64,000 bases of DNA, taken from assembly GCF_002197845.1 (NCBI RefSeq), contig NZ_NIDE01000002.1, positions 620,001 to 684,000 on the forward strand, written 5' to 3'. This document shows positions 1 through 64,000 of the stretch, piece by piece; positions within the stretch are counted from its first letter, which is position 1, and each line of letters starts with the position of its first letter. The notes beneath the pieces are model-generated. The model saw only the letters and a program-made list of their open reading frames with translations. It ran no database searches and was not told the DNA's origin. The translations under genes were made by a program, and so were the position numbers. This DNA is from Fimbriiglobus ruber (GTDB taxonomy: Bacteria > Planctomycetota > Planctomycetia > Gemmatales > Gemmataceae).

Positions 1-2
1 GA

Positions 3-209
3 TGCCGTGAAAATCCGCCCGAAGGCGGCGACGACAAGCGGGGCGGCGCTCGAGAACAGAAGGAACGGGAACCCCGCAAGATCAAGGCGCCGGCGAAGTC
101 GTTATTTTATGACAAACGTCTGATAGAAGCGGCCAAATCCCGGGAAGCGTTTATCGCCGTTGCGAACGAAATGCTTAAACAAATGAAAATTAAATTCCGC
201 TTTGAATAA
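3..209 (+). CDS. 3' end of an unidentified basic protein
   Basis: The frame is open from the window edge and closes with TAA, giving the last 68 residues of a protein whose start lies outside. The visible part is rich in Lys, Arg and Glu, then forms a probable helix ending in KFRFE. A clean intrinsic terminator follows 31 bp after the stop, so this is the end of a transcription unit. The next gene is a phage-tail-type protein, so a virion or morphogenesis role is possible. I do not recognise the family. Confidence 0.6.
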   Translation, partial: CRENPPEGGDDKRGGAREQKEREPRKIKAPAKSLFYDKRLIEAAKSREAFIAVANEMLKQMKIKFRFE

Positions 210-240
210 ACTTTAAAAAAGGATTTTCAAACCGATAGAC

Positions 241-264
241 CCGGGCAAGATGCCCGGATTTTTT
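241..264 (+). terminator. intrinsic terminator after the partial gene
   Basis: The 7-bp stem CCGGGCA / TGCCCGG with an AGA loop is followed by A and six T. This is a textbook rho-independent terminator for rightward transcription. Confidence 0.85.
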
Positions 265-287
265 CGTTTCGGCACAGTACATACCCG

Positions 288-737
288 GTGAGCATCGTGC
301 AATCCATCTACACCCGTCTGTCGGACACGAGCATCACGTCGACCGTGGGCACACGCATCTACCCAACGGATTCGGTCGAGAACACGAGCTGCCCGTTACT
401 GGTTTACGCCGTCACCGCCGACGACACCGTGATTAGCATGTCCGGCCCGACAGTCCTGTCGTCCTACAGCGTCACCGTGGAAATATTCGCCCGATCCGTC
501 ACGCAGCGAACCGCACTCTCTACGGCCATCCTCGCACAACTCAGCGGGTATCAAGGCGGCAACATCTCCGCATCTTTTTTCCGGTCCGAACAGCCCGTCA
601 CGTTGAGCGACCCCGACGAGGTCCAGGCTACCTTCAACGAGTTGAAAAAAAAGTCTAACCAAGGCCGAGAAGCGGTTGCGGCTTTAAGGCGTTGTGGAGG
701 CCGAAACGGGCGCCCGGGCGCCGGGCGGGTTGATTAG
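288..737 (+). CDS. DUF3168-like phage tail protein, C-terminus probably out of frame
   Basis: The first 125 residues resemble the DUF3168 / tail-completion family: a start like SIVQSIYTRL, then VGTRIYP, PLLVYAV and a beta-rich core. That family sits at the head-tail interface of siphophage-like particles. Start is GTG at 288. After NELKKK the sequence turns into an Arg/Gly-rich tail that looks like a wrong-frame extension. The turn coincides with a run of eight A at about 645-652; shifting frame by one there reaches TAA within two codons. Either slippage gives two products or an A has been lost. No other tail genes are next to it, so it is probably a prophage remnant. Confidence 0.55.
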   Translation: MSIVQSIYTRLSDTSITSTVGTRIYPTDSVENTSCPLLVYAVTADDTVISMSGPTVLSSYSVTVEIFARSVTQRTALSTAILAQLSGYQGGNISASFFRSEQPVTLSDPDEVQATFNELKKKSNQGREAVAALRRCGGRNGRPGAGRVD

Positions 738-1059
738 GTTCTTCGACTTGAAGGGACTCAACTGGTTGAGCCCGTCCGAATTCCGTGCGGCGTGCAAAAC
801 TCAGTATCCGTTGCCGTTGGTCTGCCGAACACGCTATGAACGCCGATAATGCTATCGACGGTAACAGTGTACTCGAATTTTCAAGGGAAATCGTGTTCCG
901 GCCGACCAAAAAAACCCGGGCCGAGGGGTAGGTACCTTCGCACTTGAATGGTTGACTCCTAAGCAGCAAGAGAGGACGTGGGTGTACACCCACGTCCTCT
1001 CTTGTTTTCGTGCTGGGTGTACAATACCTCTGGTCCGTCGTTTAACCGGAGGGATTCCA
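738..1059. other. non-coding stretch with two inverted repeats
   Basis: I see no convincing gene. It holds a small hairpin at 753-773 (CTCAAC / GTTGAG extended by GGG/CCC) and the large palindrome at 967-1004. The last bases carry the Shine-Dalgarno sequence of the next gene (GGAGGG at 1049-1054). Confidence 0.5.
967..1004. repeat. perfect 38-bp palindrome with no loop
   Basis: Nineteen bases (CAAGAGAGGACGTGGGTGT) are followed directly by their exact reverse complement, then TTTTCG. As RNA it could act as a terminator for transcription from the left. As DNA it could be a protein-binding or cruciform site. The arms show no mismatch, unusual for a plain terminator. Confidence 0.8.
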
Positions 1060-1494
1060 GTGAAGTCTGTGCGTCTGTCTTTTGCAAAACGGTCGGGTAT
1101 TTTCCAGTACATCCCCAGCATGGGCGGAGGTCTAGCGTCCCCGGAAGATTGTGTGACCTTGACCATCACAGGGGGTACAGCGTTACCAAGAGGATTTTAT
1201 CCGACGAAAAGTGAGTACACCGAGGCCGAACTTTCCGCTTGGCTTGAGTCCTTACGTTCGGCGGGGTTCACGTTATCGGCTACCGATGCGTTGGGTAATA
1301 AACTCAAAACGGATTCTAGCCCAAATCAGGCTGCGACGGGGCAAGCAGGGCCGACGACCCAGAAAATGCCCACTAAGCAACCCGTCCCACCCGTTCCCGG
1401 GTCGGCTCCGGTGCCAGACAAGCCCACACATCTGGTTCCCCCGCCGGCCCAACAACCACATGAAGAACCCGATACCAACTCTCGCCAAACCTAA
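1060..1494 (+). CDS. hypothetical protein with proline-rich tail
   Basis: 144 residues from GTG at 1060, chosen because a strong GGAGGG lies 6 bases upstream and the frame before it overlaps the palindrome. Residues 1-80 look folded (a beta-rich start, then an acidic helix with TEAELSAWLESLRSAGF). The last 50 residues are Pro/Gln/Thr-rich and probably disordered. The fold resembles a small substrate-recognition domain, but I cannot name a family. A protease gene on the same strand follows 217 bp later. Confidence 0.5.
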   Translation: MKSVRLSFAKRSGIFQYIPSMGGGLASPEDCVTLTITGGTALPRGFYPTKSEYTEAELSAWLESLRSAGFTLSATDALGNKLKTDSSPNQAATGQAGPTTQKMPTKQPVPPVPGSAPVPDKPTHLVPPPAQQPHEEPDTNSRQT

Positions 1495-1711
1495 CCCGCA
1501 TACCCCGGGACAAGTCCACCGGTCCCCACCCCGGCCTCGGGAACGTCACGAATATTCCCCAGTCGGTTTCCGTGACGATGGCACTACTCGGAATATGCAC
1601 GGGCCGTCCTCTTGTGTACAAAAGGGCAGTATTTGCCCGATCCGAGAAAAAGCAAGGACGGTTGCTGGAGACTACAATGAGCTAACCTCCAAAAGCGAAA
1701 GGAACCATTCC

Positions 1712-2551
1712 ATGTCCGACCCAGAAATGATCCGATTTGAGCCGCCGACGAAAGAAGAGTTGTCTGACTCTGATACCGGGCTTCAGTTCGTGGCCTCGTA
1801 TACCCGGGCCGTTCTTGATAACTCGACCGAACTGCATTCAAAGTGCGGGACAGGGATTTATATTGGGATAGGGGGACGACTGTTTTTCGCTTCCGCCGCA
1901 CACTGCATCAAACCCCGTCCTTACATAATCCGGTTTCACGACCCGTTTAAGTTCCCTTGTCCCCCGAGTCCGTTTATAAAGCGATGCGTTCACGACACGC
2001 TTGACATCGGGTTTCTGGAAGTCGAGAACGACCCGGCCCAAGCCCGTTTATCCCTGGACTGTATTTCTGTCGATCCGCCCCCACTAACGGGGAACCCTGA
2101 AAAACCAGAACACCGGCCGACGTGCATAGTCGGATTCCCGGTAGGAGAATTCATACGGCTGTACAACAGGTCTTTGCTTGGCATGACGAATTTCGGAACG
2201 TACCCGGTGGCGTTGTATGAAAACGAGTACCATTACACGTTCCCCGTCGTGGTCGGAAGAATGCAGAAAGAAACTGGCACGGTCAGAGAACGAGAGCTGG
2301 ACATAACCCCGCACGGGTACAGTGGGGGTGGCATCTGGTCGTTCAACGAACCGCCATCCGATGGAAGGTTGATTCGCTCGGAACACATGCTGAGTTTGTA
2401 CGCTATCCAGTTTGCCTGGATTGAAGAGACTCGTTTACTAAAGTGCGTACCGATCAGGTATTTAATCAGACTAATACACAACGAATACGCCGATCTCCAG
2501 GAGCTTCTGACCGCCAAGTTTCCATTTCTTACTCGTACCCCAACTCCTTAA
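1712..2551 (+). CDS. trypsin-like serine peptidase (S1 fold)
   Basis: 279 residues from ATG 1712, preceded by GAAAGGAA. The family hallmarks are present: FFASAAHC with catalytic His64, TLDIGFL with the likely Asp98, and PHGYSGGGIW with nucleophile Ser204. There is no signal peptide, so it probably acts in the cytoplasm. Standalone cytoplasmic trypsin-like proteases of this type occur in defence and prophage settings, sometimes as effectors, but no partner gene is obvious here. Catalytic motifs are certain; the role is unknown. Confidence 0.75.
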   Translation: MSDPEMIRFEPPTKEELSDSDTGLQFVASYTRAVLDNSTELHSKCGTGIYIGIGGRLFFASAAHCIKPRPYIIRFHDPFKFPCPPSPFIKRCVHDTLDIGFLEVENDPAQARLSLDCISVDPPPLTGNPEKPEHRPTCIVGFPVGEFIRLYNRSLLGMTNFGTYPVALYENEYHYTFPVVVGRMQKETGTVRERELDITPHGYSGGGIWSFNEPPSDGRLIRSEHMLSLYAIQFAWIEETRLLKCVPIRYLIRLIHNEYADLQELLTAKFPFLTRTPTP

Positions 2552-2810
2552 CCGCCCGGTCCGCATCGAGCGAATCCAAAAAACAATACGTCGATTTTCC
2601 CGTTGTTCTTTTCCAAAAACTCTACGCTGTCCGATTGGACCACCTCGGCAACGTCGCCGAATTCTTCCAACAGGTGGCGGGCCATTATGTCGTTTCTCGG
2701 GTCGATATCCACGCTGGTCAGGTGGCCGCCCCGTACCCGTCCAGGAACTTGGCGAACTGGTACGAAGAATATTCCATCGCCCTTGTTCACGGGACTGGAT
2801 ACAACCCGAG
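2548..2810 (-). pseudogene. decayed class I SAM-dependent methyltransferase
   Basis: Reading the minus strand and switching frames twice restores a methyltransferase core: MEYSSYQFAKFLDGYG, then GGHLTSVDIDP, DSVEFLEKNNGKIDVLFF and DSLDADRAVKELGYE. The Rossmann segments (VDIDP acidic loop, DVLFxDS) fit class I enzymes. The N-terminus is missing and at least two frameshifts break it. It meets the protease gene tail to tail. Confidence 0.6.
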
Positions 2811-3327
2811 ATTATGAGTTCGTTGCTGGCGATTTTGTACACGTCAAAAATAAGGCGTTTTCGCAATTATTTCAAAGCCTTTACATACTTAGTACGTACT
2901 ATCTTGAGGTGTAGTACATGGGATTTCTTAACGGCGTAAGTACTTGTGTCCACCCCGAAAAAATGCCCGGAAAATGATGTATTCTAGAGCGGAAATACGT
3001 CGGAATCCGGGACGGCCAACTCTACATACGACGTACGAATCGAAACCGACATATATTTAGCTTTGGGTCGACTTTAGTATCGATTTGAATAGCTCTGGAT
3101 CACCATTTCGTATGGTCAGCTTGACCCTTCCGTTTTCCACGCTCGACACCCGCCATCGCTACCTCAATTACCAGATACGTGCCCCCCCAGCGATCGGGGG
3201 TTCGTACCTTTCGTTAACTCACTCGGAGTTCGTTACGAAAGCTGATTATCATCTGCCTGACGAAAAGTACGAAACCAGCCCGGATAGCCGCCCCGAGGAG
3301 CGGCACTCATTCGGACCCGGAGTAGGG
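2811..3327. other. AT-richer intergenic region before the antirestriction gene
   Basis: About 500 bp with no supported gene. It contains the palindrome AGTACGTACT near 2890 and several TAC/GTA-rich stretches, which may be a promoter and operator region for the ArdC-like gene. I cannot define a promoter with confidence. Confidence 0.35.
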
Positions 3328-4227
3328 ATGTCGATCCAAACCACCGACCTGCGGCAGCGTATCACCGACTCGATTATCGAGGGTATCCGGACTGGGTGCC
3401 CGGCCTGGAGGCGACCGTGGGCAGGGGGCGACATCGGCCGCCCCGCCAATATCGTCAGCCGACGGGCCTACTCCGGCGTCAACGTCCTCGCCCTGTGGGG
3501 ACTCGCCCAGGAGCGGGGATTTCGCTCGAAATTCTGGGGAACTTATCAACAATGGCAGGCGCTAGGTGGGCAGGTCCGACGTCGACCGGACGACATCCCA
3601 CAAGGCCATTGGGGGTGCCGGATCATCTACTGCCGGGAAGTCAGTCGGAAACGGGATAGCACTGACGGCGAGCGGGACGAGAAGTATAAATTGTTGCGAA
3701 CCTACACGGTGTTCAACCTCGATCAGGTGGACGGTGTGTCTCTCGAACACGTTCGGTACAAGCCGGACACCTACTCGACCGTGCCCAACTACCAACCCGC
3801 CGAGCACGCAATGAGGGCGACGGGTGCCGACATCCGGTTCGGCGACCGGGCGTCTTACTCCCGACCAGGCGACTACATCCAAATGCCCCCCCGAGAAGTA
3901 TTTCGGGAGGCGCAGGAGTTCTACGCAACGGTATTCCACGAGTTGGCGCATTGGGCAGAAAAACGGGTCGGCTGGAGTGGTTCGTACGCAATGGGCGAAC
4001 TGGTGGCCGAGATTGCCGGATGCTACACCTGCTCGGAGCTGGCTGTCCCACAGAGTGACGACATGACAAATCACTCAGCCTACGTAGCGTCGTGGCTGCG
4101 AGAAATCGAGGCTGATCCGTCTACACTGATGCGTGCCGCTTCGCAGGCGTCGAAAGTAACTGACTATATACTTTCATTCAGTTGCACGAAAAAGATCGCA
4201 GAAAATGTTCTTATTGAGGTCGACTGA
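3328..4227 (+). CDS. ArdC-type antirestriction protein (ssDNA-binding + zincin)
   Basis: 299 residues from ATG 3328, preceded by GGAGTAGGG. The first 130 residues match the DUF1738 N-terminal domain of ArdC/TrcC (early helix LRQRITDSIIEGIRTG, then WRRPW and NVLALWG). The C-terminal half is a metallopeptidase with HELAHW (zinc ligands His204 and His208) and a downstream glutamate in the MGELVAEIAG helix. Conjugative plasmids use these proteins to protect incoming DNA from restriction. Its presence marks this part as mobile DNA. A terminator follows directly. Confidence 0.85.
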   Translation: MSIQTTDLRQRITDSIIEGIRTGCPAWRRPWAGGDIGRPANIVSRRAYSGVNVLALWGLAQERGFRSKFWGTYQQWQALGGQVRRRPDDIPQGHWGCRIIYCREVSRKRDSTDGERDEKYKLLRTYTVFNLDQVDGVSLEHVRYKPDTYSTVPNYQPAEHAMRATGADIRFGDRASYSRPGDYIQMPPREVFREAQEFYATVFHELAHWAEKRVGWSGSYAMGELVAEIAGCYTCSELAVPQSDDMTNHSAYVASWLREIEADPSTLMRAASQASKVTDYILSFSCTKKIAENVLIEVD

Positions 4228-4237
4228 TAAGCGGCCA

Positions 4238-4263
4238 CCCCGGATTTAATCCCGGGGCTTTTT
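4238..4263 (+). terminator. intrinsic terminator after the ArdC-like gene
   Basis: CCCCGG (4238-4243) pairs with CCGGGG (4252-4257) over an A/T loop, followed by CTTTTT. Confidence 0.8.
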
Positions 4264-4880
4264 AATAATATGTACAAGCTAACGAAATGTACGAAAATAA
4301 AGAAGATTGTTGGGCATCTTCGAACAGTCGGGAAAATGGGGAAACCCGGAAATTATTTGGTGGCATCCGCAGCGCTGGCGCAGCGCACTGACAAGAAGTG
4401 GACTGGGGTGTTGCAAAATTTCATATTCAGAAATTGAAAGACGAAAACCCTGTAGCACTCCGCCCATGCCCCACGGATTGCCACCTAGACGCAGTCTCTT
4501 TTCTTCCTCGGACGTTGCAAAAATCTGGTCGAATTAACTTTCGTTCTTCGAGTAGAAGCCAAAAATATACTCTCAAATTGACCCGGCAAAAAAATCGGCG
4601 GGAAGAAATTAATTTGGCCCACCGGAGGTTCATGTCGATACAAACCTCTGTGAACATAACGCAGTTAGCATAATTGACAGAACTAGTTGCTCATTCCCGG
4701 CAGTTTCATCGCCGGGGTCGGGAGACTGCTCGTCTTCACGACGTTCACCACCCACGGAAGTTGCCGCACCTGCACTCGCTGGCCTTGCTCGGGGGCTGGT
4801 GTAGTCGTTATGGGAGAGATTCATCGGTCGGACCCGCTCATGGCACGTCGAGCCACAAAAGCCGAAAGTAATTTTTGCGG
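4264..4880. other. 617 bp with no supported gene
   Basis: Short open frames exist on both strands, but none has a ribosome site, family resemblance or convincing codon use. Base composition is lower in GC than the flanks. I see nothing definite. Confidence 0.4.
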
Positions 4881-5171
4881 TTATCTGCGCCTTGGTGGCT
4901 GGTCACTCACTTCGTTCCAGACTGGTTGATCTCGTCCGCACCAGGGGCACACCGGCGCTATGTCGTCCTTAAGACTACGACACCACGCACAGTGAATTGG
5001 TTTGCTCGAACCGGGAAAAGAATCGAGAAACTCTGTGACACGCAGAAAAAAACCTGTGCTACCAGGTTGTTGGCCAACGTTTTTACACGCCAAACAAAAA
5101 TACCAGCGACCAGACGGGCATTTTCTTGAGCCATACACTTGGTCACATTTGTCACATTTGTAATAGTACAT
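4881..5171 (-). CDS. small double zinc-ribbon protein
   Basis: 96 residues from ATG 5171, chosen over an upstream in-frame start because AGGAGGAAG lies 5 bases before it. Four Cys pairs are visible: CDKC and CLAC in the first half, CAWC and CPWC in the second. This gives two zinc ribbons joined by a 35-residue linker. Such proteins bind nucleic acid or act as small adaptors. It is divergent from the XRE regulator next door, so they may share a control region. Confidence 0.65.
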   Translation of the reverse strand: MYYYKCDKCDQVYGSRKCPSGRWYFCLACKNVGQQPGSTGFFLRVTEFLDSFPGSSKPIHCAWCRSLKDDIAPVCPWCGRDQPVWNEVSDQPPRRR

Positions 5172-5388
5172 CGCAACTTCCTCCTGTTCTAGGTGATTGA
5201 TCTTTGGGACAGACTCCACCCACTGTGCAGACGAAACGAGCATCCGACCCGCCGATTTATCAGCAAAGCTAATCAATTGATTAAGCAATCTGCTCCACTA
5301 AAGCAACACAAAAGTGCCACACGAGGCAATATTTTTGTGGGTGTCCAAAACCCCCTCACTCGGGCGATGCCAGTCCGAGAGGGGTGTT

Positions 5389-5766
5389 ATGGGAAAAAGA
5401 AGTGTGCCGATTCAGCACGCCGGTATAGTGGACCGCTTCGCCGCACGTCTGCGGGAGGTGAGGACCGCTAGGGGTATGACGCAGGTGGAACTAGCCCGCC
5501 GAGCGAACGTCACCCCAAACTACATCGGAAGGTTGGAGAACGCTGGCGCCGCCCCAGGCATAGATTTGGTGGAGCGTTTAGCGACGGCTCTAGGAACCAC
5601 ATCGACAGACCTGCTGCCGACAACAGCTCCAGCCGACCCGCAGACAGTGCTTCGGGAGCAGGCTCACCGCCTCCTCGACCGACTGGTTCAGGACCAGGAA
5701 GCGCTTACCTTTCTCGTCCCCCTGATGGCCCGACTGGCGGGTGGCAGAATCGCCCCCGGCGGTTAA
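5389..5766 (+). CDS. XRE-family transcriptional regulator
   Basis: 125 residues from ATG 5389. A Cro/C1-type helix-turn-helix covers residues 15-75: RLREVRTARGMTQVELARRANV, then PNYIGRLENAG. The C-terminal 50 residues are helical and probably mediate dimerisation. It is divergent from the zinc-ribbon gene. Typical of prophage or plasmid control proteins. Confidence 0.85.
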   Translation: MGKRSVPIQHAGIVDRFAARLREVRTARGMTQVELARRANVTPNYIGRLENAGAAPGIDLVERLATALGTTSTDLLPTTAPADPQTVLREQAHRLLDRLVQDQEALTFLVPLMARLAGGRIAPGG

Positions 5767-6467
5767 TGCCGTTGGACAAGCCGTTCATTTTGGCCGGGTA
5801 TCGATAATCGTCCCGTATCGGGCCTGTTCTTTCACCCAGTCATAGCTGCCAGCCATTTTGGGTGGCTGAAAATCAGGAAATCGCTTAATCGTGGGGTAAC
5901 TTGGTTCCGGATTTTCTGCTCGGAGGGAATACATACGGACATGAAGTGTATTTCGTTTTCCGAGTATGTTTCGGTTAGGGAGGGGTTGCTCACCCCGGAC
6001 CGGGCACCGGCAGAAGGGCAGTCTCGGTTAAACCCAACACCGCTCACAAACAACGAGCGGCGGAGATTGCGGGTATTGCCAATGATACCAGCAAATCCGA
6101 TCCGGCCCGTGGATCAGGTCGTACCGCAGCACATGATCGGCAGGGTCAAGTAGACCCTGGCCTAAACTTTGTCAGAGACTTCCTCAAGCCTTACAAATCA
6201 TTCGCCCCACGAATTGGCCATACTCGGCATCGACCACCACGGATGAGCGCTCCGTCGCCGCCGAGGTCCAGATTCACCGTGAGATAACCTTCAGACACTT
6301 CTTTTCGGCCACGTTCCAATGATTGCCAGCCGCCTTCACCCGCCGAGTCAGTGCTGCACCATCGGGCGGTGACGATACCCATCCTTCCGGGACGCTCAGG
6401 ACTTTGCCAGAGGCGGATAGGCCTGTATTTGGCGAGGGGACGGGGTGAAGGTATATCTCATGCTGCT
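5767..6467. other. 700-bp gap between element genes and the hydrolase
   Basis: No gene can be supported on either strand. A stem-loop at 6141-6159 (CAGGGTC / GACCCTG, loop AAGTA) lacks a T run. The base usage changes toward the higher-GC style of the following genes across this gap, so it may hold an insertion boundary. Confidence 0.4.
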
Positions 6468-8312
6468 TCAACTTCCTTGCCACCAGAGTTTCAGAAACTT
6501 TGGCTGATTGCCCGCCCAACTCTTGCTGCCGAGCAATTTGCCTCCCCTCTCGTAATACGCCCGCAAGCTGATGACATCGACGTTCTGCCATGTGGACAGT
6601 GCCTCACCTTCGTTGGTCTTGAAATCCTTCGGCTCCAGTGAAATGGTTTGCGTGTTCTTGCCACCGTTGAGCTGCGTCACGGCCACGAAGTCCTGCGACT
6701 TGCCCCTGTAGCCTCGGAAGACGTTCTCGGTCAGCACGAGCACCAGTTCGTTCTTCTTCTCGGCCCGCACGTCGATGGCGAGCCGCTGCCCCGGCTGCCC
6801 CCGCCACTTCGGGTCGGCCAGTTTGCGGGTCGAGAACTCCCAATGGTGAGGGTTCCCTGCCTCCAGCAGATACCAGTCCCGCCAGCCGTGGGCGAAGTCG
6901 TCGATCAACGGGTCGGGTAGGTCCGTCGCCCTCACGCCGGTTCGCCGAAGGTCTTTCGGGACTGCCGTGTGGAGTAGGGAACTAATCGCATACTGTTCGG
7001 TCGGGCGAGCAAAGGGTTCCGACTCTTCCTTCATCAGCCGGGATGCGACGTTGGCGAAGGCGAAAAGGGGCTGCTCAACGCTCAGGATGGGCAGCTTGGC
7101 CGTCCAGGTGCCGTCCTTCTTCGTCGCCGTGGCCGACCGCCAGAATCTCGCTCGTGGGTCGGGATCGACAGAATAGTAGATGTGAACGTCGGCCACCGGC
7201 TGCGACAAATCGGGTGTCACCTGGAACTCGGGAACATGGTCGCCAGTTGCCAGAACCAACTTCGAGTCCGGCGTCTTTGGGAAGGTGAACGTCTTCTTGA
7301 GATGCTGGTCGAACCAGAGCGACCTCGTGACGGCGAACTCCGGGGTGAAGCGGTGGTTCATGTGTGGTGTGAAGGCGTAGCGGACGTTCTTGTGCGGGAT
7401 CAACCCGCCGGTGCGATAGGTGTCGTCCATGATGCCGTGGAAATCATTGGTCGCCCCCAGCCACAGAAGCGGTGCCTTGACGTGCGGTGCATAGGACTCG
7501 AAGCCGAGCGTTACTTTGAACAGTTTCACGTCACCGTTCGGCGTCTCCATCTTCACCTGCGGCAACAGCGGCCACGGTTCGGTTCGGAAACCCGATCCAC
7601 CCACCGAAGGCTCAGCGGCCTTGACCCGACTGTCGGTCCCGGCAACGAAGACGGTCAGGTTGCCGCCCATCGAATGACCGTAAACGCCCAAGCGGTCGGG
7701 ATCGACTTCCGGTTGTTGTTCCAAGAAGGTCAGCCCACGTCTGGCCCCCAAGGTGAGCAAGTACCAGTTGTTGTTGCGGGGCGACTCGAACGGATCGAGG
7801 TATTTGTCGCCGGGCTTCAGGTTGAAGTAGCCCGGCACGTTCTTCTGCGTCGGATCGACGGCTCCCCAATCCGTGTTGGGGTCGCCGTCCTTGGCGCTTT
7901 CCATTTCCCGCCCGCCCCAATTGACCGACAGGCAGGCGTAGCCCCTCTTGGCGTAGAACTCGACCTCGCTCAGAAAGGCCCGCTGGCCCCCGCCGTGCAA
8001 GTGCAGGAGTCCGGGCTTATTCTTCGCCCCTTTGGGGAAGGCGAAGAAGCCTGCCATCCTTGCCGGTTTGCCTTTGAAGCTGCCGATGTGGTATGTGACG
8101 TTGCGAAACACGATCCCGTCCTTCTCCCATTCTCGCACGACTTTGACATCGAGGGCTTCTTTCCGAGGATTGAAGTTGGCCCAGAGTTCATCGACCGTGC
8201 CGTGGGCTTTCGGTTCATCGGAGGCGAGAGCCGTAATCGGGGCCAGGACGGCGAAAACGGTGGCGATCCAGAAACGACTCCGAGCGTGATCTCCAGACCC
8301 AGTGGCGCTCAT
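6468..8312 (-). CDS. secreted alpha/beta hydrolase (acetyl xylan esterase-like)
   Basis: 614 residues from ATG 8312. Residues 1-31 form a signal peptide (Arg before a hydrophobic WIATVFAVLAPITALA, cleavage near ASDEP). The hydrolase domain follows, with the oxyanion-region LHLHGGGQRAF, nucleophile elbow GVYGHSMGG (Ser214), a later Asp in GATNDFHG and His in HMNHRF. The remaining 250 residues are beta-rich and unassigned. This large dienelactone-hydrolase/acetyl-xylan-esterase style is common in planctomycetes and probably works on carbohydrate esters outside the cytoplasm. It does not look like a defence gene. It follows the 276-aa gene by 76 bp on the same strand. Confidence 0.75.
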   Translation of the reverse strand: MSATGSGDHARSRFWIATVFAVLAPITALASDEPKAHGTVDELWANFNPRKEALDVKVVREWEKDGIVFRNVTYHIGSFKGKPARMAGFFAFPKGAKNKPGLLHLHGGGQRAFLSEVEFYAKRGYACLSVNWGGREMESAKDGDPNTDWGAVDPTQKNVPGYFNLKPGDKYLDPFESPRNNNWYLLTLGARRGLTFLEQQPEVDPDRLGVYGHSMGGNLTVFVAGTDSRVKAAEPSVGGSGFRTEPWPLLPQVKMETPNGDVKLFKVTLGFESYAPHVKAPLLWLGATNDFHGIMDDTYRTGGLIPHKNVRYAFTPHMNHRFTPEFAVTRSLWFDQHLKKTFTFPKTPDSKLVLATGDHVPEFQVTPDLSQPVADVHIYYSVDPDPRARFWRSATATKKDGTWTAKLPILSVEQPLFAFANVASRLMKEESEPFARPTEQYAISSLLHTAVPKDLRRTGVRATDLPDPLIDDFAHGWRDWYLLEAGNPHHWEFSTRKLADPKWRGQPGQRLAIDVRAEKKNELVLVLTENVFRGYRGKSQDFVAVTQLNGGKNTQTISLEPKDFKTNEGEALSTWQNVDVISLRAYYERGGKLLGSKSWAGNQPKFLKLWWQGS

Positions 8313-8388
8313 TCGTGTTCCCCCCAATGGACCAACAGCCACACGGTTGGCTCGTCCGGTGCCGTCATCGTTTGCCAGCGATCCTGCT

Positions 8389-9219
8389 TCACGCATGTGG
8401 CAACGTCGCCTTCAGGTCCGGTATTCCGGCGAGGAAGATCGCATCACTCTGGTGGTGGTGATACGCCTTGAAGACGAACTCGTTCCAGTAGTTCACGTCG
8501 GGACCATGTTTGAATAATTGGTGCAGGCCCGTCGCATCCTTCCCAGAGCCGGGCTGCGCCCTGCCGAAGAACTGAAGCCAGTCATCCATACTCGCCATCA
8601 GGATATACGGTGTGGTGAAAACGATCTGGTAGCTGGCCAAATCGGGCAGCAGCGGTGGAAGGAGCCGAACGTACCAGAGTTCGCCGGGCTTTCCACGATA
8701 ACCAGAAGTCGAGTGGCAGACGAATTCGGCGTTCGTGACGAGTTCTCGCAGGCGAACGTGCTGGCCGTCCATGCCGACCTGCTGGTAAATGCCCATGCGG
8801 GAAGCGGCCATCTTCTTCAAGGCATCGAGTTGGTCGGGGTTCATGCTCACCACGTCGTTCGACTCGATCAGGCACGTCGCAAGCGTGTCGTCGTCGAATT
8901 GCAGGTCGTAGAACGCCCAGGTCGTGAAGAAACTGGTCGTCAGGGGACTCATCGGCGGTGCCGAAGGCAAGTAATCGTCTTCGGCCTTGGCGACGATGCG
9001 GGCAAACTTCTTCATCTCTGGCAGTTGGGAAGCACCCTCGGCGAAGAACGACGTGATGTGCTGGACAAAGGCGTAGGCGGCATGAACGGGGTCCATGCCT
9101 TGCTTGATCCACGCCTCCACGTCGGGCATGTCCGGTCGGCGAGGCACCTTCCCGGTCGGAAGGTCCGAGAGTCCATCCCGGCTCAGTTTGGCGTGCAGTT
9201 TTTTGCTGGTTCGGCCCAC
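8389..9219 (-). CDS. 276-aa protein of unknown family
   Basis: Not recognised. The protein starts basic (GRTSKKLHAKL), is mainly helical in the first 130 residues, and contains acidic and His-rich segments near the C-terminus (KAYHHHQSDAIF). There is no signal peptide or membrane segment. It lies 72 bp after the double-helicase gene on the same strand, so it may belong to the same transcription unit and act with it. Confidence 0.6.
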   Translation of the reverse strand: MGRTSKKLHAKLSRDGLSDLPTGKVPRRPDMPDVEAWIKQGMDPVHAAYAFVQHITSFFAEGASQLPEMKKFARIVAKAEDDYLPSAPPMSPLTTSFFTTWAFYDLQFDDDTLATCLIESNDVVSMNPDQLDALKKMAASRMGIYQQVGMDGQHVRLRELVTNAEFVCHSTSGYRGKPGELWYVRLLPPLLPDLASYQIVFTTPYILMASMDDWLQFFGRAQPGSGKDATGLHQLFKHGPDVNYWNEFVFKAYHHHQSDAIFLAGIPDLKATLPHA

Positions 9220-9291
9220 TTGGAATCTCCTTTCCGAACTTGAATCTTGGTTTGCTCATGTCTGCTTAAACCCCCGCCATGCCAAGAATCG

Positions 9292-12200
9292 TCACTCTAT
9301 TCCAGCGCCAGGCAGCAGCACCTTGATTCCGGCGTCTTCCAGCCGATTCGCAATGGCCTGTTTCGGCCCTTCCACGAAACAGGCGTACTGGATGCCGTCT
9401 TGATCGAACCAGAACAAGGGGTCTGCGATGACTTCGCCGTCGTCTGCATAAATCGGGTCTTGTTCGATTGTCTGTTTTTTCAGCACCGATTTTAGCCACG
9501 CCCGATGTTTCACACCGATCTTGCGTAACAATTCCTCAGCCACGTCCAACATGCTGGATTCAGCTTGAACCGCAGGAACTTCTGTCAACAAAGTGTGGCA
9601 TTCCTTGAGTACGGACATGATCCGGTTACCGCCTTCAGAGCTACCTCTGTACCCGAAGACGGCCAAGACCGATCTCGCTCGTGTCATGGCGACGTAAAGG
9701 TTGTTGGCGAGGATACCTCGCTCTTTTGCGACGAACTTGTCCGCACCGGCGATCACGACGATCTCGGCCTCGTACCCCTTGAACGACTGCGCCGTGGAAG
9801 CGACCACCGTGTTGGCGTCACGGGTAAAGGCTTTGCCGACCTGCACTTCCAGCCGGGCATTGACCGTCCTGAGTTTAGCATCGACTTGAGATTCCAAGCG
9901 GATCCGTATCGTCTGACTGTTGTAAAGGATACAGATGTCGTTCGGTGGCACGCCGTCTTTCACGATCCAAGAAATCAACTGGCCTCCGAGGGCGTCGAAC
10001 TCGGCGTCGATCTCCGTGTACAGCTTCACGATGGGAACGGGGCCGTGCGTCTGGTTGAACCGCACGTTCCACCACTCCTCACCGCTCCGGTCGATCCGCT
10101 CGATCAGCCCTCGGTCGATTAGCTCGCCGTGGTCGCCGCTCTTTTCGGACGGCTGGAGGCGGTACAAGACGTTGAGAGCGAACTCGGTGATTGGCTTCGT
10201 GGAGCGGAAACTCTCCTGCATCACGAACGACCGGCCTCGCATATCCAACCCCATCTCGGACCATTTCGGCGTTGGGCGACCATATACGTTTTGGGCATTG
10301 TCGTAGAAGATGTTGACGGAACGTGTGTTGGTGTTGGAGTCGTCGCTTTGGACTACAAGCCGGGTGAGCAGTTGGAGGGCATACGGTCCCATGTCTTGCG
10401 CTTCGTCGATGAACATGGCGTGGCACATCGCAGGTAGCGACCGATGGCCAATTTTCTCCAGATGCAGTTTCGCCGCCCCGTTGTAATCGAAGCGGTCGTC
10501 GCCTGCCATTCGCACGTTGAGCTTGTTCCAGAGAATACCGATGTGCCACAACTCGACCTGCTCGATGGGAAACGGTCCCTGTTCCCCCTCGCCGGTCCAA
10601 ACGTCGTTGAGCGTGTCCCAAATCAACCCGGAGAGCGACTGGTTGGCGAAGACCGCCCATATCTTCAAGTCGGACTGCTTCATCCGCCTCAGCGTCTTCA
10701 CCATCCAGTGGGCCATCACCGCCGTCTTGCCGCTCCCCGCCACTCCACGGACGAGTCTCGGTTTACCGTCCATGTTGTAGCCGCAAAGCCGTTGCTGCTC
10801 TGCGCTCATCACAGGGCGCAACAGCTTTCGGGTGGAAATTTGATTCCCGAGCAGGTCGCTGTTCCCGGCGATCTCGTCGGGGACTTTGTACTCGACATCT
10901 GGCTTGACCTTGGTCCATGCGTACCTACTACCCGACCATTTCAAAACCTGTGGTGCTAGGTCCAGAATGAGCGACCGGAGGTAAGGCTCTCGCATCTCGG
11001 CCCGAGTTGCCAACAGGATCACGAACTCCCTTGCCCGGCTCAGTCCGACGTTGACCAGCCGCTTCCATTCCTCCAACGGCCATGCCGTGCTTCCGGCGTT
11101 CACCGTGTCGAAGATCACGATGTCGGCTTCGGTCCCCTGCTGGCTGTGGACCGTGGCTGCCGACCAAGACTCGATCCCTTCTTCCGCAAGGAACGCTCGG
11201 ATGTCTTGGCTTTGGGCTACGAAGGGGGTGATGTATAGCCCCCGTGCCTTCCGCAGCGATTGATCCGAGAATAATTTCTTCAGCACGAGTCGGGACTTCT
11301 CCCGGACCCAGCTTCGATTCCCTGGCCCCCTCTCGGCTCGGATGGAGGGATCGTCGTCACCGTCATCGTCTAGTACGTACCAGAGCGACCGGGGCTGTCC
11401 GGCTAGCAATTCGGCACACTGGTAGGCACGCTTCAGGACGGTCGCCCCGTCTTCCAGCAGCCCGTCATACTGGTACTGTGAAACCACGGTTGAAACGTGC
11501 GGGTGCATCCGATGCTGTTCCCTCAGTAGACAAACCGCTTCGTGTGTTTGTCGAAGGGACCGCAGGTGGCTCAGACCGCTGGATGCCAACCATGTCGCTT
11601 GAGAGGTCGGCAGGATGCGACTGATCCGGCTGATCGGGGCCAATTGTTTCGAGTCCCCGGCCAAGACCACCCGCTTGCTTGCGTAAAGCGAGAGTGCGGC
11701 GACGGCGGCTCGTGAGATGAGACCGGCCTCGTCGATCACTACTGTCGTGAACGGGGCGCTTCCGGCAGCGATCACGTCTCGCATCTCCGGGTCGTTTAGC
11801 AGTGTCATCGCCTTGAATGCGGTCGCCACAACGACCTGTGCGTCGCCCGAAGCGAAGGCGTTGAACGAGGCGTCCTTCATTGCCCGCCTCAACTGCTGAA
11901 TCTGCTTGCGGAAGATCGCCCGCTCGTGGGTTATGGCAGTTCCGTGCAGCTTCTTCAGTAGCACGCCCACCTGTTGGAGAAGGTCGGTTTCCGCACCCTT
12001 GAGCAGCCATTCCAGCCCATTCGCCTGATACGCTTCGATGTGGGCACTCTTACCGACCCGAAGAATCCGGCCCGAATCGGCGGAACGAGCGTTCCGGTTA
12101 CGGGCCGCACGGCCAACGGCGAAGGCCGACTCGTCGGTCGATTTGTTCGTGGTCGAAATCACCAGCAGTCGCTCGGTCGGGTCGCTCAGGCATTCCGCTA

Positions 12201-12921
12201 CCTGTTTTCCAACGTTCGTCGTTTTTCCCGTTCCCGGTGGCCCCCAAATGACGGACCAGGCGTGCGACCATACCCCCAACAACTGCGGTAGGCACGGCGA
12301 CACTGGGGCCACGACCGCAGGATGCACATCCCCCCGGCTGGCGAGAAGTCGTCCGGGCAAGATATCCCGCAGGCCGCTGTACGACGGCTCGGAATAAAGG
12401 GCGTTCAGACTGGCCAGGAACTCGAACGGACGCACATAAAATAGTCCTTTAGTCGGCGGTCGATCGGGGTCGCTGACCCAAACGAAGAGTACCCCCTGTG
12501 CCTCATCGACTTCCACGACTTCACCGAACCACACCGCCGAGTCTTCCTCATCGAAGTCGTCCTGGAAGATTCGGGAATCATCTATGACCTTTGGGCGAAA
12601 CGCATTTGCTCCTTCCCAGGTCCAATCAAACTCCACGGATTGGCCGAGGTCGATTCTAAAGACAGAACTGTCGGCGGTAGGGAGGATATCACGGCTACGG
12701 AGCTTCTTACACTTGACCGAACTGCGGTATTCTTGTTTAACCGCCTCGGCCGCTTGGGAGATGTCCGAAGACTGCCCGGAGGGGAGTTGGATGTTGATCG
12801 GGGACCGGACGATTGTCCGGCAACGCTCGATCCCTTCAAGAGTGGAACTCACGGTGGCAGGCGCTCCCAATTGTTTCAAGGCGTCTGTTCGCTCGACACC
12901 TTCGTTGTACCGCACATTCAC
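9292..12921 (-). CDS. fusion of two SF1 helicase modules
   Basis: 1209 residues. After a beta-rich N-terminal region (1-200) comes a DNA2/NAM7-type helicase: GPPGTGKTT at about 227, VVIDEAGL, AGDSKQLAPI, REQHRMHP, VHSQQGTEADIVIFD and NVGLSRAREFV. A second, UvrD/Rep-type helicase starts with GVAGSGKT at about 727, then FIDEAQDM, QESFRSTK, STAQSFKGYEAEIVVI and YVAMTRAR. Both have intact Walker A and B motifs. The last 120 residues are unassigned and could be a divergent nuclease or partner-binding domain. Large SF1 helicases are frequent in defence islands. Two unlike motors in one chain could translocate with opposite polarity, as RecB and RecD do, but that is inference. Confidence 0.8.
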   Translation of the reverse strand: MNVRYNEGVERTDALKQLGAPATVSSTLEGIERCRTIVRSPINIQLPSGQSSDISQAAEAVKQEYRSSVKCKKLRSRDILPTADSSVFRIDLGQSVEFDWTWEGANAFRPKVIDDSRIFQDDFDEEDSAVWFGEVVEVDEAQGVLFVWVSDPDRPPTKGLFYVRPFEFLASLNALYSEPSYSGLRDILPGRLLASRGDVHPAVVAPVSPCLPQLLGVWSHAWSVIWGPPGTGKTTNVGKQVAECLSDPTERLLVISTTNKSTDESAFAVGRAARNRNARSADSGRILRVGKSAHIEAYQANGLEWLLKGAETDLLQQVGVLLKKLHGTAITHERAIFRKQIQQLRRAMKDASFNAFASGDAQVVVATAFKAMTLLNDPEMRDVIAAGSAPFTTVVIDEAGLISRAAVAALSLYASKRVVLAGDSKQLAPISRISRILPTSQATWLASSGLSHLRSLRQTHEAVCLLREQHRMHPHVSTVVSQYQYDGLLEDGATVLKRAYQCAELLAGQPRSLWYVLDDDGDDDPSIRAERGPGNRSWVREKSRLVLKKLFSDQSLRKARGLYITPFVAQSQDIRAFLAEEGIESWSAATVHSQQGTEADIVIFDTVNAGSTAWPLEEWKRLVNVGLSRAREFVILLATRAEMREPYLRSLILDLAPQVLKWSGSRYAWTKVKPDVEYKVPDEIAGNSDLLGNQISTRKLLRPVMSAEQQRLCGYNMDGKPRLVRGVAGSGKTAVMAHWMVKTLRRMKQSDLKIWAVFANQSLSGLIWDTLNDVWTGEGEQGPFPIEQVELWHIGILWNKLNVRMAGDDRFDYNGAAKLHLEKIGHRSLPAMCHAMFIDEAQDMGPYALQLLTRLVVQSDDSNTNTRSVNIFYDNAQNVYGRPTPKWSEMGLDMRGRSFVMQESFRSTKPITEFALNVLYRLQPSEKSGDHGELIDRGLIERIDRSGEEWWNVRFNQTHGPVPIVKLYTEIDAEFDALGGQLISWIVKDGVPPNDICILYNSQTIRIRLESQVDAKLRTVNARLEVQVGKAFTRDANTVVASTAQSFKGYEAEIVVIAGADKFVAKERGILANNLYVAMTRARSVLAVFGYRGSSEGGNRIMSVLKECHTLLTEVPAVQAESSMLDVAEELLRKIGVKHRAWLKSVLKKQTIEQDPIYADDGEVIADPLFWFDQDGIQYACFVEGPKQAIANRLEDAGIKVLLPGAGIE

Positions 12922-13042
12922 GCCCCGTCCTCAGCCTTGCTTCGCCCAGTACCGCCATCTTTTTTCCCGCTCACGACAAGATGGAGCAAGTCCGTAGGAG
13001 TTACATCCTTCAAGTTGTCCGGTTCTATCTTCCAAAATTACG

Positions 13043-13435
13043 TTACTTCATCCTGCTCCGAATTGCTTTTAGCCTACGCAAAAGTGCGACGACATGCCCG
13101 TTCTCCAACATGGAGGCTAGATGTCCCTCGCAGAACCGATCCGCCCGGCAGTGCGTAGTAAGTAACTTCTGAATCGTGGTGGCGTCGGCATTCTCGATTT
13201 TTTTCGACGACTCCACGAACTCCTGGGCGGAATGCTGCCACTCGATCCAGTCGAACGCCGGCGTCACCCAACCGTTGTCGTAAAGAGCCTGATGGAACTC
13301 CAGGACGACCTCCTCGAAGCTGAACTGGGGAAACTGACCTTCCGACATCTTCCAGGAGCCGACCGAAAAGCCTGCCGCCTCGAATCTATCAAGGAAAGGT
13401 AGAATGGCATCGATCTCCTCTTTAGTCGGCATCAT
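13043..13435 (-). CDS. DUF6508-like protein
   Basis: 130 residues. The pattern WVTPAFDWIEW, then THCRADRFCEGHLASMLENG, fits DUF6508, a small family of unknown function often found beside toxin or defence genes. The DRFCEGHLA block is the most conserved part. It lies between the HEPN-CBS gene (71 bp upstream) and the double-helicase gene (121 bp downstream), same strand. Confidence 0.65.
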   Translation of the reverse strand: MMPTKEEIDAILPFLDRFEAAGFSVGSWKMSEGQFPQFSFEEVVLEFHQALYDNGWVTPAFDWIEWQHSAQEFVESSKKIENADATTIQKLLTTHCRADRFCEGHLASMLENGHVVALLRRLKAIRSRMK

Positions 13436-13506
13436 CTGACGTTACCTCTCTCGTTGCCCTTTTCAAACCGATGGCTTGAGGCGAACTCGGGCGATATTCA
13501 TGGCGG

Positions 13507-14223
13507 TTAGCGGTTGACCGCTTGGTTTAGCTTGGGGATGTCTTGGACGGTCACGATCCCGAGGAGCGATTCGGTCGGATGACCGCCGTTGGTGATGAGA
13601 ATCGCTTCCAGCCGTTTACCACGGTGCAGGAACTCCTCGAATGCGGCGAGTGAGTGGGCGACTGTTGCCGTCCTCGCCATGAACTGCACGTTTTCTTCGT
13701 CCTCCTGGTGCCGCAGGACTTCGGCGACAATCTGCTCGTCCACGATCCCCGTGCCGTCGCCGACGAAGGAAGACGCCAACCACCGGGCGATGGTTTCGGC
13801 TGTGAGCAGGCCGTAGTAGCGATCTCCCTCGTACACCGGGAGTTGCGAGAACACACCGTCGTGCATCTTCCTGACGCAGCATCCGAGCGGGTCGGTCGAC
13901 TGGCACTGAGCCACCGGCTTGGTGGCGAGCGAGAGGAGCAGAGGCGGGGAGCGGAAGAGGGCGTCCAGGGCTTCCGCCCGTTCCACCGACACAAGCGTCG
14001 GCACGGCCAACGGGCGGTTGTGGCTGTGATGGTGGGCGATCAGGTTCCTTAACTTTGCGAATCGCTTGAGTTCGGTGGCGTGACGGCGGACCAGTGTGTC
14101 GGTCTCGCCCAGCCGATTCACGAGGGCGAGGAAATCAATACCATCCTCGGCATTGAGTTCGTGTCGCATCCAATCTTCGATTGCGTTGAAAGCGGCTAGA
14201 AATTGGGAGGTTTGTGCGTCCAA
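13507..14223 (-). CDS. HEPN-like domain fused to CBS domains
   Basis: 238 residues. The N-terminal 70 residues are helical and end in LRNLIAHHHS near residue 59, an R-x4-H motif of the HEPN RNase type. Residues 95-235 contain a CBS pair (QCQSTDPLGCCVRKM, FSQLPVYEGDRYYGLLTAETI, AILITNGGHPTESLLGIVTVQDI). CBS pairs bind adenine nucleotides, so the arrangement suggests a nucleotide-gated RNase or a regulator. Whether the HEPN part is catalytic is not certain, since the motif may also be structural. Confidence 0.7.
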   Translation of the reverse strand: MDAQTSQFLAAFNAIEDWMRHELNAEDGIDFLALVNRLGETDTLVRRHATELKRFAKLRNLIAHHHSHNRPLAVPTLVSVERAEALDALFRSPPLLLSLATKPVAQCQSTDPLGCCVRKMHDGVFSQLPVYEGDRYYGLLTAETIARWLASSFVGDGTGIVDEQIVAEVLRHQEDEENVQFMARTATVAHSLAAFEEFLHRGKRLEAILITNGGHPTESLLGIVTVQDIPKLNQAVNR

Positions 14224-14410
14224 AATCGGTTCCCCTGCTTGCGATGCCGCTCGACCTCGGCCACTTTCGCCACCTAAGTGTATGCTGCCGCCGTCCAGTT
14301 CCGAAACGGCGACAAATCCGTGGATGCTGATGCGAACTGCGGATGAGTCGAGTGAATGGCCTCACCGCTCGTAAAGAGACAGAGCAACAAATTCTTCTGG
14401 TGAGGTAACA

Positions 14411-15970
14411 TTACCCCTCCACGATCCGCTTCTCGGCAATCACGATGTATTTCTTCTGCTGTTCTATTCCGATGACTTTGGAAGCCCCGAAATCCAGGCC
14501 AGCGACGAGCATGGTTCCCGAACCTGCGAAGCAATCCAGCAGCACGCCGCCTTGCGGAAGGAGATACTTAACCCACCATGCGGCAACGTCGTAAGGAGTC
14601 GACGCTGGATGCTGAATGTCTGCCGCCGCCGATCCACCTGCTGCCACAGGGATCAGATTGAATGGGGTCGATCCGCCACGTTCTTCGGCAGTTCCGGCGA
14701 TTTGGTCATTCCGGTAGTTTCTGCCCGACCGTGACGTGCGCATCGCCGAGTCCGATTTCCGGCTGGCAAAGATCTCGTCTGAAGGTAGCCAGAGAACATT
14801 GTCCTGATTGCGGTAGCAGTTCGCTGGTCCCAGCCACACGCACATCTTGACCGAGTGCCGAAGAAGCCCTTGTTTGCGATTCGTCCCACTCAGGGGCATG
14901 GTATCGTGGCTCCACCAATACACGTCCTGAACCAGATTCCACTCTCGACCGGCCCATGTCACGAATTCCCACAGCCAAAGCCGCATCTGGCCGACCTTCT
15001 CAAAGTTCGGCTGCAAGATCACGACCATCGAGCCAGTGGGTTTCAGTACCCGTCGCCCTTCGGTCACGGCCGTCTTCATTAGAGCGTGCCACTCGGTTTC
15101 TGTTAGACGACCATATTCTCGGTCGATCTCCGGATAAGGCGGGTCTGTTAATAGCAGATCGACGCTCTGGTCAGACAGCTTTTTGAGTTCTTTCCGACAA
15201 TCGCCGTGGATCAGGCGGGTCGCCTTCAGTCGCTCCGTCTTCGGACGGGCTTGGGGCTTGGGCGTCTTCGCCTCCTGATGCTCCGCACGTTTCTCGGCCT
15301 GCCTCGTCTTGATCTCTTTGGCCGCTTGAAGAATCGCCTTCTCGTCAAGTTCAAGGACGGAATCTTGTTCGGTTGTACCTGTGCAAGCCAGAATCGACGC
15401 CGCAGAAATACTGACTTTGCCCTCATCCATTGCCTGGATGAGCTTGGGGGTGCCGTGGGCCACGACCTTGGCAGCTTGTCGGTAGGTTTGATCGTTGCCG
15501 AACCCGGCCTTTTCCGCAGCGGCTTGACGGGTCCGTTTGCCCGGTGCAACTTCGGGAATTTTTTCCCGAAGTCGATCCGTGCGTTGCCCACGGCGATTGC
15601 CGATCTGCTGTTCGATGGCCTTGGCGATGGCGACCCGCTCGGACGGCGTGAAATCCTTTCGGACCTCGTTCTCGGCGTATTCTCCGGCAATGATGCTCCG
15701 CACGTCCACGATGCGGGCCAGGATCGTTGTTTTCTTGAGGATATCCCTTTGCGCCCGGAGCCGCCGTTCGCCAAAGACCAGTTCCAGCTTCTCGGTCACG
15801 CCGATGGGTTGAAGGAGTCCTTCCTGACGAATGCTCTCGGCCAGAGACGTGAGATCACCCATGTCCTTTCGATGGCGTGAGCCTACTTTGATGTCTGCGA
15901 TCTTGAGTTCTTTGAGCATGATGCGCCGAATCTGTTCGGGGTCACGGATGTTCCCCTCTTGTTTGCGCAT
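14411..15970 (-). CDS. ParB-like domain fused to N4/N6 DNA methyltransferase
   Basis: 519 residues. Residues 15-75 form a ParB/sulfiredoxin domain (LTSLAESIRQEGLLQPIGV, then FGERRLRAQ). A helical DNA-binding middle follows (TPSERVAIAKAIEQQI, AAEKAGFGNDQTYRQA). The methyltransferase has DPPYPEID at about 275 and LLDCFAGSGTMLVA at about 482, so the catalytic motif precedes the SAM motif (beta-class order). Such chimeras are common in phages and mobile elements and are usually orphan modifiers. It could methylate DNA for self-protection here. No cognate restriction enzyme is adjacent. Confidence 0.85.
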   Translation of the reverse strand: MRKQEGNIRDPEQIRRIMLKELKIADIKVGSRHRKDMGDLTSLAESIRQEGLLQPIGVTEKLELVFGERRLRAQRDILKKTTILARIVDVRSIIAGEYAENEVRKDFTPSERVAIAKAIEQQIGNRRGQRTDRLREKIPEVAPGKRTRQAAAEKAGFGNDQTYRQAAKVVAHGTPKLIQAMDEGKVSISAASILACTGTTEQDSVLELDEKAILQAAKEIKTRQAEKRAEHQEAKTPKPQARPKTERLKATRLIHGDCRKELKKLSDQSVDLLLTDPPYPEIDREYGRLTETEWHALMKTAVTEGRRVLKPTGSMVVILQPNFEKVGQMRLWLWEFVTWAGREWNLVQDVYWWSHDTMPLSGTNRKQGLLRHSVKMCVWLGPANCYRNQDNVLWLPSDEIFASRKSDSAMRTSRSGRNYRNDQIAGTAEERGGSTPFNLIPVAAGGSAAADIQHPASTPYDVAAWWVKYLLPQGGVLLDCFAGSGTMLVAGLDFGASKVIGIEQQKKYIVIAEKRIVEG

Positions 15971-16004
15971 GGTAGGAGTTCCTGAAAGGACGAAAGGGAC
16001 GGCA

Positions 16005-16946
16005 TCACGGTTCCACGTCCCATACCCCGATCATCCCCGATTTCGATACGCCTACGAACCCGCCTTCGGGCCTGGGCCTGACGCAGGAGCAGCCGTCCAA
16101 CACGGGCCATGTCGCTACCACCCGACCTCTCCCTGCTGAAATCAATTCGCAGTTTGAGATTAGCAACTGGTGCGAGTCGGCGTCGTAAGCGAAATCGGTC
16201 GATTCGCTGACCGTCTCGTGGCACCACTTCTCGCCGCCGTCCTCACGGCTGATCGCCCGCACCGCACCGGCGTTCGAGACAAGGATCAGCTCCTCGGTGC
16301 ATTCGACACGCCCCGCCATCGCAAAGGGTAGGTCAAAGACGGAAATTGGCAGGAGGGATGCGGCGTTCAGCACGGACACGAAGCCCCGATCCTGCGACCT
16401 CAACCCGCTGAAAGCGAGAATTTGGCGTTGGCCGTCCTCAGTGACGGCAATCGCATCGACGCAGGTGCCCGGCAGTGCCACCCGCTCTACGCAAGAAGGC
16501 TCGTCGCCGTCCAAGTGCCACACTTCGGGCCACTTCTCGGCCCCCGCCCCCAACGAATAGTCGCCGGTGCCCAGCAGCAAATGCCCGCTTCCGAGCCAAG
16601 CGACAGAATGAACCGGCCCGGCTTCGGGAGCGACGTGGCGCACCGTGCCGCTCTCACCGTCCCACACGACCGCATGAGCGCCACTCGTGGCGACGGCGCA
16701 CCGCCCCGGATCGTCGGGGGCCGGTGAGAGGGAGCGAAAGATGTTGTTGACCGGAGTGCTTCCGAGGATTCGGCCAGCGGCGAACACCGTCTTCATCACG
16801 GCGAACGGGGAGAGCCGGACACGGACGAGGTTTCCCGACCAGTCGCCGACGATCACTTCATTCTGGCTGACGGCGGCGAGGCACGGGTAGCCCTGGCAAT
16901 TCCCGATGTACCGGGCCTGGTCGAATGAGCGGCACGTCGTCGTCAT
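16005..16946 (-). CDS. beta-propeller (WD40/PQQ-like) protein coupled to the helicase-nuclease
   Basis: 313 residues from ATG 16946. The start codon overlaps the TGA of the upstream gene (ATGA), which fixes the start and implies translational coupling. The sequence repeats a blade pattern about every 40 residues: NEVIVGDWSGNLVRV, CAVATSGAHAVVWDGESGTVRHV, SVAWLGSGHLLLGTGD, GFVGVSKSGMIGVWDV. It is probably a six- or seven-blade propeller, without a signal peptide. A propeller tied to a nuclease-helicase suggests a sensor or scaffold subunit. That role is inferred from coupling alone. Confidence 0.7.
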   Translation of the reverse strand: MTTTCRSFDQARYIGNCQGYPCLAAVSQNEVIVGDWSGNLVRVRLSPFAVMKTVFAAGRILGSTPVNNIFRSLSPAPDDPGRCAVATSGAHAVVWDGESGTVRHVAPEAGPVHSVAWLGSGHLLLGTGDYSLGAGAEKWPEVWHLDGDEPSCVERVALPGTCVDAIAVTEDGQRQILAFSGLRSQDRGFVSVLNAASLLPISVFDLPFAMAGRVECTEELILVSNAGAVRAISREDGGEKWCHETVSESTDFAYDADSHQLLISNCELISAGRGRVVATWPVLDGCSCVRPRPEGGFVGVSKSGMIGVWDVEP

Positions 16947-19900
16947 TTGCGTGTTCCCCTGTGACCGGCCTCGGTACTCCCGCCCCATACCGCCACCCGC
17001 TTTCCGCCCCGCTCCCCTTCCCACAGAAGGGTCGGGCAGGTGCGCAGCAATAGGTTCTTCCACAGTAAGGCGTTCTGGTACGTCTCCTCTTTCGGGCTTA
17101 ACAGGGTGAAGATGCTGCGGCTCGCCACCAAAATCATCTTCCGCTTCGCCCGGCTCACAGCCACCGTCAGTCGTCGAGGGTCCAGAAGAAACGTACTTGA
17201 TGCAAGAAGGTAGGCTCGGTCGGACTCCGTGGCGCTCACCAGGATGACCGTCCGCTCGCCGCCTTGGAACCGCTCCACCGTGTCGATGGCCGATCTCAAG
17301 GGAAGGCCACTGGCCGGGTCGAGGACGCACAACTCAGGAAAGGCTTGCTGGAGGGCAGCCCGCTGTGCCCGGTGAGGTACTACGATCCCCAGGCCGTGTT
17401 CGGCACTAAGGCCGTACTTCGCCGGGTCTACCAGCGCCTTCAGGATCGGTTCGATGAGCGACTGCTCGAACGGGTTCCGTACTTGGCTTTCGGCCTCGTC
17501 GTGCGTCACCACCACCAACGGGTAGTCAGGCCGCAGCACGGCGGCAACCAGATCGTTTTCATCGGGATGCGCCGCCAGCAAGTCCGTTTTCTTCGAGTGA
17601 TAAGCGATCCCGTCGTGCCGGTAGACTTCTTGTCTCAAGAATTCCGCCATCGTTGCATGAAGCCGGAAGCTCTCAGTGAACTGGATCATGGGCGGGTGCT
17701 GTGCCCGCAGCGTGTCGAACAGGCTTTCGTACACCTGGTACTGTTGGAAAGTGCGACGGGCTTCACCCTGCCAGTCGTGCTTCACGATGGGCGGCATCTG
17801 GCGGTGATCGCCGACGACGATCAGTGGGGCGTCCTCCTTCATCGGCAGCGCCGCCATGATCGCTTCCGGCAGATTCATCTGGCTGGCTTCGTCCAGCACC
17901 AGGAGATCGCAGAGTTGGTGCCCGAAGACGCACTTCGACCATTTCTTCTTCAACATCCCGTAGGTGCCGCCCGGCGTGATTCCCACGACGGACCACTGCT
18001 GCTCCTGAAGGATGTCAGCGTTGTAGTCTTCGCCCTTCTCCTTCTCGGCGTCTTTCTGCAAGTGGATCACGCCGACAGGCGGCGGGTTGTTGGGGGCCAC
18101 CCGGTAAAGGGGCACGTCGAGAAGGCGGGCGTCGAAGTGCGAGGCGAACAACGTGGGGTTGGCGTCCCGAAAACCTCGCAACTTCTCCTGGACCTCCAGA
18201 ACATTCTTCAGCAACACGTCGGTGGCTGCGTGGGTCTTGCACGACAAGAACACTTGGTAGGGACGGCCCTCGGCCATCGCTGCTTGCAGGCGAGCGAAGA
18301 CGGCGAAGGCGGCGGAAAAACTTTTCCCTGTGCCGGGCGGTCCTTGGACCAGCAGCACCGGCGTCCGACCATGACCGCCAATGAACTCCCGTTTGCTGGC
18401 CTCGAAGTCGTGGAACAGACCCGCCTGGTGGAAGGCGTCCAACCCGGCCAGGAACGCCTTCTGACCGGGAAGCCCACCCCCATCACCGTGGGGCGGCGTC
18501 ACCAGCCGGTCGTACAAGACGTTCGGCGACCCGTCGCACAGGCCGTTCACCACCTGGGCGCACCAGTACGAGTACCACTCGTTCGGACACGGATCGAGCG
18601 TGTAGAGCTTGTCGCCCTCCAGGGTCCGGTTGATCGCCTGGAAGACGTAAGGCTTCGACCAGTCGCCGCCACGGGACTCCTTCAACTCGACCTCGGCGAA
18701 CGCCTCCGTGACCCGCCCGGCGTCGTCCTTCTTGGCGGCGACGATGCGGAGGAGTTCGGCCCGTGGGCCGTAGAGCATCTGCTTGGGCGTCGGCGTGAAC
18801 TCGGTCTGCTGGTCCTTCGGCAGCCGCTCGTCCACGGTCAGCCGGGGGTACAGCACCAACCGGTCGCCGTCCCGCAGGGTGGACATCAGCAGCAGTTCGT
18901 GCAGGTCGCAATCGACGCCCTCGACCTCGATGCGGAGCCGCAGCCGCAGGCCCTCCGGCGACCACTTGCACTCGGCGGACTGGTCTTTGTTGAGCCGGAA
19001 CTGCTTGTCGGGGTTTACGGCCTTGAACGCCGCCGCCAGCGCCTCCCGCTTCTGCCTCCGCCGTTCGTTCTCCCGGTTCTGCTCGGCCACGCCCGGCTCC
19101 TGGTCGGCCTCGACGTAACGGAGCAGCAGGCAGTCGCCCATCAGCACCCGGCGTTCGGGCGGGGCGTGCCGGGTCGCCTTCCAGTCGCCGAGCGCCACCA
19201 GCCGCTCTATGGTGACGAACTCGTGCAGGGCGTGGGCGAGGTCGTGGGCCTTGTCCTCGTAGTGGGCGAGGTCGGGCAGCACGAACGGCGACTTTTGCGT
19301 GTTCGGGTTCCCCTGGATCGACCCGGCGACGTGTTCGAGCGCCTCCAGCCGCCGTGTCTCGAAGGCCGTCAGCAAGTCCGTGGTCGTTCCCCGGAAGTCG
19401 GCGAACTCGTCGTGCTTGCCCGCCTTCGGCAACTGGCCCCAGGCGGCGTAGGCGTACTCCAGCGGCAGCGAACTGGCGAACCGGGAGCGGCGGGTGTACC
19501 ACTCGCTCTGCCCGTCGATGTCCAGCTTGCCGATGTTGTCGAAGAGGCGGGCCTTGAACGCCTCCCGGAACTTGTGCGGGGTGTTCCAGTCGAACTTCAG
19601 GTATTGGGCGACCGACTGGAGCGATTGGCACGTCATCGGGTAGTTCTTGAACGTCCGCATCTCCTCGTCCAAGAAGCTGGCGATGGGCGAGTCGAAGGCG
19701 GCGATCTGCGTCAGGAAGTCGTACAGCGGCGGCGTGGCCTCCAGGATCGGCGGGAAGTTGCGGGCCAGCGCCTCCAGCATCACCCGCTGCTCGTAGCGGT
19801 CGAAGAAGACGACGTGGATCGGGGCGGACTTCTTCTCGCCGGTTCCTCCCTGGGCCAACTCGATGACGGTCTTCAACAGTTCCTTCGTCCAGCCCTGGAA

Positions 19901-21271
19901 GAGTTCTCGCTCCTTCGCCGCCGTGTCGGGCGGGCCGTCCGTCAGGTGGACCACGGCCTTCCTGCCGACCGGCGACCCGTCCTTACAGGCGACGACCAGC
20001 GCACCGAGCAGGTACACCCGGCCTTCGAGGTAATCCTGCTGGGCGTCCAAGAAGATGCGGACGAGGTTCGGGTTGATGTCGGGCTTCGATACCGGCAGCG
20101 TGCTGTTGCCCTTGCCGGGGACGTAGGAGAGGGCCTGCGTGCCGTCCTTGCGGACAGAGCGGCGGAAGCTCCTGGCCCGGTGGACCAGTTCATCCAGCCG
20201 GGGGCCGACCGGCCATGTGGCGGCGATCTGCTTGACCTGGGCCTCCCGGCCCGGAGCCGGGACGAGTTCGGTGGATTGCTTGCCGCCCGTCGAGGGGGCG
20301 AAATCCTTGAGCGTGGCGAGGGCCTGGACCGTGGTGACGCCGACCCGCCGCAGCGCTTCCTTCTCCGTGCCGGTCATGTACGGGAGCAGCGAGAGGTCTT
20401 CCCGCTCGGCGCTCCACTTCATGCAGAACTCGTTGTACAAGCAGCCGTCGCACTTGAACGACAGGCAATACGGGATGTTCTCGAACGGGGCCTCGGACAC
20501 CTGCCGGGCGACGGAATCCTTACCCAGCACGAGGTCGTGGGCCGACTGAAGGTAGGCGTCGGGGTCGGCGACGACTTCGAGCAGCGAGTCCTTGAGGCCG
20601 AAGACCGCCTGGGCCGCTTCCCGCAGCGGCTTGAATTCTTCCTCCTCGTCCGGGGTCGGGTCGGCGGTCGGTCGGAACAGGATGCCGGTCTGGACCGGGG
20701 CGTGGGCGATGCCGCCGTCCCGGAGGATGTGTTCCAACATGAGCCGGTAGAAGGCGACCTGGAGGCGGTGTTCGACCTTGGCCTCGGTCGTGGATTTCAT
20801 GTCGCCGATCAGGACGTGCAGCGTGTTGTCCGCCACACGCTCCAGCCGCATCAGGTCCACGTCGCCCCGGAGCCGCCAGCCGTGGAGTTCGGCGTCCATG
20901 CGGGCCTGGAACAGAAGCACCGACTGGCCGGGTTTGAGCTTCTTGGCCTCGGCGACGACCTCGGCGTTGTTGGCCGGGCGGTTATGGTCGAGCGAATACT
21001 TGGCGGCGAATTGCACGCTGGGGAACCGCTTGCCCAGGTCCGCCTCAATGCCCTCCTCGAACGTGCTGCCGGAGAGGGACAGGAGGGGCGTGATCCGCTG
21101 CGGGATCACGTCGTACTCTTCCATGAACTTCTGGCCCGCTCGCTCGGCCAGCCGGAACCGGAGGTAGCGCTCGCACTGCTCCAGGCGGACGAACTGCGAA
21201 ACGTCCGTGGGCGTCAGCCGCATCGGGCCGTCACGGGGCAGTACGGGGAGTGAGACGCTGGGACTCGGCAT
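16943..21271 (-). CDS. RecB-family nuclease + RNase H-like + SF1 helicase
   Basis: 1442 residues from ATG 21271 (GAGGCGA upstream; 21223 is a possible later start). Residues about 20-250 are a PD-(D/E)XK nuclease of RecB type with CERYLRFRL, VLIGDMKSTTEAK and QVAFY. Cys residues in SFKCDGCLYNEFC (about 275-290) could bind a [4Fe-4S] cluster, as in Cas4/AddB-like nucleases. Residues about 400-560 fit the RNase H-like domain of the TM0106 family (LVRIFLDAQQDY, VVFFDRYEQRVML). The C-terminal helicase has GPPGTGKSF (about 980), LVLDEASQ, VGDHRQMPP, VERFQGGERTVI and VAVSRAKRKM. It should unwind and cut DNA. Position directly after the BREX genes suggests an added defence effector, perhaps taking the place of the usual BREX-3 helicase. 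Confidence 0.85.
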   Translation of the reverse strand: MPSPSVSLPVLPRDGPMRLTPTDVSQFVRLEQCERYLRFRLAERAGQKFMEEYDVIPQRITPLLSLSGSTFEEGIEADLGKRFPSVQFAAKYSLDHNRPANNAEVVAEAKKLKPGQSVLLFQARMDAELHGWRLRGDVDLMRLERVADNTLHVLIGDMKSTTEAKVEHRLQVAFYRLMLEHILRDGGIAHAPVQTGILFRPTADPTPDEEEEFKPLREAAQAVFGLKDSLLEVVADPDAYLQSAHDLVLGKDSVARQVSEAPFENIPYCLSFKCDGCLYNEFCMKWSAEREDLSLLPYMTGTEKEALRRVGVTTVQALATLKDFAPSTGGKQSTELVPAPGREAQVKQIAATWPVGPRLDELVHRARSFRRSVRKDGTQALSYVPGKGNSTLPVSKPDINPNLVRIFLDAQQDYLEGRVYLLGALVVACKDGSPVGRKAVVHLTDGPPDTAAKERELFQGWTKELLKTVIELAQGGTGEKKSAPIHVVFFDRYEQRVMLEALARNFPPILEATPPLYDFLTQIAAFDSPIASFLDEEMRTFKNYPMTCQSLQSVAQYLKFDWNTPHKFREAFKARLFDNIGKLDIDGQSEWYTRRSRFASSLPLEYAYAAWGQLPKAGKHDEFADFRGTTTDLLTAFETRRLEALEHVAGSIQGNPNTQKSPFVLPDLAHYEDKAHDLAHALHEFVTIERLVALGDWKATRHAPPERRVLMGDCLLLRYVEADQEPGVAEQNRENERRRQKREALAAAFKAVNPDKQFRLNKDQSAECKWSPEGLRLRLRIEVEGVDCDLHELLLMSTLRDGDRLVLYPRLTVDERLPKDQQTEFTPTPKQMLYGPRAELLRIVAAKKDDAGRVTEAFAEVELKESRGGDWSKPYVFQAINRTLEGDKLYTLDPCPNEWYSYWCAQVVNGLCDGSPNVLYDRLVTPPHGDGGGLPGQKAFLAGLDAFHQAGLFHDFEASKREFIGGHGRTPVLLVQGPPGTGKSFSAAFAVFARLQAAMAEGRPYQVFLSCKTHAATDVLLKNVLEVQEKLRGFRDANPTLFASHFDARLLDVPLYRVAPNNPPPVGVIHLQKDAEKEKGEDYNADILQEQQWSVVGITPGGTYGMLKKKWSKCVFGHQLCDLLVLDEASQMNLPEAIMAALPMKEDAPLIVVGDHRQMPPIVKHDWQGEARRTFQQYQVYESLFDTLRAQHPPMIQFTESFRLHATMAEFLRQEVYRHDGIAYHSKKTDLLAAHPDENDLVAAVLRPDYPLVVVTHDEAESQVRNPFEQSLIEPILKALVDPAKYGLSAEHGLGIVVPHRAQRAALQQAFPELCVLDPASGLPLRSAIDTVERFQGGERTVILVSATESDRAYLLASSTFLLDPRRLTVAVSRAKRKMILVASRSIFTLLSPKEETYQNALLWKNLLLRTCPTLLWEGERGGKRVAVWGGSTEAGHRGTRK

Positions 21272-21321
21272 GAACAGGTCGCCTCGTATTCGGCGGGTTC
21301 GGGGCCACAAACACGCTCCCG

Positions 21322-21660
21322 CTACCTCGCCCGCCTTTTGATCTCGGCGACCTTGCCGACCAAGTACCCGATCTCGTCGCCATCAAGTTCGGCGACCGGG
21401 GCAACGCCGTGGATGTTCTTGATGAGGTCTTCGGATGCACCGAGAAACACCTTGAACGCCGTCTCGCCATCGCAACGACCGAGCAAGTGGCCGTCCGGCG
21501 TGATGACCATTTCGATCAGTCGGGGCGTCGTCCAGTCCTCCCCCAGCAGGCAGCCCAGGATCGCCTGGAAATGATCGCTGACCTCGACCGCCCGGACCTT
21601 GCGGGCGCAGTCCCGCCGAATCTGGTCGGGGTCACGGATGGGGAGGTCGTCGTGGGTCAT
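21322..21660 (-). CDS. 112-aa protein of the BREX-linked operon
   Basis: No family recognised. It is compact with alternating strands and helices (RLIEMVITPDGHLLGRCDGETAF, VGKVAEIKRR). Its N-terminal IRDPDQIRR closely resembles IRDPEQIRR near the start of the ParB-methyltransferase 5.7 kb away, and the DNA is nearly identical over about 20 bases. It lies 15 bp after the ApeA-like gene and about 50 bp before the helicase-nuclease start, so it is almost certainly co-transcribed. Confidence 0.65.
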   Translation of the reverse strand: MTHDDLPIRDPDQIRRDCARKVRAVEVSDHFQAILGCLLGEDWTTPRLIEMVITPDGHLLGRCDGETAFKVFLGASEDLIKNIHGVAPVAELDGDEIGYLVGKVAEIKRRAR

Positions 21661-21675
21661 CTCTTTTGGAATCCG

Positions 21676-23157
21676 CTACACATACACCGTGTACCCCATT
21701 CTCGCACTCTCAGCCAAACGAGAGTGGCTATTGGCAAGTAAATCCCTGATGGCCTTTTCGTCGAGACCAAGCTCCTTCAGCAGCACGATAGTCACGAGCA
21801 GTCGCAGCCGAAGGTAGGCGGCGTACAAATCTCCCCCCTTGAACGCCTGGGCCTGAAGTTCGCTAGAATAGTGGGTTAGATAATTTCTAGTTGCAGTAAC
21901 TTCTTCGCAGAACTTTCCCAGCGTAGGCGTGACCAGCTTTGTTGTGTCGTCTTCCAGTGAGCAGAGTAACTCACGAAGCCGCTTACGCAACGAGTATTCA
22001 TTCCCGTACTTGATCTTGCCTTGAACGAGGCTGTTGCGAAGGTCTTGTGGAGTAGTCGTCGGCAACGCTGCCTTCAATGCAGCGGCGATTTTCTCGTAAT
22101 CAGCTTCAGGGAGGTACTTTCCACCTTGGACTCGGCGGCAGTAGGTCTCTAGGGCTTGAATCAGGCCAAGAAAGCGAAATTGAAGGAAGAGGTAGTTGTT
22201 GTAAATCACGCCGAAGAAGAGATCGCAGACGTTCTCCAGCAGTTCTCTCTTGGCGAACCAGGAATCGAGGATCGTCCCAAAGTGTGCCGAAACAGCAGGG
22301 AACATGGCAAGCATCTTGACAGGGTGGAGCCTCTCCCCAATTTTGCCGTGGGCCGGATGGAAGAAAAGTTGAATGTCTTCCCGATATGTAAATCCAGGCC
22401 CGGCAATCTCGTCGCCGTATAGAACCGTGCGCTTGGGAAACGTCGGCTCGCCGATGAGCAGGGTCAAGAGGTTCTGGAGATCGACAATACGCTCTAGGAA
22501 CCAGTCGAATGGCTGCTTCGCCGCAGGTTTCACCGTCAATAGTGCCACATGCTCACGGCTCTCCTTATGGAAGCTGGCAAAGCCACCGAAGAACATCTGC
22601 GAGTCTATGAGGATGTCGCAACCGAGCGAGGCTACTGGATAATTGAGTTTGTCCGGCACTACATACCGAGAGAGGTAGGTCGTCGTTTCGCCTGCGGCGT
22701 CTTTCTCTTCATCTTGTGGCGGGAATGGCTTGTACGCAAGCCACTCCTCCAAGTGAAGGTAGTTGATAGACAGTGAATGAAAGAGCAAGTCGGCCTTCGA
22801 CCCGAAGTGCTTGCCAATGAGGAGGCAGCCTGCGGACAGGGTGGAACTCCCTGTACCGTGTGGGATAGTTGTGCTGGTTCCGATCTGCGTGCATTCGTAG
22901 AGGGTCAGCTTCTTGCCGTTCTGGGCTTGTCCCAGAATAATGTCAGCCTTGAACGGCGGTCCCACAACCGCAAGCTGTTGAAGCGTCGTTTCGACCAGCA
23001 TCCCAAGTAGGCTCAACGTGATGTCGGAACTGGCGAACCGAACAACGCCTGGGATTTTCCGATCTGGTGTCGCTGGCAGCCAGAAGTAACCCTGGTACTC
23101 GAATGAGTCGAACAGGGTCGTATCAAGGCGTGCCTCCTTTTCGGCATCTTGCGACAT
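21676..23157 (-). CDS. ApeA-like HEPN anti-phage protein
   Basis: 493 residues. The N-terminus fits the ApeA N-terminal domain (FEYQGYFWLPATPDRKIPGVVRF, then LSLLG), a beta-rich sensor-like module of about 280 residues. The C-terminal third is helical with ATRNYLTHYSSE, an R-x4-H motif of catalytic HEPN RNases. ApeA proteins act by abortive infection, cutting RNA after sensing a phage. It lies 24 bp after BrxL on the same strand, so it is embedded in the BREX operon, which would give a suicidal second layer behind BREX. Confidence 0.75.
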   Translation of the reverse strand: MSQDAEKEARLDTTLFDSFEYQGYFWLPATPDRKIPGVVRFASSDITLSLLGMLVETTLQQLAVVGPPFKADIILGQAQNGKKLTLYECTQIGTSTTIPHGTGSSTLSAGCLLIGKHFGSKADLLFHSLSINYLHLEEWLAYKPFPPQDEEKDAAGETTTYLSRYVVPDKLNYPVASLGCDILIDSQMFFGGFASFHKESREHVALLTVKPAAKQPFDWFLERIVDLQNLLTLLIGEPTFPKRTVLYGDEIAGPGFTYREDIQLFFHPAHGKIGERLHPVKMLAMFPAVSAHFGTILDSWFAKRELLENVCDLFFGVIYNNYLFLQFRFLGLIQALETYCRRVQGGKYLPEADYEKIAAALKAALPTTTPQDLRNSLVQGKIKYGNEYSLRKRLRELLCSLEDDTTKLVTPTLGKFCEEVTATRNYLTHYSSELQAQAFKGGDLYAAYLRLRLLVTIVLLKELGLDEKAIRDLLANSHSRLAESARMGYTVYV

Positions 23158-23181
23158 GAAATGATCCCCACTTGTACAGGT

Positions 23182-25221
23182 TCAAGACAGCGTAACCAGC
23201 GCCGCCGCCAGCACTTCGTCAATCGACGACACGAACCGGACCTTGATCTTGTTCCGTACATAGTCCGGAGTCATCTGCACGTCTCGTTCGTTCTCCTTGG
23301 GCATCAGCACTTCGGCGCACCCGGCATCGATGGCGGCCTGGAGCTTTGGCAGGACGCCGCCGATGGCAAGCACCTTGCCCATAATCGTGATCTCGCCGGT
23401 CATGGCGAGATCGTTACGAACGGGACGGCCGGTGAGAGCGGAGACAATCCCGGTGACAATGGTGATCCCGGCTGACGGGCCTTCCTTCGGGATACCCATC
23501 ATCGTGGCGAGGACGGCGATATCGTAGTTCTCCTGCCAGTTAATCGGCAGCCCCACTTCCTTGGCGTGCGTCTTGATGAACTGAGCGGCGGCAGCAACGC
23601 TCTCCTTCATCACTTTCTGCATCGAGCCGAGGCTTACGATCCGCCCAGCCCCTCTCGACGCCTGCATCTCGAAGTGCAGAAGGCAGCCTCGGTCGTCGCC
23701 GATTACTGCCAGCCCGACGACCTCGCCCACCCGTGGCGCACTCGGCAGGGCGACCTTTTGCTCCCGCTGGGAGTCTGGCAGCTTCGGCGTGACCAACTTC
23801 CCGGACTGGACCAACTTGCCAGTCAGGACGACCGGCCCGTACTCCCCTGCGGCCATCAGATGGAGCTGGTGACGCACCCGCTGCCGCCCTTCGATGGCGA
23901 CTTCGAGGAGTTCCCCAAGCTGCTCGTCGGTGACTTCCCCGTGCGGGTACATGAGCTTGAGCAACCCGGACAGCACTTTTTCGACGCCTCGCACATCCCG
24001 CCCAGTGATCCCCGCCTTCGCCGTGGATGTGTCGAGCAACTGGAACCTGCCCTTGAGCGGCCCTAACACATCCTTCCGCCGAAGCTCGTGCATGATCTCG
24101 CAAAAGTAGTCGGTGATGAAACCGTAGTCCTGCGCCAGCGACCCCGGATGAATTTTGGGAATTTCCCAGCCGGGCAGGTAACTGTGTAGCCTGTCGATGA
24201 ACGCCTCAACTTGGAGGAAGTCGGGCAGTGGCTCGAACAGGTGGTAATACTTCTCATGCGGCAGCTTGGCCTGGATGTCGATGTTGCCGACCATAACGAT
24301 GGAGGCGAACGCCAAGATCTCCTTCTTCCCCCGGCTGAACTTGGCGTCCTGCATGTAGCCCTGCATGATCGATACGAGGGCCTTCGGGTCGGTGAAATCT
24401 GTGTTTGCGATTTCGTCGAACACCACCACGTCCCGACTTCCGACCACACCGACCTTCCCAGTGGCGTTGTTGATGAACAGGCTGGCCGGGGTCGCCTTGC
24501 CGCCCGACAGCACCGTAACGTAGTAGCTCTGGTTGCGGTAGATGTAAGTCTTGCCGGTTTCCCTGGGAGCCAACTCAATAGTGTTGCAGTTCGCCTCGAC
24601 CAGCGGAACGAGCCGCCAGAGATAGAGGAGCTTCTCACGTCGGGAGAGCGGAACCGGGTTCAGGCCGATGGAGTTAATGAGGAAGTCCAGCCAGTCATCC
24701 GCCTCGAACTGCCTACGCTTTTCGATGTACTCGTTGAGGTCGATGATCGAAATCTGGAAGGGCGTAAACTCCGTGACCTTGAATGGGCGAATCTTCTTGT
24801 TGTGTACCTCGGTTTCGTCGTAGGTTAGGGAAATTGTTCCCCACATGCCGCCCGACAGCAACATCGGGTACTGACGCACAAGGCTTTCCGTCACGTTCAC
24901 GAAGCTCTCGTTGATCGCCCCAATTGTCCCCCAATACTTGTCCTCCGTCTCCTGGAGGCGGACCTCCAGGTTGGCGATGATGCTGTGGTTCCGTGTCTCC
25001 CGAATCTGATGGCGAATCTTCTCGGCCTCGGCCCCGTGGACGAAGTTCTCCCTCAGCCGCTTAATGACCTGCTGCAAGTCGTCCTGGAAACTTTCTTCGG
25101 TGCAGTAGTTGTCGATCAGGTACTCGACGACGAAACGGGGGAACTCATCGACGCCCGTGTTCACGGTCAGTCGCTTGTTGACCACTTTGCCCCGGAAGGC
25201 GTCTTTGAAGCGGGTTTTCAT
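23182..25221 (-). CDS. brxL: BREX protein BrxL (AAA+ with Lon-like C-terminus)
   Basis: 679 residues, usual for the family. The N-terminal block ([29 protein letters not shown]) is diagnostic. The central AAA+ region has APRETGKTY (about 219) and [12 protein letters not shown] (about 269). The C-terminus is Lon-like with [16 protein letters not shown] (Ser near 580) and [10 protein letters not shown] (Lys). BrxL forms DNA-binding ring assemblies and is needed for phage exclusion in BREX types 1 and 4. It is 12 bp from PglZ. Its pairing with a type-3-like methyltransferase and BrxF-like protein is unusual. Confidence 0.93.
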
Positions 25222-25233
25222 GATTCCCCCATG

Positions 25234-28065
25234 TTAGCGCAGCCCAGCGGGAACCATGCCCATGATACTATCGAGCTTACTGTCCAGGCGGCGACGAATG
25301 CGGGTTGTGTCCAGTTGAATCTCCACCCTGCCGTGAACCGTCGTCCGCAACGTGCGGTTCTGCCAGCGGTAGCTGGCGATGGCCGTCACCTGCTTGACCA
25401 CCTTGCCCGTGGCCTGCTCCTCCGTGGTCGGGTTATCGACCTTCGGCGTCCAACGCACCCGGTACTCCTGCTCGGTCCCGGTGAAGACCTCCTTGCGGGG
25501 CTGGATGTCGTCCAGGCCAGCGTCCACCTGAAGCTGGAGCAGCAGTTCCTCCTTCACCGGCGTTTTAGCCTTGGCGGTGATAAGAATGTCGAGCGGCTGC
25601 CCCTCCGAAAGCACGCCCTCGAACCGGATGCCGACCAGATCGAAGGCTGGCTCGAACTTCACCTTCGGCCCCAGCACGATCATAGGGATCATGCACTCGG
25701 CCATGCTCAACCCGCCGTGCGTGTACCGCTCCGGGTTGTGCTTCCCCTGGGGCCGCTTCAGCGTGAGGCCGGGTCGGGGGAATAGGATGTGGTTGAAAGA
25801 CCACTTTGTCTTCCCGGTCTTATCGGGGATGCCAAGGTCGCCGACCTTGAACAGCACGCCTTTCTTCGAGTCGCTGCCTTCGAGCGGCCTTTTCAACCGC
25901 CCCACCCGGTACTTCACGTCTCCGCTGTCGGTCAACACGCCGTCTGGCACGGTAAAGGTCGGTTCGGGGACAGGCGTGAACCCGTGGTCCGAGGTCACGA
26001 ACACGGTGGCGTTGTCCGGCATCTCCCGCAGCACGCTCCGCACGTCCTGCCGCAGAATCTCTCGCACGGTCGTGTCGTAAATGAACGATAGATCGGCGGG
26101 GTTGTTGTGCAGATTCTTGTCGGTGAAGTTAAAGATCACCACGTCGATGGGGTCCGATGTGTAGTGCGCCGTAATCCCGCACTCCACCGCCTCGTTTTGG
26201 CTCTTGACCTTGAACTTGACGGTCAGGTTGAGGTTCGTCTTGAGGGCGTACTCCATCAGAGCGTTCTCGCTCGTGCTACTGAAGGCGACCGGGAGGCAGC
26301 CTGCAGAGATCGCCTTACGGCTCAGGTGCGTCTCGCTCGGCAGGATAGCGCTGCCGGGGAGCCGGTCGAGAACGTCGTACTTCTCCTCCAAGACGGGCCG
26401 GACCAGTTCCTCCCATGCGTCCACCCGCAGGCCGTCGAAGATCAGGACCACGGCCTTCTGGCCGCTTTGGGCGTCCCAATGCGTCTTCAGCACCCTCGAC
26501 ACGAATTGGTGCGTGAAGATCAGCGGCGAGTCGTCCCGGTTGATCCACTTGACGTAGTTGGCGTGGTACAGATCTTGGAACTTGGCGTTTGCGGCGTCTA
26601 CGTCCTGATCGACCGCCTTGATGCTCTCGTTGAGCTTTTGCTGGGCGGCTTCCCAGCGCAGCGTGAGTTGTGGCCAGAACTGACCCTTGGGGACCGGCAG
26701 GATGTCGCCGACCTGAACCAGCCGACGCAGGCCGCTGGTATAGTAGTCGAGGCGGTTGGCCTTCTCCTCGTTCCATAGCTGAAGGAACTGGTCGATCTGA
26801 AGCTGGTCGGGCATAAGCACCTTCAGCTTGTGGACCTGGGCCTTCAGCTTGTCGGCGATGTCGAGGAACTGGATCGCACGCCGGTACGTCGCCAGCAACG
26901 TAGCCCACTGCGGCGGCGGGCGGCGGGCGGCGATGGAGAGCGTGTCCTCCTTGCCCTTGGTCCCCTCCTCGTCGATTAGGCTCAACACGCCCTTGTGGTA
27001 GTCCTTCTGGCGGTTGACCAGCAGGTCGGTGAGCAGCGACAAGAGAGCCATGCTGCGCACGAGGGACGAAAGCTTCTCCTTGAGCAGCACCTTGAAGGCT
27101 TCGTCCCGCTGGTCGAGCTTCAGCCGGTCAGCCAGCAGGAAGGTCAGTCGCTTCTGCGGCTCCTCCTTCAAAAACTCCTCGACCGCCGCCACGTCGTTGG
27201 CGATCTGATCGGGGTCGGCCCGGAGCATGTCCTTGATCGTCGAGTCCAGGGACCGCTTCGGGATTGCCTTGAAAGGCTCTAGGCTTGTATCGAAGTTGGG
27301 GAGCAGTACCTCGTACTCCAGGCCGTGCTGGTGCAGGACCGCCGCCAGCGTGAAGGCCCGGACGACCGCCTGGGGGTCGTGGTCCAGCATCCAGCACCAG
27401 GGCTTCTCGGCCTTTTCGATCTGGCCCTTCAAATGGGCAAGGACTTCGCTGGCCTCGGTCCCGACCCCGGAAGAAAAGAGGTCTTTAATCTGCTCCAACC
27501 GCTCGTGGTTTTCGATGCAAAGGCGTCGAATCGCAGCGGGCTTCAGAATCTCGAACGGGTTCACGTTCAGCGTGGCCCCCAGGACGATCTTGTACAGGTC
27601 GCTGTCCTGAAAGCGATGCTCGTCCACGTCCCGCAGTTGGCCGTAGGAATCGAGCGCCTTCTCCTGGTGGTCGAGGACGAGGCGGCTCAGGTTGCGGTCG
27701 CTGTTGACCAGTGGGGGCCAGCGCTGGTCCCCGGTCCGCTCCACCAGGAAGTCCCGAAGCGTGATGGTCAGCCGGGCCTTCGGTTTGCAGCGGGCTTCGA
27801 GGTCGGGGTAGAAGAGGGGCAGTTTCGCCTTTTCACGGCTCCGGTCCACCAGGATGATCTTGGCGGACGTGTCGTTCCGCAGGTTCTCGTACATCTCCCG
27901 CAGAGCAAGATTGCCGCTGCAAAACAGCACCGTGAAACCGTTGTCCTTGGCCCAGCCATCAACCGCCTGCGCACCGGCCCGGATCATTCGCTGGGGGTCA
28001 GCGAGGACGATGAGCTTTTCCCCCTTGAGGGGGTTCAGTTTGTCGATGACCCATTGCTCTAGCAT
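25234..28065 (-). CDS. pglZ: BREX phosphatase-like protein PglZ
   Basis: 943 residues. The N-terminal 400 residues are helical, starting with [24 protein letters not shown]. The alkaline-phosphatase-type domain has [15 protein letters not shown] (about 545), [11 protein letters not shown] (about 690) and a THGGLSMAE segment with a metal-ligand His. PglZ is the hallmark of all BREX types and is required for both methylation and exclusion. Gene spacing is 38 bp from the methyltransferase and 12 bp to BrxL, so one operon. Confidence 0.93.
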
Positions 28066-28103
28066 CGCTGCGGTTCCTCATCCGGTCAGGCTCGGCCCGA
28101 TGG

Positions 28104-30701
<2,598 letters not shown>

Positions 30702-30710
30702 GACGCTCGC

Positions 30711-33700
30711 CTACTTGATTTCGAGGATCGTGAACTGACCCTTGCCGTCACCGTCTACCGCAGTTTCGAGGAATCGGCGGAACTCGCTGACCACACTTTC
30801 GATGTCAGCCTTCTCCACCTTGGTCTTAGTGGGCTGGAAGTCGTGCAGATGTACCACCTTCACGATGATCCGCTTCAGGTACTTCGCCAGCAGTTTGGCG
30901 TTCCCCGGATCAGCCGGGACGCACTCAGCCAGGATGTCCACCAGCTTTTCTTCGTTCGGCGCAGCCAACACGCTGGCGACGAACTTCTCCTGCTTGCCCT
31001 GCTCCAGAAGGGACCGGAGCGCCGGTTGCCGCAACAGGCTCGCCATGTTCTGTAACGCCCCCTGAACCTCCCCCTTCGCTGTGCCCAGGGCCTCTTCCGC
31101 AGCCGTCACGAACTGCTCAGCCTCGTCCACATGCAGCGGGCAGCCTTCCGGCTGCGGCCGGTCCTTCAAGGCCCGCTCCACGGCGTTGTGGTCCAGCGGC
31201 GATTGGAACAGCACTTCCTTGTAGCTGGTCACTTCGCCCTTGAGGGCGCTCACGTCCACGCTGGCGAGGGCGTCGATCTTGGCAAGCTCGGCGATGGCTA
31301 GGAACTGCCGTGAGTCCGACAGCCCGTCGATCTCGCTGCGGACTGCCTCGCACTTCCCCGTCACTTCGTTGAACGCCTGGAGGTAGCGGGTCTTGTAGAC
31401 ACCCTGAACGCCGTCGAGCAGGTCGAGAAGTTGACTTTGCAGCTTGGCCTCCGACTCCATAAGGTCTTGGACCTGTCCGAGCTTCTTGCCGAGGGTGCGG
31501 AGCTTGTCCTTCAGCTCGCCAACCGGCCCGGACTTCTCGACGGTCAGTTGCGAGTAGCGGTGCGCTGCCCTGATCTTCTGATCGTGGCGGCAGAAGGCGA
31601 CCGCCTTTTCCCAGGTCTTCTTCCGAGTCGCAAGGTCGTCGAGTTCGGTCCCCTTCGCCTCCTGGTCGGCGTAGCAAGTGTAGCCGAAAGCCGTGTCGAA
31701 GGCGTTGAGCTGATGGGAGATCGCTTCAGCGTCGTCGATCTTGGCTGTCAGGAATTTCTGCCAGGAGCCGAGAGTGTCGGCCACTGGGTTGGGTTGCTGG
31801 ATGTCGGCCATGAGCGTGTCCAGGTGGTCGATCAGCGTCTCGACTTCGGGCCTTTGCTGCGCCCGCCACTTCTTCAGCCGGTCCAGGGCCGTGGTGATGT
31901 CGCCGTCCTTCTGGATCGTCTTCAGGGACTCGTCGTCGAGCAGGATGGCGGCGAATGGGGCCAGGACCGGCCAACCATCCGGGGCCTTGAGCCGCTGAAT
32001 CTTTGCCATCGAGTTCAGCAGGGCGGCGTTGAAGGTCTGGTCGACGACGTTGGTGTAGTCGAGGGCGTCCACCGCCCCCTTGCCCGACAGCAGGATGCGG
32101 AGCTTCCCCTCCCGCACGAGGCAGAGCAGGTACACGTCGATCATCCGGCGAGACAGGCCGTAATTCTTGTCGTTCGGCCCGCCCAGGCCGGTGAAGTTCT
32201 TGCACACCGTCTCGACCGAGATGTTCTGGTTCCCCTGAGTAGTCTGCGTCTCGATCCACTCGTCGAGGTCTTCGACGAACTCGTTGCCCTTCGTGTTGAG
32301 CTGCTTCGTGCCGTCCTTCTTCATGACCCCCAGGGCATAGCCGTAGTTGTCGGCGGCGCTGGTGAACTGATTAGGCTTGGTCCCCTTGGGGATGTCGCCG
32401 GTCTTGACGACGCCGTTGATGACCTTGATGGCCTCGGCGTCGTTGAATGGGGCCGGGGCGTCGAACTGGATCGACTTCGAGGCGTACACGCCGTCGAGGA
32501 CGTGGCCGACGAGCGGGGTCAGGATCGACAGCAGTTCACCCTGACAGTTGAACGACATGCTGCTGTGGTCGGCTGCACTGATCTGCCCCCTCCCGAAACT
32601 GTCGGCGACGATCTTTGCGATGCTGCCGATCTCGTCCCGCAGTCGGTTGGCGACCCATACCACGACTTCCTTGGCATCCTCGGTGTCTTTGCTTTGGTAA
32701 TCCTTGACGAGTTCTCGGTATGCAGCAAAGTCGAGGAGCCGGTCCCGCTCCTGGGAGGTCAGTTGGCCCGGTGTCCAGAACAGCGTGCGGGGGTCGCCGA
32801 CCTTCTTGGCGAGGTCGGTCACCTTGTCGCCGCAGGGCCGGTTGCTGATGAAGACGGCGAAATCGTGGTCAGTGTTCGGGCTGTTGATCGGTGGGAGCGC
32901 CTGCCCCTTGCTGGCGATGTCGAGAAGGTCACGCATGTAGACCCGCCCCTTGATCGTGCGGCCGTGCCACTCGACCTCGAAATCCTTCTGCTCGGCTGGG
33001 GCAACGCCCCGGAAGAGTGACTTCGTGCTGCGGGCGAGGTCCATCGTCAGCAGCGTGGACTTGATCTCCCAGCCATCCAGGGCGAGAAGCTGGTTCCAGG
33101 CGTCCCGCTGCTTGGCGTCGTTTCCCTCGCTGGCGCTCCGGGCCTTGGCGAAGAGTTCCTTGACATCGACCCCGCCCCCTTCAGGGTTGAACACGAAGTT
33201 CTTCCCGGCCTTCTTGACCTGCGGGATTTCCTTCGCCAGTTCGTCCAATAGGACTTCGTAGTGGTCGAGGTTGTCCTTGATGTCGGCCTTCTGGCCCTTG
33301 TCGTGGTCGGCCCACTCCATCACCGAGTTCATGACCTCCTCGACCGACAGGCCGTTCGGCTGCATCTTGGCGATGTAGTACAGGAACAGCGTCTTGAGAA
33401 TCTTCTCACAGCGGGCGTGGTAGACCTTCAGCCGCCCCTTCGTCGCCTGCCCGATGATGCGTCGGCCAGCTTGGTACGCCTTGAACTCCTCGTTGAACTT
33501 GGAACTGATGGCGGCGATGCCCGCCGTCGTGCCGGACGGGTCTTCCTCGTAGCTCACCACGTCGTCAAACATCTGCCAGAGCGTGATGAGTTCGTTCGAC
33601 TTCGCCTTTCGCTGGGTTTTGAGTGTCTGGTGCATGAAATGCACTGAGGAACGGAGAGTCGTCAGGTTGTAACTGACCGCCCGCAGCACGTCGATGGCCG

Positions 33701-34973
33701 GTTTGAAAAACGGAAAGAATCGTCTGAACGTCTCGCTGCCGATGGCGTCGGGCCAAGTGAACCCCTTGTGGTAGTCCTCAAAGTACGGCCCGACGGAGTT
33801 CGGCTGAGTGACGTTCCGTACCCTGGACAGCACGATGTCGTAGAAGTTCGTCTCGTCTTGCAGCAGGGAGACGTTCTTGAGCCGGTCGTTGGCGATGATA
33901 TTCTTCACGCCCATTTTCGATTCGAGCGCCTGCTGCGCCGAACAGATTGTCCACACGGGCAGGCAGTGCGTCTTCGCCAGCCGGTTGGTAAGGACCACGA
34001 GCGTCTTTTCGTCCTCCACCCGCTGCTCGTCGGTCCTATTCTTCATGAACAGCGACACTTCGTCGAGGATCAGCAGCAGCCCCTCGTAGCCCTGGGCGAG
34101 CAGCGACTCGACCATGAACTTCAGCACTTCCTCCGACTCGCCCGGCAACTTCGGAGTGACCTGGAGGTACTCGGTGTAGAACCGCCAGAGCTTTTGGCCG
34201 CAGTCCCGACGCACCGTCTGCGACTTGGTGCTGCGGAGGTCATAGAGGAACTTGTCTAGGTCTTCCTGCTCCTCCTCGTCGAAGAACTTCGGGTCTTTGA
34301 GGAACTTGCCGAGGTCTTTCCGGTAGCGGTCGATGTCCTGCTCGAACCGATCCGCCAGTACTTCGACCGGGTACACGGAGATCGTCTTGCCGTTCTCGGC
34401 GTGGTACTGGTCCTGCACAGCGTCGAGGATGTACTCCGTCAACTTGCGGCCAGTGTCGGTCACCCCGATAGTCCCGCCACCTTGACCCACCAGGGTCTTC
34501 ACGGCGACGAAGATGCCCCTCGACTTGCCAGTGGACTTCTTGGCGAGGCCGCTGTCGTAGAACTGATACAGCGACTCCCGCTTGCCCTTCTTGGCCTTCG
34601 TCTCCAATTCGTTGACCGTCTCCCACACCTTCTTGTCGCCCAGGGCCACCGCCCCGATGAACGAGAGCAGGTGCGACTTACCAGACCCGAATTCTGCCTG
34701 AATCCACCAACCCTGGCCGATTGGGTTTGCCTTGCTACTGGGGTCGTAGGGAGCAGCAAGCTGGCGCAGCACGTCGTTCAGGAGTGACCGCACTGGGTCG
34801 ATGAGGAAGTCCCGAACCGTCCGTGGCTCCGCACGCCGCTTGCGCTTCGACTCGGCCTCCGAATCGACCGTGCCGCCCTGCCAGATGTGCCGCTCGACGA
34901 CGTACACATCAATGATGTCGTCGGGAACGTCGCAGAGTTGATCGAGCGTTTGCCGATGGAAGAGGTTGCTCAT
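30711..34973 (-). CDS. brxC: BREX ATPase BrxC/PglY
   Basis: 1420 residues from ATG 34973, which overlaps the upstream TGA (ATGA). Walker [11 protein letters not shown] lies near residue 98 and Walker [12 protein letters not shown] near 300, followed by sensor-like segments. The rest is long, helical and rich in coiled-coil patterns ([21 protein letters not shown]). This fits the BrxC/PglY family (DUF499/DUF6079-like), the large AAA ATPase conserved in all BREX systems. It probably assembles on DNA with the methyltransferase and PglZ. Confidence 0.88.
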
Positions 34974-35506
34974 TCGCTCAACTCCCACAGGTGATTCTCA
35001 GGCACCAAGTTGGTCGGCAAGGTCCGATGGTTCTGCACTTGGGCCTCGTGGAACAGCGTAATACGGTCCCCCACTTTCTCGCCCGGCAGGAGGATGAGGA
35101 TGTGCTTCTGGTTCGTCGCCCGGATGCGGAGGCAATTCAACTCCAGGTCGTAGGCGAACAGGATTTCCAGGTTCTTGATCGCCAGGAAAGAGCTGCCGTT
35201 CAGCCGCTCGGCCACCAGCGTGTCGAGTTCCTTCGCCAGTCGGTCCTTCACGCTCTCCGTGCGGCTAGCCTCGGTTTGGACCATCCGCTTGAGTTCATCG
35301 TCGTTGATCCGGTCTAGCAGGCTGTGGTTGATGTTCACCGGGTCGCCGAGCCTCTGACCGCTCGGCGAGCGGGTTTCTCGAAAATCGACCCGTTCGTAGC
35401 GATCCAACCGGTCGTAAGTGCCGAGGACAACGTACAGATGCCTTCCGGTCGGCATTTCGAGCTTCTGCCGGAGGTGCGAGTTGATCTCGTGGCCAGACAA
35501 TTTCAT
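34970..35506 (-). CDS. BrxF-like protein without a visible P-loop
   Basis: 178 residues. The C-terminal half ([21 protein letters not shown], then [18 protein letters not shown]) matches the BrxF pattern of a strand, ELF-helix and final PG-hairpin. [12 protein letters not shown] resembles the BrxF segment after the nucleotide site. However the first 30 residues ([18 protein letters not shown]) show no GxxGxGKT, so ATP binding is doubtful. BrxF is specific to type 3 BREX. It overlaps both neighbours by ATGA (start with the BrxA-like stop, stop with the BrxC start), so the three are translated as a unit. Confidence 0.6.
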
Positions 35507-36552
35507 ACGGGCGACTCCTTGGCAAACGCCACAATGCGCTGCACTGCATCGGCAAGAGTGTACCTCGTGGTGAACTGGCGCATGCGGTCGATCTCACTTA
35601 CCTTGGACAGTAGCCCGGCTTCCCGCAAGCGGTATAGCTGCCGGATCATCCACTGCTGGTCCCACAGCATCCACCTATGCATGGGGCCATCTAGTAACTT
35701 CTCGAAGGCATGCATTCCCGGTTCGGGAAACTCTAAGTGCAGAACGTAAGCGAACGACACGAGCGATCCTTCACGAACCGCCACGTTGAGGCGGGTGCGG
35801 TTGGCCGTGCCGAGACCGTAGAGTTGATAGCTCCGCACGATGGCCTGTCCGATGTGGTTCGCCGACTTTGAATCAGGGAACTTTGCCTGAACATACTCCC
35901 TAATGCGGGCTCGGGTTATACCGCCTTGGGCAAGCGATGGGAACACAACTTCCTCGGCGACAAGCGAGACAATCTTCTCCGTACGACAAGTCAGATAGAA
36001 CAGAGCTTCTCCCAGCGCCAAAGTTCCCGCAGTGGCGGCGCAAAACTGCGGAACATCCTCGTGGTATACGGCATCCGGGAAGAAGCGGCTGACGATGTAG
36101 TTGGCCGTACGGCGGCGGGTCGCCTGCGAGTTGAAACGCAATTTCTCAGAGAGGTGGGCACGGAATTCGTCCACCGAGCGATACTTGGCTGCTTGCGGAA
36201 GATGTAGAAGGGCGTGGTTGGCGAAGTCTTTGGCGTAAACCCGGAGCGTCGGCTCTGGAAACCGAGGGAAGGGCTCAGGTGGTGGTGGGGCGTCTTTGGC
36301 ATCCCCACTGATTCCATCAAACAGAGATCGCTCGGTTGGCGGAACAACAGTGGGCATCCCCAACTTCCCGTCGATCCGGCCCTTGAGCCGGTTCACGGTG
36401 TCTGAGATGTTCTTTCTCAGTTTGTGCTGGTCCGCTAGTGGGGCGCTTTCGACTGCTTCCCATAAAGCACGAACTATTGCCACCACCGACTCAACTGAGG
36501 GGGAGTTGTTGAGAAGAGAAGCAGGGCGACGAGTCCGATTCGTTCTTGCCAA
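35503..36552 (-). CDS. BrxA-like first gene of the BREX operon
   Basis: 349 residues from TTG 36552. After a low-complexity first 100 residues, residues 100-345 are helical with winged-helix traits: [39 protein letters not shown] and [22 protein letters not shown]. The last blocks resemble BrxA (DUF1819), a DNA-binding BREX subunit, but this protein is longer. The match is by pattern only. It starts the operon, 78 bp from the divergent XRE gene, and its stop overlaps the start of the BrxF-like gene (ATGA). Confidence 0.5.
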
Positions 36553-36630
36553 GCGCCTTGGCCCCGTTAAGCTGGGTTAGGTGTTGCCGCACAACTGCAA
36601 ATAGCGTATGGTAGCGCCGGATGGACTGCA
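36553..36630. promoter_or_regulatory. divergent promoter region of the BREX operon and XRE gene
   Basis: Only 78 bp separate the two outward starts, so both promoters must lie here. A short inverted repeat GTTG-CCGCA-CAAC sits near 36583-36595 and may be an operator for the XRE protein. No clear -35/-10 pair can be assigned. Confidence 0.35.
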
Positions 36631-36975
36631 ATGGGAAACCGGATGATGTTGACGTTCGGCCAGAAGATTCGGGAGCTCCGCAAGGCAAAGGCCCTTGGTC
36701 AACGGGCCGTCGCCGCCGAAGTCGGCATCAACTTCACTTACCTCTCGAAGATCGAGAACGACAAGGTGGACTTCGCCGCCTTCCCTAGCGAAGAAACAAT
36801 CCGCCGGCTTGCGAAGGTGCTTGATGCCGACGTGGACCAACTTCTCCTCATGGCTGAGAAGATTCCCGACCGCATCAGGCGACGGGTTTTAGAACGCCCC
36901 GAAGCCTTCCGGCTGATCGCCGAACTGGACGACAAGTCGCTCGACCGCCTCGTAGAAACGATAAGGGTAAGCTGA
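36631..36975 (+). CDS. XRE regulator divergent from BREX
   Basis: 114 residues from ATG 36631 (36643 or 36646 are also possible starts). A Cro/C1 helix-turn-helix covers residues 6-65: FGQKIRELRKAKALGQRAVAAEVGI, then FTYLSKIENDKVDF. This variant, with the FAAFPSEETIRRLAKVLDAD extension, is found beside defence systems. Facing the BREX operon across 78 bp, it is the best candidate for its repressor or activator. Confidence 0.85.
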   Translation: MGNRMMLTFGQKIRELRKAKALGQRAVAAEVGINFTYLSKIENDKVDFAAFPSEETIRRLAKVLDADVDQLLLMAEKIPDRIRRRVLERPEAFRLIAELDDKSLDRLVETIRVS

Positions 36976-37129
36976 CGACCTGCTTTTGAAATGTTGGTTG
37001 TTTCGCCACACAAGGAATATAGGGGGCTGCTTCCCGGAACGATGAGCGGACTGGACCGTATCCGGCTTCCGCCGCTCCTTCAACTTCGATGAGAAGGGGA
37101 AGTGGGTCCGGCGCTACACCTGACCAGGT

Positions 37130-37948
37130 TCAATTTCCGCACATGCCGTGGCACTCCCCGGTTGTCATCGGTTCGAGGGCGTTCGGCGACAGGGCGGCGA
37201 AGTCGATCATGTCCAACGGCACGCACGAGCGGTGGACGAACAACTCCTGCCGGAATCCCCGTGTCACGACACTGTTCTTGTCCCGCAGGACGGCGTCGAT
37301 CTCGACGGCCCGGTTCCACCCTTCGGGGTCGCTGCGTTTCAGGTTCACCCAGGACTGGTTCGTGCGATACGGGCAGAACACGCACGAACTCTTCAGAAAA
37401 TACGCCGAGCAGTCCTTGCGGCTCCAGCCCATCTCGATCAGCGGGTAGACCGGGACCGTGTGCCGGACGCCCTCGAACCGCTTCTTGCCACGCTCGGCCC
37501 GACCTGCCTCGTCGGTGCTGATCCCGAAATACTGGTACACCACCACTTCGCTGGGGATGCGCTGGCGGGGCTTGAGGCCGAGCAGTTCTCGCCGGATCGC
37601 CTTGTTGACGACCTCGATCTTGTACTCCTTGGTACACTGCCTGCGGACGACCCCGACCTTGCCGCTGGAGTCCTTCGTGAACGCCGGAATGGATGCGAAC
37701 CGCTGGCCGGTGCGGTTCCGGCCGTGCATCAGGTCGTCGCCCAGGCTCCCGGCCGACCGCACCCATATCGGCGGCGTGCCGAGCGCCCGCAGGTGTTCCA
37801 GATGGGCGTACACGGCGGCGGGTTCCTCGCCGATGTCGGCAAAGATGGCAAGGTCGAACCGCACCCTCTGTTCGGGTTCACGGGCCAGGAGGAACAGGGC
37901 GGTGCTTTGGACCCCGGCACCGAGGTTGAGAACGTGGTACTCTTTCAC
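37130..37948 (-). CDS. PAPS-reductase-like PP-loop protein (BrxP candidate)
   Basis: 272 residues from GTG 37948. The PP-loop variant LGAGVQSTAL is at residues 9-18, the family's pyrophosphate-binding signature, followed by FADIGEEP and RRQCTKEYKIE. A Cys pair CVFCPYR and a final CHGMC may bind metal. The family resembles PAPS reductase/DndC-like enzymes carried by phages and defence islands. In type 4 BREX a PAPS-reductase-like protein, BrxP, stands beside BrxC, PglZ and BrxL. Here it is upstream of that operon but separated by the XRE gene. Its BREX role is likely but unproven. Confidence 0.65.
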   Translation of the reverse strand: MKEYHVLNLGAGVQSTALFLLAREPEQRVRFDLAIFADIGEEPAAVYAHLEHLRALGTPPIWVRSAGSLGDDLMHGRNRTGQRFASIPAFTKDSSGKVGVVRRQCTKEYKIEVVNKAIRRELLGLKPRQRIPSEVVVYQYFGISTDEAGRAERGKKRFEGVRHTVPVYPLIEMGWSRKDCSAYFLKSSCVFCPYRTNQSWVNLKRSDPEGWNRAVEIDAVLRDKNSVVTRGFRQELFVHRSCVPLDMIDFAALSPNALEPMTTGECHGMCGN

Positions 37949-38293
37949 CCCCTATCTAGGGGAGTGCTGACGATTTTTTACCCGGCCGGGTCACGACTCG
38001 CAGGTTCGGAACCGGCGACACGATTCACCACTCTGGTAGCAGCGCTCGTTGTCACTCGGCGGTCACGATGGCGGCGATTTTTGGCGTCGGGCCGACTGCA
38101 ATCCGGTAGCATCTCGTCGGTTGTCAAACACCGGAACGAACCCGATGCACGCCGTCGCACGGCTGATCGTTTTCTGACGTTGGCGGCTCTCACGCTGCCT
38201 CCGGCGCACGCCGACGAACCCGCCCCGATGATCCCGATCCGCATCGTCGCCTCCCGGTTGTGGTCCGTAACGGATGAACGGTTCAAGCCGCCG
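37949..38293. other. 345-bp gap without a supported gene
   Basis: A short palindrome, CCCCTA-TC-TAGGGG at 37949-37962, lies just upstream of the PP-loop gene start and could be an operator. The rest shows no convincing coding signal on either strand. Confidence 0.35.
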
Positions 38294-38812
38294 TTACGCC
38301 GCCTTCGTCAACTCGATCCCGGTCGGCTCGTAATGCTCCATCTCCTCGATCTGCTTGAAGAATGGGGCGATGAGGGCGACGAACGGCTGGAATGCCGGAC
38401 TGCCCCGAAACCCCTTCATGTGCCCGTCTACCGACTCCCACCGGATCAGCAGGACGTAGCGGTTCGACTCCTTGAGGCACCGGGTCAGTTCGTACCCCAG
38501 GCAGTGCGGCAACTTGGCAAGGTACGTCTGGGCCTGCCGATAGGCGTCCTCGAAGGCGGGTTCCCAGCCCTCGGCAATCTTGTAGCGAATGACTTCCGCA
38601 TGGCAGGCGTGCGAATCGAGATGCCGGTCCACCTCGATGTTCTTGAGCGCCTGGGTCGCCTTTGCATCCGGGTCGCCCTGGCCGACGATGCTTCCGTCCT
38701 CGGCGGTGGCCGTGATGCCGGACACGAACACGAACTGGCCCGCACGGACGGCTCTCAAATAGCCGACGAGCGGCTCTCACGGCGTTCCGGTTGAATATCG
38801 CTTTCTTTTCAC
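38294..38812 (-). pseudogene. RidA N-terminus fused to a monooxygenase-like domain, with a nonsense codon
   Basis: The GTG at 38812 overlaps the PhzF stop (GTGA) and begins a RidA-type N-terminus: KRKRYSTGTP, then TGA at 38779-38777 where the family has Trp (TGG), then EPLVGYLRAVRAGQFVFVSG. After about 55 codons (ALKNIE) the RidA fold is cut short and runs in frame into an antibiotic-biosynthesis-monooxygenase-like domain (EVIRYKIAEGWEPAFEDAYRQA, CLGYELTRCL, EEMEHYEPTG). About 80 RidA codons are missing, so two genes seem to have merged by deletion. A TTG at 38758 could still start a 154-aa product containing the whole second domain. Confidence 0.7.
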
Positions 38813-39612
38813 GGTTCGTCCCCCTCGACCAGCAACTCGCCTCTTGCAACCGTGGTCGCCTTGCCGCTCAGGAACACTCGATCCTTCACGACCCGGACTT
38901 TCACCACACCACCCCTGGCCGACACCTGAAACGCCACAAACTCGCTCTTGCCGAGCCGCTTCCGCCAGAAGTTGACCAGGCAACAATGCGCCGAGCCACA
39001 CACCGGGTCTTCGTCCACGCCCAGCCTGGGGAAGAATGCCCGTGATACAAAATCGAATTGCGGATCGGCTGACGGACTTGTCACGATCACACCCCGGCAA
39101 GGGACGGTCGCCAACAGCCGAAAATCCGGTTCCAGATGCCGCAGCGTGTTTTCGGAGTCCGCTTCCACGAGGTAGTCGAAGCGATTCTTGCCAACGTAGG
39201 TGGGAGAAATGTTCAACGCAGCCAGGAGGTTCGCCGGGGGCGGAGCAGGTTCGTCCGGTTCGAGTGGGAAATTGAGTTCGATCTCACCTTGTTTGTTCAA
39301 GGCGGTGAGGATTCCGCTCCTGGTCAAGAAGCGGATTTCGTCGGTCGTGGCCTGTCCCTGTTGCCAGAGGACGTGCGCCGAGGCAAGCGTGGCGTGGCCG
39401 CACAGGTCCACTTCGGTTTTCGGTGTGAACCAACGCAGGTCGAAATGGTCAGGCTGCTTGACAAGGAAAGCCGTCTCCGAGAGGTTCATCTCTCTGGCGA
39501 CAGCTTGAAGCCAGCGATCCTCCCGCCAAGCAGTGAGGATGCAGACCGCCGCAGGGTTGCCCGCAAAAGGGTGGTCGGTGAAGGCATCGACGTGAAAGAG
39601 AGGGATGGTCAT
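38809..39612 (-). CDS. PhzF-family isomerase
   Basis: 267 residues from ATG 39612, the family's usual start (MTIPLFHVDAFTDHPFAGNPAAV). The conserved MNLSETAFLVK carries the catalytic Glu of the family, and GHATLASAHVLW and DPVCGSAHC are present. PhzF-type enzymes are isomerases or epimerase-like enzymes; the substrate cannot be told. It follows the DinB-like gene by 14 bp and overlaps the RidA pseudogene by GTGA, so the three formed one operon. Confidence 0.85.
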   Translation of the reverse strand: MTIPLFHVDAFTDHPFAGNPAAVCILTAWREDRWLQAVAREMNLSETAFLVKQPDHFDLRWFTPKTEVDLCGHATLASAHVLWQQGQATTDEIRFLTRSGILTALNKQGEIELNFPLEPDEPAPPPANLLAALNISPTYVGKNRFDYLVEADSENTLRHLEPDFRLLATVPCRGVIVTSPSADPQFDFVSRAFFPRLGVDEDPVCGSAHCCLVNFWRKRLGKSEFVAFQVSARGGVVKVRVVKDRVFLSGKATTVARGELLVEGDEP

Positions 39613-39626
39613 TTTTGCTCGGCTCC

Positions 39627-40142
39627 TCAAACAGGCGCACCTTGCTCCGGTGTTATTGGCGTCCAGGCGAACTTGTACGCATCACCCAACTGCAATCGGG
39701 TCAGGTGGATAATCTCCTGGGTATGTCCTCGGAAATGGGGGACGCTGTTGAAGATCGCCGCCACCCCGGTCACGTCGAATTGGATACGACGGGGTTCTGC
39801 AAGCTGCCGGGCGTCAACGCCGGCCAATACCCGCTTCGCTTCCTTGGCGACGGCTTCGAGACTGCGCACCAACTCCTCCTTCGGGACCGGCCCTCGTTCG
39901 GCAAACTCGGCAGAGCGGTTGCGCTCGTCGGGTGCGCCGCCGAGTCCGGCCACGATCCACTGCCGCAGGTTGCCGCACAGGTGCAGGATCAGATTACCAA
40001 TGCTGTTGAGGCCCGGCTGGGAGCGGTGCCATACCTGGTCGTCCGTCAGTTGGCCCAGGCAGTGCTTGATGCGGTCCAAGGCACGGTCCAACTCGTGCGC
40101 CGCAGCAGCACCAACGGCAGCGGCCAGTTCGTCAGCAGTCAT
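39627..40142 (-). CDS. DinB-like (DUF1572) protein
   Basis: 171 residues. Four-helix pattern with LNSIGNLILHLCGNLRQWI in the second helix and HFRGHTQEIIHLTRLQLGDAY near the end. The His residues at these positions fit the metal triad of the DinB/YfiT fold. Many of these proteins are thiol-dependent transferases, but the substrate is unknown. First gene of the PhzF operon. Confidence 0.8.
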   Translation of the reverse strand: MTADELAAAVGAAAAHELDRALDRIKHCLGQLTDDQVWHRSQPGLNSIGNLILHLCGNLRQWIVAGLGGAPDERNRSAEFAERGPVPKEELVRSLEAVAKEAKRVLAGVDARQLAEPRRIQFDVTGVAAIFNSVPHFRGHTQEIIHLTRLQLGDAYKFAWTPITPEQGAPV

Positions 40143-40166
40143 ACATCCCTCGGAACTGAGAGCGAC

Positions 40167-40265
40167 TCATCGTGCGGGTAGGATATGGACACGGCTGACG
40201 ATCCGCTCGTCCACCTGATACCCGACCGCTTCCCAAAAGTTCATGGCCTTTGATTGATCGAGCCG
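40167..40265 (-). pseudogene. C-terminal scrap of a GNAT acetyltransferase
   Basis: The minus strand reads RLDQSKAMNFWEAVGY, then QVDERIVSRVHILPAR and TGA. The AxxFWxxxGYxVDxRxVSR pattern is the last strand-helix of GNAT enzymes. Everything upstream of it is missing. Confidence 0.6.
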
Positions 40266-40505
40266 ATTCTCAATCTCGACCGAGAACGAGTCCCCCGACG
40301 ATCCGCCGAAGTCGTGGGAACTCCAGGATGGCGGAAAAGTGAAACTCGAATTTCAGTTGGTCCGAGTACAAGAGGAGAAGGTGAGAAACGAGGGCGAGGT
40401 CGAACTGGCCGTCGCCGAACGGCTGTCCTCCGAGCATGGTTCGACAACGAAACAGCCGGTAGCGGCAGTCTTACCACGGACTGTTCTCGGGCTATCCTTC
40501 CTTTT

Positions 40506-40578
40506 TCAGTCCCGGAAGGCCACGTTTCGCATGGCCTTCGACTGCCCCTCGCTGTTCATCACGACCCGATGCCCGTGG
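40506..40578 (-). pseudogene. C-terminal scrap of a paralogue of the 268-aa gene at 43153
   Basis: The minus strand ends HGHRVVMNSEGQSKAMRNV-AFRD and TGA. The gene at 43153-43959 ends WHQVVMNTEGQSKAMRNV-AFLD. About 20 of 23 residues agree and the DNA is also closely similar, so this is a remnant of a second copy whose body is gone. Confidence 0.75.
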
Positions 40579-40588
40579 CTCGGCGCAA

Positions 40589-42850
40589 TCAGGTTTCAGT
40601 GACGTACACCACGTTTCCCTGGACCTCACTCTGGTCCGTACCGTTGGTCATGAACTCGCTCATGATCCGGTCTGCATCGAACGGCGTGATGCCGTCATGC
40701 AGACTGAACACAGTGTCCGCCCCGGAGGGCGAATCCACCTTGTTACCCCTGGCCTCAGCGTGCATGTCGAACAGGTCGTACAGAGTCGGCTTGATAAGTC
40801 CGGTGATAGCCTTGCCCATCAGCACCAGGTTTTCCCCGGCCTGACCGGAATTGTTGATCGGGCCACGGCTCTTGAGTGCGATGTCCGACCAGACTACCTG
40901 ATTCTCTTGGAGGTCGAAGAACAGCGGGATGTTCACGGTAGTATCACCAGCGATGTCGATCTTGTCCTGGACCGTTCGAGCCTCGAAAATCTCGCCGGAT
41001 TGAACCTTCTGCCGTGCCATCCACCCGGCGAAACACTCCGGCAAGTCCTTGAAGGCTTGCTGGGTGAAGCTGTAGATGACCATGCTGACGTACCGGACGG
41101 CCTTCTCCCGTAGCGTCGGCAGATGCACGTCGATGAATTCCGCAGCGCCCACTGGTGCCGAGGTAATGTCGCCGCTATGCACTGAACCCCAATCCTTGAG
41201 GTTGTAGTAGGCCACGTCTGCCAGTCGCTTCCAGTCGGCGCTGAAGAACACAGCGGCGAGGTCAATATCGGTGCGTTGGCCTTGTGGCTCCTTCCACCAC
41301 ACAAAGAACCGGAGGGTGTCCGTGGTCGGCAGAGTCAACCTGGACCCACGAGCCAACGTGCGCAGAGCCTTGCTGGCGCTGCGCTGAGCGAACGGCACAT
41401 TTTGTGTGCGTAGGGCTTCGTCAAGGTAGACCTTACCGAGTGACGGCAGAGGCTTGAACCGCATCACCAACACATTCCGCACGAACCGAGCGATGAACTT
41501 GTCGAGTGGTTCTCCACCCGCCAGTTCGAGCGACGGCAAAGGCGACAAAGTCTCGTCGATGACTTGTACCTTGGCGACGCTTCCCTTTGGGAAAAAAGCC
41601 CGGTGGTCCGCATCTCGATCCCGGTTCTTGAAGTGGGCATGCACCTGAAGGAGTACCGGGGTCGATACCTTGTGGGCCACATCCATGAACCCCTGGACCG
41701 CCACGTTCGCTTGTTCACCGGACGTGCGCAGCAAATGATCGAACCGACGAGCGAAATCGCCAGGCCGGGTCTTCAGAAGGTCGATGACAGTCACCACGTC
41801 CTTGCGGATCAGGCCCGCCTCGACCTTGCTGTTGAATGTTTCAAATGCCTCGTTGTTGCGAACCACGTCGAATGCCTTGAGCGTTTTCTGGTAGCGGCTG
41901 GCGTAATCGCCGGGGCGCAGTTCACGCCCGAATCGCTTCCACACTTCCGGGCGGCGCAGCATGTCCTCGGTGACTGCGGGGAGGGCTTCCAGCGCATCCA
42001 GGAGGAATCGCCGCTCGGTTCGTTTGAAACGACGAAACTTCCCAGGGGTGGCAAGGGACACGTCTCCATCCGACATGACGACGGCAACCCGCAGCACGTC
42101 CGTAGCAGTTTTGAGGTAGGGAATCAGGTAGGTCGGGATTTCGTGCTTGAGCAGGGAGCCGACCAGGAACGTCAGGTTCTCCTTTTGAGGAATCGCAGGC
42201 GGCAAGAAAAGTGGGATGTCTTCTCGCTGGTTGTCCACGAACCACTGGACGATGGCCTTATCGCTCTCGGAGAGCGAACCGTTGGACCCGACCAAGCGGG
42301 TGAACACCTTCCAGAAATCGTCCTGGTTGCCAAGGTTGATGACCTTGAGGTGGATCTCCTCTTCCGGGAGAGACTCACGATTTTCGACTTCGTATTCCGG
42401 CAACCACTGGAGCGGAACGTTGAGTGTGTCAACGGGAGCGGGGGTACTTGATGCGCCTTCCGTGAGACGACCGCCAAAAAGTCGTGGCTGTCCTTGCGAC
42501 ATGTCACGAGCAGCAGCCATCCAATAGTGGGCGATAGCGTTCAGATATAACTCAAAATCCGAAGCCTCCATGACCTGCTTCGGGAAATTCGGGTACATCG
42601 GCTTGAAAGTCCGGTGAACGCCGGTCATCTGCTTGAGGATCGGGACGACCTGCCGGTAGAGACTACCGAGCGCCTCCTCGCTCAGACCAGCCAGCGCTCC
42701 GGTCACTTCTTGCGAGCAGACGAAGCCGAGTGAAATGAGATTGCGGTTGAACGTGGCGACTGTGGCCGAGGAAGATGGTTGTTTGCCGTTTCCCTGAACG
42801 ATGATTTTGCGGCACTTCGTCAGGTAGATTTCGAGAGCGTTCAAGGACAT
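40589..42850 (-). CDS. large protein with a TerD-like C-terminal region
   Basis: 753 residues. The first 500 residues are mostly helical and unassigned. Residues about 500-690 contain TLRFFVWWKEP, TDIDLAAVFFSADWK, DVAYYNLKDWGSVHSGDIT, EFIDVHLPTLRE and LPECFAGWM. The block of DxDLxxVxxxxxW, YYN and HSGD follows the TerD fold, whose acidic residues bind calcium in stress and phage-resistance ter systems. The protein is close to MXAN_6230/SCO0854-type proteins but seems to lack their RING finger. No other ter genes are next to it. Its 5' leader carries a duplicated hairpin. Confidence 0.6.
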   Translation of the reverse strand: MSLNALEIYLTKCRKIIVQGNGKQPSSSATVATFNRNLISLGFVCSQEVTGALAGLSEEALGSLYRQVVPILKQMTGVHRTFKPMYPNFPKQVMEASDFELYLNAIAHYWMAAARDMSQGQPRLFGGRLTEGASSTPAPVDTLNVPLQWLPEYEVENRESLPEEEIHLKVINLGNQDDFWKVFTRLVGSNGSLSESDKAIVQWFVDNQREDIPLFLPPAIPQKENLTFLVGSLLKHEIPTYLIPYLKTATDVLRVAVVMSDGDVSLATPGKFRRFKRTERRFLLDALEALPAVTEDMLRRPEVWKRFGRELRPGDYASRYQKTLKAFDVVRNNEAFETFNSKVEAGLIRKDVVTVIDLLKTRPGDFARRFDHLLRTSGEQANVAVQGFMDVAHKVSTPVLLQVHAHFKNRDRDADHRAFFPKGSVAKVQVIDETLSPLPSLELAGGEPLDKFIARFVRNVLVMRFKPLPSLGKVYLDEALRTQNVPFAQRSASKALRTLARGSRLTLPTTDTLRFFVWWKEPQGQRTDIDLAAVFFSADWKRLADVAYYNLKDWGSVHSGDITSAPVGAAEFIDVHLPTLREKAVRYVSMVIYSFTQQAFKDLPECFAGWMARQKVQSGEIFEARTVQDKIDIAGDTTVNIPLFFDLQENQVVWSDIALKSRGPINNSGQAGENLVLMGKAITGLIKPTLYDLFDMHAEARGNKVDSPSGADTVFSLHDGITPFDADRIMSEFMTNGTDQSEVQGNVVYVTET

Positions 42851-42886
42851 GGGATGACCATTTTGAAAAATAATCCGGGAAGCTGC

Positions 42887-42994
42887 CGAGGTAGTTCACC
42901 CAAAGAATGAGAAGGAACCTCGACTATGGCCGGATGGATTATGCACAGGGAAGCGCCCAAGGTAGTTTCGTGGAAAGAGTTAGAAGGAACCTTG
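42887..42994 (-). repeat. tandem duplicated hairpins in the leader of the TerD-like gene
   Basis: Two units about 71 bp apart share ACTACCTYG, TTCCTTCT and GCTTCCC. Each is closed by complementary arms: CGAGGT / ACCTCG (42887-42892 and 42917-42922) and CAAGGT / ACCTTG (42958-42963 and 42989-42994). The second arm base differs between units (G versus A) and its partner changes with it (C versus T), so pairing is kept. They lie 37-145 bp upstream of the ATG and would be in the 5' untranslated RNA. Confidence 0.6.
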
Positions 42995-43152
42995 AGCATG
43001 GCCTGTGCAAAGGAACGGTGCATGGTACGATCATGCGACCTGCGGTTTCCCGCTGCTCTCGCTGAGCTAACCGTTCCGAAGTAACCACAAATATAGGCTG
43101 ATTTTGCTTCGTCATCAACGAAGCCGCCGGTCGTCCTTGATTTCTTCCTTCG

Positions 43153-43959
43153 TCAATCGAGGAAGGCCACGTTCCGCATTGCCTTAGACTGCCCCTCGGT
43201 GTTCATCACGACTTGGTGCCAGCCGTTGAGCGTGATCGTGGCGTGGTCGGCGTGGCGGACCCGGCCACGGACGTATACACCGGGGTTCCGCCGCATAGTG
43301 CGCCAGCCCCAGCCCTTCGCCTTCGGGCTGCCACCCAGGATGGCCTTGTACTGTGCCTCGGTGATGCCGTTGGGGTGGCGGGAGCAGACATAGACCGTCT
43401 CGCCGCCAGTTCGATAGCAGAACTCGGTCCAGTGCGGCTTGCCGCCGTTGCCACGACGAAGCGGCTCGTTCAGTAGGACCAGCTTCTCGTCTACGACGAA
43501 ACTCGGAACCGGCAGGAAGAACCACTCGCCCTGGCGAATGAAGGCGGCGTTCTTGCGGCGGTTGCGGGCCTTCGCCTTCAGGCGCTTCCCGGCCTGGGCG
43601 CTCAAGACCTCGGCGGGCTTCAGCGCCTCCTTGGCCTGGCGGACCGTGCCGACCGGGGCAGTTTCGGGAATGCCGGCAACGAACCAGTGGCGCTCGTCGT
43701 GGCCGCACAAGAACTTGCTCTTGTCCTTGCCTTCACGGACCAGAAGGAGCAGGTGGCGGTCCGTAGGCTGTACGTCGAGGAGAGCAATCTCGACCTCGGC
43801 CCCCGGCTCGTGGACGATCTCGAAAAACTCGCCCTTGCGGTCGGCCCGCACGTCCAGTGAGACAGCGCCGGAAGTGCGGGTAGACCGAGATGGTTGATCA
43901 GCGACCTTGAGGCGAGCGCCGATGCGAGCGAACTTGATGTCGAGGAGGTTCGTGTCCAT
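43153..43959 (-). CDS. 268-aa protein of unknown function
   Basis: No family recognised with confidence. Residues 30-95 are beta-rich (SLDVRADRKGEFFEIVH, LLLVREGKDKSKFLCGHDERHWF), followed by a basic patch KRLKAKARNRRK, then a C-terminal domain with GGKPHWTEFCYRTGGETVY and GWHQVVMN. The CGHDERHWF element could bind metal. A remnant of a second copy lies at 40506, so the family has been duplicated in this region. It is divergent from the small hydrolase at 44031. Confidence 0.6.
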   Translation of the reverse strand: MDTNLLDIKFARIGARLKVADQPSRSTRTSGAVSLDVRADRKGEFFEIVHEPGAEVEIALLDVQPTDRHLLLLVREGKDKSKFLCGHDERHWFVAGIPETAPVGTVRQAKEALKPAEVLSAQAGKRLKAKARNRRKNAAFIRQGEWFFLPVPSFVVDEKLVLLNEPLRRGNGGKPHWTEFCYRTGGETVYVCSRHPNGITEAQYKAILGGSPKAKGWGWRTMRRNPGVYVRGRVRHADHATITLNGWHQVVMNTEGQSKAMRNVAFLD

Positions 43960-44030
43960 AAAGGGGTGGACACGAGGAAGGCACGCCGGGTTCGCCGAAT
44001 CCTCGAATTGACGACGGATACAATCCCGCC

Positions 44031-44498
44031 ATGAAAATCCTCTTCCTTCACGGCTGGCAGTCGGTCCCTGGCGGCGTCAAACCGACATACCTCAAGGACC
44101 ACGGCCACGAAGTCATCAACCCGAAGTTGCCCGACGAGGACTTCGCCGAGGCGGTCAAGATTGCCCAGGCCGAGTTCGACAAGCACCAACCGCAGGTTGT
44201 CGTCGGTTCCAGTCGGGGCGGGGCCGTCGCCGTGAACATCGACAGCGGCGGGGCGAAGCTCGTGATGCTCTGCCCGGCGTGGAAGAAATGGGGGACGGCC
44301 AAAGCGGTGAGGCCCGGAACAGTGATCCTGCACAGCCGGGCCGACGACGTGATCCCGTTCGCCGATAGCGAGGAATTGGCGAGGACCAACGGGGCGAGGT
44401 TGACCGAGGTTGGGAAGAATCACCGGCTAGCTGACCCAGAGCCGCTGGCGGCGATGTTGAGGGCGTGTGAGGGCCGAGAGGAAGACCCACATGGCTGA
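44031..44498 (+). CDS. small alpha/beta hydrolase
   Basis: 155 residues. Compact RBBP9/YdeN-like hydrolase: ILFLHGWQS, nucleophile elbow VVGSSRGG, HSRADDVIPF with the acid and GKNHRL with the catalytic His. Its last eight bases overlap the next gene's start (ATGGCTGA), suggesting translational coupling. Confidence 0.8.
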   Translation: MKILFLHGWQSVPGGVKPTYLKDHGHEVINPKLPDEDFAEAVKIAQAEFDKHQPQVVVGSSRGGAVAVNIDSGGAKLVMLCPAWKKWGTAKAVRPGTVILHSRADDVIPFADSEELARTNGARLTEVGKNHRLADPEPLAAMLRACEGREEDPHG

Positions 44499-45624
44499 CG
44501 CCTCAACACCCGTGTCGCCGAAGCGAAAGAAATTGTTGTTCGCAGACGTTGCGAGCGACTTCGAGAAGGCACTTTTGGCAAGCGTGCTGCCCGACATCAC
44601 GTCAGGTCGGGCCGGATTCGTTGCGGTAGGCATCGACATGGCTGCCCAGGAGGACAATTGGGGAGTCTCGGTCATCACCATCGACGAGGGGTTGAGCCGG
44701 GGATCATTACGCTTGCTGCTGCCGCACCGCTTCGATCTCGACGGGTACAAGAAGAAGCACCCGGTTAAGCCGTCCGGGGCGTTTATCGCCCAATTGGTGA
44801 GCGGGCTGATCGAACACCGAATTCCGGCTGCCGTTGCCGTTGATGTTCCGTTCGGTTGGCCGCAAGAGCACTCGTCGTTCCTCGAAGCATGGTCGGCAGT
44901 CCCGGTTCAGGGAGTGGCGATTTCACCGCCGTCCCGGTCTTGCTTCGAGTACCGACTCTGCGACAGGGCGATGATGCGGCTGTTGAAGCAGGAAGGCCGG
45001 GCGGCAGCGGTCCTGGCGGTCGGTGCGGACAAAATCGCCTCGGCAGCTTTCCAGTGGGCCATTCAGAGGGTCGGGCTGCCCGGTTTCGGCCAAGTTGACG
45101 TTGGGCATGACCCGCCGGTGGGCGGCGAGGTCGTGTACTTCGAGACATACCCATCAGCCCTCGTCCGCCTCAACTACCCCTCGTTTGCGGGTTACAAGAC
45201 GCTGAAGGAGACGAAGGAGGGCGGCAAAGCGGCCCATGACCAGCCCGCCGAGCGGCAGGCTCGACATGACCTCCTCGATGCGATCCGGGGCGAGTATTGC
45301 ATCGACACAACGCACTGTGTGAGTGCCCTCGAAGCGGCCTGTGCAACGTCGGCGTCCGACGCCTTCGATGGATTCCTGTCGGCAATCACGGCCTGGGACT
45401 ATTTGAAATGGCGAACCCGACAGGCGGGGACAGTCCGCATGTCGTCACCCACGGAACTGCTCGGTCCCAGGACGGCGGCGGCGGAAAAGGCCCGGATCGA
45501 AAAGGAGGGCTGGTTTCTCGTCAGGCTGCCTATCAGCACCGTGGGCCTTCACGACGACGTGGGCGAGCAAGAACCCCAAAACGACGGGCGGGCACGGGTC
45601 GAAAGCACGAGAGGCGAGGGTTGA
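44491..45624 (+). CDS. DUF429 predicted nuclease-fold protein
   Basis: 377 residues from ATG 44491, which overlaps the hydrolase stop. The family signature is present: GIDMAAQEDNWGVSVI near residue 45, AVDVPFGWPQ near 115, ETYPSALVRL and FDGFLSAITAWDYL. DUF429 has an RNase H-like fold with conserved acidic residues, but its substrate is unknown. Operon with the hydrolase upstream and a TfoX gene 3 bp downstream. Confidence 0.8.
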   Translation: MADASTPVSPKRKKLLFADVASDFEKALLASVLPDITSGRAGFVAVGIDMAAQEDNWGVSVITIDEGLSRGSLRLLLPHRFDLDGYKKKHPVKPSGAFIAQLVSGLIEHRIPAAVAVDVPFGWPQEHSSFLEAWSAVPVQGVAISPPSRSCFEYRLCDRAMMRLLKQEGRAAAVLAVGADKIASAAFQWAIQRVGLPGFGQVDVGHDPPVGGEVVYFETYPSALVRLNYPSFAGYKTLKETKEGGKAAHDQPAERQARHDLLDAIRGEYCIDTTHCVSALEAACATSASDAFDGFLSAITAWDYLKWRTRQAGTVRMSSPTELLGPRTAAAEKARIEKEGWFLVRLPISTVGLHDDVGEQEPQNDGRARVESTRGEG

Positions 45625-45627
45625 TTC

Positions 45628-46140
45628 ATGGCGTTTGACGAATCCCTCGCCGCCCGCATCCGTGAGGTACTGGAGCGCACAAAGGGCGTCGAGGAGAAGA
45701 AGATGTTCGGCGGCATCTGCTTCCTTCTTCACGGCAACCTGCTCGTCGGCGTGTGGAAGGATTCGCTCATCGCCCGTCTCGGCACCGACAAGTGGGTGGC
45801 GGCGCTGCTGGGGCCGCACGTCAGCGTCTTTGACCTCACCGGCAGGCCGATGAAGAATTGGGTGATGGTCGAACCTGAAGGCGTCGAGGACGACGGCACA
45901 CGCCGAAACGTCCCGCATGAGGCCGCTGTTGAGCAACCGTCGGTGCCAGGGACAGCCAATCACAACTACGTCGGATCCGAAGCGATGCGCTCGGGCCACG
46001 GGGCTGGTGGCTCCTGTTCGGGCGGGTCTATTGCTTCCACGAGATCGTTCGAGGGCGGCGAAGCGGGGGTTGCTTCGGCAAGTTGTGCAAGATGCGTATT
46101 GGCGATTTCCTGGCAGCGGCGGTCGAGTTTTGAATTGTAA
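45628..46140 (+). CDS. TfoX-N protein with a broken C-terminus
   Basis: The first 90 residues are a TfoX/Sxy N-terminal domain (FDESLAARIREVLE, EEKKMFGGICFLLHGNLLVGVWKD, NWVMVEPEGVEDD), close to the intact copy at 48960. After about 45898 the sequence leaves the family and runs 80 residues through the antisense of the next gene. The last helix (KDWIRRAEEFI in the other copy) is lost. It is therefore a truncated copy with an accidental tail. It starts 3 bp after DUF429. Confidence 0.65.
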   Translation: MAFDESLAARIREVLERTKGVEEKKMFGGICFLLHGNLLVGVWKDSLIARLGTDKWVAALLGPHVSVFDLTGRPMKNWVMVEPEGVEDDGTRRNVPHEAAVEQPSVPGTANHNYVGSEAMRSGHGAGGSCSGGSIASTRSFEGGEAGVASASCARCVLAISWQRRSSFEL

Positions 46141-47027
46141 TCCCAGTCCAGTTGCCGCAACCGAATTGCCCCAAGCAGGGCTTCCTCTCCGATTAATGGC
46201 AATGACAGACTCTCGAACATAGAGTCAAACAACTGCCCTAAGAAAGGAAAAACTCGGGACGAAGGCTGGACCTCTATTCTGAGCCTTCTGAGCCAGGGAA
46301 TCATCTCTTCCACTTCGACCGAGGAACTCGGGACACGGCTGAATGAGCGCCAGTAGCGTGCCCGCAAATCGACCTGCGAATGATAAGTCGATTGGATTCG
46401 TTTTTCCTCCGTTTCATACCAGGAATCAAGGTCCTCACAATGTTCCCGGAAGCAGGTATCGAAAACCTGCGGGGCGTATTGCGCTCGGCAGTTCTTCGGG
46501 TCGAAGCGGAAAGCTTGCAGGATGTGTTTGAGGGCGAGTCTCTGTTCTTCCCGGAGCAGACAGATCGAAGAGAGGCCGGAATATACAAGGGCGATGTATT
46601 CGCTATTCGGCTTATCGGCGGTCTGGAGGTGGGGGTTCAGGTTGGTATTCCGCAGGAGGGTTTCTTCTGCGAAGCGGAGGTACCGTTCCCTGGTGGAGTC
46701 GTGAACGGCTTCGGCCGCATTCGTCATCGCCTCGAATGCCCCGAGAATCTCCCGGGTCACCTGTTGGTCGGCGGCGGCTTGGAGTCGGTTCGCAGAAGTC
46801 TGAAGCTGGTCGGTCGAAGCCTGGAGCCGATCAGTCGAAGCCTGGAGCTGGTCGGTCGAAGTCTGGAGCCGATCAGTCGAAGCCTGAAGTTGGGCGAGCC
46901 GCCGACCTAACGATGCCTCCACATCCTGGAGTTTCCGGACGACTTCTCGGTTCTTCCCCCGGACGAATTCGACGGTAGAGATCCCGGTCGTAAACACTTT
47001 GCAAACGAGGAGAATACTGAGCGGCAT
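45966..47027 (-). CDS. membrane-anchored coiled-coil protein
   Basis: 353 residues from ATG 47027. Residues 2-15 are hydrophobic (PLSILLVCKVFTTG) and may anchor it. Residues about 25-90 form a coiled coil of near-exact heptads (LQASTDR / LQTSTDQ). The remaining part is helical (EALFDSM, LPWLRRLRIEV) with no known family. Its end overlaps the antisense tail of the broken TfoX gene. Possibly a sensor or scaffold; function unknown. Confidence 0.6.
   Translation of the reverse strand: MPLSILLVCKVFTTGISTVEFVRGKNREVVRKLQDVEASLGRRLAQLQASTDRLQTSTDQLQASTDRLQASTDQLQTSANRLQAAADQQVTREILGAFEAMTNAAEAVHDSTRERYLRFAEETLLRNTNLNPHLQTADKPNSEYIALVYSGLSSICLLREEQRLALKHILQAFRFDPKNCRAQYAPQVFDTCFREHCEDLDSWYETEEKRIQSTYHSQVDLRARYWRSFSRVPSSSVEVEEMIPWLRRLRIEVQPSSRVFPFLGQLFDSMFESLSLPLIGEEALLGAIRLRQLDWDYNSKLDRRCQEIANTHLAQLAEATPASPPSNDLVEAIDPPEQEPPAPWPERIASDPT
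46781..46891 (-). repeat. 21-bp repeats encoding the heptad coiled coil
   Basis: About five units of 21 bp alternate between two close variants (CTGGTCGGTCGAAG and CCGATCAGTCGAAG cores). They encode LQASTDR/LQTSTDQ heptads and are in frame throughout, so they are a coding repeat, not a CRISPR. Confidence 0.8.
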
Positions 47028-47143
47028 CGTGGAGTACCCCGGTGCGTGATTCCGGCCCAACTTCTGATCAACTCGCCCAATCGTCGGATTTTCGCATTCC
47101 CCAGGAATTCTACCCAGGCGTGTCGGGGCCGTCAGGTGAAAAA

Positions 47144-48043
47144 ATGCCGTGGTCAACTACCTACGGCGTGTTCTCCACCACCATCAACGGCACCCACGGG
47201 GACTGGAGCCAGCAGGATGTCGGCCTGCTCGTCGCCGAATCCTTCGCCATGCTCGAAGCGGAACTGCTCCGCAAGCCGTTCAAGAAGTCCGATCACCGCA
47301 AGGCACTGGCCCCGAAACTCCAAGACCGATCCGAGGGGTCCATTGAGTTCAAGCACCAGAACGTCAGCGGCGTCCTAGTCGAACTTGGCCTCCCGTACAT
47401 CGAAGGGTATAAGCCACGGAGCAACTACCAGGGGATTCTGGCCAAAGAAGTCGAGAGCTTCTTGGACAATCACCCAGGCTTCCTCGAAAAGTTGGCAGCA
47501 GCGCCAACTCTCAACCCGACGCAAAGCGTGCAGATTTCTGCCCCCAACCTGGACCAGATCATCAAAGACCCGCCAGAGAAGACCGTCGCACCCAAGGCCA
47601 CGAGCAAGCCTTGGTTGTCTCGGAAGGCCAGGAAGACCGACTTCGCCGAGCTTGACGCCGCTAATCGCCATCTCGGAAAGCTTGGCGAGGAGTTTGTCTT
47701 CGACCTTGAGCGATATCGGCTCAAGATTGCCGGTCGGGACGACCTCGCCATGCGGGTCGTGTGGGCCTCGCAGGACATCGGCGACGGGCTGGGCTTCGAC
47801 ATCCTTTCGTTCGACGACGCCGATGATTCCGAACGGATGCTGGAGGTCAAGACGACCGGGCTGGGCAAGTTCTTCCCGTTCTACGTCACAGGGAATGAGG
47901 TCCGTTGCTCGGAAGACATCCCGAACCAGTTCCATCTGTTCCGGGTGTTTGACTTCGGGCGGGAGCCTCGACTTTACATCCTACACGGGTCGCTGAGGCA
48001 GTTGTGTCAGCTTGATCCCGTGCTGTACCGGGCTGTGATTTGA
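47144..48043 (+). CDS. protein with C-terminal DUF3883 nuclease-like domain
   Basis: 299 residues from ATG 47144. The N-terminal half (KMPWSTTYGVFS, SIEFKHQNVSGVLVELGLPYIEGYKP) resembles specificity or DNA-interaction regions of restriction-like proteins. The C-terminal domain is DUF3883: GEEFVFDLERY, then DGLGFDILSFD and RMLEVKTT, the D...ExK core of a PD-(D/E)XK nuclease. It may be a standalone restriction-like enzyme. No methyltransferase is adjacent. Confidence 0.75.
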   Translation: MPWSTTYGVFSTTINGTHGDWSQQDVGLLVAESFAMLEAELLRKPFKKSDHRKALAPKLQDRSEGSIEFKHQNVSGVLVELGLPYIEGYKPRSNYQGILAKEVESFLDNHPGFLEKLAAAPTLNPTQSVQISAPNLDQIIKDPPEKTVAPKATSKPWLSRKARKTDFAELDAANRHLGKLGEEFVFDLERYRLKIAGRDDLAMRVVWASQDIGDGLGFDILSFDDADDSERMLEVKTTGLGKFFPFYVTGNEVRCSEDIPNQFHLFRVFDFGREPRLYILHGSLRQLCQLDPVLYRAVI

Positions 48044-48169
48044 GGGCGTAATTCGTCGGCATCCCGTCGTACCCACCTCGATAGAATACTCGGTAATTGA
48101 CCGTCAGGCTGCCCAGCCGAACTAAGGCTCGGAACCAGCGGGCAGACGTTCCCTGATGAAGGCGTAACC

Positions 48170-48910
<741 letters not shown>

Positions 48911-48959
48911 CCGCCCCTCAAACTCACGTTGGTTCAACTTGAGTTGAACGGAGCCACGA

Positions 48960-49289
48960 ATGGCCTTCGATGAATCCCTTGCCGCACGCATCCGGGACGC
49001 CCTCGCCCGCACCAGGAACGTCGAGGAGAAGAAGATGTTCGGCGGGATCGGGTTCCTGCTCGACGGCAACTTGCTGGTCGGTGTCTGGAAGGACTTCCTG
49101 ATCGCCCGTGTCGGCCCGGACGCATATGAGGATGCCCGATTGGAGCCGCACGTCGGGGAGTTCGACATCACGGGCAAACCGATGAAGGGATGGGTCATGG
49201 TGGAGCCGGAAGGCGTCGATAACGACGACCAGTTGAAGGACTGGATTCGGCGGGCCGAGGAGTTCATCGGGACGCTGCCAAGGAAGTAG
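48960..49289 (+). CDS. TfoX/Sxy N-terminal domain protein
   Basis: 109 residues, full family length. FDESLAARIRDALARTRNVEEKKMFGGIGFLLDGNLL through QLKDWIRRAEEFIGTLPRK. It is the intact counterpart of the broken copy at 45628. Many such standalone domains are of unknown function; a role in competence is not implied. Confidence 0.85.
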   Translation: MAFDESLAARIRDALARTRNVEEKKMFGGIGFLLDGNLLVGVWKDFLIARVGPDAYEDARLEPHVGEFDITGKPMKGWVMVEPEGVDNDDQLKDWIRRAEEFIGTLPRK

Positions 49290-49293
49290 ACTA

Positions 49294-49878
49294 TCACTTC
49301 GTCAAACTTCGAGTTTCCATCACTCGCTTCCGTTCCGCCGTGTACTTCCACCACGGTTTCTTCGGCGCTCCCTCCATGTACCGGACAGCGGCCATGAAGG
49401 TGTCCAGAACGCAAGGGTCGTGGCGCTTGCCGGTGAGTCGGCACAATACGTCGTACATCGCAAAAGGGTCACGGCCCAGCAATTCGGCAGGCGTGGTGAT
49501 CCCCATCCGGCGAAGGGCGGCGGCGATGGCTGGGCCGACATTCGGGATGTCCTCCAGGCGGGCGACTTCTCGCTTTCCTTTGGCCGGTTTTTTCTTCGAT
49601 TGGATCATCGCCAGCTTTCCTCGCCGGGTCATCGCCTTGATCGCTGCTTCTCGCTTCAACGCCGAACTTTGGTCGGGCTGATTTTCTTGGTGAACCAGTT
49701 TCACCGGACCACGGCTGCGAGTGTACCGGGAGGCCGTTCCAGCATTGTGCTGCTGGCATCGCCGGACAACATCCTTCGTGATCCCTGTGTAGAACGAGCC
49801 ATCAGCGCACTGCACGATGTAAACGATCCATGCTTCAACGGGGGATCGTGCGTTCGGTTGGCGGGGCTTTTTCGACAT
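49294..49878 (-). CDS. GIY-YIG nuclease fused to a Cdd1-type HhH domain
   Basis: 194 residues. Residues 18-100 are a UvrC/YhbQ-like GIY-YIG domain (WIVYIVQCADGSFYTGIT, catalytic Arg in KDVVRRCQQHN, Glu in LKREAAIKAM). Residues 110-185 are a helix-hairpin-helix of the Cdd1/pathogenicity-locus family (LEDIPNVGPAIAAALRRMGI, ELLGRDPFAMYDVLCRLTG, DPCVLDTFMAAV). The two are usually separate genes. It converges on the TfoX gene with only 4 bp between stops. Confidence 0.8.
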   Translation of the reverse strand: MSKKPRQPNARSPVEAWIVYIVQCADGSFYTGITKDVVRRCQQHNAGTASRYTRSRGPVKLVHQENQPDQSSALKREAAIKAMTRRGKLAMIQSKKKPAKGKREVARLEDIPNVGPAIAAALRRMGITTPAELLGRDPFAMYDVLCRLTGKRHDPCVLDTFMAAVRYMEGAPKKPWWKYTAERKRVMETRSLTK

Positions 49879-49921
49879 GCGAATAGACTACCGAGTGAGA
49901 CCGAACCGAGGAGACAACCGA

Positions 49922-50390
49922 ATGACACGATCACCGACCATCCGAACACACGCAGAGGGCCGTCGTCGGCGACGTGTACCGCTTCCTGGCGACCGGCGAA
50001 GAAACGAACGGCAAGTTCGCCATGTGGGAAGCCATCGTGCCTCCTGGCGGCGGGCCTCCCCCACACGTCCACGACCGGGAGTAAGAAGCCTTCTACATCC
50101 TCGAAGGCGAGTTCACGTTCCAGCTCGGCGACCAGCGGATCGTGGCGACGGCGGGAATGTTCGTCAACATGCCGGTGGGCACGCCGTACAGCTTCAAGAA
50201 CGAGAGCGACCGCCCAGCGAAGATGCTGATTTCCGTCGCCCCTGCCGGTCTGGAGCAGATGTTCTTCGAGGTCGGGGTGCCGCTCGCCCAAGGAGCAACG
50301 ACTGCCGCACCGCCCACGAAGGACGAGATCGAGAAGATGGTGTCGGTTGCGCCGAGGTACGGGATCGAGATCAAGCTGCCAGGACACTGA
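49922..50390 (+). pseudogene. cupin gene broken by a frameshift and a nonsense codon
   Basis: MTRSPTIRTHAEG starts in one frame. The body continues one base over with VVGDVYRFLATGEETNGKFAMWEA, then PPHVHDRE, TAA at 50082, EAFYILEGEFTFQLGD and NMPVGTPYSF. Cupin family members have Glu or Asp at the TAA position. Both defects make a functional product unlikely. The His ligands of the metal site are still recognisable. Confidence 0.75.
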
Positions 50391-50403
50391 GCGAAGCGTA
50401 ACG

Positions 50404-50484
50404 ATGAAACAGGACACGAAGATGGCCGAAGCGAAACGCAACAAGAAATCACAGACCGCACGCAAGCCGAGGGCGTCGAAATGA
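50404..50484 (+). CDS. 26-aa basic leader peptide candidate
   Basis: ATG 50404 to TGA: a Lys/Arg-rich peptide (KQDTKMAEAKRNKKSQTARK). Its stop overlaps the start of the GyrI-like gene (ATGA). It may be a translated leader or a leftover N-terminal tail of the neighbouring gene. Weakly supported. Confidence 0.3.
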   Translation: MKQDTKMAEAKRNKKSQTARKPRASK

Positions 50485-50936
50485 ACATCGAGATCGTCGA
50501 AGAGGCGGTTCGCTTCCACCTGTACGGCATCGGGGGCGTCGTCGAGAACAAGCCGTATGGCGAGGTCGGCTTCCGCCTGATGAACGAACTGTGGCAAGTT
50601 GTCAAATCCACCAACACTCCGACGACGGGCATCAACCATTGGGTGTATTTGTCCGATGGAAGAATGTTCGTCGGGGTCGAACTCCGAAACCCTCAGCCGC
50701 TTTCGATTCCCGATCCACTGGAGCCGCTGGAGTTCGAGTTGGAGCGGCACATGAAGCACGTCCACGTCGGGCCGTACCAAGCGTTGCCCCAAAAGTGGAA
50801 AGAGTTGAAGGCCGAGCTTGCGACCCGTGGAGAGGTCATTGGCTCCCCGTCGCTGGAAGTGTACGGGCACTACTGCGACGACCCGTCAAAGCTGGAGACG
50901 ACGATCCTGATAGGCCTCCAAGCGAAACCGGCGTAA
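50481..50936 (+). CDS. GyrI-like small-molecule-binding protein
   Basis: 151 residues. Follows the GyrI/AraC effector-binding fold: VEEAVRFHLYGIGGVV, NHWVYLSDGRMFVGVEL, KHVHVGPYQALPQKWKELKAEL and YGHYCDDP at the C-terminus. Standalone members sense or inhibit small molecules. No DNA-binding domain is present. Confidence 0.75.
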   Translation: MNIEIVEEAVRFHLYGIGGVVENKPYGEVGFRLMNELWQVVKSTNTPTTGINHWVYLSDGRMFVGVELRNPQPLSIPDPLEPLEFELERHMKHVHVGPYQALPQKWKELKAELATRGEVIGSPSLEVYGHYCDDPSKLETTILIGLQAKPA

Positions 50937-50984
50937 TCGTGTCGGGCCGGGCAGACGCCATTCCATCACCGGCATGTCTTCCAC

Positions 50985-51524
50985 TCACAAGTCCTTCGGG
51001 CCTTCGCCGACTGCCGGGATGGTTGGCGGCGGCTCGATCTCTCCAAGCAAATCGTTCAGGTCGATCCGCTTTGTAAACATCGCCAACTCGTCGCTTGCCG
51101 TCCGGGGCCACTGTGCCTGCGGGCGGTCCCAATACAGTTCCACGCCGTTGTCGTCGGGGTCACGCAGGTACAGCGCCTCGCTGACCCCGTGGTCGCTCGC
51201 CCCGTCCAGCGGGACGCCCGCTTCCAGGACACGCCGCAGGGCGAGGGCCAGTGCCTTCCTCGTGGGGTAGAGGATGGCGGTGTGGTACAGTCCGGTCGAT
51301 CCGGGTGGCGGCGGCGATCCACCCCGGCTCTCCCAGGTGTTCAGCCCGATGTGGTGGTGGTAGCCGCCCGCCGACACGAACGCCGCCTGCGTGCCGTACC
51401 GCTGGGTGATCTCGAAGCCAAGTACGCCGCAGTAGAACCGCAGCGCCCGTTCCAGGTCGGCCACCTTCAGGTGGACGTGGCCGATGCGGACGCCGGGATC
51501 AATGCTTGGTGTGTTGGCTGGCAT
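50985..51524 (-). CDS. VOC-family dioxygenase-like protein
   Basis: 179 residues from ATG 51524. Two beta-alpha-beta-beta-beta modules: RIGHVHLKVADLERALRFYCGVLG with His metal ligand, SAGGYHHHIGLNTWES, TGLYHTAILYPTRKALA with a His, and YLRDPDDNGVELYWDRP with the Glu ligand. Resembles catechol-2,3-dioxygenase subunits. The substrate cannot be told. Confidence 0.82.
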   Translation of the reverse strand: MPANTPSIDPGVRIGHVHLKVADLERALRFYCGVLGFEITQRYGTQAAFVSAGGYHHHIGLNTWESRGGSPPPPGSTGLYHTAILYPTRKALALALRRVLEAGVPLDGASDHGVSEALYLRDPDDNGVELYWDRPQAQWPRTASDELAMFTKRIDLNDLLGEIEPPPTIPAVGEGPKDL

Positions 51525-51693
51525 GGCGGCGTGTCTCGTGAATGGCGACGGATCGGTGTTCGAGTGGCGGGAGCGATGTCCCACCGGGCGTTCGTGTCCT
51601 GTGGGTAGAATACCGCCTTCATGAGTCGTGACTTACTCCGTGACCCCGCTCACAGGAGGCGTGGCACCGAGCGCCCCCAGGAGCGAGGAACTC

Positions 51694-52389
51694 ATGCCGC
51701 AAACCCCACACGTCGAGAAGCACTTCACGTCCTCGGAAACAATCCGGGACATCGTGATCGGCATGTCGGACGGCCTGACCGTCCCGTTCGCCCTGGCAGC
51801 GGGGCTGTCGGGGGCGGTCGAAGCGACCGGGATCATCATCACGGCAGGGCTGGCCGAGGTCGCTGCCGGGGCCATTGCGATGGGGCTGGGCGGGTATCTG
51901 GCCGCACGCACCGACGCCGAACACTTTGCCTCCGAGCGGGCACGAGAGGAGAAGGAAACGGAAATGAGGCCGGAAGCGGAAGCCGCCGAAGTCGCCGCCG
52001 TACTCAGGTCTTACGGCCTGGAGGAAGACAAGGTGGTGGCGGTAGTGAACTCCATCCGGGCTGATAAGAAGCGGTGGGTGGACTTCATGATGCGATTTGA
52101 GCTTGGGCTGGAGGAGCCGGACCAGAAGCGGGCCAGGAACAGCGCCCTCACCATCGCCCTGTCCTACATCGCCGGGGGCATGGTCCCGCTGGCCCCGTAC
52201 TTTTTCATCCGCTCGGTTTACTCGGCGCTCTTCGCCTCGGTCGGCGTGACGCTGCTGGCGCTCCTCGTGTTCGGGTATGTCAAGGGCCGGTTCACCACGG
52301 CAAAACCCTTCCGTAGTGCGTGGCAAACGGGGGTCGTGGGCGGACTGGCGGCGACGGCGGCATTCGTCATTGCGAAGGCGATTGGGTGA
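51694..52389 (+). CDS. VIT1/CCC1-family transporter
   Basis: 231 residues from ATG 51694 after GAGCGAGGAA. Five membrane helices are visible (DIVIGMSDGLTVPFALAAGLSGA, IIITAGLAEVAAGAIAMGLGGYLAA, three more near the end). A cytoplasmic stalk of Glu-rich helices sits between helices 2 and 3, as in VIT1. These transport iron or manganese. Confidence 0.85.
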   Translation: MPQTPHVEKHFTSSETIRDIVIGMSDGLTVPFALAAGLSGAVEATGIIITAGLAEVAAGAIAMGLGGYLAARTDAEHFASERAREEKETEMRPEAEAAEVAAVLRSYGLEEDKVVAVVNSIRADKKRWVDFMMRFELGLEEPDQKRARNSALTIALSYIAGGMVPLAPYFFIRSVYSALFASVGVTLLALLVFGYVKGRFTTAKPFRSAWQTGVVGGLAATAAFVIAKAIG

Positions 52390-52462
52390 CGGCAAAACTT
52401 ACACGACCGGAACGTCAGAGATTTGCTGGACCTCGCCTTCCGGGTGTCGAAAAGGACCGTCC

Positions 52463-53629
52463 ATGATGCTCGCCGAGAAGTTGACACCGGACGGGTGGTT
52501 GCTGTTCGCCACCCGCTGTTCGAGGATGTTCGCTTACGGCCTGCTCTCGGTCGTGCTGGTGCTGTATCTGGTCGAAGTCGGCCTGAAGGAGTGGGAAGTC
52601 GGGCTACTGCTCTCACTCACTCTGGTCGGGGACACGGCGATCTCCCTCTGGCTGACGACGACCGCTGATCGGTTCGGGCGGCGGCGCACACTGGTCGTCG
52701 GGGCCGTCCTGATGGCCCTGGCCGGAATCGTCTTCGTCTCCACCGGCAACTTTCTCTTACTGCTCGTCGCCGCCACCATCGGCGTCATCAGTCCCAGCGG
52801 GAACGAGATCGGGCCGTTCCTGTCCGTCGAGCAGGCGGCGCTCTCGCACATCGTCAGCGACGAGCGGCGCACCGACGTGTTCGCTTGGTACAACCTCGTC
52901 GGCTCGTTCTCGACGGCGCTGGGGGCGCTGGCGGGAGGGCTGATTGCGGAAGTGTCCCCGCATTTCGGCCTGACCGGAGCCGCCGCATTCCGCCCGGTGT
53001 TGTTGGTTTACGCAGGTGTCGGCGTGACGTTGATCGGCGGGTTTTCGCTGCTGTCCTCGGTGGTCGAGGCCACGAGAGACGAGTCCCGACCGGCCCCCAA
53101 GGTGGTGCTGGGTTTACACGAGTCCCGTCGCACGGTATTCAAGCTGTCGCTCTTGTTCGCCCTGGACGCACTCGGCGGCGGGTTCGTGATCCAGAGCCTT
53201 ATCGCCTACTGGTTCTACCTCACCTACAAGCTCGACCCGGCGCTGCTCGGCACGATCTTCCTGTGCGCCAACCTGCTCGCCGGGGTGTCGGCGCTGGCGG
53301 CGGGGTGGCTGGCCCGGCGCATCGGTCTGCTGAACACGATGATCTTCACGCACCTGCCGTCGAACGTGTTGCTGATCCTGGTGCCCCTGATGCTTGACGT
53401 GTATTGGGCGGTGGGGGTGTTGCTGGCCCGGTTCAGCATCTCGCAGATGGACGTGCCGACCCGCCAAGCGTACACGATGGCGGTGGTGCGGCCCGACGAG
53501 CGCTCCGCTGTGGCGGGCGTGACGGGCATGGCCCGGTCGGTGGGCGCTTCGATCTCGCCGGTGCTGGCGACGATTCTCGTGGGCAGTGTCGGGTGGGCGG
53601 GGATGCCGTTCTTCCTCGCCGGGGACTGA
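52463..53629 (+). CDS. MFS transporter with a frameshifted C-terminus
   Basis: 388 residues from ATG 52463, with about 12 membrane helices and the loop motif DRFGRRRT. The reading frame ends FFLAGD. One base over, the DNA continues LKIVYDMLLYRAFAGSKS, the normal tail of the family, to a TGA at 53695-53697. A single G seems lost at 53621-53624 (GGGG where GGGGG is expected). About 22 C-terminal residues are lost, so function may be impaired. Confidence 0.75.
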   Translation: MMLAEKLTPDGWLLFATRCSRMFAYGLLSVVLVLYLVEVGLKEWEVGLLLSLTLVGDTAISLWLTTTADRFGRRRTLVVGAVLMALAGIVFVSTGNFLLLLVAATIGVISPSGNEIGPFLSVEQAALSHIVSDERRTDVFAWYNLVGSFSTALGALAGGLIAEVSPHFGLTGAAAFRPVLLVYAGVGVTLIGGFSLLSSVVEATRDESRPAPKVVLGLHESRRTVFKLSLLFALDALGGGFVIQSLIAYWFYLTYKLDPALLGTIFLCANLLAGVSALAAGWLARRIGLLNTMIFTHLPSNVLLILVPLMLDVYWAVGVLLARFSISQMDVPTRQAYTMAVVRPDERSAVAGVTGMARSVGASISPVLATILVGSVGWAGMPFFLAGD

Positions 53630-53694
53630 AGATCGTGTACGACATGCTGCTGTACCGGGCGTTTGCAGGAAGCAAGTCCCGCAGTGAAGAGCAG

Positions 53695-53844
53695 TGACGG
53701 GCGGTTGCTGCTGATCGAAACGAGTTCCGAATCCAACTTCGAGCGGCCCGCCCGTTTTCCCCCAAGCACAGGTACGCCTAGGTCGACCACATCCCCGACT
53801 TCTTCGCTGACGGGGACGGCACGGCGTCGTTCAAGCGCATCTAA
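53695..53844 (+). pseudogene. decayed GNAT acetyltransferase
   Basis: DGRLLLIETSSESNFERPARF continues in another frame as RYA, TAG, VDHIPDFFADGDGTASFKRI and TAA. These are the last conserved parts of a GNAT enzyme. The N-terminal half is missing and the remainder has a frameshift and a stop. Confidence 0.65.
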
Positions 53845-53913
53845 TCGAACCCGGCCGGATACGCCGGACAAGCCCGAACTCGGCCGCTGGCGATTGTCCT
53901 TGACTCGCCAGAT

Positions 53914-53929
53914 ACTTGCGTATACAAGT
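53914..53929. promoter_or_regulatory. candidate MarR operator before marR
   Basis: ACTTGCGTATACAAGT has arms ACTTG / CAAGT around a near-palindromic centre. A close copy precedes the QueG-like gene at 54413. It lies 24 bp before the MarR start. Confidence 0.6.
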
Positions 53930-53952
53930 AAATCACGACGGGAGGCGGGACG

Positions 53953-54396
53953 ATGACCAAGCCCACTAGTATCGAGACGATTGCAACGACCTGCATCGCC
54001 GGGCGGCTGCGACTGCTCAATCGGGTCGTGACTAACCTGTACGACGACGCCCTGCGCCCGTTCGGGGTCAAGTTGAGCCAGGGCAACGTGCTCGCCGTCA
54101 CCGCCAAGCTCGGCGTGGCCCGGCCCGCCGAGGTCTGCGACATCCTGGAACTCGACACGTCCACCCTCAGCCGTACCGTGGAGCGGATGGTGGCGAACGG
54201 GTGGCTCGAAATCCTGCCCGACGACGACGGCCGCTCCCATCCGTTCCGGCTCACGGACGATGGCAAACGGCTGATGGAGAAGGCGATCCCCGCCTGGGAG
54301 AAGGCCCAAACCGATGCCAAGAAGCTCCTGGGCGAAGACGGCCTGCGCCTGCTCGACACCGCCATCCAGCGGGTGAAGTCGGTCCAAGCCGGGTGA
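53953..54396 (+). CDS. MarR-family regulator
   Basis: 147 residues. Winged helix with LSQGNVLAVTAKLGVARPAEVCDILELDTSTLSRTVERMVANGWLEI and the wing DDDGRSHPFRLT. Two matching inverted repeats flank the gene, so it probably represses itself and the reductase downstream. Confidence 0.88.
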   Translation: MTKPTSIETIATTCIAGRLRLLNRVVTNLYDDALRPFGVKLSQGNVLAVTAKLGVARPAEVCDILELDTSTLSRTVERMVANGWLEILPDDDGRSHPFRLTDDGKRLMEKAIPAWEKAQTDAKKLLGEDGLRLLDTAIQRVKSVQAG

Positions 54397-54412
54397 CTTT
54401 TTTTGCGGGTAT

Positions 54413-54428
54413 ATTTGCATACACAAGT
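54413..54428. promoter_or_regulatory. candidate MarR operator before the reductase gene
   Basis: ATTTGCATACACAAGT differs from the site at 53914 in three positions and starts 16 bp after the marR stop. It ends 12 bp before the next start codon. Confidence 0.6.
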
Positions 54429-54440
54429 ATCGAGAGCGCC

Positions 54441-55751
54441 ATGCCGACCACCCCGTTGCCCGTTCTCAGCGAAGTCGATCCGCAATCGAAACTGGACGCC
54501 GCCCGCCTGCGTCAACTTGCCTTGGACTGCGGGGCCGACGACGCCGGGGTCGTCGAGATCGGGCACCCAACCCTGGACGATCAGCGGGCCGACATTCTGA
54601 AGTTCTACCCCCGGACCAAGGCGCTCCTCGCCGTCGTCTGCCGGATGAACCGGGCGCCGATCCGCAACCCGTCCCGGTCGGTGGCGAACCTGGAGTTCCA
54701 TGCCACCGGGGAGGACGTGAACGCCGTGTGTCGGGCGGTCGTCACAGCCCTGGAACGGGAGGGCGTCCCCGCCGTCAACCCGCCGATGGGGTTCCCGATG
54801 GAGGCCGACCGCTGGCCCGAGAAGATGTGGGTCGTGTCCCACAAGCCCGTGGCCGTCGCCGCCGGCCTCGGCATGATGGGCATTCACCGCAACGTCATCC
54901 ACCCGAAGTTCGGCAACTTCATCTTGCTGGGGACTGTCCTACTCGGCGTGGGGGCAACGGAGTATGATCGTCCCATCGACTACAACCCGTGCCTGTCGTG
55001 CAAGCTGTGCGTGGCGGCGTGCCCGGTCGGGGCCATCTCGCCGGACGGCCAGTTCGATCTCGCCTCGTGTTACACCCACAATTACCGGGAGTTCATGGGC
55101 GGGTTCGGCGATTGGGCCGAACACGTCGCTGACGCCGACAGCGGACTGCAACTGCGCAAGAAAGTGACCCGGCAGGAAACCGTCTCGGTGTGGCAGAGTC
55201 TCGCCTTCGGTCCGAACTATAAGGCGGCGTACTGCCTGTCCGTCTGCCCTGCCGGTGAGGACGTGATCGGGCCGTTTCGGTCCGACCGGAAGGAGTTCCT
55301 GAACGAGATCGTGAGGCCGCTCCAGGACAAAGAGGAGACGGTCTACGTCATTCCAAAGTCCGACGCCGAGGATCACGTTCGGAAGCGATTCCCGCACAAG
55401 ACGGTGAAACGGGTTCGTGGCACGTTGCTCCCCAGTACCATCGCCGGGTTCCTGAGCGGAATGCCGCACACGTTCCAGCGGGGCCAGTCGGCGGGGTTGA
55501 ACGCCGTGTTCCACTTCACGTTCACCGGCAAGGAACCTCACACCGCCACGGTCGTCATTCGTGAGAAGACGCTTCAAGTGGCGGACGGCCACGAGGGTAC
55601 CGCCGACCTGCGACTGACCGCCGACAGCGAGACGTGGCTGGGGTTCCTGGCGAAAGAGCGGAGCCTGCTGTGGGCGCTGCTGCGGCGGAAGATTCGGATC
55701 AAGGGCTCGCCGAGTCTCTTGATCGCTTTCGGGAAGTGCTTCCCGGTATGA
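54441..55751 (+). CDS. QueG-like 4Fe-4S reductase fused to an SCP2 domain
   Basis: 436 residues from ATG 54441. The N-terminal half resembles epoxyqueuosine-reductase-type proteins (RLRQLALDCGADDAGVVEIG, AAGLGMMGIHRNVIHP). A ferredoxin motif CLSCKLCVAACPVGAI is at about 183-197 and a further CLSVCPAG near 265. Residues 330-430 form an SCP2-like lipid-binding domain (FLSGMPHTFQRGQSAGLNAVFHFTF). Fusion of a reductase to SCP2 suggests a hydrophobic substrate. Likely under MarR control. Confidence 0.75.
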   Translation: MPTTPLPVLSEVDPQSKLDAARLRQLALDCGADDAGVVEIGHPTLDDQRADILKFYPRTKALLAVVCRMNRAPIRNPSRSVANLEFHATGEDVNAVCRAVVTALEREGVPAVNPPMGFPMEADRWPEKMWVVSHKPVAVAAGLGMMGIHRNVIHPKFGNFILLGTVLLGVGATEYDRPIDYNPCLSCKLCVAACPVGAISPDGQFDLASCYTHNYREFMGGFGDWAEHVADADSGLQLRKKVTRQETVSVWQSLAFGPNYKAAYCLSVCPAGEDVIGPFRSDRKEFLNEIVRPLQDKEETVYVIPKSDAEDHVRKRFPHKTVKRVRGTLLPSTIAGFLSGMPHTFQRGQSAGLNAVFHFTFTGKEPHTATVVIREKTLQVADGHEGTADLRLTADSETWLGFLAKERSLLWALLRRKIRIKGSPSLLIAFGKCFPV

Positions 55752-56077
55752 AGGGCGAGTGCAACGGCGTCACCGCACTTCACTCGACGCTACCGATTCG
55801 TCACCGTGATCGACAACTGAATCGTCGTAGCGAGTGACACTCACACGAGGTACGGCACCTGGGCCACGGCGACCCAGAGGTAATGCGGCCAGATGGCGGA
55901 CTCCCGTTGTCCTTCTGCCCGGTCTCGCCCAAGAATAAACACGTAGGGCGTCCAAAAGAAGGGGGAGGGGGGGCCGGCGGAACATGGGGGGCGGGGGATT
56001 GACTCGGGCCAAAATCCGAGTTAAAGCCGGGGCGGGCGGCCGGAAATGATGTTTTTGCCTGGACCGTGGGAAAGTTG
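55752..56077. other. non-coding stretch before the iteron-like repeats
   Basis: No supported gene. A G-rich run (GGGGGAGGGGGGGCC near 55963) and GGGG runs follow. The composition falls from high GC to AT-rich at about 56070, a pattern seen at replication origins. Confidence 0.4.
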
Positions 56078-56167
56078 AAAATCGCTTTTCCGTAATTAAT
56101 AGCTGGGCAAAAATCGCTTTGCCCACAATTAATAATTTCTCAAAAATCGCTTTATCAAGATTAATAA
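56078..56167. repeat. three iteron-like direct repeats, period 32-33 bp
   Basis: AAAATCGCTTT occurs at 56078, 56110 and 56143, and ATTAATA(A) follows in each unit 16-17 bases later. Three copies of a conserved core at constant spacing, AT-rich and about 200 bp before a winged-helix gene, fit an iteron array of a plasmid-type origin. Confidence 0.65.
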
Positions 56168-56362
56168 TCCGTTTTGTCCTTCGTTCTGTCCCCCGCATTC
56201 TCTCTCTTCTATCTTCCCCCCAGGCACCGACCCGAAGGGGCGTCCCTGACATTTTCCTACCTAATTACTATTTCTTCTTTCCTATATGAGCGACTTTGAA
56301 ATAGTAGTGTGTGTGGCATTTCCATAACGGCAATGCTACAAATTACTAATAGGGTGCTGCAA

Positions 56363-57427
56363 ATGCATGTTTTCAATGAGTCTGGCTGGTATACGGGGAA
56401 GAAATATTACAAACTTTACCACGCTAGTAAACTTAATCCCCTGACGCATTCCGAGCGGGCGGTCTACTCGTATTTGGCGTACCGGACCGTATACGGCGGG
56501 GCGACCATGTACGAAGTTGGCAACTCACTCCGGCTCGACCAGGGGCGGACCCTGCCGAAAATCAAAAAGCGATTACTCGATGCCGAATTAATTACGGCCG
56601 GTGAGGGGCGGCAATTAATTGCACTCCCGCCCCCGATACCGGAATGGTGGGTGTCGATCAAAGAGGCAAAAAAAACCGGCTGGCAAAATAATTTGGCATA
56701 TGTCCAAATCGCTCATACCCCGATCGGCTGGACGTTGCAACAGACCGCCATTTATTTCACCCTTTTGAGTCATGCCAAAGGGTACAAAATATCTCGGAAT
56801 AATACTCAGGCGGGACTCGGGGCAATACTTCACGTCGACCGGGCGACGGTCGCCCGAACCGAAAATAAGTTGATTGCGCTCGGACTCATCGAATGCGATT
56901 ATCTCCGCAGACCGTCAGATGAGGTACTCAAAATGTTTGACGCAAAACCTAAAGCGAAAGAGAAACAGTGGGATGTGATTATCGCTTGTGGTTGGCCGTT
57001 CGGCGAGATGGACGGCGGGCCCTACCTCGACGAGTACGTAACTCACTTCACGAAACAAATGCTGGAAAACAATTTTTCCCGGGACGAGGTTTTGAAATAT
57101 TGGTCACATCTCTGGGAGTTAGCCGGGAAGACGCCACGGAAATTACTCGATTTTCTCATGCTCGCTCTGTCGCCTATGCTCAGGGATTGTTTAGAGGATA
57201 CTCGGCGGAACTCGACCCGAGGACATTTCCGGGGCAGCAATTGTTTGGGAATGTTACTTAACAGGACTTCCGATAAGTTCGCCAAACCCAAACCGGCCGA
57301 GCAGTCGGTCGAGCGGCCGAAACCGCCGCAATCGCCCTCGACCGAACGACGCTTCCGGCCGGCGACCGATGCACCGCCGGGAATGGACATCGAATACGAA
57401 TGTCCGAGATTTTCGTTTGACGTGTGA
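56363..57427 (+). CDS. winged-helix replication-initiator-like protein
   Basis: 354 residues from ATG 56363 (56309 and 56333 also open). Two winged-helix regions are visible: residues 15-90 (HSERAVYSYLAYRTVYGGATMYEVGNSL, KRLLDAELI) and 130-205 (ETAIYFTLLSHAKGY style helix, then VDRATVARTENKLIALGLIECD). A Pro-rich tail follows (PKPAEQSVERPKPPQ). Two winged helices after an iteron array suggest a Rep-type initiator, though I cannot name a Rep family. It could equally be a regulator. Confidence 0.5.
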   Translation: MHVFNESGWYTGKKYYKLYHASKLNPLTHSERAVYSYLAYRTVYGGATMYEVGNSLRLDQGRTLPKIKKRLLDAELITAGEGRQLIALPPPIPEWWVSIKEAKKTGWQNNLAYVQIAHTPIGWTLQQTAIYFTLLSHAKGYKISRNNTQAGLGAILHVDRATVARTENKLIALGLIECDYLRRPSDEVLKMFDAKPKAKEKQWDVIIACGWPFGEMDGGPYLDEYVTHFTKQMLENNFSRDEVLKYWSHLWELAGKTPRKLLDFLMLALSPMLRDCLEDTRRNSTRGHFRGSNCLGMLLNRTSDKFAKPKPAEQSVERPKPPQSPSTERRFRPATDAPPGMDIEYECPRFSFDV

Positions 57428-57510
57428 CCGAAACCGAAATAGTAGCTGTTAAGAATTTGCCTTCATCTCTGGTAGGATGCGGGACGGACTGTGAGGCGAC
57501 GTTAGCCCTG

Positions 57511-57548
57511 ACTCCCGCCCGTGTATCTATCAGAATGCGGGCGGGAGT
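57511..57548. promoter_or_regulatory. strong 11-bp stem-loop before the 76-aa gene
   Basis: ACTCCCGCCCG pairs perfectly with CGGGCGGGAGT over a 16-base loop. It has no T run and ends 6 bp before the ATT/GTG start region of the next gene, so it may affect translation or terminate upstream transcription. Confidence 0.5.
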
Positions 57549-57554
57549 ACATTT

Positions 57555-57785
57555 GTGATTATTATTAGCAAAACCGACGCACAGGACGTATTAATCGACC
57601 TTTTCGCCGAATACCTCAATCGGAGCCACCCGACGCAGCTGGTCGAACTACTGGCCCACGGAACCCGTGGCGGCGAGCAAATTGCGGTCGAGGACGACGA
57701 CGGGCACCGCTACGAACTGAACGGTGACGTGTCATGGAAGGCGTCGGAGGAAGAACAACGTCGGCGGGGATTACTGCCGAAGTAG
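57555..57785 (+). CDS. 76-aa hypothetical protein
   Basis: Acidic, with a helix IDLFAEYLNRSHPTQLVELLAH and a beta-hairpin EQIAVEDDDGHRYELNGDV. No family recognised. It starts with GTG at 57555 and converges on the recombinase gene; its stop lies inside the shared palindrome. Confidence 0.5.
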   Translation: MIIISKTDAQDVLIDLFAEYLNRSHPTQLVELLAHGTRGGEQIAVEDDDGHRYELNGDVSWKASEEEQRRRGLLPK

Positions 57786-57806
57786 TTTGAAAATCGATTT
57801 TCAAAC
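57785..57806. terminator. perfect 22-bp palindrome covering both stop codons
   Basis: Arms GTTTGAAAATC and GATTTTCAAAC meet without a loop. The last base of the plus-strand TAG and the minus-strand TGA both fall inside it. It can terminate in both directions. TTGAAAATCG also occurs at the first iteron-like repeat (56076), so it may instead bind the same protein. Confidence 0.6.
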
Positions 57807-59252
57807 TCCGTACTGCGTCAGAAGCCAGTCGACGGCTGCATCGAGCTGCGATTGATCGGCGGCGGCATAGTGCCGGTCAGCAATCGACCGCTCGGAATGT
57901 CCCAAAAACAAAAACCGCAAATCTCGGTGAACTGGATTTGATTTCAGTCGTGTGGCCGAAGTTTTGCGAAACACCTTCAACGACTTACCGGCCGCACTCA
58001 CATTTATTTTTCGCTTCAAAGTGTTGAACACCGTCGCAACATTGTCTGATTTTCGCATTTTGCCTGCGTCGGTTGTCTCCGTCCATACCCACGGTTGCCC
58101 CGATTTCGTGGTCAACGCCCGGACCTCACTCTCGTCTGTGTTCGTGTATTCCCGTAGCAGTGACACGACCTCCGGCCACAGTTTGTACGACACCAGACGA
58201 CCCGCTTTCCGCTTCGACATTTTCGACCGACGGCGGGTAATCCGGCCCGCTTCCAAATCGACCTCCGTTTTGAGCAGATCGGCCACATCCTTTTGCGTGG
58301 CGCCGGTGTTCAGCATGAGTAACAGTAGCAGCCGGTGAACCCCACGGGCGGCGCCGAGCATCGACCGTATTTCGTCGTTCGTGAACGTGGGAATGGTGCG
58401 TTCGGGACGTTCAAATCGATGTTTCTTGTCGTTGAGGTTTTTCGGGAGAGCGGCAATTGCGTCACGTTCCCATAGCCACCGGACGAACGTACGGGCGATG
58501 CCGAAAATCTTGCTGGCCGTGTCCGGCGACCACCCGGCGGCACGGGACGCATCCCGCTTGACGACCTGTCCGGCACAGTGGACGTACCAGCGGTGCCACA
58601 CGTCAGCCGTTATGACCTCGACGGCGTTGGCCGACCCGACAAACTGGACGAACACGCTCAGATGACGCCGTAACGAATCGGCCGATTCGTTCGATCGGAC
58701 GCCCGCAATTGCTTCGTCTCGCCGGTCGCCTACCCACCGAGTAGCGTATCCCTCGACGGACGTTTCGACGGGCACAACCGACGAACGCTTCGCACGGTCA
58801 CGCCAAACTGTCTCACCCCCGAACATCTCCGCAATTTTTCTTGTGTCTAACTTGTGGACATCGATACCAGATTCAAACGCAGTTAGCAGCGCCCGCATAA
58901 GTGCGTCGTGCGTGGCGTCGACCACGTCGTCCGGTTCGGCGACCTCGACCCGTTTCATCTCGTCGGCTATCTCGTCTGCGTCCGAATGTTCCCCGGCGGC
59001 ACGGGACGCATCACGCATCCGGGCCAGCTCGTCGAGGCGTGCCCGGTGAGGATGCGCCGCTACCGTCTCAGACTCAAGCGAAGCCCGCTTCGCCTCCCAC
59101 CATGTATTAGCAGTTTGATATGATAGTTCTTTTGACCACTTTGACTCATGCAGTCCCAATTGGGCACAAGTCACCCGGTACATCGTTCCACGAAACATCT
59201 TTTGCCAGCGTCGGTGTCCAGCGTCCCACGACATCAAAATTGCCCGGGGCAT
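57801..59252 (-). CDS. divergent tyrosine recombinase
   Basis: 483 residues from ATG 59252 (GAGG upstream). The C-terminal catalytic domain has KVFRKTSATRL, LGHSERSIADRHY with the active-site Tyr, and the box NTGATQKDVADLL. In normal integrases the first box carries Arg (TGLRxSE); here the position reads ATQ, so Arg I seems absent. The box-II His is Lys. It may be a catalytically altered recombinase or use another Arg. It stands 130 bp from the tRNA-Val fragment, as integrases do beside their own att site. Confidence 0.75.
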   Translation of the reverse strand: MPRAILMSWDAGHRRWQKMFRGTMYRVTCAQLGLHESKWSKELSYQTANTWWEAKRASLESETVAAHPHRARLDELARMRDASRAAGEHSDADEIADEMKRVEVAEPDDVVDATHDALMRALLTAFESGIDVHKLDTRKIAEMFGGETVWRDRAKRSSVVPVETSVEGYATRWVGDRRDEAIAGVRSNESADSLRRHLSVFVQFVGSANAVEVITADVWHRWYVHCAGQVVKRDASRAAGWSPDTASKIFGIARTFVRWLWERDAIAALPKNLNDKKHRFERPERTIPTFTNDEIRSMLGAARGVHRLLLLLMLNTGATQKDVADLLKTEVDLEAGRITRRRSKMSKRKAGRLVSYKLWPEVVSLLREYTNTDESEVRALTTKSGQPWVWTETTDAGKMRKSDNVATVFNTLKRKINVSAAGKSLKVFRKTSATRLKSNPVHRDLRFLFLGHSERSIADRHYAAADQSQLDAAVDWLLTQYGV

Positions 59253-59382
59253 GGATTTTTTTCCTCTTTTTTGAACACTCAAACCTGTGTTCGATGGGAT
59301 AAATCGGGGGGATAAAAGGGGCGAATACCGGGAAAATTTATCCCATGATGTGTCAAAAACAAGGCGAATTTACCAGAAGTGC

Positions 59383-59430
59383 GTTCTTCACACGGACGAA
59401 GTCACAGGTTCAAATCCTGTATCGCCCACT
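59383..59430 (+). tRNA. 3' half of tRNA-Val(CAC), probable att site
   Basis: Anticodon stem-loop CGTTC-TTCACAC-GGACG (anticodon CAC), variable AAGTC, T arm ACAGG-TTCAAAT-CCTGT and acceptor strand ATCGCCC-A. The sequence before it (GGCGAATTTACCAG) cannot form a D arm, so this is not a complete tRNA. The preserved 3' half is what site-specific integration into a tRNA gene leaves behind. The complete gene should be beyond the left end of the window. Confidence 0.75.
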
Positions 59431-59437
59431 GAGTTAC

Positions 59438-59475
59438 GACGAGTCATGCACGCTTTTGTGCACGCTTCGTCGTGG
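59438..59475 (+). terminator. hairpin after the tRNA fragment
   Basis: ACGACGA (59438-59444) pairs with TCGTCGT (59469-59475), with inner TGCAC / GTGCA and a GCTTTT loop. Probably the former tRNA terminator. Confidence 0.6.
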
Positions 59476-59590
59476 TAAGTGAAAAGAAAACCCGGCCACC
59501 CGTAGCAGCGGATGGCCGGGCACACGTCGCAGCAAGCCCTTCGGCTCACCACCACGCTGGTTCGGTGATTCCCGAGCAGGAGGGCAAATC

Positions 59591-60721
59591 ATGCCTCAAA
59601 CTTCTCGTCCGTGGTTCCGCAAGCAGACCGGCTGGTGGATGGCTCAGGTCAACCACAAGCAAGAGAAACTCGCCAAAGGGAAAGAGAACAAGCGAGAGGC
59701 AGAACAGAAACTCCGCGATCTACTTTCGCTCCAGGCCGCCAACCCCCAACCCGATTCCGGCCGGCTCACTGTCGCCGCCGTAATCGACCTTTACATCGAA
59801 TTCGCCAAATCCCGCCTCGACCCGACGACACTCGAAGAGCGGAAGCGCTACTTCCAGGCGTTCGCCGAAGCCCACGGGTTCCGCGCCGTCAACGACCGCG
59901 ATTGCTTGCCCTATCACCTCACGGCATGGATTGACTCGAAGCCCGAGTGGCAGAGCGACTGGACGAAGAACCACGCGGTCGCGATCATCCACCGCCCATT
60001 CAACTGGGCAGCCAAGCAGCGGCTCATTGCCGCCAACCCGTTTCGAGGCGTCACGCACCGACCCGGGGCACCGCGACGACCGATGACGGACGACGAGTTC
60101 AAACGGCTCGTCGTCGCTTCGCATGGGCGTCAAGTGAAGGTCGGACCTAATCCGGGGGACCGTTTCGTCGAATTCCTCCGGTTCCTCCGACTGACCGGCG
60201 CACGTCCGTGCGAGGCGAGTAAGCTCCGGTGGACCGACATCAACCTCGATTCCGCGGTAGTCATGCTCGTGAAGCACAAGTCCACGAAGACCCAGCGGAC
60301 GCCGAAACCGCGGGTGATTTCGCTCGATGCGGAGATCGTCCGGCTGCTGATCACGATCCGGGCACGGAACGAGGTCGGCGAGTTCGTCTTCTACAACCAC
60401 CGCGGAACGACGTGGAACCGCTCGAACCTATCGCTACGGTTACAACGCGGTAGGAAGAAGGCGAACATCCCACCGGACGCGAAGCTCTACGGACTGAGGC
60501 ACGCCTTCGGCACAAGAGCGATCCTGAACGGCGTGGACATCAAAACCCTGGCTGAGCTGATGGGCCACACGACCACGCGCGTCACCGAACACTACGTGCA
60601 TATTGCCGGAAATGTCGCGCACCTTCACGCCGCGTTGCAGAAGGTGAACGGCTCCGTCACACCGCTCCCTGTTTCCGCCACGCCTCCAGCAGTCGAGTCC
60701 CATCCAGATGCCCGAATGTAG
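59591..60721 (+). CDS. tyrosine recombinase/integrase of the right-hand element
   Basis: 376 residues. N-terminal DNA-binding domain to about 160, then catalytic boxes: LTGARPCEASKLRW (Arg I), HKSTKTQ Lys, LYGLRHAFGT (Arg II) and ELMGHTTTRVTEHYVH with the Tyr nucleophile. It lies 160 bp after the tRNA fragment, reading away from it. This is the first gene containing CGCG tetranucleotides. Likely integrates the right-hand element into tRNA-Val. Confidence 0.88.
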   Translation: MPQTSRPWFRKQTGWWMAQVNHKQEKLAKGKENKREAEQKLRDLLSLQAANPQPDSGRLTVAAVIDLYIEFAKSRLDPTTLEERKRYFQAFAEAHGFRAVNDRDCLPYHLTAWIDSKPEWQSDWTKNHAVAIIHRPFNWAAKQRLIAANPFRGVTHRPGAPRRPMTDDEFKRLVVASHGRQVKVGPNPGDRFVEFLRFLRLTGARPCEASKLRWTDINLDSAVVMLVKHKSTKTQRTPKPRVISLDAEIVRLLITIRARNEVGEFVFYNHRGTTWNRSNLSLRLQRGRKKANIPPDAKLYGLRHAFGTRAILNGVDIKTLAELMGHTTTRVTEHYVHIAGNVAHLHAALQKVNGSVTPLPVSATPPAVESHPDARM

Positions 60722-60971
60722 TTCCACGGCCCTTCGCCCGGTTTGCTGTTGCGGGCCGGGCGTCGTTCGCTCCGGTCTCGCGACAGCACGTGGCACGGTA
60801 TTCGTCGAGCGCGGCCGGTTCGATTCGGAGTGTTCCCCGCCCGGTGCCATGTCGTTCGTGTCGAATTCGCCCCGCCCGACACAGCGCGTACACGAGGCCG
60901 CGCGAGACGCTCAGACGCTCGGCAGCTTCCTTAATCGTGAGCGGTTTCGTCGCTTCGTTCGTTGTGTTCAT
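60657..60971 (-). CDS. excisionase-like helix-turn-helix protein
   Basis: 104 residues from ATG 60971. MerR/excisionase-type HTH: TIKEAAERLSVSRGLVYALCRAGRI, then RHGTGRGTLRIEPAALDEYRA. It overlaps the last 65 bp of the integrase gene on the opposite strand. Typical partner for control of excision. Confidence 0.75.
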   Translation of the reverse strand: MNTTNEATKPLTIKEAAERLSVSRGLVYALCRAGRIRHERHGTGRGTLRIEPAALDEYRATCCRETGANDARPATANRAKGRGTTFGHLDGTRLLEAWRKQGAV

Positions 60972-61156
60972 CATGCGAATCTCTTGACTGACGCACCGAC
61001 TCCTTCACGGCGCTCTCTCGGAAGTGCAGTGTCTTCCTGCTGTGTTCTTCCCGCTGTTCTTGCTTGTCGCTTGTCCCGCTGAGTATTTCGCTCTCAAATG
61101 TCGTGAGATGGGCTACGCATTTCTACTGCGCGAATGATTTCGATAGCTGCCGATGA

Positions 61157-61357
61157 TTAAAGATCCCATGCCCGGTTCCACACCTCCACCGACGGCGGAA
61201 GCTCCGACCGCATCACCTCCTCAATCGCCTGAGTGGTGCCAGTCAGCAACTCGTCTTGTGCTTCATCGATCAGCCCCGCGCTGAGCCGGTCCAGGACGCA
61301 CTGGGCAGCGGTGGCGGCGAACGCGCGCACCTGTCGGTCGTCGATCGTGAACGTCAT
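61157..61357 (-). CDS. 66-aa hypothetical protein
   Basis: Acidic helical protein (DDRQVRAFAATAAQCVLDRL, DEAQDELLTGTTQAIEEVM). Start ATG 61357 with AGGAGACCCG upstream. No family recognised. Part of a run of tiny genes on the same strand. Confidence 0.55.
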   Translation of the reverse strand: MTFTIDDRQVRAFAATAAQCVLDRLSAGLIDEAQDELLTGTTQAIEEVMRSELPPSVEVWNRAWDL

Positions 61358-61365
61358 CGGGTCTC

Positions 61366-61545
61366 CTAATTGTCGGACGGGGTGAACTCCTGCCGAAACG
61401 CGACGAACGTTGCCAGCGCGGCCTTGATGTGGACCCGCAGCTGCTCGTACTGCTCCGAAGGCAAGAGGTTCAGAATTTCTGGCAAGCGGTTGTACAGGTC
61501 AGCGGCCGACGCGGCGGCCACGTCGGCCAGGATATTGTCGTTCAC
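61366..61545 (-). CDS. 59-aa hypothetical protein (GTG start)
   Basis: Starts at GTG 61545 after GGAGGAGCAACA. The sequence begins VNDNILADVAAASAADLYNR and continues LPEILNLLPSEQYEQLRVH, a helical acidic peptide. It ends 8 bp before the start of the next gene downstream, so the two are probably co-translated. Confidence 0.55.
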   Translation of the reverse strand: MNDNILADVAAASAADLYNRLPEILNLLPSEQYEQLRVHIKAALATFVAFRQEFTPSDN

Positions 61546-61587
61546 TGTTGCTCCTCCGGATCGGGGTGACGCCGGCGCGGTTCCGGC

Positions 61588-61779
61588 TCACGGGGCCTGT
61601 TTCGCGTTTCCGTTCTCGTGTATCACCGACTTCTCGTCGCTCCGACCGACGAGCTTTTTGATCAGGCCCCGCACGAACATGCGGGCCAATTTCCCGGCGC
61701 TGCTGCGGCTGTTTAGCAACTGGATGACGCCGACCCAGAACAACACGCTCAGCATCAGAAGTAACGTCCAGCACGACAT
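61588..61779 (-). CDS. 63-aa single-pass membrane protein
   Basis: From ATG 61779: CWTLLLMLSVLFWVGVIQLL is one membrane helix, followed by a basic cytoplasmic tail (FVRGLIKKLVGRSDEK). Could support the transfer apparatus; function unknown. Confidence 0.55.
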   Translation of the reverse strand: MSCWTLLLMLSVLFWVGVIQLLNSRSSAGKLARMFVRGLIKKLVGRSDEKSVIHENGNAKQAP

Positions 61780-61871
61780 GCCATTCGTCTCCCTTGTCCG
61801 GTCGTTGACTCCGGGCCACGAACTCCCCTCACGCACCCGGCCCGGTCCGGGTGCCTGTCCCGCACGGGCCG

Positions 61872-62087
61872 TCAGTTGACGAAGTGGCGTCGCACGAGGG
61901 CGTGGATGCGGGACGCCTCGGCGTTCGTCAGTTCCTGGACCGTCTTGCCGAAGAGCTGATTCGCGTACTGAGTGGTCAGGCGGTTGGCACGATCCTTCTC
62001 CAGCTGCGACAGGTTGTCGTACCAGAGGAGGGTCGCACCGCCGCCGATGACGGCGAGCAGTCCGAGGAGCGGTACGATCGGAAACAT
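61872..62087 (-). CDS. 71-aa membrane-anchored protein
   Basis: From ATG 62087 after AAGGAGAG. Membrane helix FPIVPLLGLLAVIGGGATLLW, then a charged helix (SQLEKDRANRLTTQYANQLF, VQELTNAEASRIHALV). No family recognised. Confidence 0.6.
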   Translation of the reverse strand: MFPIVPLLGLLAVIGGGATLLWYDNLSQLEKDRANRLTTQYANQLFGKTVQELTNAEASRIHALVRRHFVN

Positions 62088-62127
62088 GGGACTCTCCTTG
62101 TTGGCAATGGGGTCGGAGTGAAAGGGG

Positions 62128-62307
62128 TTACTTGCCACGCCCGGGGCGCGGCTGTCCAGGCGGTGAGGCCGCCGTGCCGGTGGGCTTTCCGGCCGGCGGG
62201 CGGGGTTTGCAGCTCGGCTGGCCGACGCCACCGCCGGATCTATCTCCGTCCGTTCCGCGTGCGATGAACGCAGCGAGGAGTGCCAGGCCGACGTTGATCC
62301 ATCCCAT
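62128..62307 (-). CDS. 59-aa membrane-anchored Pro/Gly-rich protein
   Basis: From ATG 62307 after AAAGGAGAAAAC. Short membrane helix (WINVGLALLAAFIA), then a Pro/Gly/Lys-rich tail (KPRPPAGKPTGTA). No family recognised. Confidence 0.55.
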   Translation of the reverse strand: MGWINVGLALLAAFIARGTDGDRSGGGVGQPSCKPRPPAGKPTGTAASPPGQPRPGRGK

Positions 62308-62405
62308 GTTTTCTCCTTTCGGTGTGACATTTCCCGCTCGCGGTCTTGTGCCCGTGAGCGACCAGATGGCAGTGCCGACTGTGACGATTTGACCGACCGG
62401 CGAAT

Positions 62406-62681
62406 TTACCGACCCATCCCGCCGCGCTCGCGACCTTGGTCGTGGTCAGGAGGTTGAGTGTCGGGCTGGGCGTGTTCGGAGACCGGACCTTGCTCGGGCG
62501 ACGGGGTGTACTGGCCGGGACCGTAGGAAACGAACGCATGGCCGTTGAACAAGGCCGAGGCCAGTTCCATCGAACCTTGGACCCCGAGCCGCTTCAGCTC
62601 TGCGCCAGTCTCGGGGACCACCGCCAGGACGCGCTCCCGCACGTGATGCAGCGCCTTCTCTAACCAGTTCGAGTCAGCCAC
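62406..62681 (-). CDS. 91-aa hypothetical protein before the coupling gene's end
   Basis: Helical first 60 residues (NWLEKALHHVRERVLAVVPETGAELKRLG), then a Pro/Gln-rich, Arg/Gly tail. It starts 3 bp after the stop of the coupling protein gene on the same strand, so it is co-transcribed and may be a transfer accessory. Confidence 0.6.
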   Translation of the reverse strand: MADSNWLEKALHHVRERVLAVVPETGAELKRLGVQGSMELASALFNGHAFVSYGPGQYTPSPEQGPVSEHAQPDTQPPDHDQGRERGGMGR

Positions 62682-62684
62682 AAC

Positions 62685-64000
62685 TCACCGTCCTTTCGGT
62701 GCGGGCGAAATGATGAAGACATTCCTGCCTTTCTTCTCCACGGGGAGAAACGGACCGACCGGCGCCTGCGGACCGGTTGAGGCGGGCAAAGGGCGCGGGG
62801 TTGCGCGCTCCACCTGGCCATTCGTCTCGGCTGTCATCATCAGGGCGAACACGGCGGCGAAGAACAACAGGATCAGCGCGCGGGCGAAGGTCGTAAAGGC
62901 GAGCACGCCGTGGCGAATCAGACCGGGCGGGCGGGTGAGACCTCCCTCCTCGAAATATCTCACCAGGCGGGTCACCACCGGCGGCACGCCCGGCGTGAAG
63001 GTGATAGCCGTGCGGGGATCAAGATTTATACATTCGTCTGGTGTTAATAATTTACGACCAATTTGTGACCAGTTGTCATTGCGACCCGAGGACGTGCCGG
63101 TGTTCCAGGAAACGCCCCCTTGTCCGCCGAACGTGCTTGAACGGGAACGCCCGGTGGTGGACCCACCACTGGCGACGGGGATGGTCGCGGAGCCCAGCCG
63201 GTTACTGACGTACTCGGCCGTCGGCAGGTCGTTGACCGCGAAAAACACCTGCGAGGTGTTGGAGAGAAGCGTCTGGCCCTGATCCTCCGGCCAGCATAGT
63301 TTGAGTTGGCCCATGCTCTGGTAGTAGAACTGACATCTGATTCCGTAGGCCCTGTACTTATCGACGGCATCCTTCAGCGAATTCATTCCGTGGCCAAGCG
63401 AGGCGGCCTCATCGAGTACGAAATGGACCTTGTTCTCCTCGTTCAGTCCACCTCGCACGATGACACGCATCAACGTCCCGACCCACAAGCGCAACAATCC
63501 CATGCACGCCTGCATGTGTTCGGGCGGGAGTACCAAGTAAATGGTCATCCGCCCCCGGCGCAGTTCCGCGGGGTCGAAACTGGAGGATCGCGTACTCTCC
63601 GCGACGGCCGGTGTGTCGAGGAACCGTAGATGCCGCGATGTGGTCGTCAACGCCGAACTCAACTCCCGGTCCTCGAAGTGATCCAACTGGTGCCCCATGC
63701 GGGCCACGAATTCGTCATCGGAGGCGGACAAGAGCTTGATCGCGGTCTCCATCTTCGAGGGCTCGAACAACCCGCGGAACGTCTGGAGCGATCGGTCATC
63801 GGATGGGGCGTGGTGGACGACGCACGCCATCAGGCCCGCCGCCCACATCTCGGCCGCGTCGTTCCAGTGGGGATCTTTCTCCTGGCCGGTGCGCACGATC
63901 AGTTCCGCCGCCAAGCTCCGGATGTCGTCCGGAGCGGTTCGCGACCCCTTGCGAATCTCATTCAGCGGGTTGAGGGTGTCCGGGCGCGGTGTGATGATCC
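62685..64000 (-). CDS. TraD/VirD4-type coupling protein, 5' end outside the window
   Basis: The frame is open to the window edge; about 438 residues are visible. NEIRKGSRTAPDDIRSLA, RTGQEKDPHWNDAAEMWAAGLMACVV, VLPPEHMQACMGLLRLWVGTL, VHFVLDEAASLGHG (Walker B) and QFYYQSMGQLKLCWPE fit the C-terminal ATPase/TraM-recognition part of type IV coupling proteins. The Walker A part lies outside. Near the C-terminus a membrane helix (FARALILLFFAAVFALMM) is unusual for the family. It shows the right-hand element is conjugative. Confidence 0.85.
   Translation of the reverse strand, partial: IITPRPDTLNPLNEIRKGSRTAPDDIRSLAAELIVRTGQEKDPHWNDAAEMWAAGLMACVVHHAPSDDRSLQTFRGLFEPSKMETAIKLLSASDDEFVARMGHQLDHFEDRELSSALTTTSRHLRFLDTPAVAESTRSSSFDPAELRRGRMTIYLVLPPEHMQACMGLLRLWVGTLMRVIVRGGLNEENKVHFVLDEAASLGHGMNSLKDAVDKYRAYGIRCQFYYQSMGQLKLCWPEDQGQTLLSNTSQVFFAVNDLPTAEYVSNRLGSATIPVASGGSTTGRSRSSTFGGQGGVSWNTGTSSGRNDNWSQIGRKLLTPDECINLDPRTAITFTPGVPPVVTRLVRYFEEGGLTRPPGLIRHGVLAFTTFARALILLFFAAVFALMMTAETNGQVERATPRPLPASTGPQAPVGPFLPVEKKGRNVFIISPAPKGR

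What the first reader, a model, noticed from the sequence alone, without database searches (positions are those of the whole stretch)
21322..36552. BREX locus with mixed type 3 and type 4 hallmarks
Order on the minus strand is BrxA-like, BrxF-like, BrxC, PglXI-like methyltransferase, PglZ, BrxL, then ApeA-like and a 112-aa protein. BrxF and the zinc-ribbon N4/N6 methyltransferase point to type 3, while BrxL and the nearby PAPS-reductase-like gene point to type 4; the type 3 helicase BrxHII is absent. All spacings are under 40 bp or ATGA overlaps, so this looks like one functional operon and possibly an unnamed BREX subtype.
Basis: partly seen in the sequence, partly recalled or inferred. Interest (0 to 1): 0.75.

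Follow-up and report, generated by a model that had tools for sequence, protein, structure and literature searches.

The report
Hybrid BREX with intact Lon protease
A bacterium related to Gemmata carries a complete anti-phage BREX operon that fits none of the six named types: type 1 gene order with a type 3-like methyltransferase, and a BrxL protein that still has the protease active site other BrxL proteins have lost.

Summary
Window 23182-36552 (minus strand) encodes brxA-brxF-brxC-pglXI-pglZ-brxL, followed by an ApeA HEPN gene and a 112-aa gene. Same-order cores recur in two other planctomycete assemblies, and partial loci in four more, two of them Chloroflexota. BrxA and BrxF match family profiles only weakly, but their predicted folds find BrxA (7zge) and BrxB (9zll) first in the whole PDB. 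BrxC, PglZ, BrxL and the methyltransferase each form their own clade, outside types 1/6 and, where sampled, types 2 and 3. The PglZ reaches no NCBIfam subtype cut-off. The type 4 reading fails: no PAPS reductase in the window, no DUF4007 found in the operon. The better description is type 1 order with type 3-like BrxF and methyltransferase, and no BrxHII. New here: BrxL keeps the Lon Ser583-Lys626 dyad, absent from every type 1/6 BrxL checked, which suggests a working protease. ApeA, the 112-aa gene and a downstream nuclease-helicase look like exchangeable cargo: a related locus carries Gabija in that slot. Best reading: an unnamed, rare, horizontally spread BREX subtype. Mechanism is inferred, not tested. 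Caveats: few complete loci, thin type 4 and type 5 references.

The parts
35503..36552 (-). brxA-like, 349 aa (TTG start), winged-helix DNA-binding component
   Evidence: PADLOC BrxA E=0.005; model core residues 107-265 at pLDDT about 80, top PDB hit 7zge BrxA, Z 12.7 over 182 residues; profile match to Halorarius BrxA 97%
34970..35506 (-). brxF-like, 178 aa, BrxB/BrxF fold, no Walker A seen
   Evidence: NCBIfam BREX_3_BrxF E=5e-4; profile match to type 3 BrxF 70% (P=4e-5) against 0.6% to type 1 BrxB; low-confidence model whose top PDB hits are BrxB chains of 9zll
30711..34988 (-). brxC, 1425 aa, Walker A (from residue 101) and Walker B (from residue 306) intact
   Evidence: PF10923 28.7 bits and PF19557 27.8 bits, both over cut-off; own clade 100/100*; motifs
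28104..30701 (-). pglXI-like N6/N4 methyltransferase, 865 aa: DPFSGSGGT at 103, DPPY at 439, Cys pairs at 170-222, hypervariable 326-425
   Evidence: PADLOC PglXI 7e-86; variability; own clade beside type 3
25234..28065 (-). pglZ, 943 aa, metal site D544, T579, D693, H694, H783 intact
   Evidence: PF08665 4e-9; best NCBIfam BREX subtype PglZ_3 at 66.7 bits against cut-off 250; site alignment; tree
23182..25221 (-). brxL, 679 aa: BrxL_N, BrxL ATPase, and Lon domain with Ser583-Lys626 dyad
   Evidence: PF13337 1e-111, PF05362 4e-51; dyad; Lon domain closer to Lon protease 7p6u (140 bits) than to the BrxL C-domain 8eil (40 bits)
21676..23157 (-). ApeA-like HEPN ribonuclease, 493 aa, cargo; HEPN motif R-X4-H (RNYLTH at 424)
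   Evidence: PF18862 7e-54, PF18739 3e-26; motif
21322..21660 (-). 112-aa protein of unknown function, defence-associated small gene
   Evidence: no family hit; 76-86% copies in three other genomes: after Gabija (G035), after a broken type 1 BrxL (G044), after DISARM drmABC (G011)
16943..21310 (-). 1455-aa PD-(D/E)XK nuclease plus Dna2/Upf1-like SF1 helicase, neighbour or cargo rather than core
   Evidence: PF12705 4e-9, PF13087 8e-21; best PDB hit Dna2; found without this BREX in G034, G030, G033
36631..36975 (+). divergent XRE-type helix-turn-helix regulator, 114 aa
   Evidence: PF13560 1e-10; 75% copy upstream of brxA in L010; G035 has an XRE-like ORF at the same place

Best explanation
This is a complete anti-phage BREX operon of an unnamed lineage, with a six-gene core brxA-brxF-brxC-pglXI-pglZ-brxL and an exchangeable effector slot behind it. 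Inferred working: the PglXI-type enzyme marks host DNA at a site set by its variable domain; BrxA, BrxF and the BrxC ATPase assemble a scanning complex; on unmarked phage DNA, PglZ nicks or cuts as a metal-dependent nuclease and the BrxL ring loads on the DNA. Because BrxL keeps a complete Lon active site, it probably also digests a protein, either a phage protein on the DNA or a control subunit. ApeA adds a last-resort RNA-cutting response. Shown: gene content, order, clade separation, intact active-site residues. Inferred: every step of the action.
For: Two other planctomycete assemblies have the same six-gene order: G035 and G443, where small genes are inserted. In both, BrxC and BrxF are 81-83% identical, PglZ 77-81%, BrxL 91-93%, PglXI 57-62%. 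Trees: BrxC clade 100/100*, sister to Halorarius (87/91), separate from types 1, 2 and 3; PglZ clade 100/100* with Halorarius 95/90*, while seven type 3 PglZ form their own clade; methyltransferase clade outside type 3; BrxL clade outside 15 type 1/6 BrxL. PglZ reaches no NCBIfam subtype cut-off, whereas planctomycete references reach PglZ_2, PglZ_6 and PglZ_1B. Catalytic residues intact in PglZ, BrxC and the HEPN. Lon dyad kept in three of three orthologues and lost in all type 1/6 BrxL checked. PglXI residues 326-425 are 20-30% identical between loci while the C-terminus is 80-90%, as expected of a target-recognition segment. [quoted passage not shown] Helper nucleases beside BREX: PMC12839542.
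Against: Only three complete loci; four more are cut by contig ends. The two Chloroflexota members have no methyltransferase between brxC and pglZ (one has a GmrSD gene there), so the full gene set may be typical only of planctomycetes. Type 4 is represented by one unusual plasmid, type 2 by planctomycete loci only, and no type 5 reference was taken. BrxA and BrxF profile matches are weak, and the BrxF model is poor (mean pLDDT 59.5). No activity is shown, and an intact dyad does not prove proteolysis.
Confidence: 0.7

Rival explanations
1. A type 3 BREX whose BrxHII helicase gene was replaced by BrxL, so merely a diverged type 3 locus.
For: BrxF profile and PADLOC PglXI match type 3 best; of the NCBIfam BREX PglZ models, PglZ_3 scores best.
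Against: Type 3 PglZ, BrxC and methyltransferases each form a clade that excludes this lineage. The order differs: sampled type 3 loci end in pglZ-brxA. Canonical type 3 loci with BrxHII occur separately in the same phylum.
Confidence: 0.15
2. A type 1 BREX whose PglX was replaced by a type 3-like methyltransferase.
For: Gene order is exactly that of type 1, and BrxL is of type 1 length.
Against: BrxC, PglZ and BrxL all lie outside the type 1/6 clades, and BrxF does not match BrxB by profile.
Confidence: 0.08
3. The intact Lon dyad is a leftover of ancestry, and BrxL acts here only as a DNA-binding AAA+ ring, as in type 1. (This rivals only the protease step, not the subtype.)
For: Type 1 BrxL restricts phage although its C-terminal domain does not share the residues essential for Lon protease activity (PMC10164562).
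Against: The dyad and the surrounding Lon motifs are conserved in three planctomycete loci; the domain is much closer to real Lon proteases than to the BrxL C-domain.
Confidence: 0.35

Closest known systems
Type 3 BREX (brxF-brxC-pglXI-brxHII-pglZ-brxA)
   Same: BrxF-like protein, PglXI-type methyltransferase with Cys-pair motifs, and the closest BREX subtype PglZ profile
   Different: No BrxHII; BrxL present; brxA comes first, not last; BrxC, PglZ and methyltransferase outside the type 3 clades
Type 1 BREX (brxA-brxB-brxC-pglX-pglZ-brxL)
   Same: Identical gene order by role; BrxL of the same length with a Lon-like C-terminus
   Different: Methyltransferase is PglXI-type, not PglX; BrxF-like rather than BrxB-like by profile; Lon dyad intact; separate BrxC, PglZ and BrxL clades
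Type 4 BREX (PAPS reductase, DUF4007, BrxC, PglZ, BrxL)
   Same: PglZ plus BrxL present; BrxL passes the TIGR02688 cut-off
   Different: No PAPS reductase in the window and no DUF4007 match in the operon; a methyltransferase is present; BrxL has a Lon domain that type 4 BrxL lacks (PMC12839542)
Halorarius halobius plasmid BREX-like locus (NZ_CP101162.1)
   Same: Closest outside relative of BrxC (23%, 2e-48), methyltransferase, BrxA and BrxF; groups with this PglZ (95/90*)
   Different: Methyltransferase comes first; no BrxL or BrxHII annotated; a metallophosphoesterase follows pglZ

Membership tests
BREX superfamily | PglZ and BrxC encoded together | tested here: met
   PF08665, PF10923 and PF19557 over cut-off in one operon
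Type 3 BREX | BrxF | tested here: inconclusive
   NCBIfam E=5e-4 but 19.7 bits against cut-off 50; profile 70% to type 3 BrxF
Type 3 BREX | PglXI/BrxXI methyltransferase with internal recognition domain | tested here: met
   PADLOC 7e-86; hypervariable insert 326-425; but outside the type 3 clade
Type 3 BREX | BrxHII Swi2/Snf2 helicase | tested here: not met
   Roseomonas BrxHII gives no tblastn hit at E<1 in the window
Type 3 BREX | PglZ over the BREX-3 cut-off | tested here: not met
   66.7 bits against 250
Type 1 BREX | Gene order A-B-C-X-Z-L with BrxL | tested here: met
Type 1 BREX | PglX methyltransferase | tested here: not met
   PADLOC best hit is PglXI and Pfam best is N6_N4_Mtase; type 1 PglX gives no tblastn hit at E<1 in the window
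Type 1 BREX | PglZ over a BREX-1 cut-off | tested here: not met
   PglZ_1_B 29.4 bits against 400
Type 4 BREX | PAPS reductase | tested here: not met
   PF01507 hits lie on other contigs
Type 4 BREX | DUF4007 | tested here: not met
   no Pfam DUF4007 hit in any operon protein
BREX-Related (DUF499) systems | DUF499 ATPase | tested here: not met
   BrxC hits DUF6079 and BrxC_BrxD, no DUF499 hit
Active Lon (S16) peptidase | Ser-Lys dyad in Lon_C | tested here: met
   S583 and K626 in canonical motifs
Active Lon (S16) peptidase | Measured proteolysis | not testable with these tools
   needs purified protein

The most novel reading that the evidence does not exclude
A seventh BREX subtype in which BrxL is a working DNA-loaded Lon protease, so that phage exclusion joins DNA marking and a PglZ nuclease with targeted protein degradation, plus an interchangeable effector slot.
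Probability: 0.35. Interest if true: 0.8.

Novelty: new variant of a known kind. Interest (0 to 1): 0.6.

Why it matters
How BREX stops phage, and what BrxL's Lon-like domain is for, remain open questions. All type 1/6 BrxL proteins checked here lack the Lon active site, and the literature treats the domain as non-proteolytic. A BREX lineage that keeps the site gives a direct test: one point mutant (S583A) asks whether proteolysis is part of BREX. The lineage also shows that BrxF and PglXI can sit in a type 1-ordered operon with BrxL instead of BrxHII. That argues these modules are interchangeable and that the current types do not cover the family; such a locus reaches none of the subtype PglZ cut-offs in NCBIfam.

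Tried and rejected
PAPS reductase near the locus: none. The 112-aa protein as a core part: first suggested by an 86% copy in G035, rejected when copies turned up beside DISARM and a type 1 BREX remnant. The nuclease-helicase as the missing BrxHII: rejected, it is SF1 Dna2-like and occurs alone in genomes without this BREX. A viral-contig scan with BrxC found no relatives. The only genome-contig scan used two short exact peptide patterns and so finds close kin only. Low GC3 of pglXI as a sign of recent exchange: dropped, since it is low in all three loci (the GC3 of L012 pglZ printed there is out of frame and is ignored). The structure models have modest confidence (mean pLDDT 59.5 and 61.8), so their fold hits are used only as support. 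Literature searches found no report of this arrangement; the paper's supplementary tables could not be read.

Full report
What is there. On the minus strand from 36552 to 23182 lie six close-packed genes: brxA-like (349 aa), brxF-like (178), brxC (1425), a PglXI-type methyltransferase (865), pglZ (943) and brxL (679), followed by an ApeA HEPN gene (493), a 112-aa gene and a 1455-aa nuclease-helicase. Gaps run from -19 to 38 bp. An XRE regulator points the other way at 36631. The window lies in a 12.4 Mb planctomycete genome that holds one PglZ-domain gene, this one.

Are the small genes BrxA and BrxF? Profile scores are weak, so folds were predicted from five- and six-sequence alignments. The BrxA model is confident only for residues 107-265; its first hit in the whole PDB is BrxA 7zge, Z 12.7 over 182 residues. 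The BrxF model is poor (mean pLDDT 59.5), yet its first two hits are BrxB chains of the BrxC-BrxB-PglZ complex 9zll. By profile comparison BrxF matches type 3 BrxF (70%, P=4e-5) and not type 1 BrxB (0.6%), with unrelated controls at 11% or less; BrxA matches the Halorarius BrxA at 97%.

Conservation. Two assemblies share the whole order. G035, the same contig as L012, is 81-93% identical in brxF, brxC, pglZ and brxL, and 57-63% in pglXI and brxA. G443, a Pirellulaceae assembly, has a toxin-antitoxin-like pair between brxC and pglXI, and an SF2 helicase with small genes between pglXI and pglZ. Partial loci are in Fimbriiglobus (L010) and another planctomycete (L014), both cut by contig ends, and in two Chloroflexota: L013, with a GmrSD gene between brxC and pglZ, and G575, with brxC next to pglZ. 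The lineage is rare: 2 of 59 close genomes by PglZ, and no clear further case in 392 of the phylum. That sporadic spread across phyla suggests horizontal transfer.

Where it falls. The BrxC tree puts six members in one clade (100/100*), next to Halorarius (87/91), apart from types 1, 2 and 3. The PglZ tree does the same (100/100*, with Halorarius 95/90*), with seven type 3 PglZ in a clade of their own. The methyltransferase lies beside, not inside, type 3, and BrxL lies outside 15 type 1/6 BrxL. NCBIfam's PglZ subtype models all fall short (66.7 bits against a 250 cut-off for the best), while planctomycete references reach the models of types 2, 6 and 1B. The most recent survey (PMC12839542) says BrxL is confined to types 1 and 4, gives type 3 a BrxHII helicase, and discarded some unassigned hits.

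The Lon dyad. Window BrxL has PKEGPSAG (Ser583) and GGVLPK (Lys626), as do G035 and G443. None of the type 1 or 6 BrxL examined has the pair, and in a wider planctomycete sample the GPSAG motif appears only in this lineage and in a separate group of BrxL genes that includes one more in this genome. The Lon domain scores 140 bits against a true Lon protease and 40 bits against the solved BrxL C-domain. Published type 1 BrxL is said not to share the residues essential for protease activity (PMC10164562). Proteolysis here is therefore plausible but untested.

Likely working. PglZ has all five metal-site residues; PglZ of type 1 is a metal-dependent nuclease (PMC12205998). The methyltransferase has intact motifs and a segment (326-425) only 20-30% identical between loci, as expected of a recognition domain. 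The inference is host marking, recognition of unmarked DNA by the BrxA/F/C assembly, cutting by PglZ, and BrxL acting on DNA with a possible protease step. HEPN, OLD/Gabija and PD-(D/E)XK genes beside BREX are a known pattern (PMC12839542). Here ApeA occupies the slot that holds Gabija in G035 (gajA 1.5e-203, gajB 8e-258).

No PAPS reductase is in the window, so the type 4 argument falls. The closest simple description is type 1 order with type 3-like BrxF and methyltransferase. The 112-aa gene and the nuclease-helicase are mobile neighbours, since each occurs elsewhere without this system.

Limits. Three complete loci, thin type 4 and type 5 references, modest structure models, and no experiment. 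Novelty is judged against the open-access papers and databases searched here.

Noticed in passing
L099 (AP024153.1, Abditibacteriota plasmid pIAD-21), 1733-14383: Type 4-like operon (DUF4007/SspB, SspC-like BrxC, PglZ, short BrxL) with an Eco57I-type methyltransferase as its first gene, where type 4 would carry a PAPS reductase.
   Followed up: partly
L142:9594-11642 (same genome, contig 17) and L091:13315-15360: BrxL genes outside any recognised BREX, each behind a long uncharacterised gene, that also keep the Lon Ser-Lys dyad; L091 also has Res/Mod-like genes nearby.
   Followed up: partly
window 21322-21660; L033:14828-15154; L140:4465-4785; L141:688-1014: A 112-aa gene of unknown function, 76-86% identical, at the end of four different defence operons: this BREX, Gabija after BREX, a broken type 1 BREX, and DISARM.
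   Followed up: yes
window 57801-63914: Two tyrosine recombinases and a TraG/TraD-like coupling protein, so an integrative conjugative element may lie near the BREX locus.
   Followed up: no
window 3085-4227 and 14411-15970: An ArdC-like antirestriction gene and a ParB-domain plus N6/N4 methyltransferase fusion to the left of the operon, typical of mobile elements.
   Followed up: no
window 9292-12921: A 1209-aa protein with two helicase modules (AAA_11/12 and UvrD_C_2), resembling MkoA and NERD-UvrD defence helicases.
   Followed up: no
L009 (NZ_CP101162.1, Halorarius halobius plasmid), 10096-21332: Archaeal sister locus: methyltransferase-BrxA-BrxF-BrxC-PglZ-metallophosphoesterase without BrxL or BrxHII, flanked by a divergent UvrD and PD-(D/E)XK pair.
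   Followed up: partly
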